A DNA stretch of 64,000 bases, taken from Thereva unica. Its lineage: Eukaryota; Arthropoda; Insecta; Diptera; Therevidae. The position numbers and the translations under genes were made by a program. This document shows positions 1 through 64,000 of the stretch, piece by piece (within the stretch, counting starts at the first letter, position 1; each line of letters begins with the position of its first letter). The notes under the pieces were generated by a model that saw only the letters and a list, made by a program, of their open reading frames with translations, had not been told where the DNA came from and ran no database searches. The DNA is taken from NCBI GenBank assembly GCA_949987705.1, contig OX465281.1, positions 97,992,326-98,056,325 on the forward strand. The letters are read 5' to 3'.

Positions 1-1330
1 AGAACACATATTTTTGAAATAGCGTGTTTTAAGTGCCCAGACTTGTGGCGAATAGTCGCCACACGGATGTGGCCGTCAGTGCCTGGATGTAGCTGGGTGA
101 TCCGACCGAGGAGCCATTTAGATGGAGGCAGGTTGTCTTCTTTGATGATCACTAGATCGTTGAGTCTAACAGGATCTTGAGGTCGTTGCCACTTATTGCG
201 CGCCTGCAATGTGTGGATGTATTCATGTCTCCAACGATGCCAGAGTTGTTCGTGCAGGCGTTGGGTTAGCTGCCAGCGAGTGAGCCTGTTGATTGATGTA
301 TCCAAAGTGCTCGGAGATGGCACTGTTAAAAGTGGTTCGCCCACTAAGAAGTGTCCTGGTGTCAGCGTAGTAAAGTCTTCAGGATCATCGGTGTGGGCAC
401 TTAACGGCCTGGAATTGAGGCACGCTTCTATTTGCGCCAGCAATGTTAGCATCTCTTCGGGGCTTAAGGTGTGAGGGCCTACGATGCGACGGAAATGGTG
501 TTTAAATGCTTTAACTCCGGCTTCCCAGAGTCCGCCGAAGTGAGGCGATGCAGGGGGATAAAGTGCCACTCTGTCCCTTCGCTTATGAGATGTTGTGGGA
601 GTTCAGCTAGGCTAGAAGTAAGTTGACGAAGGCGGTGTGATAACTCCTTGTCTGCAGCTATGAATGTTCGTGCGTTGTCGCTGTATAGTTTTGCGCATCG
701 TCCCCGACGGCTGACAAAACGGCGAAAAGCTGCGATAAAGGCTGCACTCGTTAGGTCTAGGACCAATTCCAAATGGATAGCACGGGTAGCAAAGCAGACG
801 AAGAGAGCTACGTAAGTTTTTGTAGTTTTGTGTCCTCGACCCTTTAGCAATTTGGTAATGAACGGCCCGGCGTAATCGATGCCACTATACAGGAAGAGCT
901 TCGTCGGATGCAAGCGATCTGCCGGAAGATCTCCCATCAGCTGAGTTTTTGGAGCTGCAGTGTACCGACAACAAACCACACAAGTTTTTACTAAACGACG
1001 CACCACGCTGTGCCCTCGCAGAATCCAGTACTTGCTGCGAATGTGGTGGAGAGTTGCCTGTACTCCTCCATGAAGTGTATTTAGGTGAGACTGCCGAATG
1101 ATCAGTGTTGTTAAGTGGTCTTCCTTGGGGAGAATGACTGGGAACTTTTCGTCATACGCAATGAGCGCATGTCTTAACCGTCTACCGACTCGTAGGACGT
1201 CGTTAGCATCGAGGAACGGATTCACGTTCGTAATTTGCTGTTTGTTGGAAGTAATTTCTTAGCTTTTAGACTGCCTACTTCGTGCGGAAAAGCTGAGTAT
1301 TGCACTATTTTGAGCCATAGAGTGAGGGCC
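1..1330 (-). pseudogene. Pao-1 integrase region (frameshifted)
   Basis: This is the 3' end of the Pao-1 polyprotein. The long open part (479-1225) has the Pao integrase zinc-binding arrangement (HLNTLHGG, then CVVCC) followed by a catalytic core with GIDYAGPF (first Asp) and LYSDNARTF (second Asp). The expected HFGGLWEAG segment holding the catalytic Glu is present but in another frame, near 520-560, so a 1-nt frameshift lies near 560-580. The C-terminal integrase tail, which resembles the Pao LGRITQLHPG-type region, continues in that other frame down to about position 10. Plus-strand ORFs here are shadows. The element's 3' LTR would follow outside the window. Confidence 0.85.
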
Positions 1331-1342
1331 TTGTCAAGTTCC

Positions 1343-2140
1343 TCAAGACCACCATAATGAGTAGTCCTTAAGCGCTGCCCCTGCTATTCCCCTGTTGATG
1401 CAGTCTGAAGGGTTGTCAGCTGACTGCACGTGATGCCACGTAGCGTTGAGTACCTTTTCGTGTATCAAAGCGACACGATTGGCCACAAACACCTTCCATT
1501 TCGATGGGTGCTCGCGCACGATGGGTGCTCGCGCAACTACTCTAAGACGACGGTGGAGTCTGACCACAAGTGTACGGGAACATTGTCGAGTTTCAACGTT
1601 GTTTTGACGTAGTGCATCAGTTCAGCCAGTAGGGCTGCCCCACACAGCTCTAGCCTGGGTAACGAAATGGTTTTGATTGGGCTGACGCGAGTTTTTGATA
1701 TAAGTAAAGTAACTTGGAAGGTGTCCAAATCGTGGATGACTCGCATGTATATTGCTGCACCGTAAGCGGCGAGTGAAGCATCGCTGAAGCCATGGAGCTC
1801 GATTCCAAGCGGTTTGACGGTGGTCCCAACCCAGCGATTGACTCGAAGATGTGACAGACGCTTCAAGTCCTGTTTATATTTTATCCATTGTTGATGGAGA
1901 TCTGAAGGCAGTGGATCATCCCAGTCTAAGTTGGCCAACCAGAGTTGTTGCAGTAAGATTTTTGCGTTGATTGTAATCGGAGAAAGCCATCCAAGAGGGT
2001 CGTATATCCTGCTAATGTCTGCTAACACCGAACGTTTGATTGATGTGAGTGAGTCACTGAGACTTATACTGAAGCTGAATTCATCAGATGTTGGGTTCCA
2101 CGTGATGCCCAGTGTTTTGACTGAGACGTCTTTGACGACC
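1343..2140 (-). pseudogene. Pao-1 reverse transcriptase C-terminus and RNase H (frameshifted)
   Basis: Minus-strand frames encode the conserved Pao connection segment (KTLGITWNP, then DISRIYDPLGWLSP near 1970-2030), the WDDPLP motif and an RNase H core (HGFSDASLAAYGAA, LPRLELCGAALLA, LWSDSTVVL). A frame change near 1540-1570 moves to another frame covering the end of RNase H (VANRVALIHE, WHHVQSADNPSD). The segment stops at 2141, where the TTAA-flanked insertion begins, and its upstream half resumes beyond 3764. The order and spacing are typical of Pao pol. The copy is non-functional because of frameshifts and the insertion. Confidence 0.85.
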
Positions 2141-2144
2141 TTAA

Positions 2145-3760
2145 CCCTAGGTAGCTAACCTTTTGGCGTACACCATTTAAGCTAACCATCCGTCGAAACG
2201 ACGTGTATTTCAAAAAGTATTTTTTTATATAAAATACTAGCTGGAACCCGTTGCGCCTCGCTTCACCCATCAATGTGGTGGATGGTTACCATTCAGCTCT
2301 TTCCGCAGCATTATCCGTTGTACAATATATACGCTGGCCATTTTCTAGATGTTCAACCAAATGAACAACAGTTGCATATATCTTTTATGAATGGCGAATG
2401 AAAGAAATTGCCATACCGCTAGATTATTGATAACATTACGTCCCATTTAATATTGTGTTATTTTGCCGATCGAATTTGCATTAGCAGCACCAATAGCAGC
2501 CATGTCGCTCCCCTTCATTATATATTTGAATATGAATTTGATTGATTCGACGGAGTTGCAAAATTCAACATTTATGAGAGCATTGAACGTCTTGGACAAT
2601 AATGGCGAATAGAGTACGACCCAACGATTGTCAGCTTCACAATCGTAACCTTCCAAGTTATCTCTTTGCCATTGACCTTAGTCGGTCGACGAAGATACAT
2701 TGGGTAACCTTTGTTCCCGATTACATTTTCTGAAATCAATGCTCTTGAATACCTTGAATACTTTTAACATAAAAATTGGGTCAATAGCAAGAGACGGAAG
2801 TATTGTACCTTGTTCAACAAAAATGTTTGCTTAAAAACTAACACATGCACAAATGCCTTATAGATAAAGAAACATTACTCGGCCATAGCCGTTGATATCC
2901 CATCTAAAGATAATAAGTTAATCTTGGTGAAGCAAGACCCATGTAACCCGCGAGTATGATAACAAACCGGTTAACCAAGGGTTAAATATTGACCCGTGTA
3001 CGCCAGCCTAATGAGAGTACCATGTAAACGCACTCTAACGTTACTACTGTTACGTTTCGGTTAATGCATTTATAATTTGACACCACTATTGCTGCTACAA
3101 TTCTTTTTTAGAACGATTTTACTTTTTTTAATTTCATTTAATAAAACAAACCGATATCACGTACAAATCATATCAATTAAATGCAAAGAAAAAATTTCCA
3201 ATAAGGATATCGACAATTCTTTTTCAAGCGCCATTACAAAAATACCAACAGGCATAATCATGAAAACTATATTCATAAACCTTGCTATTGAGGTCTTCTA
3301 ACATAAACCACACTCAATCAGTCATTTCATACAGCAAATTTTTCAAGCATCGATTACATACAAAACAATGATTCATTTTTATATATATAGATAAACTGCA
3401 CGCACCTGGTACCTTACATTACTGGTTATTAAAAGGTTTTTCAATAAAGATGGGTATTTTTAGTTGTACTTATTTAATTATTCAAAAATTACAGTAACAT
3501 TTTTAAGACCTCTGAAAAACAAACAATTTTTTTTTTCATACACTTAAAGAACAAAATTCGACCACGAACGACGGACGACGACGGACAAAGCTTAAGTATC
3601 TCAAAAACTATAACACTTGCTCAATGTGTTTGCCACTGCAGCGACCTCAACGACGACTGAGTTGGCTAGCTGCGCTGAAACAATTAAATCCACCGTTTAA
3701 AAGAGACAACGATTTTACTTAGCGATGCCCGTCGATTCGACGGAGGTTAGCTAACTAGGG
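2145..3760. mobile_element. piggyBac-like non-autonomous element with TTAA target duplication
   Basis: The element starts CCCTAGGTAGCTAACC and ends with the near-perfect inverted copy GGTTAGCTAACTAGGG. TTAA is duplicated at 2141-2144 and 3761-3764. TTAA targeting and CCCTAG termini are the known signature of the piggyBac superfamily. A short subterminal inverted pair (CCGTCG...CGACG near 2190-2205, CGTCGATTCGACGG near 3730-3743) sits inside the ends. No piggyBac transposase frame is visible in its 1616 bp. The interior holds a Helitron fragment (about 2290-2765) and then about 1 kb of AT-rich sequence (2766-3760) with no gene that I can recognise. It interrupts the Pao-1 pol region. Confidence 0.8.
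2290..2765 (-). pseudogene. Helitron Rep/helicase fragment inside the piggyBac-like element
   Basis: Minus-strand translation gives GYPMYLRRPTKVNGK, then NRWVVLYSPLLSKTFNA, INVEFCNSVESIKFIFKYI and KGSDMAAIGAAN. These match the conserved region of animal Helitron Rep/helicase proteins (known family pattern: a WVVPYSPLL-type stretch, then a YCNSVKSIKYI-type stretch, then KGSD). Stops and frame changes follow towards 2290. It is a short dead fragment, either captured by the piggyBac-like element or present because the two elements are nested. No Helitron end (TC...CTRR hairpin) was identified next to it. Confidence 0.75.
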
Positions 3761-3764
3761 TTAA

Positions 3765-5110
3765 GGGAAAGCGTGTCGGCTCGATCAGCCTCCGATATGC
3801 CCGATAGCAGCGAAGGTGAGTTAGCTAGCCATTTGCGCAATTTGAAGCCGCCTGTCTTCAGTAGTGAGCAGAGGTCGTCGCGAATTCCTTCCTACCGCAG
3901 TCTCATCGTATGCGCCAGATAGTGCGTCGTCGACATAGATATTCTCAGTGATTATCTTGAAAGCCGCTGGATGTTCTGCAGAGTAGTCGTGTGCAAGTTG
4001 CTGGAGACTTTTTTTTGCAGGCTAAGTAGGGCGCACAGGCTGTTCCGTAAGTAACGGTTAGCAGGCGATAACACTTGACCGGATGCTCAGTGGAGCGGGA
4101 CCAAAGGATCCGTTGGAGTTGGGTATCGGATTTTGTAACCCGTATCTGCCGGTACATTTTTTCGACATCCCCAGTAAGAACGTGAGGATATAGTCGCCAT
4201 TTCATAATGATAGCAATTACATCGGTTTGCAGCTTCGGCCCCACGTGGAGTATATCGTTTAACGATAAATGAGTTGTTGATTGCTGCGATGCATTGAACA
4301 CTACTCTGAGCTTAGTAGTAGTGCTACTAGGCTTCAACAGCGCATGATGTGGTAGATAGTAGACGGGTTCTGCTGTAGCCTCTTCTGTTACCTCCTCCAT
4401 GTTGTTCAAATTTTCATATTCTGTCATAAACGAAGAGTACAAAACGTCGAGCTCCGGATCGTCCGCAAGTCTGCGTTGCATTCGTAAAAGTGAGGACATG
4501 GCATGGTGACGAGATGACCCCAATGAACTAGCAGGTAGTTTTAGAGGAAGAGCAACAACGTATCGGCCATGTGCATCTCTATAGTGAGTTTGGGCGAAAT
4601 GGCCTTCGCATTGAATTTCGTCAGGAGTTAACCGAGTGGTTTGAGGAGGTTCTTGTAATTCCCAAAATCGTCTGAGAAGTGAGTCAACTTCTACCGTAGA
4701 GGTGTGCACGCGCAACGAAGAGGACACTCTGTTTATATCAGTATCAACAGGGCCTGACACTATCCATCCGAAAACTGTAGCCTGCGCAATCGGAGCCCCT
4801 GGTGGACCTTTGCGTATGTCAGCTAATATGACTTCAGTATAAACTTCTACTCTAAGAATGAGGTCGATAGATGACGGTTGATCAAAGCTGGGATCAGCTA
4901 ATGGCAAATTAAGGTGTGACCAAGCCTGCTTTGACACTGCGAAGCCGGGTAGGAGTTGAGAAAGAGTTGGCATTACTAAGAATTGAACCGAGTACCGATG
5001 CGTTGAGTCTTGCAGAGAAATCACGTCCAGCTCCACACGCGATTGAGCGATGCCTGCCTCACATTGCGCAACACCGAAGATGGCTATGCGAGTTTTCTGC
5101 TTTCTTAGAC
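3765..5110 (-). pseudogene. Pao-1 protease C-terminus and reverse transcriptase N-terminal half
   Basis: The main open frame (3945-5036) carries post-protease Pao sequence (VFGWIVSGPV, FWELQEPP) and then the RT fingers and palm: LRVVFNASQQSTTHLSLND, LTGDVEKMYRQI (motif A) and VTYGTACAPYLA (motif B region). A homopolymer frameshift near 4005-4015 displaces the frame, but the catalytic YVDD is still readable in another minus frame near 3930-3945. Beyond it the frame continues, damaged, to the TTAA junction at 3764. RT motif content is almost complete, but the gene is not translatable as one product. Confidence 0.85.
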
Positions 5111-5111
5111 T

Positions 5112-5690
5112 TAACTAGTCAGATGATGTAATAAAGTTCGACTCGGAGCCTTGGTCCAATAGTGCGCGCACCTGTAATTGTCGTCCATTCGGAGCTTCGA
5201 CTTGCACGATTACTGTGGGAAGGAGAACAGATGAAAATCTGAGGCCGTCCAATGAAAGATGCGCTGTAGTAGACGGGCATGGTGCCTCAGGTACGTTGAC
5301 CATGTTGGTTTTCTGTGTCGGAGTAGATTCACTCGGTTCAGTAGATCTGTGGATCATTGTGTGGTGCTTCGCTTGACACAGCTTGCACCTGTTCGTTGAA
5401 GGGCATGAGGTTGAAGTGTGGTTTGCCCGCAGACAGTTACTGCATGCTAGTTTCCGTCGCAGAAGGTCGACCCTTTGATCAATAGACATTGATCGGAACT
5501 GAGGCCAGAACATGACAAGGTGTTTTCCATTGCAACTCAAACAGGCTGAGGATGTGGTATTTGATGCTTTAGTGAAGACATGATGCGTGCTAGAACTTGG
5601 TCTTCTAGATTGTTGAAATTTCTGCACCGAAAATTGTCGCTGTCCGGCAGCCGCGTTAGTGAGCAATTGGGTGTCCTTGATTGCACTGAG
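5112..5690 (-). pseudogene. Pao-1 gag C-terminus (zinc knuckles) and aspartic protease
   Basis: The minus-strand frame 5115-5666 shows Cys/His-rich knuckles typical of Pao gag (CLSCNGKH, CSNCLRANHTSTSC, CKLCQAKHHTMIH), then a linker and the protease start with LLDQGSESNF. In the Pao family this D-x-G-S box is the catalytic aspartate site. The frame ends at 5115 and the protease continues in another frame towards 5036. Upstream it abuts the central gag segment at 5694 after a stop, in a frame consistent with one ancestral polyprotein. Confidence 0.8.
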
Positions 5691-5693
5691 TGC

Positions 5694-6250
5694 TTATAGC
5701 CGTCGTTCTAGGAATCCTGCAAGGGAGCTAAATGTTGGCACTTCCGTTGACGAACTGAGAGAAGTTTCCCAGTCCTTGCGCGTGGTGGCGTCAAGCTTGT
5801 CGGATAGAAAGTAGATTAACCAATCGTCCCAGTAGTCCACAGGTCGAGACAGATTCTCTAGGGCGCGTACCGACTGTTTAAAAGTATCAAACACTCGCTG
5901 CAATTCTGAGCAAGATTCTCTTACCATGGACGGAAGACTGATGAGCGAACGTAAGTTGGCATTAACCAAACCTCGTGTATTCTTAAATCTGTCGACAATG
6001 AGCTTCCAGGCTGACTTATAATTTGCGTCAGTGGTCGCGAAATGTCGCAAAAGCTTAGCTGCTTCTCCTGTGATAGCAGACTTTAGATAATGCAACTTCT
6101 GAACGTCGGGCAGGGAATCATTGTCGTGAATCAACGCCACGTAGGTGTCATGAAACGATGGCCAATCAGTGTGAGAACCGCTGAATGAAGGCAAGTTTAT
6201 CCTGGGCAACTTGAACTGTGGAGTCGAGGATGGCTGTGTATGGAATGTTG
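5694..6250 (-). pseudogene. Pao-1 gag, central segment
   Basis: The frame contains the conserved Pao gag stretch FKLPRINLPSFSGSHTDWPS, then HYLKSAITGEAAKLL and a region of about 100 residues ending LERRL. This resembles the DUF1759-type gag domain known in insect Pao elements (family name from memory). The open frame formally starts in the inserted element to its right. The true gag N-terminus lies at 9449-9785, beyond the 3.2-kb insertion, so the start shown by the raw frame is artificial. Confidence 0.8.
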
Positions 6251-6569
6251 AACCCAGCAGGCAAAATGAGCCCATAAAACCAGAAATTTGTCTTACAACT
6301 CACAATGAGCTCAATATGATGAAAATATGACATCCCAAATGCAAAAAAAAATTAAACCAGTTGTGAGAAAATAATGAGATCATAATGAGAGGAAAGTGAG
6401 AAAGAAACCGAAATTGAATGTCCCACTTAATGTTCATTGATTGGAAGGTTGTTATGAGCTAATTATGAGCAATTGGTTTAATAACAATTTTTAAGACAGA
6501 ATCATCGAATTTTCGGATGAGGAAGAATCAAATCGAATGAGAAATGAAGTTGATCATTTGGGCGACTTA

Positions 6570-7024
6570 TCTGAATAATTTGACGATAATGATGATATCA
6601 ATATTAGAGCAGGAGATGCAATCGCGGGAATTGGAAGTTGGGCTACCAAATATGGTATCGGTAGAAATGGAATAACTGATTTACTTAGTGTTCTCAACAA
6701 ACTACTTCCTAGTAAATTTTCAACTGAAGGAAGAACCGTTCTGATGACACCAAAATCAGTAGAAGTGACGAACATCGATGAAGAATGCAAATATTGGCAG
6801 CAAGATGTTACAGTTTGTTTTAAGAAGGCATTTTAAAATTTACAAAAAGATAATGGCATTTTGTTAAACATTAATGCCGATGGTTTGCCAATTTTTAATA
6901 GCTCAACTGAGCAATTTTGGCCAATACTTGCGAATGTCGAAGGGATTATAAAGGAACCTTTCGTAATTGGAATTTACAACGGTTCACAGTGGAACGAATT
7001 GCCGAAAACGTGGACAAAAGTCTA
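6570..7024 (+). pseudogene. Transposase remnant of the CCCAGCAGGC element
   Basis: The plus-strand frame reads GSWATKYGIGRNGITDLLSV, then LPSKFSTEGRTVLMTP, one stop, then LLNINADGLPIFNSSTEQFW, PILANVEG and PFVIGIYNGS. The pattern N-x-DGLP-x8-QFWPI followed by PFVVGIY is one I recognise from uncharacterised transposase-like proteins common in arthropod genomes, distantly like the tnp2 proteins of CACTA elements. At least two stops are present, and no DDE triad or C-terminal half follows, so this is a broken N-terminal piece. The minus-strand ORF at 6554-6790 is its shadow. Confidence 0.5.
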
Positions 7025-7039
7025 AATATTGATGAATTT

Positions 7040-8335
7040 GGACGAAATTCGGTATTATAGGGTAATCGAGCTCACTGATCACGAATTTAATATCAAAAAC
7101 TGAAAATTCAAAATGGCGAATCCAATATGGCGGACATTATTTTTAAAACATTGTAGAAATAAACTCAAAACTTGTATCTAGATGTTTTTGGGCATGCCGA
7201 TTACGAATTTGATGTCAAAATTTGGAAATTCAAAATGGCGGATCCAATATGGCCGACATAATTTTTCAAAATTGTTCAAAACTTGTATTTATATGATTTT
7301 GAGCATGCTGAATACGAATTTGATACTTGAATTCGAAAATTTTAAGAACAGGAACTTGAGTGACTCCCTTTACAAGAGGTTCAAATATGTAGGTTCAAAA
7401 TAAGACCAAAATTCCAAAATATTGGAATTTTTCTGAAAAAACGAAAAACATTGGGATTTAGATCACATTTTTAATTACATATCTTGTAAACGATGTCATT
7501 CACTTAATATCATATAAAAGAATACACATTTACCTAAAACCCGAACCGAATTACGTTGTTCTACGATAATTAGTCTAGGAATTATTCAAGTTTAAGTAAA
7601 TATTAAAAAAATACATTTTTTCTTTCGTAAACATCCTGTACCTTAGTGGATAGTGGGGATAGCCCCCTCTCTAGAGCAATTTTTTTTCTTCAAAACCATC
7701 CAAAAATCACGCCTGAAAATATTAGCCACGTAGTCCAACAGAGGATTTATTGAATGTCTGATGACCGATACAAATTGCGTATTAGGTCATGTAAACAAAT
7801 TCATGAACGGTGATTCTTTGTAGATAATCGCATTATCTACAAACTTTGTAAACAATATTTTAGAATAGGACTTGCCGTTTAACAGATATTGCCCAAAAAC
7901 GGAATTTTCTGTTTTTAGGAGCAGCGGACAACCAATATTCTGAGACTTTTTTAACATATTCTACTCACGAAAAACTTGTTTTTTTAGAAAAAGTTTCGTG
8001 AGTTAACATTTAGTTAGAGGTCTGCATCTGCATTGTGCTTTGACGACTGAACTAATATTTATAGGTATATACATAGATCCGTGACTATGAATTTCCTAAT
8101 TTTGACATCAGATTCGTAATCGGCATGCTCAAAAACATATATATATGTAGATACAAGTTTTGAACTTATTTCTACAAATTTTCAAAAATTATGTCCGCCA
8201 TATTGGATCCGCCGTTTTGAATTTTAAAATTTTGACATCAAATTCGTCATCAGCGACGTCGATAACATAATACCACAAAATTTCGTGCAAATTTAACAAT
8301 ATGGAGATTTTTCCCGCACTTTTATATACATTTCA
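7040..8335. repeat. Long imperfect internal inverted repeat
   Basis: Sequence at about 7040-7310 (two tandem versions of a unit containing CAAAATGGCGGATCCAATAT and CATGCCGATTACGAATTTGA) recurs in inverted orientation at about 8090-8320 (CATATTGGATCCGCC, ATCAGATTCGTAATCGGCAT). The arms are about 250 bp and separated by about 800 bp, so the transcript could fold into a long hairpin. Such foldback modules often mark a second, nested MITE. I did not find clean ends or a target duplication. Confidence 0.6.
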
Positions 8336-9011
8336 TCAAAAATAAAATGTAGCAGCCGTAACTGCATATGTGGTTTACTAAGAGAGTTACGACTAGTAGC
8401 TGGATTTTCTTTTTTAATCCTGAAGTAAATATAACTTATTTTATAAAAAAATACTTCACTTAGTGGTATTCCGTGAACTCATAACTTATCTCTTAATTTC
8501 GATTGAATTTTATAAATTTTTCTCGTTATTATACATAATTATTGTTTATTTCAATAACAAATGTTAACACGTCGCTTAACAAGTCATAAAGCATTTAAAA
8601 TTTAGTGTATACCTGGAGAAACATTCTCCATTTTCAATATTTCGAATCTGTATTGTCGTTATAATTTTATGCAAGTTTCAATTTGCACTACGGTTTTTAA
8701 GCACAGAGCCGAACCCTTTACAAATAAACAATGACCAAGTTCGACCTGCTGTGCAGCTTCAAGTAAAAACAATTAACCGTTTCTACTGCCGGGATTTAAT
8801 AGTGTTAACAATACTGTAGTCAAACCAAAAGATGGAAATCCCCTAATCGAAGCTTTTATTTTCGGACTTTTGTCCACGTTTTAGGCAATTCGTCCCACTG
8901 TGCGGTTATAAGAAAACCTCCATCGTTAGGTATTTATTTAGACAAATCTCACAATGAGCTCATATTGTATTTGTCATTTATATACACTCTTACGGCGGCG
9001 TATACACAGTA

Positions 9012-9090
9012 GTCTCAATAGCGCAGTTGGTAGAATGTTGGCTTCATGTTCCAGTGACCCAGGTTCGAATCTCGTACAATGCAATCGAAA
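9012..9090 (+). other. tRNA(Met)-like sequence with A-rich tail (tRNA-derived SINE or tRNA pseudogene)
   Basis: An intact pol III A box (TAGCGCAGTTGG) and B box (GGTTCGAATC) are spaced as in a tRNA. The anticodon loop reads TTCATGT, with CAT at the anticodon position on a mostly paired stem. The acceptor stem does not pair and the T stem is weak, and an A-run follows directly. It is therefore not a working tRNA gene. It is better read as a SINE head or retroposed tRNA relic inside the TIR element. Confidence 0.6.
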
Positions 9091-9448
9091 AAAAAATATT
9101 CCCAAAACATGAGTAAAATATGAAAATATATAATAATATAAAATTATATGAATATAAAAATAGTAGTAAAAGACAGGAACAAAGAAAAATTAATGTGAAA
9201 ATAGTAATTTTGTTTTTTAACATTTCTCAGTACTTTTTTTCTGCTCAGTGAGCTCAATATGAGATCATTTTGAGATAACATTTGGCTCTTGATTTACATC
9301 ATATTGACCTCATATTTAGTTCAGAAACATGCGCCAATTAACTCACTATTACCTCATATGTATCTCATAAATTACTATTTGAGACTTTAAACGAAAAAAT
9401 TGCCAATAGATCATATTTAGCTCAATATGAGCTATAATGCCTGCTGGG

Positions 9449-9785
9449 AATGTAGCGGAGATCCTTTGTGGTCGTCCTTTGAAGGTTTTGGACTGAATGT
9501 GGCTAGGTTATCCTTTAGCCAGTGTAATGTTGCAATGTTAGTACACTCGACGTCTGAAAAGGCATCTGATGTCACATATGGATCTGAGGCTAACACTTCC
9601 GCCGAAGAGTTTGCGTAGAATTCCTCATATGCAGTTATGAATTGTGCCCAATAGGAATTAAGCAGCTGGACACGGGCGGTGAGGTATTCTTCATTTCTCT
9701 GCTCCTTGGCAGTTTTGTTTGTATTAACTAAGAACCGTTCAATTCTTTCTTTTGCGAATGTAATTCTACCCTTAATTCCATCCAT
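9449..9785 (-). pseudogene. Pao-1 gag N-terminus
   Basis: A short minus-strand frame begins MDGIKGRITFAKERIERFL and ends in a HWLKDNLATFSPK stretch. This fits the usual N-terminal helical part of Pao gag (about 110 residues ahead of the LPRINLP segment). It runs into the inserted element at 9448, and its natural continuation is the gag segment at 5694-6250. The start Met at 9785 is the first in frame and suits the family. The plus-strand ORF at 9427-9618 is a shadow. Confidence 0.7.
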
Positions 9786-9879
9786 AGTTTAAGTCGTTAG
9801 CAACTAATTAAATTGCTCAGGCAGAGTGGGAAGAGTTTAAGAAGGTGATATTGGACTATCAAATCAAAGGTAACAGAAG

Positions 9880-10360
9880 ATGTGTTGCAACAATTGTTGA
9901 TGCAGAAATGCTGCAGGTAATGTTGATATAAAATGTTGTATCAAATGTTGTTGCAAAAGGTTGAAGTAAATATTGATGCACAATGTTGCAATGTAAATGT
10001 TGCTTTAAAATGTATTAAACGTCGATGCAAAATGTTGCAGTAAATGATGATGCGAAATGTTGCAATGTAAATGTTGCTTTAAAAATGTTGTATCAAACGT
10101 CGATGCAAAAAGATAATGCAAATGTTGCAATGTAAATGTTGCTTTAAAATGTTGTATTAAACGTCGATGCAAAATGTTGCAGTAAATGATGATGCAAATG
10201 CTGCAATGTAAATGTTGCTTTGAAATGTATTAAACGTCGATGCAAAATGTTGCAGTAAATGATGATGCGAAATGTTGCAATGTAAATGTTGCTTTAAAAT
10301 GTATAAACATCGAAGCAAAATGTTGCAGTAAATGATGTTGCAAATGTTGCGGGGCAACAT
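9880..10360. repeat. Minisatellite built on TGTTGCAATGTAAATGTTGC
   Basis: Five or so imperfect tandem units combine TGTTGCAATGTAAATGTTGC, a TAAACGTCGATGCAAAATG segment and a TTGCAGTAAATGATGATGC segment, in units of roughly 60-80 bp with length variants. The motif TGTTGC also recurs singly at the left edge (9890-9960), suggesting growth from a short seed. No coding signal. Confidence 0.8.
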
Positions 10361-10559
10361 GTAAAAGCTCTTGTTAAAATCACCAAAATTAGTAACAATA
10401 CGACGGCAGATTGAAGATTTTGCGAGTCAGTGTACACGTTCTGAAATTGCCATGAATTAAGCTTTTCTTAAAACAGTTAATAACGCGATCGATTAAAAAC
10501 ACTTTAGTTAAGGCAATGCAAAGCTTTCAATGAAATTCACTAAAAGTTATTTGTATGTT

Positions 10560-10880
10560 AACTAAGCTTTTCCTAAAAGCTAAACAATGCGCGTTGTTGT
10601 CAGAAAAAGACACTTTGCTTGGGGCTCTATAAAACTTCTACGAAATGCACTAGAAATGTCAAAATTCTACATAGATCGAGCTTTTTTCAAATAGTTAATA
10701 ACACGATCGCTTCAAAATGCACTTTGTTCGTGGCACTATAAACTTCTATGAAATGCACTAGAAATGTCAAAGTTCTACATAAATCGAGCTTTTTTCAAAA
10801 AGTTAATAACACGATCGTTTCAAAATGCGCTTTGTTCGGGGCAATGTAAAGCTTCAATGAAGTGCATTAAACAAGTTATA
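10560..10880. repeat. About 105-bp direct repeats in the Pao-1 leader
   Basis: Three imperfect copies share AAATGCACTAGAAATGTCAA, a TCTACATAGATCGAGC-type segment, GTTAATAACACGATCG and a CTTTGTTCGGGGC-type segment. They lie between the minisatellite and the primer-binding site. Diverged traces extend left to about 10440. Function unknown. Confidence 0.7.
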
Positions 10881-11296
10881 TTTATTAATTACACCAAAAT
10901 TAATAATATTTTTTAATAAGAGTAATAATGGAACGGACTCACCAGGACTTATATTTTTAATCAAATTCCTAACTTTTCCTGATCATATGGATTCGAAAGC
11001 TTTATGATCCCACGAGCTTGACTCTGGATGATGATGCTTCACAGGGTTGAATCATGATTCGTGCGTAGCATAACCGCATGGTATCGGAGCACATTGAATT
11101 TTTATGGTATGCCGTTATCTCTAATGATGGGGATAACGGACAATAATGCAACTGGGCTAATGCACTGATAATATTGAGAAAACCGTGTTTTGCTATTTAA
11201 TTACTCGACGCGAAGTCACAATTCGAATATTATACCGTTAATTGTACTTTGTATGCACTCGATTATGATTTTAATAACTGAACGTTGGGAAGCAGG

Positions 11297-11315
11297 TTCC
11301 CGGGTTTCGGCACCA
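11297..11315 (-). promoter_or_regulatory. Primer-binding site of Pao-1
   Basis: On the minus strand the sequence TGGTGCCGAAACCCGGGAA follows the inner end of the LTR (..CGTAACA) after four T residues. TGG plus a tRNA 3'-end-like sequence directly inside an LTR is the standard layout. It fixes the minus orientation and the inner LTR border at about 11320. Confidence 0.75.
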
Positions 11316-11319
11316 AAAA

Positions 11320-11665
11320 TGTTACGTAAAAATGTTACGTTAATAGAAAAGTAAAAACACAAGAGCTTTTAATTATAAAGTACATTTATTGTGTTCACTG
11401 GGAACTGAGTAACTAACTAACAATTGGGAAACTGGCCGAGATCTGGTCTCTGACACAGAGTATGAATTACTGGCCGAGATCTGATCTCTGACACAGAGGA
11501 TTAATTACTGGCCGAGATCTGGTCTCTAACACAGCGTATTAATTACTGACTAAAAATGTGTAAAAAGCTTCCAGTGGATGATATATATGCAGATGGTAGT
11601 AGAAGACTGGATGTGAAGATGATACTAGATGACTAAATGTGAAGATGGTACTAGATGACTGAATG
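11320..11665 (-). repeat. Candidate 5' LTR of Pao-1
   Basis: The inner border TGTTACG at 11320 is adjacent to the primer-binding site. A minus-strand AATAAA lies near 11386-11391. Three 38-bp direct repeats (starting CTGGCCGAGATCT) occupy 11432-11545, and a second short repeat series (GATGTGAAGATG...) runs at 11610-11665. The outer border is set only by where Pao-2 gag sequence starts (about 11665-11690). The partner LTR is outside the window, so length and identity are unverified. Confidence 0.55.
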
Positions 11666-12075
11666 TGAAGATAAAGTTAAAGGCTCATAGACTGTCCTTA
11701 ACACAAACAGCTACGGTGGATGATCCTATATTCAGTGACATTACGAAATTTCTGGACGACCGCATTTATGAGTTAAGTGTGATACATAATCATCAACCAA
11801 CAGTAGCAAAACTTCAACTTAGTCATACTCAGAATGGCAAGCCCACACACACAGTAACCACGATAACATGCAGCATGTGCAACAGAAATCATTATCTTTT
11901 TACCTGCCCTCAATTTACACACTTGTCACTTTCAGATCGTGAGGCCTTCATCAAGAAACACGGTTTTTGCTTCAATTGTATCAAAGGTAAGCATCTAGTG
12001 AAGGACTGTCGCTCTACAATCAACTGTCAGATATGTTTCAAGCGCCATCACTCGTTGTTGCATATTCTTTGGTGA
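11665..12075 (+). pseudogene. Pao-2 gag C-terminal fragment with zinc knuckles
   Basis: The frame ends with Cys/His clusters CSMCNRNHYLFTC, CFNCIKGKHLVKDC and CQICFKRHHSLLH, which is the triple Pao gag signature and close in spacing to Pao-1. The N-terminal gag is absent. The nominal start lies in Pao-1 LTR sequence and is not genuine; Pao-2 sequence begins around 11690. The stop at 12073-12075 is a mutation, because protease sequence continues in another frame immediately after. Confidence 0.8.
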
Positions 12076-12089
12076 ATAACTCAACACAA

Positions 12090-12457
12090 AACATATAGCA
12101 ATTATTCTCGTTAAGGATAGCTACAACAACTATCAAACATGTCGTGCGTTATTAGACTCCGGGTCGCAATTAACCTTAATATCAAAATGCTGTGCCCGAA
12201 GGTTAAATTTGAAACGCACAAATGCTAGAATAATCATAAATGGGATTGACGGCGAAGATTCTAAGGCAACCTGCACCCGTGGTAGTGTTAATCTAACCTT
12301 TAAATCAAGATTCACTGAAGAGACCTTCATGACAACAGGGTATATCCTCAACACGGTAAGCAGCTATCTACCATCAGCACCAATATCATTATCATCTATT
12401 CAACACTACAAATCTCTTTACATTCCTGATTCCTTCTGTCATAACCTTCCTTAGCCC
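12090..12457 (+). pseudogene. Pao-2 aspartic protease
   Basis: The plus frame from about 12091 reads HIAIILVKDSYNNYQTCRAL then LDSGSQLTLISKCC. LLDSGSQ at about 12148-12168 is the D-S/T-G-type active site of Pao proteases. The domain continues through INGIDGED and IQHYKSLYIPDSFCHNLP, where a lost base shifts the frame just before a LINE fragment lands at about 12458. The downstream partner (DPYFVRPSKIDIIIG) follows the fragment at 12743. The two minus-strand ORFs here are shadows. Confidence 0.75.
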
Positions 12458-12742
12458 TTCCCCGCTTCACCAAAGCGCATGTCATCGGTTGGTTGATGAG
12501 ATTCAACTCGTTTCAGGAGGCATAACACTCCAGCGAGTTGTTTCTCGATGCCCCGATGACAAAGTCGCCAGTAATGGTTGGGAGTAGGTGGACTGCAAAA
12601 TATCGCTGGTAGTTTGTGACAGTTCCTTTCTTCCCCGACTAGAGTTGCTGTTCGACATTGCACTCTATATGAAGAAAATAGATTGTCGACACAGTATAAA
12701 GGGCGTTTCCTGTGACTCTAGTCTTTCACATAAAAAAAAAAG
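12458..12742 (+). mobile_element. 5'-truncated LINE 3' end with A-tail, inserted in Pao-2
   Basis: This 285-bp stretch has no Pao homology, ends in an A-run and splits the Pao-2 protease exactly. Its last part (CGACATTGCACTCTATATG, GGGCGTTTCCTGTGACTC, TTTCACATAAAA) resembles the 3' tail of LINE-A (GACATTGCACC, GGGTGACTCCTGAG, CCCACATAAAA at 23515-23604). It is therefore probably a tail of a related, diverged LINE on the plus strand. No clear target duplication was seen. Confidence 0.6.
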
Positions 12743-13140
12743 ATCCATATTTCGTCCGTCCATCCAAGATTGACATCATTATTGGGGTAGACATTTTCTT
12801 CAAGTCCTTTAAACAGGAGTCATCTTCATCTGTAAACTCATGCTCAACAGCGCTCCAAACGGCTTTCGGTTGGATTATAGGAGGCCAAGCGTCTCAACTT
12901 CAACCTTCTCTATGTCTACATGTTTCACAGAACATTGACCAAACGCTACAATCTTTTTGGGAAATGGAGGAACCTACATACATCATCAATCAAATTGCAG
13001 CCAATGGATCAGGAATGTGAAGAACATTACCAACAAACAGTGCAACGTCTGCCGTGCGGAAGATATCAAGTGAGACTTCCTTTCAAGCACCATCCGAGAT
13101 TGCTTGGATATTCAAAACAGCAAGCAATAACAGGACTTTT
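12743..13140 (+). pseudogene. Pao-2 protease/RT linker region
   Basis: The frame has DPYFVRPSKIDIIIGVDIFF and TAFGWIIGGQAS, the standard Pao sequence after the protease, then FWEMEEP. A frameshift near 12980 moves to CEEHYQQTVQRLPCGRYQVR and LPFKHHPRLLGYSKQQA, the segment that precedes the RT fingers. It ends abruptly at about 13140 in GLL, where the inverted-repeat insert starts, and continues at 13916. Confidence 0.8.
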
Positions 13141-13915
13141 GACGTGACAACGTCTATTAAATCGGTTTAAGATAGGACGCGCGTGTGAAAATGTCCCGCA
13201 CACTCAAAAAAAAAAATCATATCTCCGCCCCCATACATGTTAGGGGGTGGTTAATGGCTCAAAATTTTCGTTAATTTATCCTATACACAGGAAAGATACA
13301 TTCATTCACCTTATTGACGTGACAACGTCTATTAAATCGGTTTAAGATAGGACGCGCGTGTGAAAATGTCCCGCACACAAAAAAAATTTGCTTCGAAATA
13401 TATAATTTATTAATTGAGAAAATAATACAAAACGTAATAACAGACGTTGTCACGTTCAAATTAATAGACGTTGTCACGTTAAAATACGGACGTGATACTT
13501 CACATCCAAGACCATAAATTTTTTAGTTTGAAATTTGGACTGTAATTTAACGTGGCATCTTTTGCTGCAATAGCATTGATCTTAAATGAAAAACAAAAGA
13601 AAAATGCGTTGCACTATTTACGGCATCTACATATGTAGTAGGAGGATAAATTACATTTCGACATTCAAGCAATCTTAAGGTCTCCCGTCTCATACAGGCC
13701 GCCGGGCGGGCCGTGATTTGACGGTTTCTCGAATTGAGGCCAAGTATAAGCACACACTCAGCGGCCACCTGGTGGGTATTCTGGAAGTTTCAGGTATAAT
13801 AACTAAGTGGCTAGTTGAAAATTGTAAATCTTCAACGCCGGATTCCGTTGCAAGACATCTAAATCTTATAGTATCAAGTAATCTATCCTCAGCACTGACA
13901 GCTCTTCTCATTTTT
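13141..13915. mobile_element. Inverted-repeat insert with Harbinger transposase remnant
   Basis: The insert interrupts Pao-2 between GLL and RRFVKKHQFA. TGACGTGACAACGTCTATTAA occurs at 13142 and 13315 as direct copies of a unit of about 63 bp. Inverted copies (AGACGTTGTCACGTT) lie at 13442-13458 and 13465-13482, giving TIR-like ends for a 340-bp element. The rest (13483-13915) includes a PIF/Harbinger-like fragment. Whether these are one element or two is open. Exact borders and target duplication are unresolved. Confidence 0.55.
13547..13915 (-). pseudogene. PIF/Harbinger-type transposase fragment
   Basis: Minus-strand frames contain AVSAEDRLLDTIRF, CLATESGVEDLQFST and IIPETSRI, which follow the known Harbinger/HARBI1 pattern (ERL-x4-RFLATG, then LQYxF, then IxxETCxxI). 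A second frame nearby carries AAECVLILGLNSRNRQITAR. Small indels break the frame, and no DDE residues lie in this short piece. The call rests on pattern recognition alone; I rate it plausible, not firm. Confidence 0.45.
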
Positions 13916-14213
13916 TCCAAGGAGCGTCGGTTCGTCAAAAAACATCAATTCGCGTCTAAATATAGACAGTTTATGAACAAATATTTAACATTACAACAAA
14001 TGGAAAATTCAAGTCTCGGATCACAGCCTTCAGAATTCTTTCTCCCACACCGTGGTATTGTGAAGGCTGAAAATATCACAACAAAGCTAAGAGTCGTTTT
14101 CGATGGTTCTGCTCAATCATCCACAGGGTGTTCACTGAACGACATTCTACATACCGGTCCAAAAATACAAAAAGAGATGTATGATATTCTTCTTAGTATC
14201 GCCAGATAGCTGT
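13916..14213 (+). pseudogene. Pao-2 reverse transcriptase, fingers region
   Basis: The frame reads RRFVKKHQFASKYRQFMNKY, FFLPHRGIVKAENITTKLRV, VFDGSAQSSTGCSLNDILHT and GPKIQKE, the canonical Pao RT start. A deletion removes motif A (the D-x3-M(F/Y)RQ region), leaving only RQIAVHP just before the LINE-A insertion point at 14214-14219. The RT continues after the LINE at 23605 with HPEDRRYQKIVWR. The nominal ORF start at 13718 lies in the upstream insert. Confidence 0.85.
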
Positions 14214-14232
14214 ACATCCGGCAAATATTCCG

Positions 14233-15195
14233 ATGGTTGCGGCAAATGTAATGCCGGGAAATATTCCCGAGAACGTGGCGATTGAGCCCGCGCAACCGAA
14301 GTCCCGTTACAAGTCAAGTTTTGGTATTGACTTTTGTAACATTCGTGGACTTCATGCGAATTTCTCTTTTGTTGAGCGCCACTTATCTAATTACGAACCC
14401 CCAATCTTCGCACTTAGTGAAACCCAAATATCACCCGATAATGACTTAGATTATTATCAGGTGTCGGGGTACACTTTAGTGCACAATCTCTCCCCCCATA
14501 GGGGTATTGACATTTATGTTAGGGACGACGTGGCTTATTATAAAATATATTTAAGCACGACTTCAGATTTTAATTATCTTTGGATTAAAATCATTTTCCA
14601 AAGCCACGTCATATTCTTCTGCTTCCTATACAGAAGCCCTAACATAAGTAACGAAGCCTCCACCTTATCTTTTGATACTATTTCCGAACAAATCTCGGGA
14701 TTTTTGTCGTCCAATCCTGAGTGTGAAATCATCGTTGCGGGTGATTTCAATGTTCACAACATTAAATGGTTGACTTATTCAAATGGCACCAGTATTTCTG
14801 GCAAGGACGTCGAGCTCTTTGCAGACATCAATAACTTGCATCAAATTGTGGATCATCCCACAAGAGTCCCTGATGTTGCTGATCAAGGAAAATATCTCCT
14901 TGATCTTTTTCTAACTTCCCATCCAGCGCGTTACTCCGTCGAAGTTAATTCACCTCTCGGCAATTCAGACCACTGCCTAACTTCCCATTCGAATTTCCCA
15001 CCCCTCCCAAACCAGTTCGAAGAACTGTATGGCATTATGGGAAGGCCAATTGGCAGGGGCTTATTAATTTTTTCCAGTCTACAGACTGGAATTTGTGTTT
15101 CCGGAATAGAAACGTCAACTCTGCCGCTATCCGTATCACCAGGATCATACAGGCAGGAATGCATTTGTTTATTCCCCATTCTACCAAATCTGTGA
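14233..15195 (+). pseudogene. LINE-A apurinic-type endonuclease domain
   Basis: The frame carries the hallmark endonuclease residues in order: CNIRGLHANF (start), ALSETQI (metal-binding Glu), FLYRSPN, IIVAGDFNVHNIKW (GDFN) and GNSDHCL (SDH). Catalytic motifs are intact through about residue 255, then the frame drifts out of register (from about 15000), so the ORF's last 65 codons are not genuine. The real ORF would run on into the RT. The Met at 14233 is internal because the element is 5'-truncated into Pao-2. The domain nicks target DNA for reverse transcription. Confidence 0.85.
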
Positions 15196-16275
15196 AGCCT
15201 AGGCCCAACAGATGATTTAATCGGGAGTGTATGAATGCAATCAAAACTAAATAAGCCGCCTTCCGAGCGTACAAGAGCTTCCCGAGTGAATCGTTTCGTT
15301 TAGAGTACAAACAACAACGAAATTCTTGTAAAACCGCCATCAAGAAAGTCAAAACCTTATTTGACAACAAATTGAGAAGTAAACTCCTAAATGCAACCTC
15401 TGGTAGCAAAAACTTCTGGTCCTTGGTAAGTTCCATCAAGAAGAATTTCACTACAACTTCAACCCCTTCCTTTATTCACAATGAGAAGGTAATAACAGAC
15501 AGCAAATCCAAGGCCAATTTATTAGCATCTATGTTCGCTTCGAATTCTTCTTTACCCGAAAAAGATGTGTTACCCCCTGTATCCGAGCGTAACGGCCATT
15601 CAATGGACAGGGGTTTTTTCAGGACTCGCGAGGTGTACAGGTGCCTCAAGGAGCTCGATGCCAACAATCCACTGAACCCGATAATATACCCCCTATCGTC
15701 TTAAAACAATGCGCCTCACCTTTGGCTAAACCTCTGCGCAAATTATTTTCCCTGTCATATTTCTCCGGAGTTTATCCCGACTCTTGGAAACTTGCCCATG
15801 TTCAGCCTATACCGAAAAAAGATGATTCCAGCCTTCCCTCCAATTACCGCCCAATAGCAATTACTTCTATTCTCTCCAAAACCATGGAGACAATAATCAA
15901 CAAAAAGCTTATGGGATATCTAGAATCCAATCTACTAATAAACGACAGACAGTATGGCCTCCGACAAAAAAGATCCACTGGTGATCTTTTAATCTGTCTT
16001 ACAGAACACCTCAGCCGTAGTTTGCATGGATCCGGTGAGTCTAGTCTGGTTGCTCTGGATATCTCCAAGGCTTTCGATAGAGTTTGGTACTCAGCCCTGT
16101 TAGCTAAACTCAAAGCTATTGGAGTTGACTCACTTCTACAGAAGTGGATAGAGAGTTTCCTTTCCGGCCGTTCAATTAAGGTGGTATTGGATGGCGTCAA
16201 ATCTGAACCCCACCTTATCTCTGCGGGAGTCCCCCAGGGATCAATTGTATCACCGGCCCGGCCCAATTTCTCATT
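15196..16275 (+). pseudogene. LINE-A reverse transcriptase, N-terminal two thirds
   Basis: Frames 15372-15704 and 15641-16279 give KLRSKLLNATSGSKNFWSLV, then the RT core: SNYRPIAITSILSKTMETII, QYGLRQKRSTGDLL, VALDISKAFDRVWY (motif A, catalytic Asp) and SAGVPQGSIVSPA (motif B). A frameshift sits near 15660, so the RT is interrupted even before the satellite insert at about 16276. LINE-C at 62606-63676 has the same segment in one frame and confirms the order. Minus-strand ORFs here are shadows. Confidence 0.85.
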
Positions 16276-16429
16276 TTAAAACGTTTTTATTAGCTCGCTT
16301 TCTTGTCTGTCTGTTTGTCCGGTACAAATCTTGCAATCGATTTTTTGACTACTTCCTGTTACCCGATCACCCTGAAATTTTGCACACAGCTACAGCTCCG
16401 ATGACAATGCAATATGGTATACTCATTAT

Positions 16430-19400
16430 ACCGTTAGATCCATGGCGGAGGACTCTAGAAGACGGATTACTGTTTTCTTCACGGAACAAATTTTGCATTC
16501 GATTTTTCAAATACTTCCGGATATCCTATCATGGTGAAATATTGCACACAGATTTAGCTGTGATGACAATGCAATATGGTACATACCTTTAGTCCATGGA
16601 GGCCGTCTCAGGAGGTCGGATTGAAATATTCTTCACAAACCCTTCGAAATGGATATCAAATGAAATAGTATGATAAGTAGAACACCATAAGCAATATAGT
16701 ATACTCAATTTATCGTTTGGTCCATGGCGGTCATCTCCAGAGGGCGGATTACCATTTTCTTCACAACCCCCTCTATATGGGTATCAAATGAAAGGGCATC
16801 ATAAGACGAATGCAGTAAGCCATGCCCTTAGATCCATGGCAGACTCCTCAAGAGGGTGGGTTACTATTCTCTTCAGAACCCTTTCGACATGGGTATCAAA
16901 TGAAAGGGTCTCGACATGGGTATCAAATGAAAGGGAATCATAAGACAAATGCAATAAGCTATGTCTTTAGATCCATGGCGACCTCCTCGGGAGGGTTGGT
17001 TAACATTCTCTTCAGAGCCCTTTCGACATGGGTATCAAATGAAAGAATATGATAATTAGAAAACAATAAGCAATATAGTATACTCAATATTTCGTTTGGT
17101 CCATGGCGGCCATCTCAAGAGGACGGATTAACATTTTCTTCACAACCCCCTGGACATGGGTATCAAACGAAAGGGCATCATAAGTAATGCAATAAACTAA
17201 GTCTTTAGATTCATGGCTACCTCCTCAGGAGGGCTGGTTACCATTCTTACAATCAGGCGGCGATAAGCAATACAATATACTCAGAACATCATTAGGTCCA
17301 TGGCGGCCTCCTCAGGAGGGTGGGTTACCATTCTCTTCAGAACCCTTTCGACATGGGTATCAAATGAAAGGGTATGATAAGTAGAATACCATAAGCAATA
17401 TAGTATACTCAATATTTCGCTTGGTCCATGGCGGCCATCTCAAGAGGACGGATTAACATTTCCTTCACAACCCCCTCAACATGGGTATCAAACAAAGGTC
17501 AGGTAATGCAATAAGCTGTGTCTTTAGATCCATGGCGACCTTCTCAGGAGGGCCGGTTACCATTCTCTTCAGAACCCTTTCAACATGGGTATCAAATGAA
17601 AGGGTATGATAAGTAAAACACCATTAGCAATACAATATACTCAGAACATCATTAGGTCCATGGCGGCCTCCTCAGGAGGGTGGGTTACCATTCTCTTCAG
17701 AACCCTTTCGGCATGGGTATCAAATGAAAGGGTATGATAAGTAGAATACCATAAGCAATATCGTATACTCAATATTTCGTATAGTGTTTCATTAGATCCA
17801 TGGCGGCCTCCTCAGGAGGGTGGGTTACCATTCTCTTCAGAACCCTTTCGACATGGGTGTCAAATGAGAAAGTGTATGATAAGTAGAATACCATAAGCAA
17901 TATATTATACTCAATATTTCGTTTGGTCCATGGCGGCCATCTAAAGAGGACGGATTAACATTTTCATCACAACCCCCTCGACATGGGTATCAAACGAAAA
18001 GGCATCATAAGTAATGCAATAAGCTATGTCTTTAGATCCATGGCCACCTCCTCAGGAGGGTGGGTTACCATTCTCTTCAGAAACCTTTCGACATGAGTAT
18101 CAAATGAAAGGGTATGATAAGTAAAACACCATAAGCAATACAATATACTCAGAACATCATTAGGTCCATGGCGGCCTCCTCAGGAGGGTGGGTTACCATT
18201 CTCTTCAGAACCCTTTCGACATGGGTATCAAATGAAAGGGTATGATAAGTAGAATACCATAAGCAATATGGTATACTCAATATTTCGTATAGTGTTTCAT
18301 TAGATCCATGGCGGCCTCCTCAGGAGGGTAGGTTACCATTCTCTTCAGAACCCTTTCGACATGGGTGTCAAATGAAAGGGTATGATAAGTAGAATACCAT
18401 AAGCAATATATTATACTCAATATTTCGTTTGGTCCATGGCGGCCATCTCAAGAGCACGGATTAACATTTCCTTCATAACCCCCTCGACATGGGTATCAAA
18501 CGAAAGGGCATCATAAGTAATGCAACAAGCTATGTCTATAGATCCATGGCGACCTCCTCAGGAGGGCCGGTTACCATTCTCTTCAGAACACTTTCGACAT
18601 GGGTATCAAATGAAAGGGTATGATAAGTAAAACACCATAAGCAATGCAATATACTCAGAACATCATTAGGTCCATGGCGGCCTCCTCAGGACGGTGGGTT
18701 ACCATTCTCTTCAAAACCCTTTCGACATGGGTATCAAATGAAAGGGTATGATTAGTAGAATACCATAAGCAATATAGTATACTCAATTATTCGTTTGGTC
18801 CATGGCGGCCCTCTCAAGAGGACGGATTAACATTTCCTTCACAACCCCCTCAACATGGGTATCAAACAAAGGTCAGGTAATGCAATAAGCTGTGTCTTTA
18901 GATCCATGGCGACAGTAAGCAATATATTATACTCAATATTTCGTTTGGTCCATGGCGGCCATCTCAAGAGGACGGATTAAAATTTTCTTCACAACCCCCT
19001 CGACATGGGTATCAAACGAAAGGGCATCATAAGTAATGCAATAAGCTAAGTCTTTAGATTCATGGCTACCTCCTCAGGAGGGCCGGTTACCATTCTTACA
19101 ATCAGGCGGCGATAAGCAATACAATATACTCAGAACATCATTAGGTCCATGGCGGCCTCCTCAGGAGGGTGGGTTACCATTCTCTTCAGAACCCTTTCGA
19201 CAAGGGTATCTAATGAAAGGGTATGATAAGTAGAATACCATAAGCAATATAGTATACTCAATATTTCGTTTGGTCCATGGCGGCCATCTCAAGAGGACGG
19301 ATTAACATTTCCTTCACAACCCCCTCAACATGGGTATCAAACAAAGGTCAGGTAATGCAATAAGCTGTGTCTTTAGATCCATGGCGACCTTCTCAGGAGG

Positions 19401-21760
19401 GCCGGTTACCATTCTCTTCAGAACCCTTTCAACATGGGTATCAAATGAAAGGGTATGATAAGTAAAACACCATTAGCAATACAATATACTCAGAACATCA
19501 TTAGGTCCATGGCGGCCTCCTCAGGGCCATTCCATTCTCTTCAGAACCCTTTCGGCATGGGTATCAAATGAAAGGGTATGATAAGTAGAATACCATAAGC
19601 AATATCGTAACATTTTCTTCACAACCCCCTCGACATGGGTATCAAACGAAAAGGCATCATAAGTAATGCAATAAGCTATGTCTTTAGATCCATGGCCACC
19701 TCCTCAGGAGGGTGGGTTACCATTCTCTTCAGAAACCTTTCGACATGAGTATCAAATGAAAGGGTATTTTAAGTAAAACACCATAAGCAATACAATATAC
19801 TCAGAACATCATTAGGTCCATGGCGGCCTCCTCAGGAGGGTGGGTTACCATTCTCTTCAGAACCCTTTCGACATGGGTATCAAATGAAAGGGTATGATAA
19901 GTAGAATACCATAAGCAATATAGTATACTCAATATTTCGTTTGGTCCATGGCGGCCATCTCAAGAGCACGGATTAACATTTCCTTCATAACCCCCTCGAC
20001 ATGGGTATCAAACGAAAGGGCATCATAAGTAATGCAATAAGCTATGTCTATAGATCCATGGCGACCTCCTCAGGAGGGCCGGTTACCATTCTCTTCAGAA
20101 CACTTTCGACATGGGTATCAAATGAAAGGGTATGATAAGTAAAACACCATAAGCAATGCAATATACTCAGAACATCATTAGGTCCATGGCGGCCTCCTCA
20201 GGACGGTGGGTTACCATTCTCTTCAAAACCCTTTCGACATGGGTATCAAATGAAAGGGTATGATAAGTAGAATACCATAAGCAATATAGTATACTCAATA
20301 TTTCGTTTGGTCCATGGCGGCCATCTCAAGAGCACGGATTAACATTTCCTTCATAACCCCCTCGACATAGGTATCATAAGTAATGCAATAAGCTATGTCT
20401 ATAGATCCATGGCGACCTCCTCAGGAGGGCCGGTTACCATTCTCTTCAGAACACTTTCGACATGGGTATCAAATGAAAGGTATGATAAGTAAAACACCAT
20501 AAGCAATGCAATATACTCAGAACATCATTAGGTCCATGGCGGCCTCCTCAGGACGGTGGGTTACCATTCTCTTCAGAACCCTTTCGACATGGGTATCAAA
20601 TGAAAGGGTATGATAAGTAGAATACCATAAGCAATATAGTATACTCAATATTTCGTTTGGTCCATGGCGGCCATCTCAAGAGCACGGATTAACATTTCCT
20701 TCATAACCCCCTCGACATAGGTATCATAAGTAATGCAATAAGCTATGTCTATAGATCCATGGCGACCTCCTCAGGAGGGCCGGTTACCATTCCCTTCAGA
20801 ACACTTTCGACATGGGTATCAAATGAAAGGGTATGATAAGTAAAACACCATAAGCAATGCAATATACTCAGAACATCATTAGGTCCATGGCGGCCTCCTC
20901 AGGACGGTGGGTTACCATTCTCTTCAAAACCCTTTCGACATGGGTATCAAATGAAAGGGTATGATTAGTAGAATACCATAAGCAATATAGTATACTCAAT
21001 ATTCCGTTTGGTCCATGGCGGCCATCTCAAGAGGACGGGTTAACATTTCCTTCACAACCTCCTTGACATGGGTATCAAACGAAAGGGCATCAAAAGTAAT
21101 GCAATAAGCTATGTCTTTAGATCCATGGCGACCTCCTCAGGAGGGCCGGTTACCATTCTCTTCAGAACACTTTCGACATGGGTGTCAAATGAAAGGGTAT
21201 GATAAGTAAAACACCATAAGCAATGCAATATACTCAGAACATCATTAGGTCCATGGCGGCCTCCTCAGGACGGTGGGTTACCATTCTCTTCAAAACCCTT
21301 TCGACATGGGTATCAAATGAAAGGGTATGATTAGTAGAATACCATAAGCAATATAGTATACTCAATATTTCGTTTGGTCCATGGCGGCCATCTCAAGAGG
21401 ACGGGTTAACATTTCCTTCACAACCTCCTTGACATGGGTATCAAACGAAAGGGCATAAAAAGTAATGCAATAAGCTATGTCTTTAGATCCATGGCGACCT
21501 CCTCAGGAGGGCCGGTTACCATTCTCTTCAGAACACTTTCGACATGGGTGTCAAATGAAAGGGTATGATAAGTAAAACACCATAAGCAATGCAATATACT
21601 CAGAACATCATTAGGTCCATGGCGGCCTCCTCAGGACGGTGGGTTACCATTCTCTTCAGAGCACGGCTTACCATTTTCATCACAACACCCGCGACGTAGG
21701 TAGTACAGAAAAGGGTATGATAAGTAGAATACCATAAGCTATATGAGGTCATTGTAAATT
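16430..21760. repeat. Satellite array with 366-bp three-monomer higher-order repeat
   Basis: About 43 monomers each contain CCATGG followed by a CTCAGGAGG-type segment, GGTTACCATTCTCTTCA-type, GACATGGGTATCAAATGAAA and ATACTCA. In the right half, monomers alternate as three classes (CATTAGGTCCATGGCGGCC; CGTTTGGTCCATGGCGGCC; TTTAGATCCATGGCGACC). CCATGG positions 20885, 21013, 21123 and 21251 give 128+110+128 = 366 bp per higher-order unit. An older 351-bp version occurs at 20176-20878. Monomers at the left end are more diverged. Short ORFs here are repeat translations. Confidence 0.9.
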
Positions 21761-22297
21761 TTACTTGGCGGCTAACATAAACTGGTGGATTGCCTAACTT
21801 TACAACAACCTCCACATGGGAATCACATGAAAGGAAATGCCATGTAGAAAAAAATAAGCTATGTGACGTAATTCAAAATTTAATATTCACATCAGTTACA
21901 TAATTTAAATTAATACGGCAAATTATTCAAAGTAAAATGAAACATAAAAGTTTCAGATAATTATGACTCAAATTTAATTTATAGATGTTTTTATATGAAG
22001 AAAGCAGTTAAATACAATCAAAAGTCAGCTAAAGGCTTTTCAGTAAAAGAGTAGTTGCGAGCACTCATGAAAATAGTAAAAATGATCAAAAAAGAGATGC
22101 CGCTATTATTGTAATAAAAATCATATAAAATTAATTTAGCTTACTTCTTCATTTTAATTTTCAGGAATTTCAAAATTAAAAGGATTGGTATATTATTAGT
22201 AGATTTAGGTAACAATTGTCCACATGTGTCCGTCATAATATCATGACCATGTTATAAAGTGATTGCAAAATGTCGCACACAAGACTAAAAAGCAGAT

Positions 22298-22610
22298 AAT
22301 AATTATTAGATAAAAAACTTTTTAATATAACACGTTTTTATAACGATTTAAAAAGTATAAAATAATGGCACTAGCCCCATACAGATTTAGAACCTCAAAC
22401 ATATTTCTAACACCATACAGATAGTCCTGAAAATTTGTGATTGTGAATTTGTAATAGCTACGAAAATATATGTAAAATTTTAAACGAAAAAACGTGGGGC
22501 GTATGCTATAGACAATAGCAGTAAGGAGTGTAGAGTAGCTGGGTTGGGAAATCATTCGCATCAATCATATACGTGTTATATTAAAAAGTTTTTTTTATCT
22601 AATAATTATT
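22298..22610. mobile_element. MITE-like inverted-repeat element, 313 bp
   Basis: The left end AATAATTATTAGATAAAAAA, CTTTTTAATATAACACGT matches the inverted right end (ACGTGTTATATTAAAAAG then a CTAATAATTATT end) over about 40 bp. No coding content is credible; the 80-aa minus ORF inside spans the inverted repeat and is not supported. A target duplication was not resolved because its right end coincides with the LINE junction. Confidence 0.65.
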
Positions 22611-23475
22611 TATAAATGACCTACTTTCAGTCCCCTCCAACCGTCTTCTCAGCTTCGCTGACGACGGTACTCTACGTTACTCGTACAGCTTCGATACAAG
22701 ACAGACTCATGCCAGATCCTGTCTTGATGATCGCGAACTAATGTCCAACTCTATTAATAACCACATTGAACTCATTCTAGAGTGGGGAAAGAAGAATCGT
22801 GTTGAATTCAACTCCGACGAAACCTAGTACTGTCTCATTTCAAAGAAAAAGATCAACAGCTCTCCATCCTTGAAAGTGGACAAAGTTGAACCAACGGCCG
22901 ATCTCTCCCTACACATCTTAGGCGTGACTTTAGCCAAAGACTTGCGAAGAAATGATCACATATTCCAAATCGCCAAACAACGATCTCAGTGCTTGGGATT
23001 TCTTAAGAGGTGCAAGTTCCTCCTCCAGCCATCGGCCCGTGCTGTTATTTATAAATCCTACATTCGGCCTCTTCTCGAATTTAACTTCCTCGTTTGGGGC
23101 GGCGCCCCAATAACCACCTTGGCATGGTTAGATGCTCCACCATCGGTCCCTTGAGCCACCGTAGGAATGTAGCAGCGCTGACAAAATTGTATCGCTACTA
23201 TCATAGTGACTGTTCCTCCGAGTTAAACGCTCTCCTGTCTCCACGGCAATCTTATACCTGCAACACCAGATTAGCCCAGTCGTCTCATTCCCTTCACCTG
23301 CAACTACTCCTTTCACGCACTCAACAAGATATGAATTCGTTTGTTAATAGAACAACTCGACTGTGGAATAACCTCTCTCAGTCAGTATTTCCGAGCTCCT
23401 ACAACATCCAAGAGTTCAAACGCAGGGTTCATCACCACCTTCTTCAATACCCCCCCGTACCTTTTAACCCTTAAC
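22611..23475 (+). pseudogene. LINE-A reverse transcriptase C-terminal part
   Basis: The frame resumes with LLSFADDG-type sequence (catalytic FADDGTLRY near 22655-22680) and a short open run SLKVDKVEPTADLSLHILGV. It goes on to the conserved thumb/C-terminal stretch RCKFLLQPSARAVIYKSYIR, PLLEFNFLVWGG, then LSHRRNVAALTKLYRYYHSD and NRTTRLWNNLSQSVFPSSYN. At least two frameshifts and one stop (about 22827) break it. The end at 23475 (FNP stop) is the natural C-terminus, followed by about 130 bp of 3' UTR and the A-tail. Confidence 0.85.
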
Positions 23476-23604
23476 CTATACCCCCCCTCATCCCTCCGCC
23501 GTACTAAGCTTACTGCTAGACATTGCACCATGACGTGACAAATGACATGACGGACTAGTAGTACAAAGGGTGACTCCTGAGCTTAGCACTCCCACATAAA
23601 AAAA

Positions 23605-24403
23605 ACATCCAGAAGATCGGCGTTATCAGAAAATAGTGTGGAGGCTATCAACCGGGGCAAACATTCAAGAATACATGTTTACCACAGTGACTTATGGAAC
23701 ATCATGTGCACCTTTTCTAGCACTGAGAATTATGTCGAGATGAAGGACTATCACACCCACTCGGATCACAATTATTACAAAACAATGTTTACGTGGACGA
23801 TCTATTGGGTTCTTCAAAATCTATCAACGAAGTGATTAGGTACAAGGATGACTTAGTGTCACTGCTCAATAAGGCACACTTTGAATTACATAAATGGTCA
23901 TCAAACTCTATTGATGTTCTACACGAACCATATCCAAAAATCTTGTGAGCTGCGAAGAAAAATTAACTATTGACGACACCCTCACTATCAAAACCGTCGG
24001 CTTAATATGTCGACTATCAAAAGATGCTTTTTCATTCAAAGTTTATATTGAGCACAATCGTGTTCCTACAAAACGTCAAGTGCTGTCGATTATAAGTCGA
24101 ATTTACGATCCACTAGCACTTTTAGCCCCCTACACCGTCATCGCTAAATGCATCATGCAGGAACTATGGATAGCTGGAATCTCGTGGGATGATCCACTAC
24201 CGGAATCTTTGGAAACGAAATGGAAAAGTGTGCTCTCGCAACTCCAACAGTTGGCCCTAATTGAAATTCCTAGATGGATTGGCACCTCAAGGTCCACTCA
24301 TCTTGAAATTCACGGGTTTTGCGACGCTTCGGAACGCGCCTATGCAGCTGTTATTTATGCACGCGTCGCTATGGATAACACCGTACAACAAATCGTGACT
24401 TGA
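23605..24403 (+). pseudogene. Pao-2 RT palm and RNase H
   Basis: Directly after the LINE, Pao-2 resumes with HPEDRRYQKIVWR, YMFTTVTYGTSCAPFLALRI and, after small indels, YVDDLLGSSKS (catalytic YVDD near 23790-23800). The frame 23945-24403 covers the connection (SIISRIYDPLALLAP, WDDPLP) and the start of RNase H (HGFCDASERAYAAVIYARV). It ends in a stop where Pao homology is lost. The rest of RNase H and most of the integrase are gone. Confidence 0.85.
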
Positions 24404-24660
24404 AAAAAGTCCATTCTTCGTCGTTTGCATTTTTTTTCAGCTCCCATTTTTTCTGATTCTAATGGTTTTTTTCTTTTTTTCGTACCACGCTCAGGTTTTT
24501 TGTTATTAACAAAAAATGTTTTTGAATTTTATTTGATATAATCGAATATTTATTTTTATGAATATTTCTAAAAATTTACGCTGAATGCGAATATGCAAAC
24601 GAAATTTTTTTTTTAAACATTAGAAGTTGAAAATACTATTTTTCTATTTATTATCTTCCA
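24404..24660. other. AT-rich filler replacing Pao-2 integrase; no gene
   Basis: About 255 bp with T-rich runs and no homology I can recognise, lying between the RNase H break and the integrase tail. It could be a small unclassified insertion or decayed sequence within a larger deletion. No inverted repeats or target duplication were found. Confidence 0.5.
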
Positions 24661-24820
24661 GCAGGAGCCTGAGCCTTAGGACGTGTGATCAAAACAAATC
24701 CTGGTAAGGATCAGTTGGTCCGGGTTGCAACCATCAAGACGAAGAATGGAATCATTCAACGCCCAATAGGGAAATTGGCGCTTCTACTCCCAAATTCCAG
24801 GACCTTTCAAGGTGGGCGGA
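24661..24820 (+). pseudogene. Pao-2 integrase C-terminal tail
   Basis: The frame reads GRVIKTNPGKDQLVRVATIK, TKNGIIQRPIGKLALLLPNS, the conserved C-terminal tail of Pao/BEL integrases (family pattern LGR(V/I)-x5-PG-x3-VRVA followed by RP-x2-KL-x-LLP). The catalytic core is missing. Its presence marks the 3' end of Pao-2 pol and predicts the 3' LTR right after it. Confidence 0.75.
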
Positions 24821-25080
24821 ATATGCTAAAGATCAATCCTAGCAGCCCTTCTTACTGTGCGAGCAGTAGAAACTCTACAGTAAAAGTGGTTGTTGGGGAC
24901 CTTTTCGCTTGTTGCGTTTTTGGTTTTCCGTCATCAACAAAAGAAAATCGGATTTATATATTTTAGTTTTTCTATGAGATTGGAAGAAATAAAACATTTT
25001 TAAATTAGTCCTCGTGCTGTTTGATTTTTTTAAAAGGCAAATATTCTACAAAAATTGGCAAATATTCTACAAACAGCTGC
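24821..25080 (+). repeat. Candidate Pao-2 3' LTR remnant
   Basis: By position, this follows the integrase tail. It contains a plus-strand AATAAA (about 24989) and a short tandem duplication (GGCAAATATTCTACAAA near 25036 and 25057) just before LINE-B starts. The matching 5' LTR is missing, so the assignment is by position only. Confidence 0.35.
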
Positions 25081-25084
25081 TACA

Positions 25085-25641
25085 TTCCTACGGTGGCTCA
25101 TCTAACCATGCCAAGGTGGTTATTGGAGCGCCGCCCCAAATGAGGGAGTTATATTCGAGAAGAGGCCGAATGTAGGATTTATAGATAACAGCACGGCCGA
25201 TGTCTGGAGGAGGAACTTGCACCTTTTAAGAAATCCCAAGCACTGGGATCCTTGCTTGGCGATTTGGAAAATGTGGTCATTTCATCGCAAGTCTTTGGCT
25301 ATGTCAAAGATGTGTAGGGAGAGATCGGCCGTTAGTTCAACTTTGCCCTCTCTCAAGGATGGAGAGCTGTTGAAATAAGACAGTACTTGGTTTTGGTGGG
25401 GTTGAATTCAACACGATTCTTGCTTCCCCACTCTAGAATGAGTGCAATGTCATTATTAATAGAGTTGAACATTAGTTCACGATCATCAAGACAGGATCTG
25501 GCATGAGTCTGTCTTGTATCGAAGCTGTACGAGTAACGTAGAGTACCGTTGTCAGCGAAGCTGAGAAGTGGGTTGGAGGGGACTGAAAGTAGGTCATTTA
25601 TAAAAATGAGAAATAGGGCCGGTGATAAAATTGATCCCTGG
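25085..25641 (-). pseudogene. LINE-B RT C-terminal fragment
   Basis: Minus-strand sequence includes PQGSILSPALFLIFINDLLS, LLSFADNGTLRYSYSFDTRQ (the second catalytic Asp of the usual FADDG reads N here) and LILEWGSKNRVEFNPTKTKY. It continues past a frame break to the RPLLE-type end near 25130 and a small deletion at 25105. The ORF drawn to 25706 starts inside the Gypsy LTR, so its first residues are not LINE sequence. Confidence 0.85.
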
Positions 25642-25646
25642 GGGAC

Positions 25647-25891
25647 TAAAAAGTATTGCTGGGTAACTTTAAATAAAACACTGCGGGGTATAATTAAGAA
25701 GAACAAATTTAATGCTAACGTTACAAATTCTAAAACGAGACTGGCTTTTATTCTTCATCGTTGATAAAAACCTAAAATTCAACGGTACTTAATACAATGA
25801 TAATTCCGCAATCCATACAAGCAAAGTGAACAATTCATATGATTACTTGTAAGGAGTTACCAGATTTATAGTTACTTATTTATACATAACA
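25647..25891 (-). repeat. Gypsy 3' LTR
   Basis: 245 bp, reading TGTTATG...ACTTTTTA on the minus strand. It differs from the other LTR at one position (AACAAATTTAATGC here, AACAACTTTAATGC there). It is flanked outside by GGGAC and inside by the purine run GGCCGGAGGAG on the minus strand. Confidence 0.95.
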
Positions 25892-25902
25892 CTCCTCCGG
25901 CC
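25892..25902 (-). promoter_or_regulatory. Gypsy polypurine tract
   Basis: On the minus strand GGCCGGAGGAG lies directly upstream of the 3' LTR start TGTTATG, overlapping the end of the pol frame. This is the standard plus-strand DNA primer site. Confidence 0.8.
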
Positions 25903-28900
25903 TTAGATGAAGTTAACGTTCTTATTACGAATCCTTTCTGAACGTCTTAGCGGTGTGCACAATTCGACTGGAGTTTCTGGCATGGTTTGGCACGTGGGTG
26001 ATTGTGTAGTTGCAGATGCTGTATTCTCAACATCTTCACTTGATTGACTTAATGTAAATCCAGCATCGTTATCTGCACTCTCGTCTACGTCTGTTGATTC
26101 AGGATCTCTAGAGCGAAGTTGATCAAGATGCCTTCTTAACGTATTTCCTTCCTCGGTCGTTACAGTATAAGAAATGGGTCCAGTTTGATGTGACACTGTA
26201 GCCGGAATCCACAGAGGGCCATTCGAATAATTTCGTACCCACACTGGTTCATCAACTTGAAGTGCCTTTGTACCCTTAATAAACTGATTCTTTTTTGTCG
26301 AGCGTAGTGGCTTGTTGTCGGGGTGTAACTTGTCGAAATAAGTCATGAGGCGTCTTTTACTAAGCAATTCGGCTGGAGATTTATTTGTAGTGGTCGATGG
26401 TGTTATATGCTGGTTTAAGAGGAACCTGGCCAAACGTAATTGCATACTGCCTGAAGTATTTCGCTTTAAATATTCTTTTGTAGTGCGTACCATCCTTTCT
26501 GCCTGGCCGTTGCTTGAAGGATGAAATGGTGCTGTTAATATATGTGAAATTAAATTACCTTTACAGAACTGGCTAAATTCGTCTGAAGTAAACGCTGATC
26601 CGTTATCGGACACGATAGTATCTGGCAAGCCATGAGTTGCAAACAACGAGCGTAGGACACTGATTGCGCAAGCTGCACTAGTGGAGGATACGATTTGTAC
26701 TTCAAGCCATTTGGAGAAAGAGTCAACAGCTATAAAAAAAATCTTTCCTTGAAAAGGACCCGCAAAATCTATGTGGAGTCTTGACCATGGCCTCGATGTC
26801 TCCTCCCATGGATGAACTGTTGTTTGCGCTTTGTTAGGTCTGGTTTCTTGACAAGTGGCACATTTTTTAAGTAATGCCTCGATATCGGAATCCATCTTAG
26901 GCCACCATAAGTAACTTCGGGCAAGACCCTTCATTCGCACTATACCTGGATGTCCGGCATGCAATATTTGCAGTAAGTCCTTTTTTGCGGCTTCTGGAAC
27001 TATTATACGATCGCCATAGAGAAGACAATCTTTATTAATTGAAATTTCATCTCTATGTTGGTAAAAAGGTTTGAACTCGTCGTCTATCTTGGTCATAGGC
27101 CATCCCCTTACGGCCCATTGTAAAACACGTTTGAGGATTTTGTCCTTTAATGTCATCTTAGCAATATCACTGGATTGTAGTATGTTTGCGCCACTTTCCT
27201 GGATCATATATATTAAGGCCTCACCGTTGTCTTCTTGTGGATTCGGTAGGCGGCTGAGTGCGTCTGAATTAGCATTTTTATTACCTGCTCTATGTAGCAT
27301 CGTGAAATTATAACCATTAAGGAAAATACTCCAACGTAACATCCTTGGAGAAAGAATATTTGGTGTAGGTTTATTCTGCGTAAATAATCCTAGTAATGGT
27401 CTATGGTCTGTCACTATTATGAATTCTCTTCCGTAAAGGAAATTGTGACATTTTTTAACACCAGCAATAATAGCTAAAGCCTCCTTATCTATCTGCGCAT
27501 AGTTTCTTTCAGTAGCTGTCAATGTCCGAGAATAAAAAGAAACTGGACGTTCACTACCATCTGGCAAACGATGCGACAAAACTACTCCTATTCCATAAGG
27601 GGATGCATCACAAACTAGTAAAAGTGGTAAATTATTATCGTAGTGAACTAAAACATTTTCGCTGGTAATTAAATCTTTAAGTTTATTGAATGCAATTTCA
27701 TGCTTTGAAGTCCAACTCCATTTAGCATTTTTATCAAGAAGTCTATGAAGTGATTCGGCCACCGAAGCTTTTCCTTTTAGAAATGAATGATAAAAATTTA
27801 TGAGTCCGAGGAATGCTTGCAATTGCTTCTTATTTGTTGGCGTAGGCGTATTTTTGATAGTCTTAACTTTCTCATCACATGGCCGGATACCTCTTGAGTC
27901 AATAATATAACCCAAAAAGGGAACCGAAGAAAGTCCGAAATGGCATTTATCACGGCGTAATCGTAACCCAGCTTTACTCAATCTTTGGAATATTTCCTCT
28001 AATGTCTTCAATAAATCCTCTGAACTTGAACTAATGATAATGATGTCATCGTAATATATTACTACTCCGTTTATTCCTTGTAATAGATCTTCAATTCGCA
28101 TCTGGAAAATTCCAGGTGCAGCAGAAATCCCGAATGGAAGTCTTTTGACTCGAAATGCGCCTTTATGCGTCGTAATAGTTAAAACGTTTGCGGTGTTTTC
28201 ATCGACAGGTAGTTGCTGATAGGCCTGCGCTAAATCAATTTTTGCAAATATATTGCCTTTAGGAATTGCAGCTAAGATGTCACTAACTGAAGGCGTGCGG
28301 TAACAATGTGGGGGAAGTGCTTTGTTTACAGTGCATTTGTAATCGCCACAAATGCGTACTGATCCATCAGGTTTAGTTATAGGCACAATTGGGGTTAACC
28401 ACTCACTATATTCTGTTGGCTCTAAAATGCCTTGTTTCATTAATTTTTCTAATTCGGCCTCAACTTGTTTTCGTTGTGCATATGGTACTTTTCTTGCAGA
28501 TAATCGAATTGGTTTGATCGCTGGATCTAAATTTAATTTAATTTTTTCCCCGACGTACGCACCTAATTCCTCAGAAAACAATTTTCCAAATTTGTTTAGC
28601 AATTCATCAATCGGAGCACTTATATTATGTACACCTCTCACGGTAATTCCAAGATGATCAAACCAGTTGCATCCCAATACATTTGCTTTATTACCCTGCG
28701 TGATATATAACGGCAGTTTTCTAATTGTTTTGTTGTTATAGAAAATATTCACCTTGGTCGAGCCTAAAATTGGAATTGGATTATTGTTATAATCGAAAAG
28801 ACTCAAACCTGACTCTAGTATGTCTGGTAGTTTGTGACCCCAAATGTTTTTTGCAATTGTTTCTGACATAAGCGTGTAATTGGAGCCAGAATCTACTTCA

Positions 28901-29853
28901 AAATCACATTGTTGCCCATTTATTATTATGGTGGCTGTTTTCTTCAAGCTGTTTACTTTTTGAATTAGATTAATTTGTTTTTTTCGTGGCATCTTTTTAT
29001 TAAAATCTCCGTAATTTCTGGTTATTTTTGACGTACAAACTCTCATTATATGACCTATACGACCGCACTTAATACACTTAGCAGTACGAAATGGACAAAC
29101 TGCTCTGTTATGATAGTTACCACATCCATGACAGCTAGCCATCTTTTCACTTGTATTAGAATTGGTATTCATATTGCCTCGAGGTTGCCTTGGTATACGT
29201 GTATTTGTTGAATGTACATTTGTTGGTGCTGTACTCCCTCTTATAAGTAGTTGATTTTTTGCAGCAGCTTCAGCAGCGATGGCTCTTTCTTGCACTATTA
29301 TCAGTGTTAGTGACCTTTCAGCTAAGAGTGATTGTTGTAAATGTGTGTTTCTTAAACCACACACAAGTCTGTCGCGCAGCATTCGGTCGATAAAGGCGCC
29401 ATCAAAATTACAATCGATGATGAGATGTCGAAGTTCCGCAATGTATTCAGCAACTGTTTCAGTTGGTCCTTGATCCCTTTTAAAAAACTTGAAAAATGCT
29501 GCAATTTCAGATGGAGTTGGAGTAAAATGCTTGGTTAACTCATCAATTATGGCATTGTACTTTACTGATTCTATTTTTTTCGGTGATATTAGAGATTCAA
29601 CTAGCTCGAAACATTGAGCTCCACTGATTGTAAGGAATGTGGCCTTTTGTATATTCTCATCAGTTATGCCGTTAGCTACTAAATACATTTGAAAACGTTT
29701 TTTATACGAACCCCATCCTGATGGATTTGTAATGTCGAACGCCTCTATTGCTCCGATCGCTGCCATTACTATACTTTTAGAATCAGCCCCTGTTGTATCC
29801 TCTTGAGTCTCAATTTTAATTCCGTTAGCCTCAACGTTCTCTTCCCCTAACAT
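25903..29853 (-). CDS. Gypsy gag-pol polyprotein, 1316 aa, intact
   Basis: Single open frame. Gag covers residues 1-240 (GWGSYKKRF, helical capsid-like), with a zinc knuckle at 257-273 (CIKCGRIGHIMRVC, CCHC) after an atypical Cys cluster (CHGCGNYHNRAVC). Protease DSGS is at 321-324. RT has SVRICGDYKCTVNKA and FAKIDLAQAYQQL (motif A, Asp540), with the catalytic box YYDD at 600-603. RNase H is around 745-870 (CDASPYGIGVVLS, TDHRPL, SDALSR). Integrase has HHCC H965/H969/C998/C1001 and catalytic D1029, D1083 and E1119. Gag and pol are fused in one frame with no slippage. This layout and the motif wording resemble Mag-clade Gypsy elements. It encodes every function needed for retrotransposition except envelope. 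The plus-strand ORFs within it are shadows. Confidence 0.95.
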   Translation of the reverse strand: MLGEENVEANGIKIETQEDTTGADSKSIVMAAIGAIEAFDITNPSGWGSYKKRFQMYLVANGITDENIQKATFLTISGAQCFELVESLISPKKIESVKYNAIIDELTKHFTPTPSEIAAFFKFFKRDQGPTETVAEYIAELRHLIIDCNFDGAFIDRMLRDRLVCGLRNTHLQQSLLAERSLTLIIVQERAIAAEAAAKNQLLIRGSTAPTNVHSTNTRIPRQPRGNMNTNSNTSEKMASCHGCGNYHNRAVCPFRTAKCIKCGRIGHIMRVCTSKITRNYGDFNKKMPRKKQINLIQKVNSLKKTATIIINGQQCDFEVDSGSNYTLMSETIAKNIWGHKLPDILESGLSLFDYNNNPIPILGSTKVNIFYNNKTIRKLPLYITQGNKANVLGCNWFDHLGITVRGVHNISAPIDELLNKFGKLFSEELGAYVGEKIKLNLDPAIKPIRLSARKVPYAQRKQVEAELEKLMKQGILEPTEYSEWLTPIVPITKPDGSVRICGDYKCTVNKALPPHCYRTPSVSDILAAIPKGNIFAKIDLAQAYQQLPVDENTANVLTITTHKGAFRVKRLPFGISAAPGIFQMRIEDLLQGINGVVIYYDDIIIISSSSEDLLKTLEEIFQRLSKAGLRLRRDKCHFGLSSVPFLGYIIDSRGIRPCDEKVKTIKNTPTPTNKKQLQAFLGLINFYHSFLKGKASVAESLHRLLDKNAKWSWTSKHEIAFNKLKDLITSENVLVHYDNNLPLLLVCDASPYGIGVVLSHRLPDGSERPVSFYSRTLTATERNYAQIDKEALAIIAGVKKCHNFLYGREFIIVTDHRPLLGLFTQNKPTPNILSPRMLRWSIFLNGYNFTMLHRAGNKNANSDALSRLPNPQEDNGEALIYMIQESGANILQSSDIAKMTLKDKILKRVLQWAVRGWPMTKIDDEFKPFYQHRDEISINKDCLLYGDRIIVPEAAKKDLLQILHAGHPGIVRMKGLARSYLWWPKMDSDIEALLKKCATCQETRPNKAQTTVHPWEETSRPWSRLHIDFAGPFQGKIFFIAVDSFSKWLEVQIVSSTSAACAISVLRSLFATHGLPDTIVSDNGSAFTSDEFSQFCKGNLISHILTAPFHPSSNGQAERMVRTTKEYLKRNTSGSMQLRLARFLLNQHITPSTTTNKSPAELLSKRRLMTYFDKLHPDNKPLRSTKKNQFIKGTKALQVDEPVWVRNYSNGPLWIPATVSHQTGPISYTVTTEEGNTLRRHLDQLRSRDPESTDVDESADNDAGFTLSQSSEDVENTASATTQSPTCQTMPETPVELCTPLRRSERIRNKNVNFI

Positions 29854-29950
29854 GTATGAAAATTCAAAAACCTTAAGTAATTTATTTTACGCCGTCTGTT
29901 TCAATAGTAATACGAATATCTGTAATTCAATATCTCGGTGTAATCCTATT

Positions 29951-29978
29951 CTCAAAGTAATCCCATCCTCGTCGCCAG
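29951..29978 (-). promoter_or_regulatory. Gypsy primer-binding site
   Basis: On the minus strand CTGGCGACGAGGATGGGAT follows the 5' LTR directly. TGGCGAC-type sites are usual for Gypsy elements primed by a host tRNA. Confidence 0.8.
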
Positions 29979-30223
29979 TAAAAAGTATTGCTGGGTAACT
30001 TTAAATAAAACACTGCGGGGTATAATTAAGAAGAACAACTTTAATGCTAACGTTACAAATTCTAAAACGAGACTGGCTTTTATTCTTCATCGTTGATAAA
30101 AACCTAAAATTCAACGGTACTTAATACAATGATAATTCCGCAATCCATACAAGCAAAGTGAACAATTCATATGATTACTTGTAAGGAGTTACCAGATTTA
30201 TAGTTACTTATTTATACATAACA
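29979..30223 (-). repeat. Gypsy 5' LTR
   Basis: 245 bp, one mismatch to the 3' LTR. It should contain the element's promoter. Outer flank GGGAC at 30224-30228 completes the target duplication. Confidence 0.95.
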
Positions 30224-30228
30224 GGGAC

Positions 30229-31048
30229 TCCCGCAGAGATAAGGTGAGGTTCAGATTTGACGCCATCCAATACCACCTTAATTGAACGGCCGGAAAGGAA
30301 ACTCTCAATCCACTTCTGTAGAAGTGAGTCAACTCCAATAGCTTTGAGTTTAGCTAACAGGGCTGAGTACCAAACTCTATCGAAAGCCTTGGAGATACCC
30401 AGAGCAACCAGACTAGACTCACCGGATCCATGCAAACTACGGCTGAGGTGTTCTGTAAGACAGACTTAAAGATCACCAGTGGATCTTTTTCTTTCGAAAA
30501 CCGTATTGTTTGTCGTTCATAAGTTGTTTGGACTCTAGATATCCCATAAGCTTTTTGTTAATTATCGTCTCCATGGTTTTGGAGAGAATAGAAGTAATTG
30601 CTATTGGGCGGTAGTTGGAGGAAGGCTGGAGTCACCTTTTTTGGTATTGCCTGAACATGGGCAAGTTTCCAAGAGTCTGGGTAAACTCCGGAGCAGTATG
30701 ATAGGGCAAAAAGTTTGCGCAGAGGTTTAGCCAAAGGTAAGGCGCATTGTTTTAAGACGATAGGGGGTATATTATTGGGTCCAGTGGATTTGTTGGCATC
30801 GAGCTCTTTGAGGCACCTGTGCACCTCGCGAGTCCTGTAGAAAACCCTGTCCATTAAATGAGCGCTGTGTTCGAGAGGGGGGTAGCGTATCGGTTTCGAG
30901 CAAGGAAGAATTGGTGGCAAACAGAGATGCTATTAAATCGGCCTTGGATTTGCTGTATGTTATCATTTTCTTATGGAGGATGAATGAAGGAGTTGTGGAT
31001 GAAGTGAAATTCTTCTTTATGGAGCTTACCAAAGACCAGAAGTTCTTA
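30229..31048 (-). pseudogene. LINE-B reverse transcriptase, central part
   Basis: Minus-strand frames carry VSSIKKNFTSSTTPSFILHK, RCLKELDANKSTGPNNIPPI, AHVQAIPKK and, in a second frame, LVALGISKAFDRVWYSALLA (motif A region) and GRSIKVVLDGVKSEPHLISA. Several frameshifts (near 30460-30480, 30560-30620 and 30780-30880) break it. It joins 25641 across the Gypsy insertion and 37177 across the BEL insertion. Confidence 0.85.
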
Positions 31049-31053
31049 CTACA

Positions 31054-31257
31054 TGTAAAATTATATAATGAAATATTTTTATTCCTTATAATTTTAGAGA
31101 AAGAAACACGATTGTCTCTACTCTAATTTATTATTTTTAGACTACTGAAAAAACAATTACAATAAAGTTCAAAGTCAAATTGAAAATGTTCCTATGTTTA
31201 TAATTTTTTTATATTTAAAGCTAAGTGACTTTATATCTCAGTAATCACGCTGCGACA
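31054..31257 (-). repeat. BEL 3' LTR
   Basis: 204 bp, minus strand TGTCGCAGCG...ATTTTACA. One difference from the 5' LTR (TATAATTTTTTTAT here, TATAAATTTTTTAT there). Inside it a CCCCCTAG stretch near 31265 reads as the purine tract CTAGGGGGCGGAAT on the minus strand. Confidence 0.95.
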
Positions 31258-31268
31258 TATTCCGCCCC

Positions 31269-32888
31269 CTAGTGCTGGACCATAACTCCCTCAGCACGGT
31301 CAGTAATGTCGCCTCGTTGAAGTCCCAGCCTACATAGCTTATTTACTGGTCTGCGGTATGTGTTCTTTGCGGTCTGTAGATCCACGACCCGAACTATTCC
31401 GTCTTCTCCTGGATGTACCTTCAGAATGATACCTAGCGGCCACTCGCCTCTTGGAATGTTGTCTTTCATGATTACTATTTCGCCTTCTTTGAGATTTTCA
31501 ATATTGCGATTCCACTTTGACCGATTTATTAAAGTTGGTATATATTCTTTCAGGAACCTCTTCCAAAACGCTTCTATCAACAACTGAGAAGCTCTCCACA
31601 TTCGCTTCTCCTTTGAATCATATTTTTCGAATTTTCCTGGAGTGTGTATAGTTACCTTCTGTTGAATGAGGATGTCGTTTGGGCAGATTCCAATATCATC
31701 GTCTGGGTCATCCGATTCCAAAACATATGGCCGGCTATTTACTAGATGTTCAGCTTCACAAAAAATAGTTTGTAAAGTCTCATCGTTGGGATTTGCGTCC
31801 ACTGATAGCACGGATTCTATTGCTCTTTTGAAGCACCCAACAAGCCGCTCCCAGCTGCCGCCGAAATTTGGAGCATTTGCCGGAATAAACTTCCATTCTA
31901 TGCCCTTCATCGCTAACGAAGCCTTCATCGTTTGTTCGTCAAGTTCCTCGAGCGCCTCTAATAGTTCCCTCGCGAAGCCTCGGAAGTTCGTTCCGTTGTC
32001 AGACCAAATTACCTTAATTTCACCTCGTCGTGACATCATTCTTCTAATCGCCATTATACATGAATCGGTGCTTAGTGAGTGCGCTATTTCTACATGTATA
32101 GCTCTTGTCGTCAAGCATGTAAATATAACTCCATACCGCTTCCGAAACCCTTTTGTATACCGGGTGCCTTTACCTCTCCAATCTCGTGTGTAAAACGGAC
32201 CAAAGTAGTCTACTCCTACGGCGGTAAATGGCTTTTCTCTTGTACAAAATCTTTCTTTTGGTAGAAATCCCATTTTCGGTTGAAGCGGTTTCGATTTTCT
32301 ACGTCTACACCATAAACAATCTTTTATTACCTTTTTAATGATAGAGGTCATTTTTGGCATCCAATACTGACTCTTGAATTTGTGCACCACAACTTGTATT
32401 CCAGTATGATGTGCTTCGGCGTGCAAATTGTCTATGAGCAATGTTGTAAATTTGTGACTTCCGTCAAGCAAAATTGGATTTCTGGTCGAGGCTGAAAGGT
32501 CTTTGGCTCTTTCTATTCTACCAGCCAATCGCATAACATTGTTGTCATCTATGTAAATACTATATTTGGTTAGACGTAAGTTGGGTGATGTCTTACCTGA
32601 CTGTATATAATTCATATCCGCTGGAAAGCACTCCGTTTGTACAATTTTGTACCATTTCGTTAACGCCCATTGGAGTTCGCTTACGTCCAGATTCCCACTT
32701 TGCTTTGGTAATGCCGTGCGGTTGGTTAATAAGTTATTATTGATAAGTCGTTTAATCCAACCAGGAGATCGTACAACTTTTTTAAAGGTTGAAGCTCTCT
32801 TTATGATGCTATTAAGAGGTTGATCGTACTCTTTTATTAGCATTACACATTCTGTATCATTTTGAATATTCTTCTGCCAATCAGGCTT
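31269..32888 (-). CDS. BEL integrase region (540 codons)
   Basis: The zinc-binding part has HAEAHHTGIQ (H158/H161 or H162) and C192/C195 (CLWC). The catalytic core has VGVDYFGPF (D228), VIWSDNGTNF (D298) and FGGSWERL (E348). The C-terminal tail GEWPLGIILKVHPGEDGIVR and VNKLCRL is the BEL/Pao tail. The frame has no ATG at its start: it opens with GTG after an in-frame TAG at 32889-32891 that separates it from RNase H. In the parent element this is one polyprotein, so it is translatable only by stop readthrough. All catalytic residues are present. Plus-strand ORFs here are shadows. Confidence 0.85.
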   Translation of the reverse strand, partial: KPDWQKNIQNDTECVMLIKEYDQPLNSIIKRASTFKKVVRSPGWIKRLINNNLLTNRTALPKQSGNLDVSELQWALTKWYKIVQTECFPADMNYIQSGKTSPNLRLTKYSIYIDDNNVMRLAGRIERAKDLSASTRNPILLDGSHKFTTLLIDNLHAEAHHTGIQVVVHKFKSQYWMPKMTSIIKKVIKDCLWCRRRKSKPLQPKMGFLPKERFCTREKPFTAVGVDYFGPFYTRDWRGKGTRYTKGFRKRYGVIFTCLTTRAIHVEIAHSLSTDSCIMAIRRMMSRRGEIKVIWSDNGTNFRGFARELLEALEELDEQTMKASLAMKGIEWKFIPANAPNFGGSWERLVGCFKRAIESVLSVDANPNDETLQTIFCEAEHLVNSRPYVLESDDPDDDIGICPNDILIQQKVTIHTPGKFEKYDSKEKRMWRASQLLIEAFWKRFLKEYIPTLINRSKWNRNIENLKEGEIVIMKDNIPRGEWPLGIILKVHPGEDGIVRVVDLQTAKNTYRRPVNKLCRLGLQRGDITDRAEGVMVQH

Positions 32889-33467
32889 CACCTAATTAGC
32901 TTGATTTTCCTGGAGGAACATCGGCCCCCTAAACCATCGATCAATTTTGTGGCTTGGAATATTTTCACGTGTGATGATATCTGCGATATTGTGTGATGTA
33001 GTTGTCCAATGCCATTCCGATCTCTCAGTCTTTTCGCATATTTCGCTTATACGGTTTGCGACAAATGCTTGCATTCGTTTATCACTATTTATCCATGTGA
33101 GGACTGTTCTCGAGTCTGTCCAGAAAAATCGTTCATCTATTTTTATCTGCAACTCTTTTTGGATTGTTTCAGCTAAGCGGCATCCCATAACTGCTGCAAG
33201 TATTTCCAGTTTCGGTATGGTGACATGTTTAAGAGGAGCCACCCTTGCTTTCGATGTAACAAGTTGAATATCATATTTTTCGTCGTGGCCTTGGCGATAA
33301 CAAAACCGCAAATACGCTGCTGACGAATATGCTTTACTGCTGGCATCGTTGAACACATGCAACTCTATTTTTTGCGTTTGCATAAGATATGGCGTGTAAC
33401 ATCTTGGAATTTGAATACTTTCGATAGTCTTTAAGTCTTTGAGCCACTGCTTCCACTTATTTACCAA
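32889..33467 (-). pseudogene. BEL RNase H region
   Basis: The frame contains ELHVFNDASSKAYSSAAYLR (RNase H first Asp), IPKLEILAAVMGCRLA and FFWTDSRTVLTWI (further acidic residue), then WHWTTTSHNIADIITRE, the usual BEL RNase H layout. Upstream it is shifted relative to the RT frame by an indel near 33490-33510; the RT-side WDDV and RNase H-side DLVNKWKQWL motifs lie in neighbouring frames. It ends in a TAG before the integrase. Confidence 0.85.
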
Positions 33468-35206
33468 ATCTCCCTTGATAACATCATCCCAGAGTATACC
33501 CAGACATCTCTCATAAGTATTCGTCCTTTAATTGTTACAGGTGTCACCAGTCTTAGCGGGTCATAGACAGAGTTTACTGCTCCTAGAATCTTTCTCTTCG
33601 TTGGTAGAGTTTTTCCATTGAGAAGTTCATCATTTACTCGATGCATCGTGTTAGTGGAATATCTAAAAACGTCATTCTTAGCGTCCCATAGAATTCCCAG
33701 CACCTTTTGCTGAGCTTCTGCCTTGTCGCCGAACATCATACACGTTTTTTCCGAACGTAAATTCACAGGTATTTGCTGTAGGACTTCTTGGTTATTACAG
33801 ATGAACTGCCGTATTTCGAAACCACCATGTGCATGAATTTTGATCACTGACCGAATTAATTTCACGGCCTCTTCAACCGTTGGGCTAGAATCTAAATAAT
33901 CATCAACATAGTGGTTCTCTTTGATTGCCTTAACCGCCTCGGGAAATTCTTTTTTGAACATTTCTGCATTATGGTTTTTTACAAACTGAGCTAGGAACGG
34001 TGACGAGTTAATTCCAAACAGCATAGCTTTCATCTGATATATTGTCGGCTCCATTTTTGTCTTCAAATCCCTCCAGAGAAAACATTGTGCCACTGCGTCG
34101 TCGTCTGCTATCTGCACTTGGTTGAACATCTCTTTTATATCACCCACGAACGCAATAGGGTGTAAACGGAATCTCATCAATATGCCTACAATTGACATTA
34201 ACCAGTCCGGTCCAGTCAATAGATTTTTGTTTAAGGAGGTGCCGCTACATTCGGCTGCAGCATCAAACACTAGTCTTACTTTACCTGGTTTATTGGGATT
34301 GAGTACAGCGAAGTGTGGAAGAAACCACAATTTTGGAGACTTCAGGACTTCTTCATTATTTATTTTTCTTGCGTAGCCGTTTTGTAGTAGCTTGTCAATT
34401 TCTTTTTGATATATTTCAGCAGTGTTTTTGTCTCGTAGTAGTTTTCTCTCTAAACATCTTAGCCGCTGTTCCGCCATTGGTCTACTATTTGGTAATCTCA
34501 CGTTGTTCTCCCTCCATGGTAGGTTCACTTGGAATTTTCCATTTATTTTTATTATTGATGACTTAGTCTTATTTAACGCCAGCTGATCTTCTATAGATTT
34601 TGTTTTATCTGTCTTTGCAATGCAAACTCCAAAATTTTCTAAACTAAACTGACTTTTCACCATTTGCCGCAAATCTTCGTCAGCAATGTTACAACATGTG
34701 AAATTTGTCTGACTTAATTCTGCTTCGATTGGACCATGCAGCACCCATCCTAACTTGGTTTTTGATAACATTGGCCCGTTTTCATCTGGGTTGATGACAG
34801 TCCTTGTTGTTATAATGCTTGCGTGTCGTTGGCCGATTAATAACATTGGTTGTGTGTTGTGCAGCTTGTTTAGATTTACTAGGTTGTTGGGTATTTCTTG
34901 TGATAGCTTTTTATAATTGATTTGCTGCGTTGGCAAATTTAAATCGTTTACCAGTCGAACGTCTTTTAACGTGAATTCGTTGTTGTTGCTACCGCTAATG
35001 GTTATACTTGCGATCTCGGCTTTTGGTTCGTATCGGTAAACTCCTCCTGTCCAACTGAAGCAGAATGGTTGTACAGCACCTTGTATCCCTACATCACGTG
35101 CCACCTTCAAATCCATTATTGTGGTTGTGCTACCTTCATCTAAAAATGCAATTATTTTTTTCGACACTACTGGTCCGTGAAGTTGTATTGGGAGCATTTT
35201 TAACAA
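33461..35206 (-). CDS. BEL protease and reverse transcriptase (581 codons)
   Basis: Protease AFLDEGSTTTIMD (Asp23) is near the N-terminus, with TKLGWVLHGP as the usual post-protease motif at 150-159. RT fingers VRLVFDAAAECSGTSLN are at 310-326, motif A FVGDIKEMFNQV (D356), motif B region AMLFGINSSPFLAQF, and the catalytic box YVDD at 433-436. Connection SVYDPLRLVTPV comes before the end. The Met at 35206 is internal to the ancestral polyprotein, because the frame is displaced from gag by indels. It ends by frameshift 17 codons into the WDD region. Motif-complete RT. Confidence 0.9.
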   Translation of the reverse strand: MLKMLPIQLHGPVVSKKIIAFLDEGSTTTIMDLKVARDVGIQGAVQPFCFSWTGGVYRYEPKAEIASITISGSNNNEFTLKDVRLVNDLNLPTQQINYKKLSQEIPNNLVNLNKLHNTQPMLLIGQRHASIITTRTVINPDENGPMLSKTKLGWVLHGPIEAELSQTNFTCCNIADEDLRQMVKSQFSLENFGVCIAKTDKTKSIEDQLALNKTKSSIIKINGKFQVNLPWRENNVRLPNSRPMAEQRLRCLERKLLRDKNTAEIYQKEIDKLLQNGYARKINNEEVLKSPKLWFLPHFAVLNPNKPGKVRLVFDAAAECSGTSLNKNLLTGPDWLMSIVGILMRFRLHPIAFVGDIKEMFNQVQIADDDAVAQCFLWRDLKTKMEPTIYQMKAMLFGINSSPFLAQFVKNHNAEMFKKEFPEAVKAIKENHYVDDYLDSSPTVEEAVKLIRSVIKIHAHGGFEIRQFICNNQEVLQQIPVNLRSEKTCMMFGDKAEAQQKVLGILWDAKNDVFRYSTNTMHRVNDELLNGKTLPTKRKILGAVNSVYDPLRLVTPVTIKGRILMRDVWVYSGMMLSREIW

Positions 35207-36239
35207 ACCTTTTTCTTCTCTGCAATGCAGCCACTGAAGGCCTGTGGTGTTGGTACCGCTTTTTCCAATCGTCTTTTATGTAGCAATCGATGGTGAAATT
35301 TTTCACAATTGTCAATTTTGCACATTCACGTTGAGAGCATTGACCTTTATGAAAATGTAAGCAGCAGTAACATGCTTTGTGTTGGTTTGCCAAGTCCCAC
35401 CTTTTCCTAATTTCAGCCTTTTTGAAGATGTTGCACTTGTCAAGAGAATGCTTTTCTTCATTGCATATTGAGCAAATTGTTTTGCCTTTCGGCTTTCGTT
35501 GGTCCGAGTCCAATACTTTTTTTTGGTATGTGTTGGCTTGACAGTTGTTTATTTCTGTTACCTTCTTGAAGAATGAGATACTTTGAGCGAGGTCAGCCTG
35601 CTTCTGTGTCCATTCTGCAAAGACGTAAAAATCACAATTTGCTGGACGTACGCCTTTTTCGTTCAAAAATGTTCCCCATTCTCTAAGTAAGTTTTCAGAG
35701 AGCCTTTCAATCATCATAGCCATTAACTTTTGAGTATCAACGAGCTTATTTTCAGTGAACTCCAGTGCTGAACAGATATTTTGTACAGCGCAATTGTACT
35801 CTTCAAAATCGGCCAACTCAATCACTTGTCCTATTTTTTGTGCCTTCTTCATCAGCTCTAATGCTATGTTTTCTGAACCACCATACGCATTGTTTAAAAT
35901 TGAAATAATTTTAGAGGGCTCCTTTGCGGAAATCAGCAGCAATTCGACCTTCTCTCGAGCCGCTCCCTTTAATGCTTTGCTCAATCTAAAAACGTCATCT
36001 TCATTAGAAAACCCGCATTCTCTGCTTGTTGTCTGGAACTGATTCAGAAAATGTTGCCACGCCAATGCGGACGACCCGTCAAACTCCAAATGCTTACCAC
36101 TGAGAGTCTGTCTTGCAAGCATGTTAGAAATTGTATTTTTTAAAGAAGCATCTTGTTTGTGCGACGTCATGTTTCGTTGTGGAGATTCTTCACGCTGTAA
36201 TCGCAACCAATCTCTTACCTTTTCTGATTTCGACGTCAT
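35136..36239 (-). CDS. BEL gag, main part (367 codons)
   Basis: The frame holds the central gag domain (LEFDGSSALAWQHFLNQFQT, LSKALKGAAREKVELLL) and a Cys/His region CSICNEEKHSLDKCNIF then ACYCCLHFHKGQCSQREC. The last about 40 codons, from around 35320, are out of frame: the final knuckle (CKIDNCEKFHHRLLH type) is readable in a neighbouring frame, showing a small deletion. The start ATG overlaps the stop of the upstream frame as ATGA, which may be a frameshift scar or a reinitiation site. Structural protein packaging the RNA. Confidence 0.8.
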   Translation of the reverse strand: MTSKSEKVRDWLRLQREESPQRNMTSHKQDASLKNTISNMLARQTLSGKHLEFDGSSALAWQHFLNQFQTTSRECGFSNEDDVFRLSKALKGAAREKVELLLISAKEPSKIISILNNAYGGSENIALELMKKAQKIGQVIELADFEEYNCAVQNICSALEFTENKLVDTQKLMAMMIERLSENLLREWGTFLNEKGVRPANCDFYVFAEWTQKQADLAQSISFFKKVTEINNCQANTYQKKVLDSDQRKPKGKTICSICNEEKHSLDKCNIFKKAEIRKRWDLANQHKACYCCLHFHKGQCSQRECAKLTIVKNFTIDCYIKDDWKKRYQHHRPSVAALQRRKRFVKNAPNTTSRTSSVEKNNCIFR

Positions 36240-36895
36240 CGATGTTTGGATCGGACAGAGTGTGGAGGAGTGTTTTCTACTAATTTGGCCTTGGTATTAA
36301 GTACTTGTTTTTTACTTTCCAAAGCCTCCCTTTTAGCTTGAAGCACTCTCAACTCCATTTCTAATATTTTGATGTCTTCCTTCAATTTGTCGATTTCTTG
36401 AGAAGGTACCTCTTCTGCCTCAACTTCTGCTTCACTAAGTTTCTGTTTAACGTTAATTAATTCCTTTTCTTTGGTGCAAAGTTCTACCTCATTGTTGAGC
36501 TTTTCTTCATCGACGTTTTCGATTTGCTCTAAGCCAAGTAAACTTTCATGCACACTTGAAGAACTCGCTTCCTCAACACTTTCTGCGACGCTGTTAAAGC
36601 AAATGGTATTCATTATTTTTGTCGCCATATATTCGGCAGTTGCATTTTCGCCAGCGTTGATATCGAGGAATTCACAGACACGTAATAATGTGTTTTCGCC
36701 TAATTCCTTAATAATATCAGGCTTGTGCTCCAATTTTTGCCCTTCGTCGTACTGGAGTCCTTGGAATTGCCTGAGATGGCATTTCACGAGATTCTCTGTG
36801 ACAAAGCGACGATGAATTGCGAAATATACATCTCGCAGAACTTGCGATTTCCATGAATCGATCTTCTTTAATTGCTGTTGCTTCCAGTGCCACAT
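36236..36895 (-). CDS. BEL gag N-terminal segment with coiled coil (219 codons)
   Basis: It starts MWHWKQQQLKKIDSWK and has a C-terminal half rich in Glu/Lys/Leu (about residues 120-205) with heptad spacing that predicts a coiled coil. It ends at a TGA that overlaps the next ATG. Its place, directly after the 5' LTR leader, makes it the gag N-terminus, probably continuous with the next frame in the master element. No enzymatic motif. Confidence 0.7.
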   Translation of the reverse strand: MWHWKQQQLKKIDSWKSQVLRDVYFAIHRRFVTENLVKCHLRQFQGLQYDEGQKLEHKPDIIKELGENTLLRVCEFLDINAGENATAEYMATKIMNTICFNSVAESVEEASSSSVHESLLGLEQIENVDEEKLNNEVELCTKEKELINVKQKLSEAEVEAEEVPSQEIDKLKEDIKILEMELRVLQAKREALESKKQVLNTKAKLVENTPPHSVRSKHR

Positions 36896-36949
36896 CTGTG
36901 TTGAATGTTGTTTCCTTATTTGTATCTGTAATACCGAATCGCGAAATTA

Positions 36950-36972
36950 AGATCCGGCTCGAAGGACCACTT
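36950..36972 (-). promoter_or_regulatory. BEL primer-binding site
   Basis: On the minus strand AGTGGTCCTTCGAGCCGGAT follows the 5' LTR end (ATTTTACA). TGGTCCTTCGAGCCGGA is the familiar insect BEL primer site. Confidence 0.85.
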
Positions 36973-37176
36973 TGTAAAATTATATAATGAAATATTTTTA
37001 TTCCTTATAATTTTAGAGAAAGAAACACGATTGTCTCTACTCTAATTTATTATTTTTAGACTACTGAAAAAACAATTACAATAAAGTTCAAAGTCAAATT
37101 GAAAATGTTCCTATGTTTATAAATTTTTTATATTTAAAGCTAAGTGACTTTATATCTCAGTAATCACGCTGCGACA
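36973..37176 (-). repeat. BEL 5' LTR
   Basis: 204 bp, one mismatch to the 3' LTR; outer flank CTACC (37177-37181) completes the target duplication within LINE-B. Confidence 0.95.
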
Positions 37177-37439
37177 CTACCAGAGGTTGCATTAAGGAGC
37201 TTACTTCTCAACTTGCTGTCAAATGAATTTTTGGCATTCCTGATGGTGACTTTACAGGAATTTATTAGTTTTATATACTCTACACGGAGCGATTTACACG
37301 GGGAGCTCTTGTGGGCTCGAAAGGCGGCTTCTTTATTTCTGATTGCATTCATACACTCCTGATTAAACCATCAGTTGGGCCTAGCCTTCACAGATTTAGT
37401 AGTATGAAGAATGAACAAATGCATTCCTGCCTGTATGAT
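37177..37439 (-). pseudogene. LINE-B region between endonuclease and RT
   Basis: The minus strand reads NQECMNAIRNKEAAFRAHKS, LRVEYIKLINSCKVTIRNAK and KLRSKLLNATSG, matching the inter-domain segment of LINE-A (15230-15420) and LINE-C. An in-frame stop sits near 37370. It is cut at 37439 by the LTR of the older Gypsy. The plus-strand ORF 37144-37362 is a shadow. Confidence 0.8.
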
Positions 37440-38476
37440 TGTTACAATTAAAACAACACTCACAATAATTGTTTGTTATAATAATTCTTTTTTTTATTTT
37501 TTCTTAGCGGTAACAAACAACAAAAATAGATATTTTAATTTATCACTATTTAATTTACTTTTATTCTGTTTTTTATATTTACTAGTCACAGCAAAAAAAA
37601 TGTTTTTCACTTTTATTTATTAATTTCAAATTTTTATTATCTGTTTTTTAACTTATTCTTAAAATAAATTTAAAATCGTTAATTTATTAGCTTATAATTA
37701 TTACATTTACACTAGGATAAAGAAAACCTTAATTTCTTTTTTATACACACAAAAACATTTCCACTTGAATTTATTTATTTAAATCTTACATCAAGAAAAA
37801 ATGATTATTATTATTTATTTTACAGTTTAGTCCTTAAATATTATATTACGATTTTATTAATTTTTAATTAGAACTTTTCGAGCTTATAATTATTACATTT
37901 ATATGTTTAGTCCTTAAATATTATATTACGATTTTATTAATTTTTAATTAGAACTTTTCGACGCGCCCGCCGTGGATCAAAAATTCAAACAACACTTGAT
38001 AAGACTTATCGACGCGTCCGCCACGGATCAAAATTGAAACAATACTCTTCGATCTTAAAAATCGATCGCGCTTTAGTTACCTAAAGCTTTCTTTTCGAAA
38101 ATTCTTCGGTTGCATTTTTCTTCCGGGCCTTCGACCTTGGTGCAAAAGTCACCTGCTGGTGCTTGACCCAAGGTTGAGGTCGCCGGCCGGAAAAACGCAC
38201 CCGTCGGCTTTTCTCTAAATGCCCTCAAACTGGCGCTATCTGCTTACGAGCATTTAAATTCTTTCGCAAGTCAAATTGCGCTAAATTTTTGTTGCCAATT
38301 TCCTTTGGCGTTTCAGGTTACACCTGGATGTTGTGCAAGGGTCGTTTACTGGCCCCGTGCACTTTTAGTGTACACAACATTCGAGGTTCAAGGTTTTTAG
38401 ATATTTAGAAATAGTTTTGGAGATTTATATTGGAACTTAAATAATTTTGAGGGCGGCTCAAAATTTCTACATAACA
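37440..38476 (-). repeat. 3' LTR of the older Gypsy, 1037 bp
   Basis: On the plus strand it runs TGTTACAATT...CTACATAACA. It contains an 80-bp tandem duplication (TTTAGTCCTTAAATATTATA starting near 37825 and 37905). It also has two GACGCG(C/T)CCGCC(G/A)TGG-type repeats near 37960-38030. No gene lies in it. A minus-strand purine tract (AGGGGGGAAGGAA) directly abuts its right end at 38477-38490. The partner LTR was not found, so borders rest on TG...CA-type ends and the purine tract. Confidence 0.75.
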
Positions 38477-38490
38477 TTCCTTCCCCCCTG
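38477..38490 (-). promoter_or_regulatory. Polypurine tract of the older Gypsy
   Basis: The minus strand reads AGGGGGGAAGGAA immediately before the LTR start TGTTATGTAG. This fixes orientation and the LTR border. Confidence 0.75.
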
Positions 38491-38700
38491 AAGCAAGAGA
38501 ATCGCTACGGAGTAGAGCGATTCTCGTACTTGAAGATTGTAAAGGAGAGGAAGGTGAATGAAAAACTAAAAACAGTGTAAAGTTGTATGTAAAGAGAGCT
38601 TTGATTAGGAGATGACAGTAATACGATTCTCATAAAAGTGGAGATAAAAGCAAATACATTCCAAATGAAGGTGTTAACAGGAAGCTAGCGCGGGTTTGTA

Positions 38701-40304
38701 GTCCATGGAAAACTTACTCCAACATTGCAAAAATGCAGGACAAGGTTTTATTTTTGGGATGTGTAGGGGGGGTCAGTGTGAGCTTAAATCTGAGTTTTCG
38801 GGATTCTAACCCCCCCATTTGGCCGCCATCTTGGAAAAGGTGTGCAAATGGGTTTTCGACTATATCTCCGAAACGGTACATCTTACCGAAAATTTGCAAG
38901 GACACTTTTTGTTTAGAATTAAATAATCTACAATTTATTACTCAGAAATTTTGTGTTAAAATGAATAATTAAGAAGTTATAAGCCTTAGAACACAAAAAT
39001 TAGTCACAATATTTTCTTTTAAAGGCTATAACTTTTTTTCCTTCAACTTTAACAAAAAAAATAATAGCAAGTTTTTTGTAGAGGGTTTCATTAGGAATAA
39101 TTTTCATTCATTACTTTTTTAATTTCATTCACTACGAAGGGTTTTACAGCGCCCCGAAGGTATGAAAGTGACAGATTTTCGGAATATTTTATTACAATTT
39201 TACCTCCTAGAAATTAACAATAACAGCTAGCAAGTAATAATAATGAATGAATGACTATACGTTATAAGAAATGCCGATGTTTGAGTAATGTAATAAAACT
39301 GTTTCGCATTTTTTTGCGGGTTTTTATTGCTGTTATGCCATGTTTTATAAGGTACGATATGGTTTAAAATGAAATTCTTTGAATAATAACATGCGTTACT
39401 CCAATTTTTTTAAATAATTTGTTTTAGGACTACACAAAAAGTGCTTTATACAATTATGTTACCTATCTAGCAAAATATGGACGTATTCAGTTTGTGATGC
39501 AAACGCTTGTCATAAAATGAATACGCCCGTATGTTGCTAGATAGTTAGAATAAATGGAATAGTTTTTTGTGTAGTCCTAAAACTAATTATTTTAAAAAAT
39601 TGAAGTAACGCATGTTATTATTCAAAGAATTTCATTTTAAACCATATCGTACCTTATAAAACATGGCATAACAGCAATAAAAACCCGCAAAAAAATGCGA
39701 AACAGTTTTATTACATTACTCAAACATCGGCATTTCTTATAACGTATAGTCATTCATTCATTATTATTACTTGCTAGCTGTTATTGTTAATTTCTAGGAG
39801 GTAAAATTGTAATAAAATATTCCGAAAATCTGTCACTTTCATACCTTCGGGGCGCTGTAAAACCCTTCGTAGTGAATGAAATTAAAAAAGTAATGAATGA
39901 AAATTATTCCTAATGAAACCCTCTACAAAAAACTTGCTATTATTTTTTTTGTTAAAGTTGAAGGAAAAAAAGTTATAGCCTTTAAAAGAAAATATTGTGA
40001 CTAATTTTTGTGTTCTAAGGCTTATAACTTCTTAATTATTCATTTTAACACAAAATTTCGAAGTAATAAATTGTAGATTATTTAATTCTAAACAAAAAGT
40101 GTCCTTGCAAATTTTCGGTAAGATGTACCGTTTCGGAGATATAGTCGAAAACCCATTTGCACACCTTTTCCAAGATGGCGGCCAAATGGGGGGGGCTAGA
40201 ATCCCGAAAACTCAGATTTAAGCTCACACTGACCCCCCCTACACATCCCAAAAATAAAACCTTGTCCTGCATTTTTGCAATGTTGGAGTAAGTTTTCCAT
40301 GGAC
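38701..40304. mobile_element. Foldback element: 1604-bp near-perfect palindrome with TA flanks
   Basis: Left GTCCATGGAAAACTTACTCC pairs with right GGAGTAAGTTTTCCATGGAC, and the complementarity runs almost to the centre. The arms are about 785 bp and the loop about 28 bp near 39490-39520. TA occurs on both sides (38699-38700 and 40305-40306), consistent with a TA target duplication as used by Tc1/mariner-type elements. The two small ORFs in the arms are mirror images and not credible genes. It sits in the noncoding 3' part of the older Gypsy; 38491-38698 and 40307-40572 are Gypsy 3' noncoding sequence. Confidence 0.9.
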
Positions 40305-40572
40305 TATTGCCCGTGTTTGGGATATAGAGATATGAATTGGGCTTATTAGTACGAGGTTCGTCTTATTTCTCGTTTCATCGGGTAAAAGCTAGTATTGGTG
40401 GCCATTGTGTGTAGGGCCGGTTTGGGTCGTCTAAATGTTTACGTGTTCTTCATAAAATGGTTTTAGGCGGTTGTTGTGAACTATCACTAACCTCTTATTT
40501 ATTTTTACGGTAGTATTCACTATACTTGGGACTGCGACCATCGTGTAGGGGCCGTTCCATATTTGGGACAAT

Positions 40573-41355
40573 TTAATCTTGCGCGCTTCGTTGTGTAGTA
40601 GGACCTTGTCGGCTTTGTGGAGTGTTAGAGGCCGCGCCTCTTTTGGAGCGGTTTTTGCTGGTTAGATTCTTACGTGCCAGTGCATATGGTTTTTGCAGTT
40701 TATACCGGAGTTGATGATAATAACTTTCGTGGTTGTATATAGGCTCCGGCTCTCGTTTTAGATTGGATGGGACGTCGGCTGTGAAGCCATAGAGGCAGTC
40801 CATTGGGGTCAATTTAGTCCCCTCGTGTACACTGTTGTTGTACACGAATGCTGCTGTCCGAAGCAAATTGTCCCAGCTTTGGGGGCTCTCGTCTACGAGA
40901 GTGCGCAAGTATTCTATTAAAGGTTTGTGAGCGCGTTCTAGTGCTCCATTGGACTGAGGGTGGTATGCTGAAGTTTGGAGTTTCTTAACCTTTAAGAGCC
41001 TACACACGCTTTTGAAAAGGTCACTCAGGAAGTTTGATCCCTGGTCGGTGACTATTTGTTTTGGTATGCGATAGCGCGTGACGATTTCGTCGAAGAAAAT
41101 TTGTGCTACCGTTTGAGCTTCCCCATTGGGAATGGCATACGAGTCGACAAATTTTGTTGGGTTACCCTGGAAGGTTAGGATGTACTTGTTTCCCGAATGT
41201 GTTTCTTCCAGGGGGCCTACTATGTTTAAATAGACTTTATCGAAGGGTTTTTCAGCTATGTCCGTGATAATCATGGGCATTCGGAATTGTCTAGAGGCCT
41301 TCATGGTTTGGCATTTCTTGCACCTTCTTACATAGCGAGAGATATCGCGGAACAT
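40573..41355 (-). pseudogene. Older Gypsy integrase, catalytic residue changed
   Basis: Integrase core: zinc-binding Cys pair CKKC near residue 12, then VYLNIVGPLEETHSGNKYIL, TDQGSNFLSDLF (second Asp) and NGALERAHKPLIEYL (Glu). Where the family has Asp in D-(I/L)-VGPL, this copy has Asn, so the DDE triad is broken. The frame is separated from RNase H by an in-frame TAG (41356-41361 region, where YWW is expected). The C-terminus after about residue 230 is out of frame. Confidence 0.85.
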
Positions 41356-41361
41356 ACGTCT

Positions 41362-42205
41362 CTACCAATATTTTTGGCGAATACGGTTGTAGGTCTTCAC
41401 GACTCCCTGGTGTCCACCGAAGGGGGAGTCGTGGTAATCTTTTAGAATTATATCTATCTCCTCCTGGGTTGTGATGACCTCAACTCTCTTCTCCCCTTTG
41501 AGGTTGTCGTCTTTGGGATTGTCTTCTGTTGTTTCATCTTCGATCCCAGGCGGTTTGGGTCCTTCCTCTGAGTGGGGGACTTCTAGAGACGTAGTTCGTT
41601 TGTCTTTTTCGTCGTTTTTCTGCTTTTGCGCCTGTGCCCTAGTGATAATATTGCATTGCCTGGGCGCTTCTCGTTGTTTTGTTTGGAGGTATTTTCCGGG
41701 TTGGTGAACTTGAGCTTCTACCGTGAAGGTTTTCGGCTCCTCTACGATTTGTGGTATTCGGCTGAGGGCATCAGCATTTATGTTATATTTTCCCGGTTTG
41801 TACTCGATACTGTTGTCGTATTCCGACAGCTTGTGATGGAATCTCACTAGTCGAGTAGTTGGGTCTTTGACGTTGAATACGCCTTTGAGGGGTTTATGGT
41901 CCGTGTAGACCGTAAATTTCCGACCCAATAGATAACACCTGAAATTTTTCACTGCCCAGACTATTGCCAGCAACTCTGTCTCAATGGTGGAGTAGTTGCG
42001 TTCTGCCTTGTTCAGTGTTTGGCTTTTGTAGGCAATAGGCTGGTCTTTTCCTACTTCTCCCTGAGAGAGCACTGAGCCAAGTGCCTCACTGCTTGCATCC
42101 GTTGTCAAGTTAAACGGCTTGTCGAAATCTGGATAGGTTAGCAGTGGAGGGGATATTAAGTTATGTTTTATTTGTTGGAATGCGTCTTCACACTTTGGTG
42201 TCCAA
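41362..42205 (-). pseudogene. Older Gypsy RNase H and integrase zinc region
   Basis: TTDASSEALGSVLSQGE starts RNase H, followed by AERNYSTIETELLAIVWAVK, TDHKPLKG and NINADALSRIP. The linker then reaches GGHQGVVKTYNRIRQKYW, the His pair of the integrase zinc domain. A frameshift lies near 42213-42225 between the RT end and this frame. It ends at the stop before MFRDISRYVRRCKKC. Confidence 0.85.
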
Positions 42206-42212
42206 GAAAATT

Positions 42213-42833
42213 TTACGCCTTTGTTAGGGGTCGGACTATCTTGGAAAAATCTGGGACGAATTTTCGGTAGTAATTAGCAAGGCCTAAAAACGATTGCACT
42301 TGTCTGATAGTCCGTGGGACAGGGAACTTCTGGACGCATTCTGTTTTACGTGGGTCTGGCAGGGCTCCTTTTTCTGAGCAAACGTGACCCAAATAAACAA
42401 CTTCTTTTCGGAGGAATTGGCACTTCTCTGGTTGTAATTTGAGGTTATTTTCCCTCAATCGGTCGAAGACTCTCCGAAGTTTAGTATTATGGTCCTCAAG
42501 GTTTTTACCGAAGATGACGATATCATCCAGGTAGACAAAACATTCGAGGCCTTGCCGGCCCGTGACGACATAGTTGATGAGCCGTTGGAGCGTAGCCGGG
42601 GCTCCTTTTAGCCCGAACGGCATACGTTTGAACTCATAGTGGCCGTAGTTTGTGTTGAAGGCTGTTTTAGCGCGACCTCGTGGTTCCACAAGCACTTGGT
42701 GGTAGCCACTGGCCAGGTCGAGGGTGGTGAAATATCTTGAATGACCGAGTTGGTCTAGAATGTCCTCTATTCGTGGCAGAGGAAATGCGTCGCCTATAGT
42801 TTTTTCGTTGACTTTTCGAAAATCGACAACTAC
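42213..42833 (-). pseudogene. Older Gypsy reverse transcriptase palm
   Basis: DFRKVNEKTIGDAFPLPRIE, then YFTTLDLASGYHQV (motif A), FGLKGAPATLQR, FVYLDDIVIF (catalytic YLDD) and FLGLANYYRKFVPDFSK. A TGA (near 42831-42833, where KKWRVVVDFR is expected) cuts it from the upstream frame; a C-to-T change in a CGA codon would explain it. The ORF drawn from 42695 starts at an internal Met. Confidence 0.85.
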
Positions 42834-43775
42834 TCACCACTTCTTCTCTCCATTAGGGCCAGCCTTTTTGTGGACCACTAATAAGGGTAAGTTCCATGGG
42901 CTCTTACTTGGTTGGACTATGTCGCTGTCCAACATTTCTTCTAATTGTTCGTTAATTAGCAGCCTTTGTGTCTCGGGCAGTCTGTACATTTTTTGGTTAA
43001 CAATTTGGTCATAGACCATTGGAATTTCATGGGAGATAGCTTCTGTATAAGTGAGCTTATCTCCTTTTAAGTGGAATATGTCTGCGTATTCGTGACATAG
43101 TTCCTTTATGGACCTCTTCTCTTCGGTCGTTAGTGGGTGGTCGAGGCTGAGTTCCTCGTCAACCTTTTTAAGGCGATGTGCGCGCACTAGGTCGTCCGGG
43201 TCTTCGTAGTCCGGGAATATGTGTCTGATTTGTAGTATGTTGGCGGCTTCCTGGTCACTGCTCTTGTGACCCCGTTTTGATTTGACCCCTAGTTTTTTCT
43301 GCCATTTGCGGCTTGTTTTGAGCGGTGGGGTGCCGGTTTTGGTTACCGGTCTTCCGCACTCGCCGTTGTCTTTCTTGACAAAGAGCCTTGGGCTAGAACT
43401 TGCAGGGTTGAGATTGAGTGGTATTGTAGAGTAGCCATTTGTGGGGACGAGCGTTAGAGTTAGACTCGTTAGGGCTACTGGGTAGTTGTTAGCATTGAGG
43501 AGGCCAACAGATACTCTTTGGTTTCCAGAAGGTAAGAGCGCATTCGCGAGGAATACTCCTTCGCAGGGCTCTTGAGCTTTACAGAGCATTTCTTCCTCTA
43601 AACTTAATGGTATTGGTACCACCATCTGGGACCGGCCTGGGATACAAATAGATTCCGTTAAGATTATCTTTTGTCTCAGGTCTTCATTGGTCTCGAAACC
43701 GTTAAGGTTGTTATCTTGACCCATCTTGAGATTGGCAGCTTGTATTCCTCTCGGAGGGTACCTGGGAGACACCAC
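42834..43775 (-). pseudogene. Older Gypsy protease-RT linker and RT fingers
   Basis: The frame spans a long linker (SICIPGRSQMVVPIPL, LSLDHPLTTEEKRSIKELCH) and reaches RT fingers QLEEMLDSDIVQPSKSPWNL and LLVVHKKAGPNGEKKW before the stop. It overlaps the gag-protease frame by about 100 nt in another register, which may be the element's natural frameshift or an indel. Confidence 0.8.
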
Positions 43776-44404
43776 CGGGGGTCGTCTCGTCTACGAGCTG
43801 AGGCTCCCTGGTTTGGGTTTTGCTCCTGCTGCTCTCTGGGTTTCGGTTTGGTGGTTTTGGTTTGTAATGGGATGGTCATTTCTTCCGGATTAATTTCCGT
43901 GCGAGGAAATCGTAATGTCTTGTTAGGACCCTCAACGTTGCAGTGCTGGGAGAGGAAGTCGTTTCCTAGAAGGCCATCTTTGGGAATCTCTGGCATGTTC
44001 TGCACTATTTGGAAAGTGCAAGGAATTGGAGTTTTCAAATTGAAGTTTCCTTGGCAACTTCCGAGAGTCTTCCCTTTGCCGAATGGCGATTGTAGCGAGC
44101 ACTTTTGAGAAGGGTCTATGGTGACATTTTGTCGAAGCTTATTCTTTTTTAGTATTGTAACCTCAGAAACTGTATCCACCACTAGTTGTGTTTTGCCGTT
44201 GAGGCTTATGTCGAGCGGAAGAGTTACTAGTGGGTTTGTATTAGTTGAGGCCTGAGGTCCCCCATTTGGTTTTTTGTTAGTGTTTAATGTCGGGCCGGGG
44301 GTATTTGGTCCGACTCTGGGAAGTTTCCAGATTGCGAGATCTCCGATCGCTGCCTTTGTCGGCAGTGTTCTACCTGGTGGCCTCGCCTTCCGCCGAAATC
44401 GCAT
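43676..44404 (-). pseudogene. Older Gypsy protease, altered active site
   Basis: NGKTQLVVDTVSEVTILKKN at residues 70-88 is the retroviral-type protease start, but the family D-T-G box reads D-T-V (GGT to GTT). It is followed by GLLGNDFLSQHCNVEG, the expected second conserved segment. The Gly-to-Val change should inactivate the protease. The N-terminal part belongs to the gag tail. The plus-strand ORFs here are shadows. Confidence 0.75.
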
Positions 44405-45000
44405 GTTTGGCGTATGTTGAATACTCGGCGATTACTGTTATTTACTTGATTTTGATTTTGTTGCGGCGGTGAACGGGGCGGTTGTTGTCGATTATTTAGC
44501 GGGTAGCGCTTATTATATTGCGGAGGTATTCCGCCGCTATTGTTATTATGGCGCTGTTCGGGGAAATGACCATTATTAGGTCTTGAGCGCTCTGGTGGGC
44601 GGCGACAATCTCGTGCATCGTGATTTGTCGTTCTACAAATGGTGCAATAGGGAGTATTTTTCCTTTTGATGCAATCGGCGTATGTGTGCCCCCTGTTTCG
44701 ACAATAACTACAGGTGACATTTGCCAGCGGATTGCTTTGAGACTTTTGAGGCGTTGTTATTAATTGTGTGGCCTGGGGTACTACATTAATTGTGGTTGGG
44801 GCAGGTGTATTTGTCGCACTCGGTTGTTGTGAACTGGGCAGGGGGAGATTGTAGTTAGTTAGTGTTGTGTGGGGAGGAATGTTGTGTTCTTCTAATGTGG
44901 TACTGGGCAGAGTGATGGTGGCGGCGGCGTGATGTTGAGCGGAGTAGAGTTGAGGTGTTTTTTGTATAGGGGTGGGGCCGTGCAGGCCTGACTGTGGTGG
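44405..45000 (-). pseudogene. Older Gypsy gag C-terminus with two zinc knuckles
   Basis: The minus frame reads NPLANVTCSYCRNRGHTYAD and then YCTICRTTNHDARDCRRPP, two CCHC knuckles for RNA binding. They are preceded by a Pro/Thr/Gln-rich region to about 44990. Homology stops near 45000, so the N-terminal gag, leader and 5' LTR are missing. The ORFs 44496-44720 and 44855-45142 are other frames of this region. Confidence 0.75.
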
Positions 45001-45430
45001 ATATCAACGCATACTTCGTGAATTCAGCGAGACAAAGCCAGATTCTGTCTTTACAGTAAAGTATGCAGAACAGAAAAGGAAAGAAAATTGAATCAGCTGT
45101 CAAAATTGAAATCATCAAAACAAACGAGCAAATATGCACCAATACATTAAGTTTATTCCCATAAACTCATAAAAGTTTAGCCGTTTAGTTGTATGCAAAC
45201 GCGTATAAAAATGTTGCTTTCTCTCGCTGATAGCCTGACATCGTCATTTTAAGAACTTATGCATATAGTTGTTCGACTTTCACTCATTAACCATATGAAG
45301 ATGAAAGACTTGTTAATTTCTAGACTTTGGTGAAAACGAGCGAATCGACATTCCTGGACTACATAAACACCATCTGTAAGAATTTTCAGCCTTCTATGTG
45401 CACTTATTTTTGAGTAAACAAATAGTGAAA
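45001..45430. other. Unassigned sequence between Gypsy and LINE-D
   Basis: About 430 bp without a credible ORF, repeat or element end. A TATA-like TATAAAAAT occurs near 45206, with nothing to attach it to. It may be a decayed 5' leader or unrelated genomic sequence. Confidence 0.4.
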
Positions 45431-46007
45431 GTAATGTGATTTGAAATTCTATTTCTTGTTGAGGGGTGCCTTTGCCGGCACTGCGATCTATTTCTTTGGT
45501 CTATTGTGCCATCCCCGTCTTTAAAAACCATTAAGGTTAAGGCTTCTAGTATAGCCTAAAACTGATTTAGGATTTCTGTCCCAAATCTCCCTGGGTGTAG
45601 GGAAGTCACGATGGAGGAGGCTCAATCTCTTCCTCGCTGTAGCCTCACAGTCGCACAGCAAGTGCTCCGCAGGTTCGGGAGCTGCTCCGCAGAACCGACA
45701 GCTTCAATCGGCCACCAGACCTATTTTATTTAGATGGTAGTAAAGCAAACAGTGGCCCGTCAAGAGTTCTGTTATTTTTTTAGCTCCCACCTGTTGAGAT
45801 GTAAAAGTTTGTCCGTTTTAGCTTTATCGATTTGGATGAATCTTTTAGCTCGACGAGCACCCTGCAGTTTCATTACCAATGTGACATTCGTGGCCCGGAA
45901 TCCACATCAGCGTGACACTGTTGTTCCTGCTGAGGAATTTCAGAGATTGAAGACAATCCAGGACTGTCTTTAATGACACCCTGTGAGATTTAATGGTCAG
46001 CAATGCA
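45431..46007 (-). pseudogene. LINE-D: RNase H and Cys/His tail of a different LINE
   Basis: The minus strand encodes an RNase H end (SVTLMWIPGHECHIGNETAG), then LTGHCLLYYHLNKIGL and the zinc-like tail CRFCGAAPEPAEHLLCDCEA, TARKRLSLL. That combination is known from R1/LOA/I-group LINEs and differs from LINE-A/B/C. Frameshifts are present. Its upstream part continues for about 40 bp after the Polinton (62463-62505), showing that the Polinton landed inside it. The plus-strand ORF 45734-45973 is a shadow. Confidence 0.75.
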
Positions 46008-46279
46008 AGTAGTATAGCAAAGAGAGTTCGGGACCACTTTCAGATTTCCATAGGAAAAAATCTTTTAATATATCATTTTTGATACCAAGTTTCCTATAAC
46101 ATACTTATCTGGCATAGAAAAATTAAAATTAACTTCAAACAAGCATCTTGAGCAATTTTTACAATATTCGGGGTTCGGGGCCACTTTCAGATTTCCATAG
46201 GAAAAAATCTTTTAATATATCATTTTTGATACCAAGTTTCCTATAACATACTTATCTGGCATAGAAAAATTAAAATTAA
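46008..46279. repeat. Polinton left terminal inverted repeat
   Basis: This TIR is built from two tandem units of about 150 bp, each starting GGGACCACTTTCAGATTTCC (second unit GGGGCCACTTTC) and containing TCCTATAACATACTTATCTG. It matches the right TIR with few differences. The unit continues past the TIR to about 46318 on this side. 46320-46660 is AT-rich noncoding sequence before the first gene's stop, with no other feature seen. Confidence 0.95.
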
Positions 46280-46663
46280 CTTCAAACAAGCATCTTGAAC
46301 AATTTTTACAATATTTTTCCTTATTCTTAGTGAATTCATTTACTCAAGTTTCCAAACAACATAAATAATAAAAGATTAAAGAATTTGAGTTAACTAAAAC
46401 CGCAAAAATATTCCTTATGTTTTCAATGATAAGTTGAGACTTAAAACCGCATTTCCTCATGCATTCAAAGATAACATAAACTTAAACGTGAAAGTATATT
46501 ATCAAAACCTTCTGATATATAATTTAAAAAAATTATTATGTTAATAAATGTTTTATTGTAAAATATTTTCATGTTCTTTTACTTAAATTTTTTGCTGAAA
46601 ATAAAGTAGAAAAAAGGTAGTTATAAAACACAAGTTGCTGGTTTAACATAAAATTTATTAAGT

Positions 46664-47134
46664 TTATTTCTTATGTACTAGAAATTTTCGAATAGCAAAT
46701 ACATTTTGTAGAGCACATTGTCCTTTATGGGTGAGACATGAAAACTCTTGATGTTTAAATTGAAGCCATGATAGTTTCGGACATTGTAATTCACCCTCAA
46801 TATCAAAAATGGTTGCACCGTCTCCAAGAAAATCCTTTACCCATCCGGTTTTTTCAAAGCCCTTGACATAAATATTTTTTTCAGCAAGTAAAGGTGCTAC
46901 AACAGTGTATAGGTAATGATATGGAGCATACCCATCATACCATCCGAAACCATGAAGATTGTGTTTTAACCAAAAGACTTGTTTTTTTATTTTGGGTGTT
47001 AAGTCTTCAAATTTAAAGGGTGGTTGGAAAATAAAATGTTGAAGCTTATCATCCGAAGAAAGAATTGCCAGCTCTTTAACAATAAACTTATTTAGATGGT
47101 CCTTGAATCCTTGGATATCAACTATTGCAGCCAT
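46664..47134 (-). CDS. Conserved Polinton-associated protein (IVDIQGFK family), function unknown
   Basis: I chose the Met at 47134 (MAAIVDIQGFKDHLNKFIVK), because the ORF's first Met (47161) lies inside the end of the upstream gene. About 156 aa, single domain. Conserved-looking blocks are IVDIQGF at the start, WLKHNLHGFGWYDGYAPYHY in the middle, and IYVKGFEKTGWVKDFLGDGA then CPKLSWL late. I recognise this as a small protein often encoded near arthropod Polinton capsid genes. The acidic IVDIQGF start and late Asp suggest a degenerate nuclease-like fold, but that is speculation. It overlaps or abuts the capsid gene's 3' end, so the two are probably co-transcribed. Confidence 0.7.
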   Translation of the reverse strand: MAAIVDIQGFKDHLNKFIVKELAILSSDDKLQHFIFQPPFKFEDLTPKIKKQVFWLKHNLHGFGWYDGYAPYHYLYTVVAPLLAEKNIYVKGFEKTGWVKDFLGDGATIFDIEGELQCPKLSWLQFKHQEFSCLTHKGQCALQNVFAIRKFLVHKK

Positions 47135-47138
47135 ATTT

Positions 47139-48338
47139 TTAAATAACTTTCTTAACTTCACTAGTGAGCGGATTATACTCGACTATTCGATCGTGGATAA
47201 GTAAGCAGTAAGCTGTTGTTTTCGATGGAATATTAGTGGAGGTTTTGAACTCTAATTTTATATCTACAGGACCCGTTTTGATAGCTTCATTTTGATGAGA
47301 ACAATCGATAACTGCAATTGGAGCGTGTTCGAGAAATTCTTTAGCTGAGAGGAGAGGTTGCGGTTGACGCCCAAAATAGGACTGTTGAAATTTCGCATAC
47401 ATGTTATATAGCAGGGCATACCGTTCTCGATCAAATTTCAAATTTAAATCATCGTATGGATAAGAATCAGAATTTAGGTGTACTTTAACATTAGTAAGGT
47501 TACAGTGATCAAACTTGCTTGCATCTTTTTTCCTATTATCTTTACGATCTGTTTGTAGGGCTAGTATAACATATCTCGGCTTTTCTAATTGTGCAGATAT
47601 TTTAACTGACCATGTGTGATCAGTTGTTATAGGTAACAACGGGTATTCGTACACATCCCAACTGCGGAATGGAGTTTGAATTGGACGTCCACTTTCAACA
47701 ATTTTCAGCAAAGAAAGCTTCTCATTGTCTGCTACAGATATATGTGGTATTTTCCATTGCAACTTGAAAATGTTAACAGCAACTTCATCGGTGGGAGCTA
47801 TAACAGCATTCTCATCTGTTCTGCTTCGAATTAAAATTAGTTCATGTTTAGCGTTTAAAATGATTTTTTTGTAGTCTTCAGCAAATCCTAACAACATATT
47901 AAGCGGTACACAGAAATTGAAGAACAACTTTTCATGTTTCATGAATTCTGAGGGCGACCAACCAGCATTGTAAAGCATTTTGCTTTCATTTTCATTTAAC
48001 GAGATATAGTTCTTCAACGTTGATACAATTCCGAGGTTTCTTGTTCGATCGATTTCCACTCCATTTAATTCGTAGCGAATTTCATCGAAAAGAAATGAGA
48101 AAACATTGTTTGTTAGGCTTGCATCAGCAGATTTTGTCCCATCAGTCTTAGCTACAGAGCCTTCAATATATATTAGACTCTCACTTGGTAGAATGTACAA
48201 ATCTTGATGTTGTACTACAATTCGAATCTCATCACTGTTTTTAAATGAAGTTAAAAATGGTGAATAGCTGTGGTATTCTAATTTTGATACACTGTTATCA
48301 TAAGAAACGTCTCTGTTAATATTCAATATTTCGCTCAT
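47139..48338 (-). CDS. Putative major capsid protein (jelly-roll), 399 aa
   Basis: The start is MSEILNINRDVSYDNSVSKL. The protein is beta-rich with no enzyme motif. Motifs: YIEGSVAKTDGTKSADASLT, LFDEIRYELNGVEIDRTRNL, LKNYISLNENESKMLYNAGW, FNFCVPLNMLLGF and SWDVYEYPLLPI. The ELNGVEID block and its place next to the penton-like gene match insect Polinton proteins that I take to be the double-jelly-roll capsid. The length is on the short side for that fold, so a fold prediction is needed. Intact frame, minus-strand virion block. Expected role: icosahedral shell. Confidence 0.6.
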   Translation of the reverse strand: MSEILNINRDVSYDNSVSKLEYHSYSPFLTSFKNSDEIRIVVQHQDLYILPSESLIYIEGSVAKTDGTKSADASLTNNVFSFLFDEIRYELNGVEIDRTRNLGIVSTLKNYISLNENESKMLYNAGWSPSEFMKHEKLFFNFCVPLNMLLGFAEDYKKIILNAKHELILIRSRTDENAVIAPTDEVAVNIFKLQWKIPHISVADNEKLSLLKIVESGRPIQTPFRSWDVYEYPLLPITTDHTWSVKISAQLEKPRYVILALQTDRKDNRKKDASKFDHCNLTNVKVHLNSDSYPYDDLNLKFDRERYALLYNMYAKFQQSYFGRQPQPLLSAKEFLEHAPIAVIDCSHQNEAIKTGPVDIKLEFKTSTNIPSKTTAYCLLIHDRIVEYNPLTSEVKKVI

Positions 48339-48473
48339 TTTTTTAATTTAAGTCCCAGAGATATTAAAAATTGTCTATTAGCTGAGCTTAATTTCGGTCT
48401 TATCCTTGGTAAAGTATCTAAATGACTGGAGGGGTGAACAGGTTTTTCTATCCTTTTATTATCACTGTCTCTG

Positions 48474-49166
48474 TTATATATCAACATGTTGAGGTCTCAA
48501 ATGTAATCTAACAGTAATGGTTTCTCCTCTAAAGTTTATTAGGTCACCGTCTTGATCAACTAATTTCAACACAAGCGAACTTATCCTTTTAACATTCACT
48601 GGCAAATAAATAACATTTTTAGGCACCTCAACTATTTTATAGCCGGGACCCACTTTAGGAGAAAATTCGTGAAGTGTGTGAACTGGTGTATTATTTATGA
48701 ATGACCCTGATACAAGGTTGCACTCAACACGAATCACATTAATTTTAATTATATTAACGGGTAAATTCGACACATTTATTATGTTAGGGTCTAATTCACG
48801 TTTACTAAACCCTAGCAACGGACCAATAGAGCGTGCTTTATTAAAATTTATTTTTTCTGTACTCTTTAGTTCAGTTTTTAAAGTGTTATTGTTAGCTACA
48901 ATAATAACTGATGGTTTGGTTTTAGTTTTAGTCAAATCTCTTTTAATAAGAGCTGCAATATCATCAATTTCATATGACCCATCTGAAATTTGTATAAGTT
49001 CATCTCCTACATGAAATAAGTTGTTTCTTCCATCTACATTCGGTATTGAATTATAAGTTTGTAAATCAATCAAGCCGCAAACATAGTCTGTATTAAGATC
49101 TAAAGGTGGGAAATATTCAGCTGTTAGTACAGACGAATTTCCAGTTAAAGTTAGTGTTAACGACAT
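48474..49166 (-). CDS. Minor capsid (penton-like) protein
   Basis: The start is MSLTLTLTGNSSVLTAEYFP (Met at 49166 or 49172). The protein has AEYFPPLDLNTDYVCGLIDL, a central RSIGPLLGFSKREL, and ends FRGETITVRLHLRPQHVDI. The pattern TAxYFPPIDL near the start, SIG-x-LLGF in the middle and TVRLHL at the end is the one I know from Polinton/adintovirus single-jelly-roll penton proteins. About 230 aa is the usual size. It lies directly upstream of the putative major capsid gene in the same direction; the two are expected to assemble together. Frame intact. Confidence 0.85.
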   Translation of the reverse strand: MSLTLTLTGNSSVLTAEYFPPLDLNTDYVCGLIDLQTYNSIPNVDGRNNLFHVGDELIQISDGSYEIDDIAALIKRDLTKTKTKPSVIIVANNNTLKTELKSTEKINFNKARSIGPLLGFSKRELDPNIINVSNLPVNIIKINVIRVECNLVSGSFINNTPVHTLHEFSPKVGPGYKIVEVPKNVIYLPVNVKRISSLVLKLVDQDGDLINFRGETITVRLHLRPQHVDI

Positions 49167-49251
49167 GATCAAATGGTAAGTCTAAATGAAAATGCTAATG
49201 TAATAGGTTTGAAGGTTTTATTTATACTTATATATAGATCAAATGTATAAA

Positions 49252-49605
49252 TTAAATTGTCTTAGAACGATTATAAAGGAACGTTAAGCACAGATGTCCA
49301 CAATTTACAGAATTATAATTTTGATATGCTTCATAGTTGTACACTATGTTATTTCCTAAATACTTTAAAAGTTCTTTTGGTGGTTGTAAGTTTCCGAAAC
49401 TGTCGAAGTATTCAATATCAGTTCCTTTTTTGTGGTATGCTACCCAGTGTGTCCCCCGACCAATGGAAGAATCCAAATTGACGATCCCACATTCATTTCT
49501 TCTAGGTCTTTTGGGAAGCTCATCAATCATAAAGACTCCTCTGAAGTGTGGTATGTATTGACCATGCTTATATAAATCGTATTCGTTTAATGGACGATAG
49601 CGTTC
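49252..49605 (-). CDS. Adenovirus-type cysteine protease (maturation protease), start unclear
   Basis: The Met-initiated frame begins at 49530, but homologous-looking sequence (LNEYDLYKHG, HFRGVF) extends in frame back to a TGA at 49606-49608, the stop of the core-protein gene. Catalytic parts are NLDSSIGRGTHWVAYHKK (His in GTHW), IEYFDSFG (Asp) and NSVNCGHLCLTFLY (Cys in NCG). These are the expected His, acidic residue and Cys of the adenain fold. It should process capsid and core proteins in the particle. No ATG exists between the TGA and 49530, so the N-terminal segment needs readthrough, a non-AUG start or splicing. The C-terminus is short. Confidence 0.85.
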   Translation of the reverse strand, partial: ERYRPLNEYDLYKHGQYIPHFRGVFMIDELPKRPRRNECGIVNLDSSIGRGTHWVAYHKKGTDIEYFDSFGNLQPPKELLKYLGNNIVYNYEAYQNYNSVNCGHLCLTFLYNRSKTI

Positions 49606-50439
49606 TCAGTAGTTTTTTGTCGGTGGATTTAGGTAAAGTCCTAACCCCTTTCTATATGGTTTTAAATATAGACCTTTTCCACTTTTCCCTAAAGCTATTG
49701 CCTCCATTGTCTGATTATGACGTTTATTTTCCTCCAATTGTTGTTTAGCCTTACTTGCATCATTAACAGCTTTTACAATTCCAGCTGTACCACCTGTTAA
49801 CGCACCTAAAGCAGAAAGTCCTGTAAAAATGGGGATAAGAGGTAAAACTCCTCCAGTTCTTGGTATAGGAATAATGCGAGGTGGTTTTGTGCATTTTCTC
49901 TTTCCTCTAAACACATTTCTGGTAGCACCAAGAGCGAGTTGTATAGCTTCCTTTAAAGAGCCTGGCTTCTTTGATTTCAATATATTTCGTGCTTCCCGAA
50001 CTCCTTTTTGTAATGTTAATTTAATTTTAGGTTTTTTAGTTGAACGTTTTGCTTTTAAGCCCATCCCAAGTTTAAGTTTTGTCTTCATAGCGTTTGTTAC
50101 AAGCCAGGCATTAAGTCGTTCACCAAATAATGCGTCACTAGATTTTACTCTCTGCCACGCTTTTTCTGCTAATATTCGATCAGCGATATGACGATCTTCA
50201 ATATTTTTATGTTTGTTATATGCAATATCGTGCTCTTTGCAGGCGGCGTCAAGAGGATTTATACCAGGAGCACCTCTAGCTACTCTTTCTAACAATTTAG
50301 TACCAGGACCGCAATACTGATAACCAGGCAAATGCAATTCGAAAGGTAAATTGCTTATTGCTGTGTTCAATAAACCTTTCCCCTTATATATTTTATGTTG
50401 TGGGCGGTTTTTATTAAAATTTTTCTTATGATCTATCAT
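49606..50439 (-). CDS. PLA2-pX core protein: parvovirus-like phospholipase A2 fused to adenovirus pX-like tail
   Basis: Residues 37-75 carry the calcium-loop pattern LPGYQYCGPGTKL and the catalytic helix DAACKEHDIAY (His70, Asp71), as in parvoviral VP1 phospholipase domains. The middle is highly basic (about 115-185, many Lys/Arg, DNA-binding type). Residues 195-223 (GGVLPLIPIFTGLSALGALT) are hydrophobic, and the end has KGLYLKPYRKGLGLYL, like adenovirus pX/mu and adintovirus core proteins. 277 aa, intact, first gene of the minus virion block. Expected roles are genome condensation and membrane breach on entry. It ends in a TGA directly in frame with the protease. Confidence 0.85.
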   Translation of the reverse strand: MIDHKKNFNKNRPQHKIYKGKGLLNTAISNLPFELHLPGYQYCGPGTKLLERVARGAPGINPLDAACKEHDIAYNKHKNIEDRHIADRILAEKAWQRVKSSDALFGERLNAWLVTNAMKTKLKLGMGLKAKRSTKKPKIKLTLQKGVREARNILKSKKPGSLKEAIQLALGATRNVFRGKRKCTKPPRIIPIPRTGGVLPLIPIFTGLSALGALTGGTAGIVKAVNDASKAKQQLEENKRHNQTMEAIALGKSGKGLYLKPYRKGLGLYLNPPTKNY

Positions 50440-50539
50440 TCAGCGAAACGTTTTGCAAAATCTATGTGTGTATTCTAGCTTCGATACCTTAAAACTAATA
50501 TAAAATTGATGGATTCAAGTATATATATTAGTTTTCACT
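50440..50539. promoter_or_regulatory. Divergent promoter region of the Polinton
   Basis: Only 100 bp separates the oppositely directed PLA2-pX and ATPase genes. TATATATA-type sequence lies about 10-20 bp before the ATPase ATG (50519-50530), and TATAAAATTGATGG lies near 50491-50503. Both virion blocks are probably driven from here. No other element is recognised. Confidence 0.45.
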
Positions 50540-51223
50540 ATGAAATTCGTTAAGCAACAAGTGTCTTTACCAATTAGAAATATAGACATAAAATCAGAGG
50601 AACTTAAACAAAAACACGGATCATTATTACCCCATACTATAAGAGCTATCGTTGCAGGACCTTCTAATTGTGGTAAAACCAATCTTATGATCAGCCTTAT
50701 CGAACAACCGAACGGACTCAAGTTTGAAAATATTTATGTCTATTCAAAGTCATTATATCAACCAAAGTATGAGTATTTGAAGCAACTTATAACACCCATA
50801 TCCGGAATGGGTTTCTATACATTTTGTGAAAATTCTAAAGTAATTTCACCAGAGAAAGCAAAATCAAATTCTATTTTCATCTTTGATGATGTTGCATGCG
50901 ACAAGCAAAACAACATACGATCATATTTTTGTATGGGACGACATAATGGCATCGATAGTTTTTATCTTTGTCAAACATACACACATATACCTAAGCACTT
51001 AATTCGAGACAATGCGAATCTTCTTATTCTATTTAAGCAAGATGAAATGAACTTAAAACATGTCTATAATGATCATGTAAACACCGACATGCCCTTTAAT
51101 ACTTTTAGAAATGTATGTGCAGAGTGCTGGAAGGATAAATATGGCTTTCTTGTGATCGATAAAGATAGTCTAATAAACAAAGGACGCTACCGTAAAGGAT
51201 TTGATTTGTACATTATGATATAA
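50540..51223 (+). CDS. FtsK/HerA-type genome-packaging ATPase, 227 aa
   Basis: Walker A AGPSNCGKTNLM at residues 39-50 and Walker B SIFIFDDV at 111-118, followed by the FCMGRHNGIDSFYLCQTYTH segment (strand with sensor Gln/Thr), match the A32-like packaging ATPases of Polintons and related dsDNA viruses. It pumps DNA into preformed capsids. The frame is intact and of usual length, with an AT-rich leader. It opens the plus-strand block and is followed by the tandem-repeat leader of the next gene. Confidence 0.95.
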   Translation: MKFVKQQVSLPIRNIDIKSEELKQKHGSLLPHTIRAIVAGPSNCGKTNLMISLIEQPNGLKFENIYVYSKSLYQPKYEYLKQLITPISGMGFYTFCENSKVISPEKAKSNSIFIFDDVACDKQNNIRSYFCMGRHNGIDSFYLCQTYTHIPKHLIRDNANLLILFKQDEMNLKHVYNDHVNTDMPFNTFRNVCAECWKDKYGFLVIDKDSLINKGRYRKGFDLYIMI

Positions 51224-51248
51224 ATACAATAGCTTACTGAAATACTTA

Positions 51249-51396
51249 TTAGACCAGTTTAAGCAGTTAACAGACTCGTTAAAGCAGTTAACAGACCCGT
51301 TAAAGCAGTTAACAGACCAGTTAAAGCAGTTAACAGACCCGTTAAAGCAGTTAACAGACCCGTCAAAGCAGTTAACAGACCCGTTAAAGCAGTTAA
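51249..51396. repeat. 21-bp tandem repeat between ATPase and the 315-aa gene
   Basis: About seven copies of GTTAAAGCAGTTAACAGACC(C/A), with minor variants, fill the intergenic space and end 6 bp before the ATG at 51403. Each unit carries the palindrome GTTAAC. In the downstream gene's frame each unit has a stop, so it is not coding; the minus-strand ORF here (LLTALTG repeats) is an artefact. Possible transcription-factor or terminator array. Confidence 0.9.
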
Positions 51397-51402
51397 CAAA
51401 AA

Positions 51403-52350
51403 ATGGTGCGCAAAGGAAGATCTGAAGTGAAAAATAAAGAAGAAACTATAAGGAACATTATAAAAACTAGAAATATCATACGAAAGAAATTTCGGGCTAT
51501 AAAAACCGGAAGAGATGAAACAGAAGCTCAACTAGAAGAAACATTTAAACCTATAACAAACCCGTTAAAGGAGTTCGTGACAAAAGTGAAACAAGAATCA
51601 GATCATGAAATTAAATTTGAGCCCAAGGAAGAATATAATGAATATGATAATCTAAAGTCAACTCCCAAATCCACTTTTCCAAAAATGGAACCTACAAGTA
51701 CACCACTAAAACATAAACAATTTTCTTTAATGTCAGAAGATGAATTTGCAACACCTATTCACTCAAGAACTTTAGTTGAAAGAGCTGATAGAACTCTTAA
51801 TTTATCCACTGGATTGGCTGATAAATATTTTCAATGGTATATTGAAAAAAATCCAAAAGTTGATTACACTTATGGAGTTTACTTTGATAATAATAATAAT
51901 GAATGGAAAATCGGAGATTCAAAGGTTGAATATAACGAAGATAATTTTGTTATTAAAGGAAAGCCTTACACAATAACACTAGGTTTACTCGAACTTCTTT
52001 TTATGAAAAACCCTTCTAAAAGTCTATATACTAAAGATGATTTGTCAAATTATGAGACTATTCTAAACGATACTAATGCTCATAGACGAGGATATTCGAT
52101 GGAAGAACAAATAAAGGGGAATAGAGGTTCCAAGTACAGGGAAATTATTAGCAAGTTTTTATATCGCAAAGGAACGGGTTTAATGCATTTACCTAAGAAT
52201 AATATTGATCATATTTATTGGGATGATCCAAATGAACTCGTAGACCGATTGCGTCTTCTTTTTGCTTCCCAGCATGCTGGGAACAATAATCATCATAATG
52301 AAATCATGTCAATAACTGAAGAATTAAGAGAAGCTAACGTTATAGAATAA
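51403..52350 (+). CDS. Conserved arthropod Polinton protein (DUF8207-like), 315 aa
   Basis: The N-terminus is very basic (residues 1-40, MVRKGRSEVKNKEETIRNII). The linker (50-130) is acidic and Ser/Pro-rich. The C-terminal domain (140-315) has YTYGVYFDNNNNEWKIGDSK, YTITLGLLELLFMKNP, NAHRRGY, KGNRGSKYREIISKFLY and YWDDPNELVDRLRLLFASQ, then NNHHNEIMSITEELREANV. I recognise this domain as widespread in insect and spider Polintons, catalogued (from memory) as DUF8207. Function unknown. The NEIMSITEELREANVI end resembles a short recruitment helix. Intact frame. Confidence 0.8.
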   Translation: MVRKGRSEVKNKEETIRNIIKTRNIIRKKFRAIKTGRDETEAQLEETFKPITNPLKEFVTKVKQESDHEIKFEPKEEYNEYDNLKSTPKSTFPKMEPTSTPLKHKQFSLMSEDEFATPIHSRTLVERADRTLNLSTGLADKYFQWYIEKNPKVDYTYGVYFDNNNNEWKIGDSKVEYNEDNFVIKGKPYTITLGLLELLFMKNPSKSLYTKDDLSNYETILNDTNAHRRGYSMEEQIKGNRGSKYREIISKFLYRKGTGLMHLPKNNIDHIYWDDPNELVDRLRLLFASQHAGNNNHHNEIMSITEELREANVIE

Positions 52351-52387
52351 ATACAATGCATCTTTCATTTTCGATTTTAATTAGATC

Positions 52388-52966
52388 ATGAGCGTTGACA
52401 AGTTCGGGAGATTTTCTAAGCAATCAAAATTAGGACCAGTTGGTGAGAGGGGTCCAAGAGGTTTACCTGGGGAGCGAGGTCCACAAGGTTCGCCTGGTAT
52501 AGGATTCCAACTTACTTCTGATGGCGATTATGATCTTAATCATAAAAGTGTTAAGAATCTTAAAAATCCTGAGGAAAATGAAGATGGTGTAAATAAATTA
52601 TATGTTGATAAATGGGCGGACTTAATTAACACTACCATACAAGCGTTAAAAGAATTAACAAATAGAACCCTAGTTGAAGAATTGCAGAAGGAAAGAAATA
52701 ATTTAGAAAAGGAGTTGATACAAATAAGAAAAAATATAGAAAAAGAAATAGTAAGCATATATAATATAATAAAAACTACAAATGAAAAAGAAAAAGTAGA
52801 AAATCAGCAGTTTGCTAAGCAGTCAGTAGAGGATTCGCAAAATAAGTTAAAAGCTCATATTGAAGAGGGATTGCAACAGATTTGGGATGCTTTAAAAGGA
52901 TTAATAAAGGTGGAATCATTAACAATTTCCAAGGGAATATCTCATGAACCACCTCATGATGAGTAA
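52388..52966 (+). CDS. Collagen-like fibre/spike protein, 192 aa
   Basis: Residues 16-39 are eight Gly-X-Y triplets (GPVGERGPRGLPGERGPQG...). They are followed by FQLTSDGDYDLNHKSVKNLK and DGVNKLYVD, a tail-fibre-type beta prism motif, and by a long coiled coil (about 65-165) rich in Glu/Lys/Asn heptads. Trimerising collagen plus coiled coil is the architecture of a viral fibre that binds host cells, comparable in role to the adenovirus fibre. No C-terminal knob is evident. The 3' end overlaps the integrase start by 23 nt. Function inferred from architecture. Confidence 0.75.
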   Translation: MSVDKFGRFSKQSKLGPVGERGPRGLPGERGPQGSPGIGFQLTSDGDYDLNHKSVKNLKNPEENEDGVNKLYVDKWADLINTTIQALKELTNRTLVEELQKERNNLEKELIQIRKNIEKEIVSIYNIIKTTNEKEKVENQQFAKQSVEDSQNKLKAHIEEGLQQIWDALKGLIKVESLTISKGISHEPPHDE

Positions 52967-53875
52967 AAGACAAGTTGTAGATGAATTACATAAATCAGCA
53001 CGCAAAAATTTTAAAAGGCGACGTGTTATTATTAAAGGACTGGACGACCTCTGGCAAGCAGATTTGGTTGAGATGGGTGTCTACTCTCAACAAAATAATG
53101 ACTATAATTTCGCGTTGACTGTCATTGATACATTTTCCAAATATGCGTGGGTTATTCCTGTGAAGAGAAAAACTGGTGTTGAAGTTGCTGGGGCAATGAA
53201 AACTATTTTTGAAGACGGTAGAATACCAAGAAATTTACAGACCGATGATGGAAAGGAATTCTTTAATACTAATTTTCAAAACTTGATGAAGAAATATAAA
53301 GTTAATCATTATTCAACATATAGTCCTTTAAAGGCTTCAATAGTGGAGCGATTTAATAGAACAATGAAAGGGATAATGTGGAAAGAGTTTAGCATGATAG
53401 GGACATATCGGTGGATTGATATAATAAAGGATTTGGTGTTAAATTATAATCGTAAAAAGCATCGTACGACAAAAATGAAGCCAATCGATGTCAACAAATC
53501 AAACGAAAAGCAAGTACTTTTAACAGCATATAATCATATAAAAGTTACTCATCCATCTAAATACAAAGTTGGAGATTTTGTTCGAATAAGCAAATATAAG
53601 CATATTTTCGAAAAAGGTTATACACCAAATTGGACCACTGAAATATTTAAAATTCGCAAAATACAGCTTACAAACCCAGTAACATATCATCTATAAGACC
53701 ACCAGGGGCACCCCATCAAAGGAGGATTCTATGAGTTAGAATTGCAAAAGACAAAAAATCCACACGTTTACTTAGTAGAAAAAATCTTGAAAAGACGTGG
53801 AGATAAGGTTTATGTTAAATGGTTAGGGTTTCCATCAAAAGACAATTCATGGATTAATAAAAAAGATGTATTATA
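52944..53875 (+). pseudogene. Polinton integrase with chromodomain, interrupted by one stop
   Basis: Catalytic core: ADLVEMGVY (D40), QTDDGKEFFN (D101) and ASIVERFNRT (E135), a DDE integrase with 33 residues between the second Asp and Glu. The C-terminal basic SH3-like part SKYKVGDFVRISKYKHIFEK is typical. A TAA at about 53694-53696 ends the open frame, yet the same frame goes on with DHQGHPIKGGFYELELQ and a chromodomain (YLVEKILKRRGDKVYVKWLG, FPSKDNSW) to 53875. The stop removes the chromodomain, which would target chromatin marks. The start at 52944 may be a few codons upstream of the functional one; 52962 or 52959 also have Met. Confidence 0.9.
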
Positions 53876-53916
53876 ATACAAAAAAAATATACAATAAAAT
53901 AAAATTATAGATAATA

Positions 53917-54111
53917 TTACAAAAGTTTTTGCTTTTTCTTATTTAATATCGGGTTTAAAATTTCAGCAGTTTCTCTAATTCTTCGGTTGAAGCGAAATCG
54001 ATCAACAGCATACTCTTTCCATGGCCCCTTTCTAGCAGTCTGGTAAGCATACCTCCAAACATACATGATGTGTACTTCCGGTGTTAGATTAAATCGCACA
54101 TTTTTAGACAT
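53917..54111 (-). CDS. GADD34/PPP1R15-like PP1-targeting protein, 64 aa
   Basis: The start is the ATG at 54111; a TTG two codons earlier is in frame. Residues 3-7, KNVRF, form a PP1-docking RVxF motif. VHIMYVWRYA then TARKGPWKEYAVDRFRFNRR (25-44) follow with the order and spacing of the conserved C-terminal domain of cellular GADD34/PPP1R15 and of viral proteins known to copy it. That domain brings PP1 (with actin) to phosphorylated eIF2alpha and restores translation during stress. The protein is nearly all domain, so it looks like a captured minimal effector. It lies at the end of the polymerase-side minus block. Recognition is by motif; no search was run. Confidence 0.8.
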   Translation of the reverse strand: MSKNVRFNLTPEVHIMYVWRYAYQTARKGPWKEYAVDRFRFNRRIRETAEILNPILNKKKQKLL

Positions 54112-54113
54112 AG

Positions 54114-54386
54114 TCAACAGTTAGGTTTGGTAAATCCCTGATAAAGTTTCATAAGTTTTTGAACTTCTTGTTTACGTCTCCAAACAAAGTAACATTCGCA
54201 CGTATCCGGTCCCTCTATTGCATTATTATTAGACCAAGGGCAACTTATGTAGTGATTCCCAAATTGAGATTCTATTTGTTTCATATTTTTGTATGGTTTT
54301 AAAAAATCATTATATTTTTCAACTTTTTCTTTATGCTCATCCCAAAGTATGCCATCATATTTTTCTAAAAACTGATCAATATCCAT
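54114..54386 (-). CDS. Small unknown Polinton protein, 90 aa
   Basis: MDIDQFLEKYDGILWDEHKE starts a protein with an acidic/basic helical N-half and a Cys-containing C-half (HYISCPWSNNNAIEGPDTCE, CYFVWRRKQEV). I do not recognise the family. Its TGA lies 2 nt before the ATG of the GADD34-like gene, so the two are likely translated from one transcript. Frame intact. The three Cys and one His could bind metal, but the spacing is not a known finger. Confidence 0.55.
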   Translation of the reverse strand: MDIDQFLEKYDGILWDEHKEKVEKYNDFLKPYKNMKQIESQFGNHYISCPWSNNNAIEGPDTCECYFVWRRKQEVQKLMKLYQGFTKPNC

Positions 54387-54430
54387 CTTTACTCTTTCAC
54401 TTCTAAAACCGAACTAAATTGTTCTATTAC

Positions 54431-54772
54431 TTAAGAGATGCTCATATTATATGTTTGCTTCATTTGCTTCAAATCAACAAGTTCAATGTCACTTTTATGG
54501 TTAGGATAATGCTGTCTTATTGACTCCACTTCACCATTACTTAGAACTCTCTCAGTTTCAAACTCGTGGTATTCATAACACGATATTTTCAATGAACGGC
54601 TTTCATAATTGCTGTCATATGTACAGCTAATAGTAATTGACTTATCTTCATCAAATTCATATAAATAAAATATGAATCCTAAAGTGGCTGTATAGCTGAA
54701 TGGGTAAAATTTCTCATTAGGAATATGCCAAAGTCAGATAAGTAATTCTCTAATTACTAAGTGCAAATTCAT
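54431..54772 (-). pseudogene. Unknown Polinton ORF of 113 codons with one internal TGA
   Basis: From the ATG at 54772 the frame reads MNLHLVIRELLI, a TGA (54734-54736), then LWHIPNEKFYPFSYTATLGF, IFYLYEFDEDKSITISCTYD and ends QMKQTYNMSIS. The 98 codons after the TGA are open and look protein-like (beta-strand pattern, no repeats). Either a small gene with one nonsense change, or its real start is spliced or non-AUG. Not recognised. It sits between PolB and the 90-aa gene in the same direction. Confidence 0.4.
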
Positions 54773-55256
54773 GAAATGTAGGAGAAAAACTATAAAATTT
54801 TTGAATTCTGCTATACAGTAACTTTTTAAATGTTATCTTATTTAAAAAACATAAACCTAATTCATATCAGCATTTATCCCAAGTTCAACGACATTCTTTA
54901 AAATGTGCAATTCGCAACCTACCTCAACATATTTCATATCTTCACCCATTCTCAGTTCAACGACATTCTCCAAAAGATTTCTCCATTACAATTTCAAGTT
55001 CACGTTATACTAATTTTCTTATCAGTTTCTTGTTAATGACAAGTCAAAATTATTCTCTGTTTTTATCAAACCCTCAGGACTTGACCAGAAATTATGTAAG
55101 AAGTGTAGTACAGTATGCAGTTTGTGAAATTTGATATAATTTTTTAATTCAAGAAATTACATAAAATTGAATTATGAGGTATTTTCTTTAATAAAACGCT
55201 TTGACTAGATAATTGAAAAGTATATTTTCCCTATTATATATGGATATAATTAACAG
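54773..55256. other. AT-rich noncoding stretch downstream of PolB
   Basis: No credible ORF. The phrase AGTTCAACGACATTC occurs twice (near 54890 and 54955), an imperfect 65-bp direct repeat. Possibly the PolB 3' UTR and the leader of the small-gene cluster. Confidence 0.5.
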
Positions 55257-55640
55257 CTATTCATGTATTATATTATAATGCCCCCATGGTAAGGTATCTG
55301 TGGAATTTTTTATAATATATCGCTTATCATCATAAGCAGATAAGGCAATTTTGTTTTGTCTTATACTGTACACTTTATGTCTTTTCGATTGTATAGTATT
55401 TTGAATTCTGCATATTTGATCAAAATTTCTTAAACATTCTAAATAATCTTCAAACTGAATTGTTTTTTCAATTACGTTACTTTTTACACCTTTTGCTTTC
55501 TTAATTAAATCCTTTCCCTCAACTCTAATACTATACATTTTTGATCTTAAGCCTACAAATTCTGTAAATATCTTTCCATTTAATTCATCCTTCATAAGAC
55601 CGATTTCTTTTTTATTCAGTAATGGTATATTAAACATATT
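55257..55640 (-). pseudogene. PolB C-terminal fragment
   Basis: It continues the PolB core after a frame change at about 55640: FNIPLLNKKEIGLMKDELNG, EFVGLRSKMYSIRVEG, KKAKGVKSNVIEK, and ends around LSAYDDKRYI and LPWGHYNI. This is the usual end of Polinton PolB (KSKMY, then KGV, then DDKRY and a TLPWGHY-type finish), so the 3' end is complete. Confidence 0.85.
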
Positions 55641-55641
55641 A

Positions 55642-56858
55642 TTATATAAGTAATCGGAATTTATGAATATTATCTCTAATTATATTATAAATATTATTAC
55701 ACTTTAATTCATATATTAGGGAATCTGTATCAGTATATAAAACTTTAACATTTGAATAATGTAACCTTTTACACATAAAATTATAATGGAAGTCATATAA
55801 AAGGGTTTTTGATATATCTAAAATGCACATACCTATATAAATCGGTTTATTTAAAAAAATTTCAGTTTTAGTCAATCCAATCGCAACTAAATTATTATCG
55901 AAAATTGTACGACTATGGAAATTAGGAGCAGCTATTAAAACTTTAGCTCCATATCGCCCCAACCATTTCGACACTAATTTTACATTGCAATGTTTGCGTA
56001 CGTTTTCCATTGCCTTACCGAATACAGCGTTATTTTTTAATTTATATTGATGTTTTTCGAATTCATTCTTAGCATTTTTTCGTAATTCCGTATTTAAATC
56101 AATGAACGGTTTTAGCCAGGGAGATTGATTAAATTTCAAAGCCCTGTGAATTTTTTTTAACTTGAGCCCTGCAGAAAGACATTGCTTAAGATTTCTGTAA
56201 TGTATTATATATTTTTTTCTATCAAAAAGGGTTGTTAGAAGTTTCTTTTGCTTTGCATTAGGAGGTAGTTCTTGATTTGGACAAAAAGGTAAATCTTTAT
56301 GAATGTCATGTAAGTATGTAGGATATTCTATATCAACTTCTAATATGTACCCGATTGGTGAATCATCTGGAATTTCATGTATGTTAATACTATTCACATT
56401 AACCCATTGAAACCCATCAGTTGGTAAAAATTGAGACATCGCCCATCCATACAAATTGTTAATATCAAAATACATAAGATATTTTATTTCATCATTTTGA
56501 TCATAGTTTTTCATATATTTATTGTTAGCCTTCGCATATCTATTAGAACATTGACTTACCCCACCACGTATACCACGTTCTATAAACATTAAAATATCGA
56601 TATCTGTTATTAATTCTAGTTTCACTTTTGTATATTTCAACATTGAATCCCATGCGAACCCTGGTAAGGTATAATAGTGAGCTGGATCTAACTTATAAAT
56701 TTCCAAACATTTCTTTCTAAAATTTTCGAATATATCTGCTAACAATAAAATATCTGTTTTCAGATACAGATCAGAGTACTCTCCTAAAGTTTGAATATTA
56801 AAGGTTTCCCAAATTAGTTTTGCATGGGTATATTCCTCTTCTGAAATATTCGTGTCAT
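55642..56858 (-). pseudogene. PolB polymerase core
   Basis: The segment begins at the TTAA junction in [20 protein letters not shown] and holds [20 protein letters not shown], motif A DINNLYG, the [20 protein letters not shown] palm segment, motif [15 protein letters not shown] and motif C YTDTDS (about residues 156, 304 and 402 of the drawn frame). The drawn ORF starts 73 nt further right at 56931, but those first about 23 codons belong to the inserted element. Confidence 0.9.
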
Positions 56859-56862
56859 TTAA

Positions 56863-58206
56863 GGGCCTAATACACTCAATCGAGCAATTATAGGGTATCG
56901 CGCGCCCGCGAATATTAAGAAAACTATCCAACCAAATGAAATAATTTAAATTAGGTATTTTTAAGAAAACATAAATCTAGCTATTCATGGTGGAAAATTT
57001 TAATATTTTTTATTAGTATATTAGTTATAATGGTTCAAAGTTCCGTACCTGCGCCCGGAAAATACTCCTATTTAGGTGGAAAAATTTTAAATTTTTTTTA
57101 ATGTACGATAAACTTAAATCGATTATCTAGCTATTCATGGTGGAAAATTTTTGAATTTTAGCCTTCTTTCATGAGTAAATTATGTTTTAAAAATTGTCCA
57201 CAAAATTTAAGAACGAAAATTCCCTAAAATTCTTCAGTTTTAATACATCAAATTTCCGCTCCAAGCAAATCTCTGCGCTAGTTGTATTCTGTATAAAGCA
57301 TTTGCGTAATCTTACACGAGATGCGTTTGTATAAGTGAGAGCTTCTGCTTCGGCTTTTGCAGGGGAAATTTCAAACCTTTTTTGTTGCAGGCATGGATGG
57401 TGATCGTATTTTCGGGAAAAAATAAAATCTGAGGAAAAATCGGTTTGTTTGGCAAGAATTTTAATGACTTGCTTGATGGTGATTTCCTTGATTTGAGAAT
57501 ATAGGGATTCTTGCCCGGTGGTCAGGTAGTGATCAATCGGTGTTTATTATCTTGGCTTTATGAAAAACCCAAGAAAATATTTTAATGGCAAATACTACCT
57601 TCATGAAATAATTAAGTTTTATGACATCCTTGTTTTTCGTTGTCTTTTTAGCCGTAACAACTTCCCGGAACTAGATTCGCAAAAAAGGTGTATCCCTTGC
57701 ACAGGTATTTTACAACATGAGTGTTGATAAATTTTGCGTAAATTCATTTTTTATGGTTTTTATTATTTTTGTATGTAAATATGGGCTTTGCTGGAATATT
57801 TTATCATATCCCATGGCAGGAACAAGTTCGTAGAGTGCATTACTGCGACATTAATTCAATTTACATTCATAATTATCTAACACTGGCTTCAATTTCTAGC
57901 CGGCGACACCGCAGAAGAGATTTCTTGAAAGTCGCCAGCAAATTTACCTCGGGCACGCACTCATAAAGTAAAGCCCAACAAGACATACGAATGCAGCCGA
58001 ACCCCTTTTTTGTGCAAAGATTTCCCCTCCGGCGGCCGTGTTGTGCACTGCAAGCAGTGCACAACAGGTAATTTTGACTGTGTTAGAAGGTTTTTGAGAT
58101 TGGGTTAGTTTAATTTTGTGACTGTATTTTTTTTTAAGCTTCCCTTAATATTTTGTTGTTGGAACTGAATTTCATGTTGGACTTCGTCGCTGAGTGTATT
58201 AGGGCC
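56863..58206. mobile_element. TTAA-flanked MITE-like insertion in PolB, 1344 bp
   Basis: Ends are GGGCCTAATACACTCA and, inverted, GGCCCTAATACACTCA. TTAA lies at 56859-56862 and 58207-58210, and removing the element plus one TTAA rejoins the PolB frame (FYNKL to NDTNIS). Inside, CTAGCTATTCATGGTGGAAA occurs twice (56976 and 57120), and a 28-bp hairpin lies at 58039-58066. No transposase ORF; 57140-57700 is AT-rich with nothing recognised. TTAA targeting suggests piggyBac-type mobilisation, though the GGGCC ends are unlike the CCC ends at 2145. Confidence 0.8.
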
Positions 58207-58210
58207 TTAA

Positions 58211-59740
58211 CTTGTTGTAAAAACCTGTCTTTGGGGGTAAGGAAGTTTCTTCCAACTTTTCCCAGCTTTCAACATAATCGTATGGAAATACCCCCTTGCG
58301 GGTTAACAACTGAAATTCGGATGAAGTTAAATGACTCCATTCACTTTTTGTCAGTAACATTTTCTCAGAGGGTAAAATTGATGCTAATTCCTCTAAAGAG
58401 CTTGCCATAAACCTAAAGGAGTCAATGAATCGAAATTTAATATCACTATTAGCAATATATTTCGTAAATGAAATATAGCGTTCTTTATTTATTGGAAGCA
58501 GAGTAATGTTACCCTCAAAAGCTTTAGCTAACTCCTTTATAACAAAGTGTGAATCATAACCTGTTAAATTGTGAAAGACTATGGGGATGACTTTTGAATT
58601 TCTATAATTAAGGTTACAACTTTCATGAGCTAACCCTCGAAAACATCCTGTAAAATGACAATGATCTTTCACACGTTTATCAGTTTTACGAAATGGATGT
58701 TCACAAATATGACAATGAGTGACTTTACTTATTCTACTTTTTTCAATACTTGTCAATTTTATTGGCGCAATATTTTTATATATATCTTCTAGATTTTGTG
58801 CAATTACTTTCAATTCATTCACAAACCAAAGTTGACAATCTAAACCTCTAAAACTACGAAAATAATTTAGATTGTTATCATATGAACATTTGAAATAATA
58901 TCCTACACTATGCGCTATATGTTCTTGAAATTCAGTTGTATTTTGATGTTTTGAACTATCTTCTTCAATAGGCTTCAATAGACATTCAATATCTGCATAT
59001 ATAATAAAAGGTACTACTTCTTTAAAATTGTAATTTTTAAAACTTAACCACTTATTTTCATTATTTGGTAAAACTATTTTACAATCATTTAACTGTTTAC
59101 ATTCCTTTATATGACTTCGTAATTTGTCTTTTGTATCAAAATAATGCAAACATCTTTCACATATATGTTTCGAACCATTATGTTTTGAAATTTGACTAGA
59201 AACTAAACGAGATAAATTTTTTATCCAAACAAAATGGTATTTCATAACAATATCTTCATTATCATTAAGCATATTGGAATTATTATTTTTATTAGCTTCA
59301 TCATAATAAAATTCTTGAATCATTAGTAGATTTACATGTGATCTCCGTTTTAATTTAGTTAAACGAAGTGGCACGGTAAAAAAATTTCCATATTTTTTAT
59401 TTAAACTAAAGACATTAATTGATATCTCGTTTAGTTTCTCAAAACGATTAATTTGTGAAATTGTCATTGGAAATGAAATACCTTTCAAGTTTAATTTCAA
59501 TGAATAATGAGGATAACTTGATATACGATTGCTATGAGTTTTTGCTGGGTAAAGAGCTGATATCACTGCCCAAGCAAAGCATGCTTCATCAGAATTTTTT
59601 ACATTTATGCAGGCGAACTTTCTTCTAATTTGCAGGGGTAATTCTATATAAGATGATCCTCTAAAGGCTTCATATTTATTTATATTAATAATAATATTTA
59701 CTATAGAGACATGTGTCCCACCCACTATCTTTTTCTTGAA
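58211..59740 (-). pseudogene. PolB finger and exonuclease region
   Basis: It contains ACFAWAVISALYPAK, HICERCLHYFDTKDKLRSHI (C2H2-like, residues 196-216), the ExoI box YADIECL (251-257), the Cys/His cluster 346-378, ExoII HNLTGYDSHFV (393-403) and PYDYVESWEKLEETSLPPK. The right end is displaced from the N-terminal frame by an indel near 59720; its left end is the TTAA insertion. The plus-strand ORF at 58153-58410 is a shadow. Confidence 0.9.
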
Positions 59741-60198
59741 ATTCTTCAAGATTATTTAGAATAGATTCATATATATTCTTCTGAAACCAGGTTTCTAAAT
59801 TCGTGTCTTTTTCAACCTTGTTATTGTTTGTATTAATATATTTATATTCGTAAATCACTTCGTCACCCCGTTTTATGGCAAATTCTCCACAAAAAGTACT
59901 ATTGATTTTTAAATTATTGTGATGTTTCAAAATCTTTTTTATATTAATAACAAATAAATGTTTAACATCATTCAGAAATTCTTTAGGATCTTTATATTTT
60001 AAATTAATCACTAAAGCAGTTTGAATTCTTGATTTGAATGCAGATTCCAAGAACTTCCACTTCACTAGATCATTATCTTTTGTTTTATGAAGTCTAATTT
60101 TCAACTGTTGTTTGAATCCCTTCATTAATCCAACACAATTCTCCAAAAAGCGCTTCCTTCCAATGGATTTACATTTTTTAAGCTGATCGGAGAGTAAT
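59685..60198 (-). pseudogene. PolB N-terminal region (exon 2 start)
   Basis: The frame is open from about 60198 (LLSDQLKKCKSIGRKRFLEN) through GFKQQLKIRLHKT and NLEEFQEKDSGW, the conserved Polinton PolB N-terminus, and is lost near 59720 by frameshift. The drawn start at 60146 is a TTG with no reason to be used. The natural start is probably upstream across a short intron. Confidence 0.8.
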
Positions 60199-60254
60199 CT
60201 AGCATTTAAAATTTTTGTATTATATGCAAATAACTTTCAAAATTTTTAACTCAC
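60199..60254 (-). other. Predicted 56-nt intron in PolB
   Basis: Donor GTGAGT at 60254-60249 and acceptor ATGCTAG ending at 60199 on the minus strand. Splicing would link a 40-codon frame from the ATG at 60376 (MSSLIKVSSEMVENMRAIL...) in phase to the PolB frame at 60198. Without it the first frame stops right after the donor. 56 nt is a usual intron size in flies. Prediction from sequence only. Confidence 0.5.
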
Positions 60255-60376
60255 TTAATATTTTCTTTGCAATATTTTAACCACTTTTCTAATTCGCGAG
60301 GACATTCGATTACTGTGCGTAATATTGCACGCATGTTTTCGACCATTTCACTACTAACTTTAATTAATGAACTCAT

Positions 60377-60686
60377 TACTACTGCGTTTAATTCAAAACT
60401 GTAAGTACAAAATATGTATGGTAAAGTTTATATACTTCTCATACCAATCTGATAAGTATATAGCAAACCTCAAAAGCATACAAACAACGAAGAAACCGCA
60501 GCCAAAACAAAATTCCAAAGCTATCCAACAGAAAAATGAAAACCAAGAACCAAGAACCAAAACCAATAATGAAAACAAAAATCTGAAATTGTGATAAAAA
60601 GAATACTAATAAACAAAAAATATAATTTTTATTGATATAATTTTTACTGTACAAGTAAATTATAATACAATTTTCTTAAAGTAGTA
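60377..60686. other. AT-rich region between PolB and the SSB-like gene
   Basis: The plus strand is A-rich (AAACAACGAAGAAACCGCAG, AACCAAGAACCAAAACC). A 75-codon plus ORF (60367-60594) is low-complexity Lys/Gln/Asn and overlaps the PolB start; I do not support it as a gene. It may hold the PolB promoter. Confidence 0.4.
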
Positions 60687-61112
60687 TTATGCATTATCAC
60701 TACTTTCACTACTTATTTCATCAGCATCACTATCATTCTTCAAAATATCCTTAAAAGGGTGCTCCAGTTGCGTAAATGTCAACTTTCCATTAGCATTATC
60801 ATCCCGATGTATATAGAAATTTTTGCTTTCAGTTATTCTTGTCAAAAAACAATCCTTCAAATCATTGAAGTTCGATGGTAAGAAAAAACTGTAGTCTTCC
60901 AATTCCAATAATACTTTTTCCCCGTAGCGAGTATTTTGCCTCCTTGCAGTTACAATTTTATATTTTTTTAATATCTTCATATCACTCAATTTTAAAGTTG
61001 GTTTAAAAGAAATAGTATTTAAACAACGTAAAATATCTATATCTTTATTTGTTTTAGATTTCGATATTTTTTTGCTGTTTAATTTCACAACTTTACCACA
61101 TCTTCGAGACAT
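60687..61112 (-). CDS. Putative ssDNA-binding (OB-fold) protein with acidic tail, 141 aa
   Basis: The N-terminus is basic (MSRRCGKVVKLNSKKISKSK). The core KYKIVTARRQNTRYGEKVLL then ELEDYSFFLPSNFNDL (about 50-85) has the strand pattern Y-x-I-x8-TRYGE-x-VLLELED-x6-LP seen in small OB-fold proteins. The C-terminus is strongly acidic (DSDADEISSESSDNA), as in many single-strand-binding proteins that recruit replication partners. It stands just upstream of PolB in the same direction. I infer a replication accessory role; the family itself was not verified. Confidence 0.55.
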   Translation of the reverse strand: MSRRCGKVVKLNSKKISKSKTNKDIDILRCLNTISFKPTLKLSDMKILKKYKIVTARRQNTRYGEKVLLELEDYSFFLPSNFNDLKDCFLTRITESKNFYIHRDDNANGKLTFTQLEHPFKDILKNDSDADEISSESSDNA

Positions 61113-61786
61113 TTTTCACAATCTGAAATAATAAGTAATTCCGAAAAAGACTTCAAAGTAACTGAATTACCGTTTGGAATATGCTTGCACTTAAATAGGC
61201 ACATTGATAGTCTAAAATTCATACACATACACAGAATTACAAAAAGCTAAATTCTTGTAAACCACATTTCTCACGACTAATAATTTTCATAATACGACTT
61301 CAAACAAAAAAAATCTACAAGCAACATTGAATTTTACAAACAAGACCACAATTGATATGGAATTTCAAAAAAATCTAAATTCTTAAAAATCATATTCTCA
61401 CGTCATTAGAGATAAGTTCTTAAACCTCAATTTTGAAGGAATTTTTAAATAAATTTCTTTAACCGCATTTCTCACAGTTCTCGTCGTTTAGTTTCAAATA
61501 AAACTTAAAGATAAGTTTTTGAACAATTAATCTAAGCAATAAACCACACCTTCCTGTACAACCGATTTTCAAGTTTTCGTTTTTCAAATGTTTTGTGAAA
61601 AAATAGTTATCTTGCAATTATTAAATTGAGTGCAGTTTACAAGTGCCCTTGTGGGAAAAGAGGAAAAAGTGAAAGGAACAAATCAAATTCTGATAAAATA
61701 ATCATCAGTAAATTTTGTCATATTATCATATATGTATGTACATATTTCTAATAATATTTTTTCCAAAGGTTGTCAATAATAGAAAA
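61113..61786. other. AT-rich intergenic region, no gene seen
   Basis: About 670 bp separating the SSB-like gene (minus) from the right-end gene (plus). It is full of A/T runs and TCTCACG/TTCTCAC words (61268, 61388, 61470) that recur loosely. Divergent promoters are expected here. Confidence 0.5.
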
Positions 61787-62119
61787 ATGGAAGTGGAAAA
61801 TGGAAATCTTCATCATGAAGTCAATTCTGACTTCGATGAGCTTATTGAACCGCCACGATTAGATGATTGTAGACTTCTGGAATGGTACAGAGGAAGAATT
61901 AGTGAATCAACTAAATTTTTCTGCGTAACTTCCGGACACATAAATAATCTTTGTAAGATATGCTGCTTTCCAGAAATTAATAGATTACCGTTACGGTTAC
62001 TTACAATTGACTCAAAAATATTGTATAATTTCAACTCTTTAGTTAATGAATTTATAAAAAATAAGGAGAAATATTGTAAAAAATGTTCCAGATGCTTGTT
62101 TGAAGTTGATTTTATATAA
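61787..62119 (+). CDS. Right-end Cys-rich protein, 110 aa, unknown
   Basis: I chose the ATG at 61787 (AAAAATGG context), rather than 61715, whose extension is hydrophobic and overlaps AT-rich leader. The body has an acidic start (MEVENGNLHHEVNSDFDELI), WYRGRISESTKFFCVTSGHI, then CKICC and a C-terminal CKKCSRCLFEV, so two Cys clusters about 50 residues apart may bind zinc. The last about 45 nt of the gene are repeated inside the terminal inverted repeat units (see findings). Frame intact. Family not recognised. Confidence 0.6.
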   Translation: MEVENGNLHHEVNSDFDELIEPPRLDDCRLLEWYRGRISESTKFFCVTSGHINNLCKICCFPEINRLPLRLLTIDSKILYNFNSLVNEFIKNKEKYCKKCSRCLFEVDFI

Positions 62120-62192
62120 TAATAAACAAAATTACCATTTTCATTAATTCTTTCCCAATAAATCTGAAAGTGATCCCGAACCCTCTAATAAT

Positions 62193-62462
62193 TAATTTTA
62201 ATTTTTCTATGCCAGATAAGTATGTTATAGGAAACTTGGTATCAAAAATGATATATTAAAAGATTTTTTCCTATGAAAATCTGAAAGTGGTCCCGAACCC
62301 CGAATATTGTAAAAATTGCTCAAGATGCTTGTTTGAAGTTAATTTTAATTTTTCTATGCCAGATTAGATATTATAGGAAACTTGGTATCAAAAATGATAT
62401 ATTAAAAGATTTTTTCCTATGGAAATCTGAAAGTGGTCCCGAACTCTCTTTGCTATACTACT
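62193..62462. repeat. Polinton right terminal inverted repeat
   Basis: About 270 bp, inverted match of 46008-46279, with the same two-unit structure (GGTCCCGAACCCCGAATATT joins the units at about 62293). A third decayed piece (AATCTGAAAGTGATCCCGAA) lies just inside at 62160-62182. Confidence 0.95.
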
Positions 62463-62504
62463 AATGCAGCTTAACTTCAATATCTCAACACTAGGAACTC
62501 GCCG

Positions 62505-64000
62505 CCTTTCGAGCTTACAAGAGCTCCCCGAGTGAATCGCTCCGTTTAGAGTATATAAAACTGAGAAATTCCTGCAGTCACCATCAGGAATGTCAAAAAT
62601 TCAAATTGAGAAGTAAACTCCTTAATGCAACCTCTGGTAGCAAGAACTTCTGGTCCTTGGTAAGCTCCATTAAGAAGAATTTCACTTCATCCACAACTCC
62701 TTCATTCATCCACGATGAGAAGGTGATAACAGACAGAAAATCCAAGGCCGATTTATTAGCATCTCTGTTTGCTGCCAATTCTTCTTTACCCCAAACTGAT
62801 ATGCTACCCCCGGTTCTCGAGCACAGCGCTCATTTAGTGGACAGGGTTTTCTTCAGAACTCGCGAGGTATACAGGTGCCTCAAGGAGCTCGATGTCAATA
62901 AATGCACTGGACCCGATAATATACCCCCTGTCGTCTTAAAACAATGCGCATCATCTTTGCCTAAACCTCTGCGCAAACTTTTTGCTTTATCATACTCCTC
63001 CGGAGTTTACCCAGACCCCTGGAAACTTGCCCATGTCCAGCCAATACCGAAAAAAGGTGACTCCAGCGATCCCTCCAACTACCGCCCAATAGCAATTACT
63101 TCTTTTCTCTCCAAAACCATGGAGACGATAATTAACAAAAAGCTAATGGGATACCTAGAATCCAACCAACTTATCAACGACCAACAATACGGCTTTCGAC
63201 AAAAAAGATCCACTGGTGATCTTTTAGTTTGCCTTACAGAACACCTCAACCGAAGTTTGCATGGATCTGGTGAATCTGGTTTGGTTGCTTTAGATATCTC
63301 CAAGGCTTTTGATAGAGTATGGCACTCAGCCTTGTTAGCTAAACTCAAAACTATTGGAATTGACTCACTTCTGTATAAGTGGGTTGAAAGTTTCCTTTCC
63401 GGTCGTTCAATTAAGGTAGTATTGGATGGCGTCAAATCTGAATCTCACCCCATTTCTGCGGGGGTCCCCCAGGGTTCAATTTTATCACCGGCCCTATTTC
63501 TCATCTTTATAAATTACCTACTTTCAATCCCTCCAACCAACTTCTCAGCTTCGCTGATGACGGTACTTTACGTTACTCGTACAGCTACGATACAAGACAG
63601 ACTCATGCCAGATCCTGTCTTGATGATCGGGAAATTATGTCCATCTCTGTTAATAACGACATTGAACTCATTCTAAAGTGGGGAAAGAACAATCGTGTTG
63701 ATTTCAACCCCGACAAAACCAAGTACTGTCTTATTTCAAAGAAAAAGATCAACACCTCACCATCCTTGAAAGTGGATGACGTGGTACTAAAGGCCGACCC
63801 ATCCCTACACATCCTAGGTGTGACATTAGCCAAAGACTTGCGATGGAATGACCACATATTGCAAATCGCAAAACAAGGATCCCAGTGCTTGGGATTTCTT
63901 AAGAGGTGCAAGTTCCTCCTCCAGCCATCGGCCCGTGCTGTTATTTATAAATCCTACATTCGGCCTCTTCTCGAATACAACTCCCTCGTTTGGGGCGGCG
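62505..64000 (+). pseudogene. LINE-C: third copy of the LINE family, plus strand, running off the window
   Basis: It begins in CCGCCTTTCGAGCTTACAAG (inter-domain region) after LINE-D sequence. The frame 62606-63676 is open through the RT: RKSKADLLASLFAANSSLPQ, NYRPIAITSFLSKTMETIIN, QYGFRQKRSTGDLLVC, VALDISKAFDRVWHSALLAK (motif A) and ISAGVPQGSILSPALFLIFI (motif B). A 1-nt shift near 63535 moves the catalytic FADDG segment into another frame, and the rest reaches RPLLEYNSLVWGG at the window edge. The least damaged RT of the three copies, but 5'-truncated. Minus ORFs are shadows. Confidence 0.9.

Follow-up and report, generated by a model that had tools for sequence, protein, structure and literature searches.

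The 64,000-nucleotide stretch of the Thereva unica genome analyzed here (the window) carries a Polinton with a short open reading frame (ORF) that, judged from its sequence, is the C-terminal domain of PPP1R15/GADD34. The encoded protein is probably a minimal PPP1R15-type subunit of the Polinton, directing PP1 to eIF2alpha. The finding bears on the open question of what animal Polintons are, live viruses or transposons that carry capsid genes. Known viruses employ PPP1R15 to undo the translational arrest induced by stress; its presence in three Polinton families, with signs of constraint and, in one family, next to an inhibitor-of-apoptosis (IAP) gene, would mean that host defence confronts these elements at the level of the cell. 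This suggests that these Polintons must fight a host-imposed shutdown of protein synthesis as viruses do, and it would extend the viral capture of PPP1R15 from herpes-, asfar-, and insect viruses to Polintons. The ORF also provides a small protein on which this function can be tested directly.

The PPP1R15-like ORF and its carrier element

The first-pass annotation, made from the letters of the window, had described a 64-codon minus-strand frame with four motifs. This frame was confirmed; it runs from an ATG at 54111 to a stop codon at 53917-53919 and contains KNVRF at residues 3-7, VHIMYVW at residues 13-19, ARKGPW at residues 26-31, and DRFRFNRRI at residues 37-45. The residue map comprises the RVxF motif (3-7), the VH pair (13-14), Trp31, and the eIF2alpha-binding pattern (27-45), together with F41 and R44 of the first actin helix; there is no second actin helix. 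The PPP1R15-type C-terminal domain that had been proposed for the frame is supported by a significant match to Pfam PF10488 (26.3 bits, E 6.9e-6), which lies barely above the curated cut-off of 26.1 bits. Other forms of the gene, described below, scored 27.3 bits (a family C copy), 28.4 bits (the host exon), and 22.4 bits (a family B copy, below the cut-off), and 33 of the 34 members of the homolog alignment matched PF10488 at E 0.01. In a search of solved chains, residues 3-57 of the ORF matched human PPP1R15A (GADD34, chain 7nzm_C) with E 2.2e-9, and the ORF matched viral DP71L with E 2.9e-9 and PPP1R15B with E 6.7e-5. The profile of the 34-member alignment matched PPP1R15A with E 8e-20.

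Homologs of the ORF were also found in other sources, outside the genome of the window. When all six reading frames were scanned for the eIF2alpha-binding pattern published for the PPP1R15 family, as it is quoted in PMC5346070, the window held it a single time, within this ORF, and none of 200 base shuffles of the window held it. The ORF is short and its score is close to the Pfam cut-off, as might be expected of a spurious frame in AT-rich DNA with a chance likeness to PPP1R15. This explanation is refuted by the GADD34 match, the shuffles, and the homologs elsewhere, and its probability is negligible.

On the chain alignment, Trp31, F41, and R44 align with the invariant Trp, F592, and R595 of GADD34, and L52 and L56 align with two leucines that are important in DP71L. 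Counted on this alignment, the ORF has counterparts of all GADD34 contact residues except R612. Fold prediction gave a free N-terminal stretch bearing the RVxF motif, followed by helices at residues 17-27 and 31-63 (pLDDT 79), and the predicted fold can present the motif for docking. None of the three outcomes that the first-pass annotation had named as refuting (no HMM hit, no conservation in siblings, or an unsuitable fold) was observed.

The element spans 46008-62462 (16,455 bp) and is bounded by terminal inverted repeats with an identity of 98-99% in the outer part and 87% in the innermost part (Table 1). Both ends start with AGTAGTATAGC, and the AATGCA adjoining each side is a perfect 6-bp target duplication, which is a Polinton trait. 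A 147-bp unit occurs twice in tandem in the left repeat (46026-46315), and the right end of the element has a similar, though not identical, doubling. Polintons are defined as elements of 15-20 kb with genes for an integrase, type B DNA polymerase (PolB), ATPase, protease, and capsid (PMC4028283). The size of the element, its ends, and its genes (capsid, ATPase, phospholipase A2-like protein, and rve integrase) identify it as a Polinton, and the Polinton setting that had been assumed for the ORF was thereby borne out. In its integrase, ATPase, and capsid genes, size, inverted ends, and 6-bp duplication, it resembles Polinton/Maverick elements and adintoviruses.

Table 1. Polinton features in the window, by position (".", no strand).
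Feature	Position	Strand	Evidence
Left target-site duplication AATGCA	46002..46007	.	Identical 6 bp at 62463-62468
Left terminal inverted repeat, internal 147-bp tandem units	46008..46348	.	Inverted repeats and tandem repeat
165-aa ORF	46664..47161	-	ORF; 39% match in one family B locus, L018
Major capsid protein, double jelly roll	47139..48338	-	PF21738 E 5.9e-146
Putative cysteine protease, adenovirus-type, short open piece	49252..49530	-	PF00770 E 0.0029, below cut-off
Phospholipase A2-like protein	49606..50439	-	PF08398 E 3.2e-13
Packaging ATPase	50540..51223	+	PF04665 Pox_A32 E 1.5e-8
315-aa ORF, families A and B	51403..52350	+	tblastn: ~47-49% in B, 87-100% in A
ORF with short collagen-like stretch	52388..52966	+	PF01391 E 0.0007, below cut-off
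rve integrase	52944..53873	+	PF00665 E 3.9e-13; match to C1:98045272-98046198
PPP1R15/GADD34-like ORF	53917..54111	-	64 aa; Pfam, structure-chain, motif and alignment matches
ORF90	54114..54386	-	Directly upstream of the PPP1R15 ORF (TGA, 2 nt, ATG)
Putative type B DNA polymerase region, several open pieces	55257..60146	-	ORFs; YTDTDS motif
141-aa ORF	60687..61112	-	ORF
Right terminal inverted repeat	62037..62462	.	Terminal 23 bp identical to left end
Right target-site duplication AATGCA	62463..62468	.	Matches left copy

The PPP1R15-like ORF faces the integrase, with ~45 bp between the ORF and the end of the integrase match. A frameshifted integrase was considered and dropped; the integrase of the window instead has one in-frame TAA, and its open frame stops at 53696. 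At E 0.01, no match to a DNA polymerase family was obtained with two open pieces of the putative polymerase region, and the YTDTDS motif of this region is common to the polymerase of family C, which matches PF03175. No Pfam family matched the 315-aa and 141-aa ORFs. With its polymerase in pieces, its weak protease match, and the TAA in its integrase, the copy in the window is partly decayed, although its PPP1R15 ORF is intact.

Copies, subfamilies, and paired genes

A search of the 910-Mb host genome with the PPP1R15-like ORF yielded 572 candidates, of which 150 were scored as matches. No internal stop occurs in 141 of the 150 scored copies, a share that is biased upwards because these copies are the best matches. 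The loci inspected were one host PPP1R15 exon and 36 distinct Polinton places (L002-L009, L013-L029, and L032-L042; the copy in the window is L008). Polinton genes lie beside the ORF at all 36 places, and an integrase match at 35; the exception, L009, has no integrase in its 1.5 kb flank and carries ORF90 and the polymerase.

The 36 places fall into three subfamilies, A (n = 14, including the window), B (n = 11), and C (n = 11). The ORF has the same spot and orientation in A and B, where it is directly behind the integrase and faces it at 13 of 14 and 11 of 11 places, respectively. In family C, it occupies another, constant place on the strand of the integrase (11 of 11), mostly ~0.6 kb (0.4-0.9 kb) past the end of the integrase match. 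The gene thus has a conserved place in sibling Polintons, in line with the first-pass annotation, with C differing from A and B in where that place is. Integrase identity to that of the window is 67-74% in B and 61-67% in C.

The RVxF motif is present in nearly all copies (13/14 A, 11/11 B, and 11/11 C). The eIF2alpha-binding pattern with the invariant Trp was found in 12/14 A and 11/11 B copies and in 0/11 C copies; the two A copies that miss it (L038 and L039) have substitutions within the pattern, and in all 11 C copies D-T replaces D-R at one position. The HR signature of the second actin helix (R612/RARA region) occurs in 11/11 B copies and the host exon and in 0/14 A and 0/11 C copies. 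The second actin helix is also missing in P0002, P0003, P0008, and P0016, short proteins from other sources that consist of PPP1R15 only; other animals' Polintons or viruses are a possible origin of these four.

An integrase search of the 910 Mb scored 127 places among 8,743 first-look candidates, and this number probably reflects a great abundance of Polintons or of relatives of the integrase in this genome. Twenty integrase places were chosen by eye as being without a listed PPP1R15 match, and 12 of these were inspected. Four of the 12 carry the ORF (in two pieces in L056), four have its 3' part only, and four have no PPP1R15 ORF within ~515 bp, so that the gene is widespread in these Polintons without being universal. 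The last four (L045, L046, L048, and L052) have an integrase frame of 308-309 aa and look like a Polinton subfamily without PPP1R15 at that place. In L045, the integrase is instead followed by another open frame, at least 129 aa long.

In families A and B, the ORF is preceded by ORF90, which was found upstream at 14/14 A places (59-100% identity; L014 and L015 carry its end only) and 10/11 B places (43-48% identity; missing in L023). The stop codon of ORF90 lies 2 nt before the PPP1R15 ATG at 7 of the 14 A places. In family B and part of the A copies, ORF90 continues past the PPP1R15 start codon in a different reading frame, a hint of coupled translation. ORF90 has conserved cysteines (CPWS...GPDTCxC) and no Pfam family above cut-off. 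In family C, the preceding gene is a 125-aa BIR/inhibitor-of-apoptosis ORF (PF00653, E 1.3e-12; L025:2516-2893, plus strand), present at 11/11 loci and in pieces at L027, L028, and L034. At 10 of the 11 loci, a long BIR frame overlaps the PPP1R15 start through an ATGA and ends on its TGA. Searched against the genome, the BIR ORF produced 395 candidates; 150 of them were scored as matches, and 145 of these 150 are stop-free.

The family C element (L025/L043/L044) encodes a PF00665 integrase, a PF03175 PolB, a PF00770 protease, and a PF04665 A32 ATPase; its capsid gene had no Pfam match. The C capsid is only ~20% identical to that of the window (E 0.006), which makes C a far relative with an oddly similar integrase, and the polymerase pieces of A and C have little in common beyond one motif. 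As judged from these identities, Polinton lineages that are only distantly related may have exchanged their integrase genes.

The gene might counter an arrest provoked by the element's own germline expression rather than by cell-to-cell infection, which is compatible with the function proposed here, as the biochemical function would be identical. The many genomic copies fit this transposon setting, as does the lack of a relative in IMG/VR viral contigs, which were scanned with the ORF, the capsid protein, the 34-member alignment, and an integrase alignment. On the other hand, capsid and packaging ATPase genes are kept, the protease is kept in family C, and the BIR neighbour in that family fits infection, and we consider a purely germline role rather unlikely. 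A Polinton-weighted alignment gave one match in IMG/VR (L057), a chance RKGPW in what is presumably a DNA-binding/HNH-type protein, and this was dropped. A scan of bacterial genomes gave one integrase-like match with 23% identity.

Selection and origin of the gene

The host PPP1R15 exon (L031) is located at C1:223369970, with no Polinton neighbours within 8.5 kb. A splice acceptor precedes this exon, whose first residue is the V of VRF and which has the second helix and a longer tail; 29 of 55 residues are identical between this exon and the ORF of the window. A host gene fragment was dropped as a candidate on account of the splice acceptor, tail, and surroundings of this exon. In animals, the ~70-residue PPP1R15 core is reported to form a separate exon and to be sufficient to inhibit the stress response (PMC4394352), so that a single exon would be enough for capture. 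The Polinton copies are intron-free, and in undamaged copies the nearest ATG, taken as the assumed start, is four residues before the V at which the exon begins.

Selection was examined in 20 undamaged loci, four of family A and eight each of families B and C. Within families, dN/dS was below 0.55 in 60 of 62 pairs; one pair had a value of 1.59 and one had no synonymous change. A significant excess of synonymous changes (p 0.0001 to 0.046) was found in 6 of 10 pairs that have no locus in common, although these pairs may have tree branches in common. The other four pairs had no significant excess, and L023/L036 leans the opposite way with 1 synonymous and 6 amino-acid changes. In comparisons between subfamilies and with the host, 44-58% of residues are kept, whereas synonymous changes have reached saturation. 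There are thus signs in these sequences that selection keeps the PPP1R15 ORF functional.

These data also bear on whether the gene could be a captured host exon carried as a functionless passenger. A core that is a single exon starting at VRF would be easily captured by chance, and the gene is missing or a remnant at 4 each of the 12 further integrase places, with 4 of 10 pairs without significant constraint. However, the gene occurs in three Polinton families, nearly all scored copies are open, if with the bias to good matches described above, and the synonymous excess holds in most of the disjoint pairs. A passenger is therefore very improbable.

Phylogenetic analysis used 36 rows and 53 columns, with 15 of 33 inner branches open; 9 of the 34 homologs were left out as a duplicate (P0001) or as very divergent or truncated (P0019 and P0028-P0034). 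The first-pass annotation had asked whether the gene is closer to the host's own PPP1R15 than to viral ones. In this tree, A and B group with the host exon (support 96/95), and C groups instead with P0003 (98/94) and P0002 (92/81), both from other sources. A single origin of A, B, and C was not rejected (p-AU 0.284). In a separate tree of the 34 homologs, the forms without the second helix did not group together. The different place and orientation of the gene in C, together with this grouping, hint at two captures.

It is quite possible, if tentative, that the A/B and C lineages, which are deeply divergent, captured PPP1R15 separately and hold it in a compact counter-defence slot beside the integrase, paired with ORF90 or BIR, as part of a virus-host arms race that is going on now. 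The A/B form would then stand close to the host's own gene in descent and the C form elsewhere, common to other species, and PPP1R15 would come second in a pair of genes that overlap or abut, with the C pair joined by ATGA. If so, the pair would act against apoptosis as well as translational shutoff.

Proposed function and relation to known systems

We infer expression of the ORF, PP1 binding, eIF2alpha dephosphorylation, and the kinase countered, as follows. The protein would be made in the active phase of the element, and its KNVRF motif and VH pair would dock on the catalytic subunit of host PP1. Trp31 and the helix formed by ARKGPW...DRFRFNRRI would be set against actin and eIF2alpha, and PP1 would thereby be directed to strip the inhibitory phosphate from eIF2alpha. 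Protein synthesis could then be kept going when GCN2 or PERK react to the element. The first-pass annotation had also named PKR as a kinase to be countered, which is a poor fit to insects, as these use GCN2 and PERK.

In GADD34, RVxF holds PP1 and the invariant Trp determines the position on PP1, and contacts of F592, R595, and R612 with actin stabilize the helices that meet eIF2alpha, according to PMC8500838. Changes of PP1-binding residues or C-terminal deletions are described to strongly reduce the function of DP71L (PMC5346070), and deletion of the second-helix region is described to have abolished actin binding in fly PPP1R15 (PMC4394351). For R15A, binding of PP1 by the C-terminal ~50 residues without any rise in activity towards eIF2alpha is reported by one laboratory (PMC7615683), whereas another group reports that the core is active with actin (PMC10998612). 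RARA is missing from DP71L, an accepted viral member, so that the second helix is not decisive for family membership, and DP71L is active in cells without RARA (PMC5346070), which gives the family A form a precedent that works.

Without the second actin helix in A and C, specificity for eIF2alpha may be lost, and the protein could bind PP1 and serve another substrate, or sequester PP1 from host partners. The R612 helix is missing in both families, family C departs from the eIF2alpha pattern, and the authors of PMC5346070 suggest that DP71L deletion mutants may still bind and sequester PP1. However, DP71L is reported to dephosphorylate eIF2alpha even without RARA (PMC5346070), its two key leucines have counterparts in L52 and L56, and the pattern is matched in most A and all B copies. 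Another substrate or sequestration is therefore unlikely, and recruitment of PP1 to eIF2alpha appears to be the most likely role of the ORF protein. The BIR neighbour in family C is also a host-response gene and is counted in support of this role.

The Polinton ORF is similar to cellular PPP1R15 (GADD34, CReP, and insect PPP1R15) in its RVxF motif, VH pair, invariant Trp, eIF2alpha pattern, and first actin helix. It differs in that it lacks the N-terminal region and the intron, starts four residues before VRF, and sits in a Polinton, and the A and C forms have no second helix. The insect-virus gene coGV-gp036 is carried, as judged by its name, by what we take to be a granulovirus. From their description, this gene and herpes simplex virus ICP34.5 are like the Polinton gene in being viral captures of the 70-residue core (PMC4394352), and ICP34.5, unlike the ORF of the window, is stated to keep the RARA motif (PMC5346070).

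The titles and abstract openings in the literature searched, limited to best matches for broad topics, described neither PPP1R15 nor an IAP-PPP1R15 pair in Polintons. Word searches found no such gene term in the text of PMC11071296 and PMC11071308, and neither GADD34 nor inhibitor of apoptosis in PMC8363768. Viral capture of the PPP1R15 core is already known, including in one insect virus, as described in PMC4394352.

The short form of African swine fever virus DP71L (70-72 aa) is, like the Polinton ORF, a stand-alone core of ~70 aa, described as having no RARA motif (PMC5346070). The carriers differ, a Polinton for the ORF and a large cytoplasmic DNA virus for DP71L. A stretch of RKGPW...AVDRFRF is common to both proteins, and the WRYAYQTARKGPW stretch is nearer to the relatives P0015 and P0018 than to DP71L.
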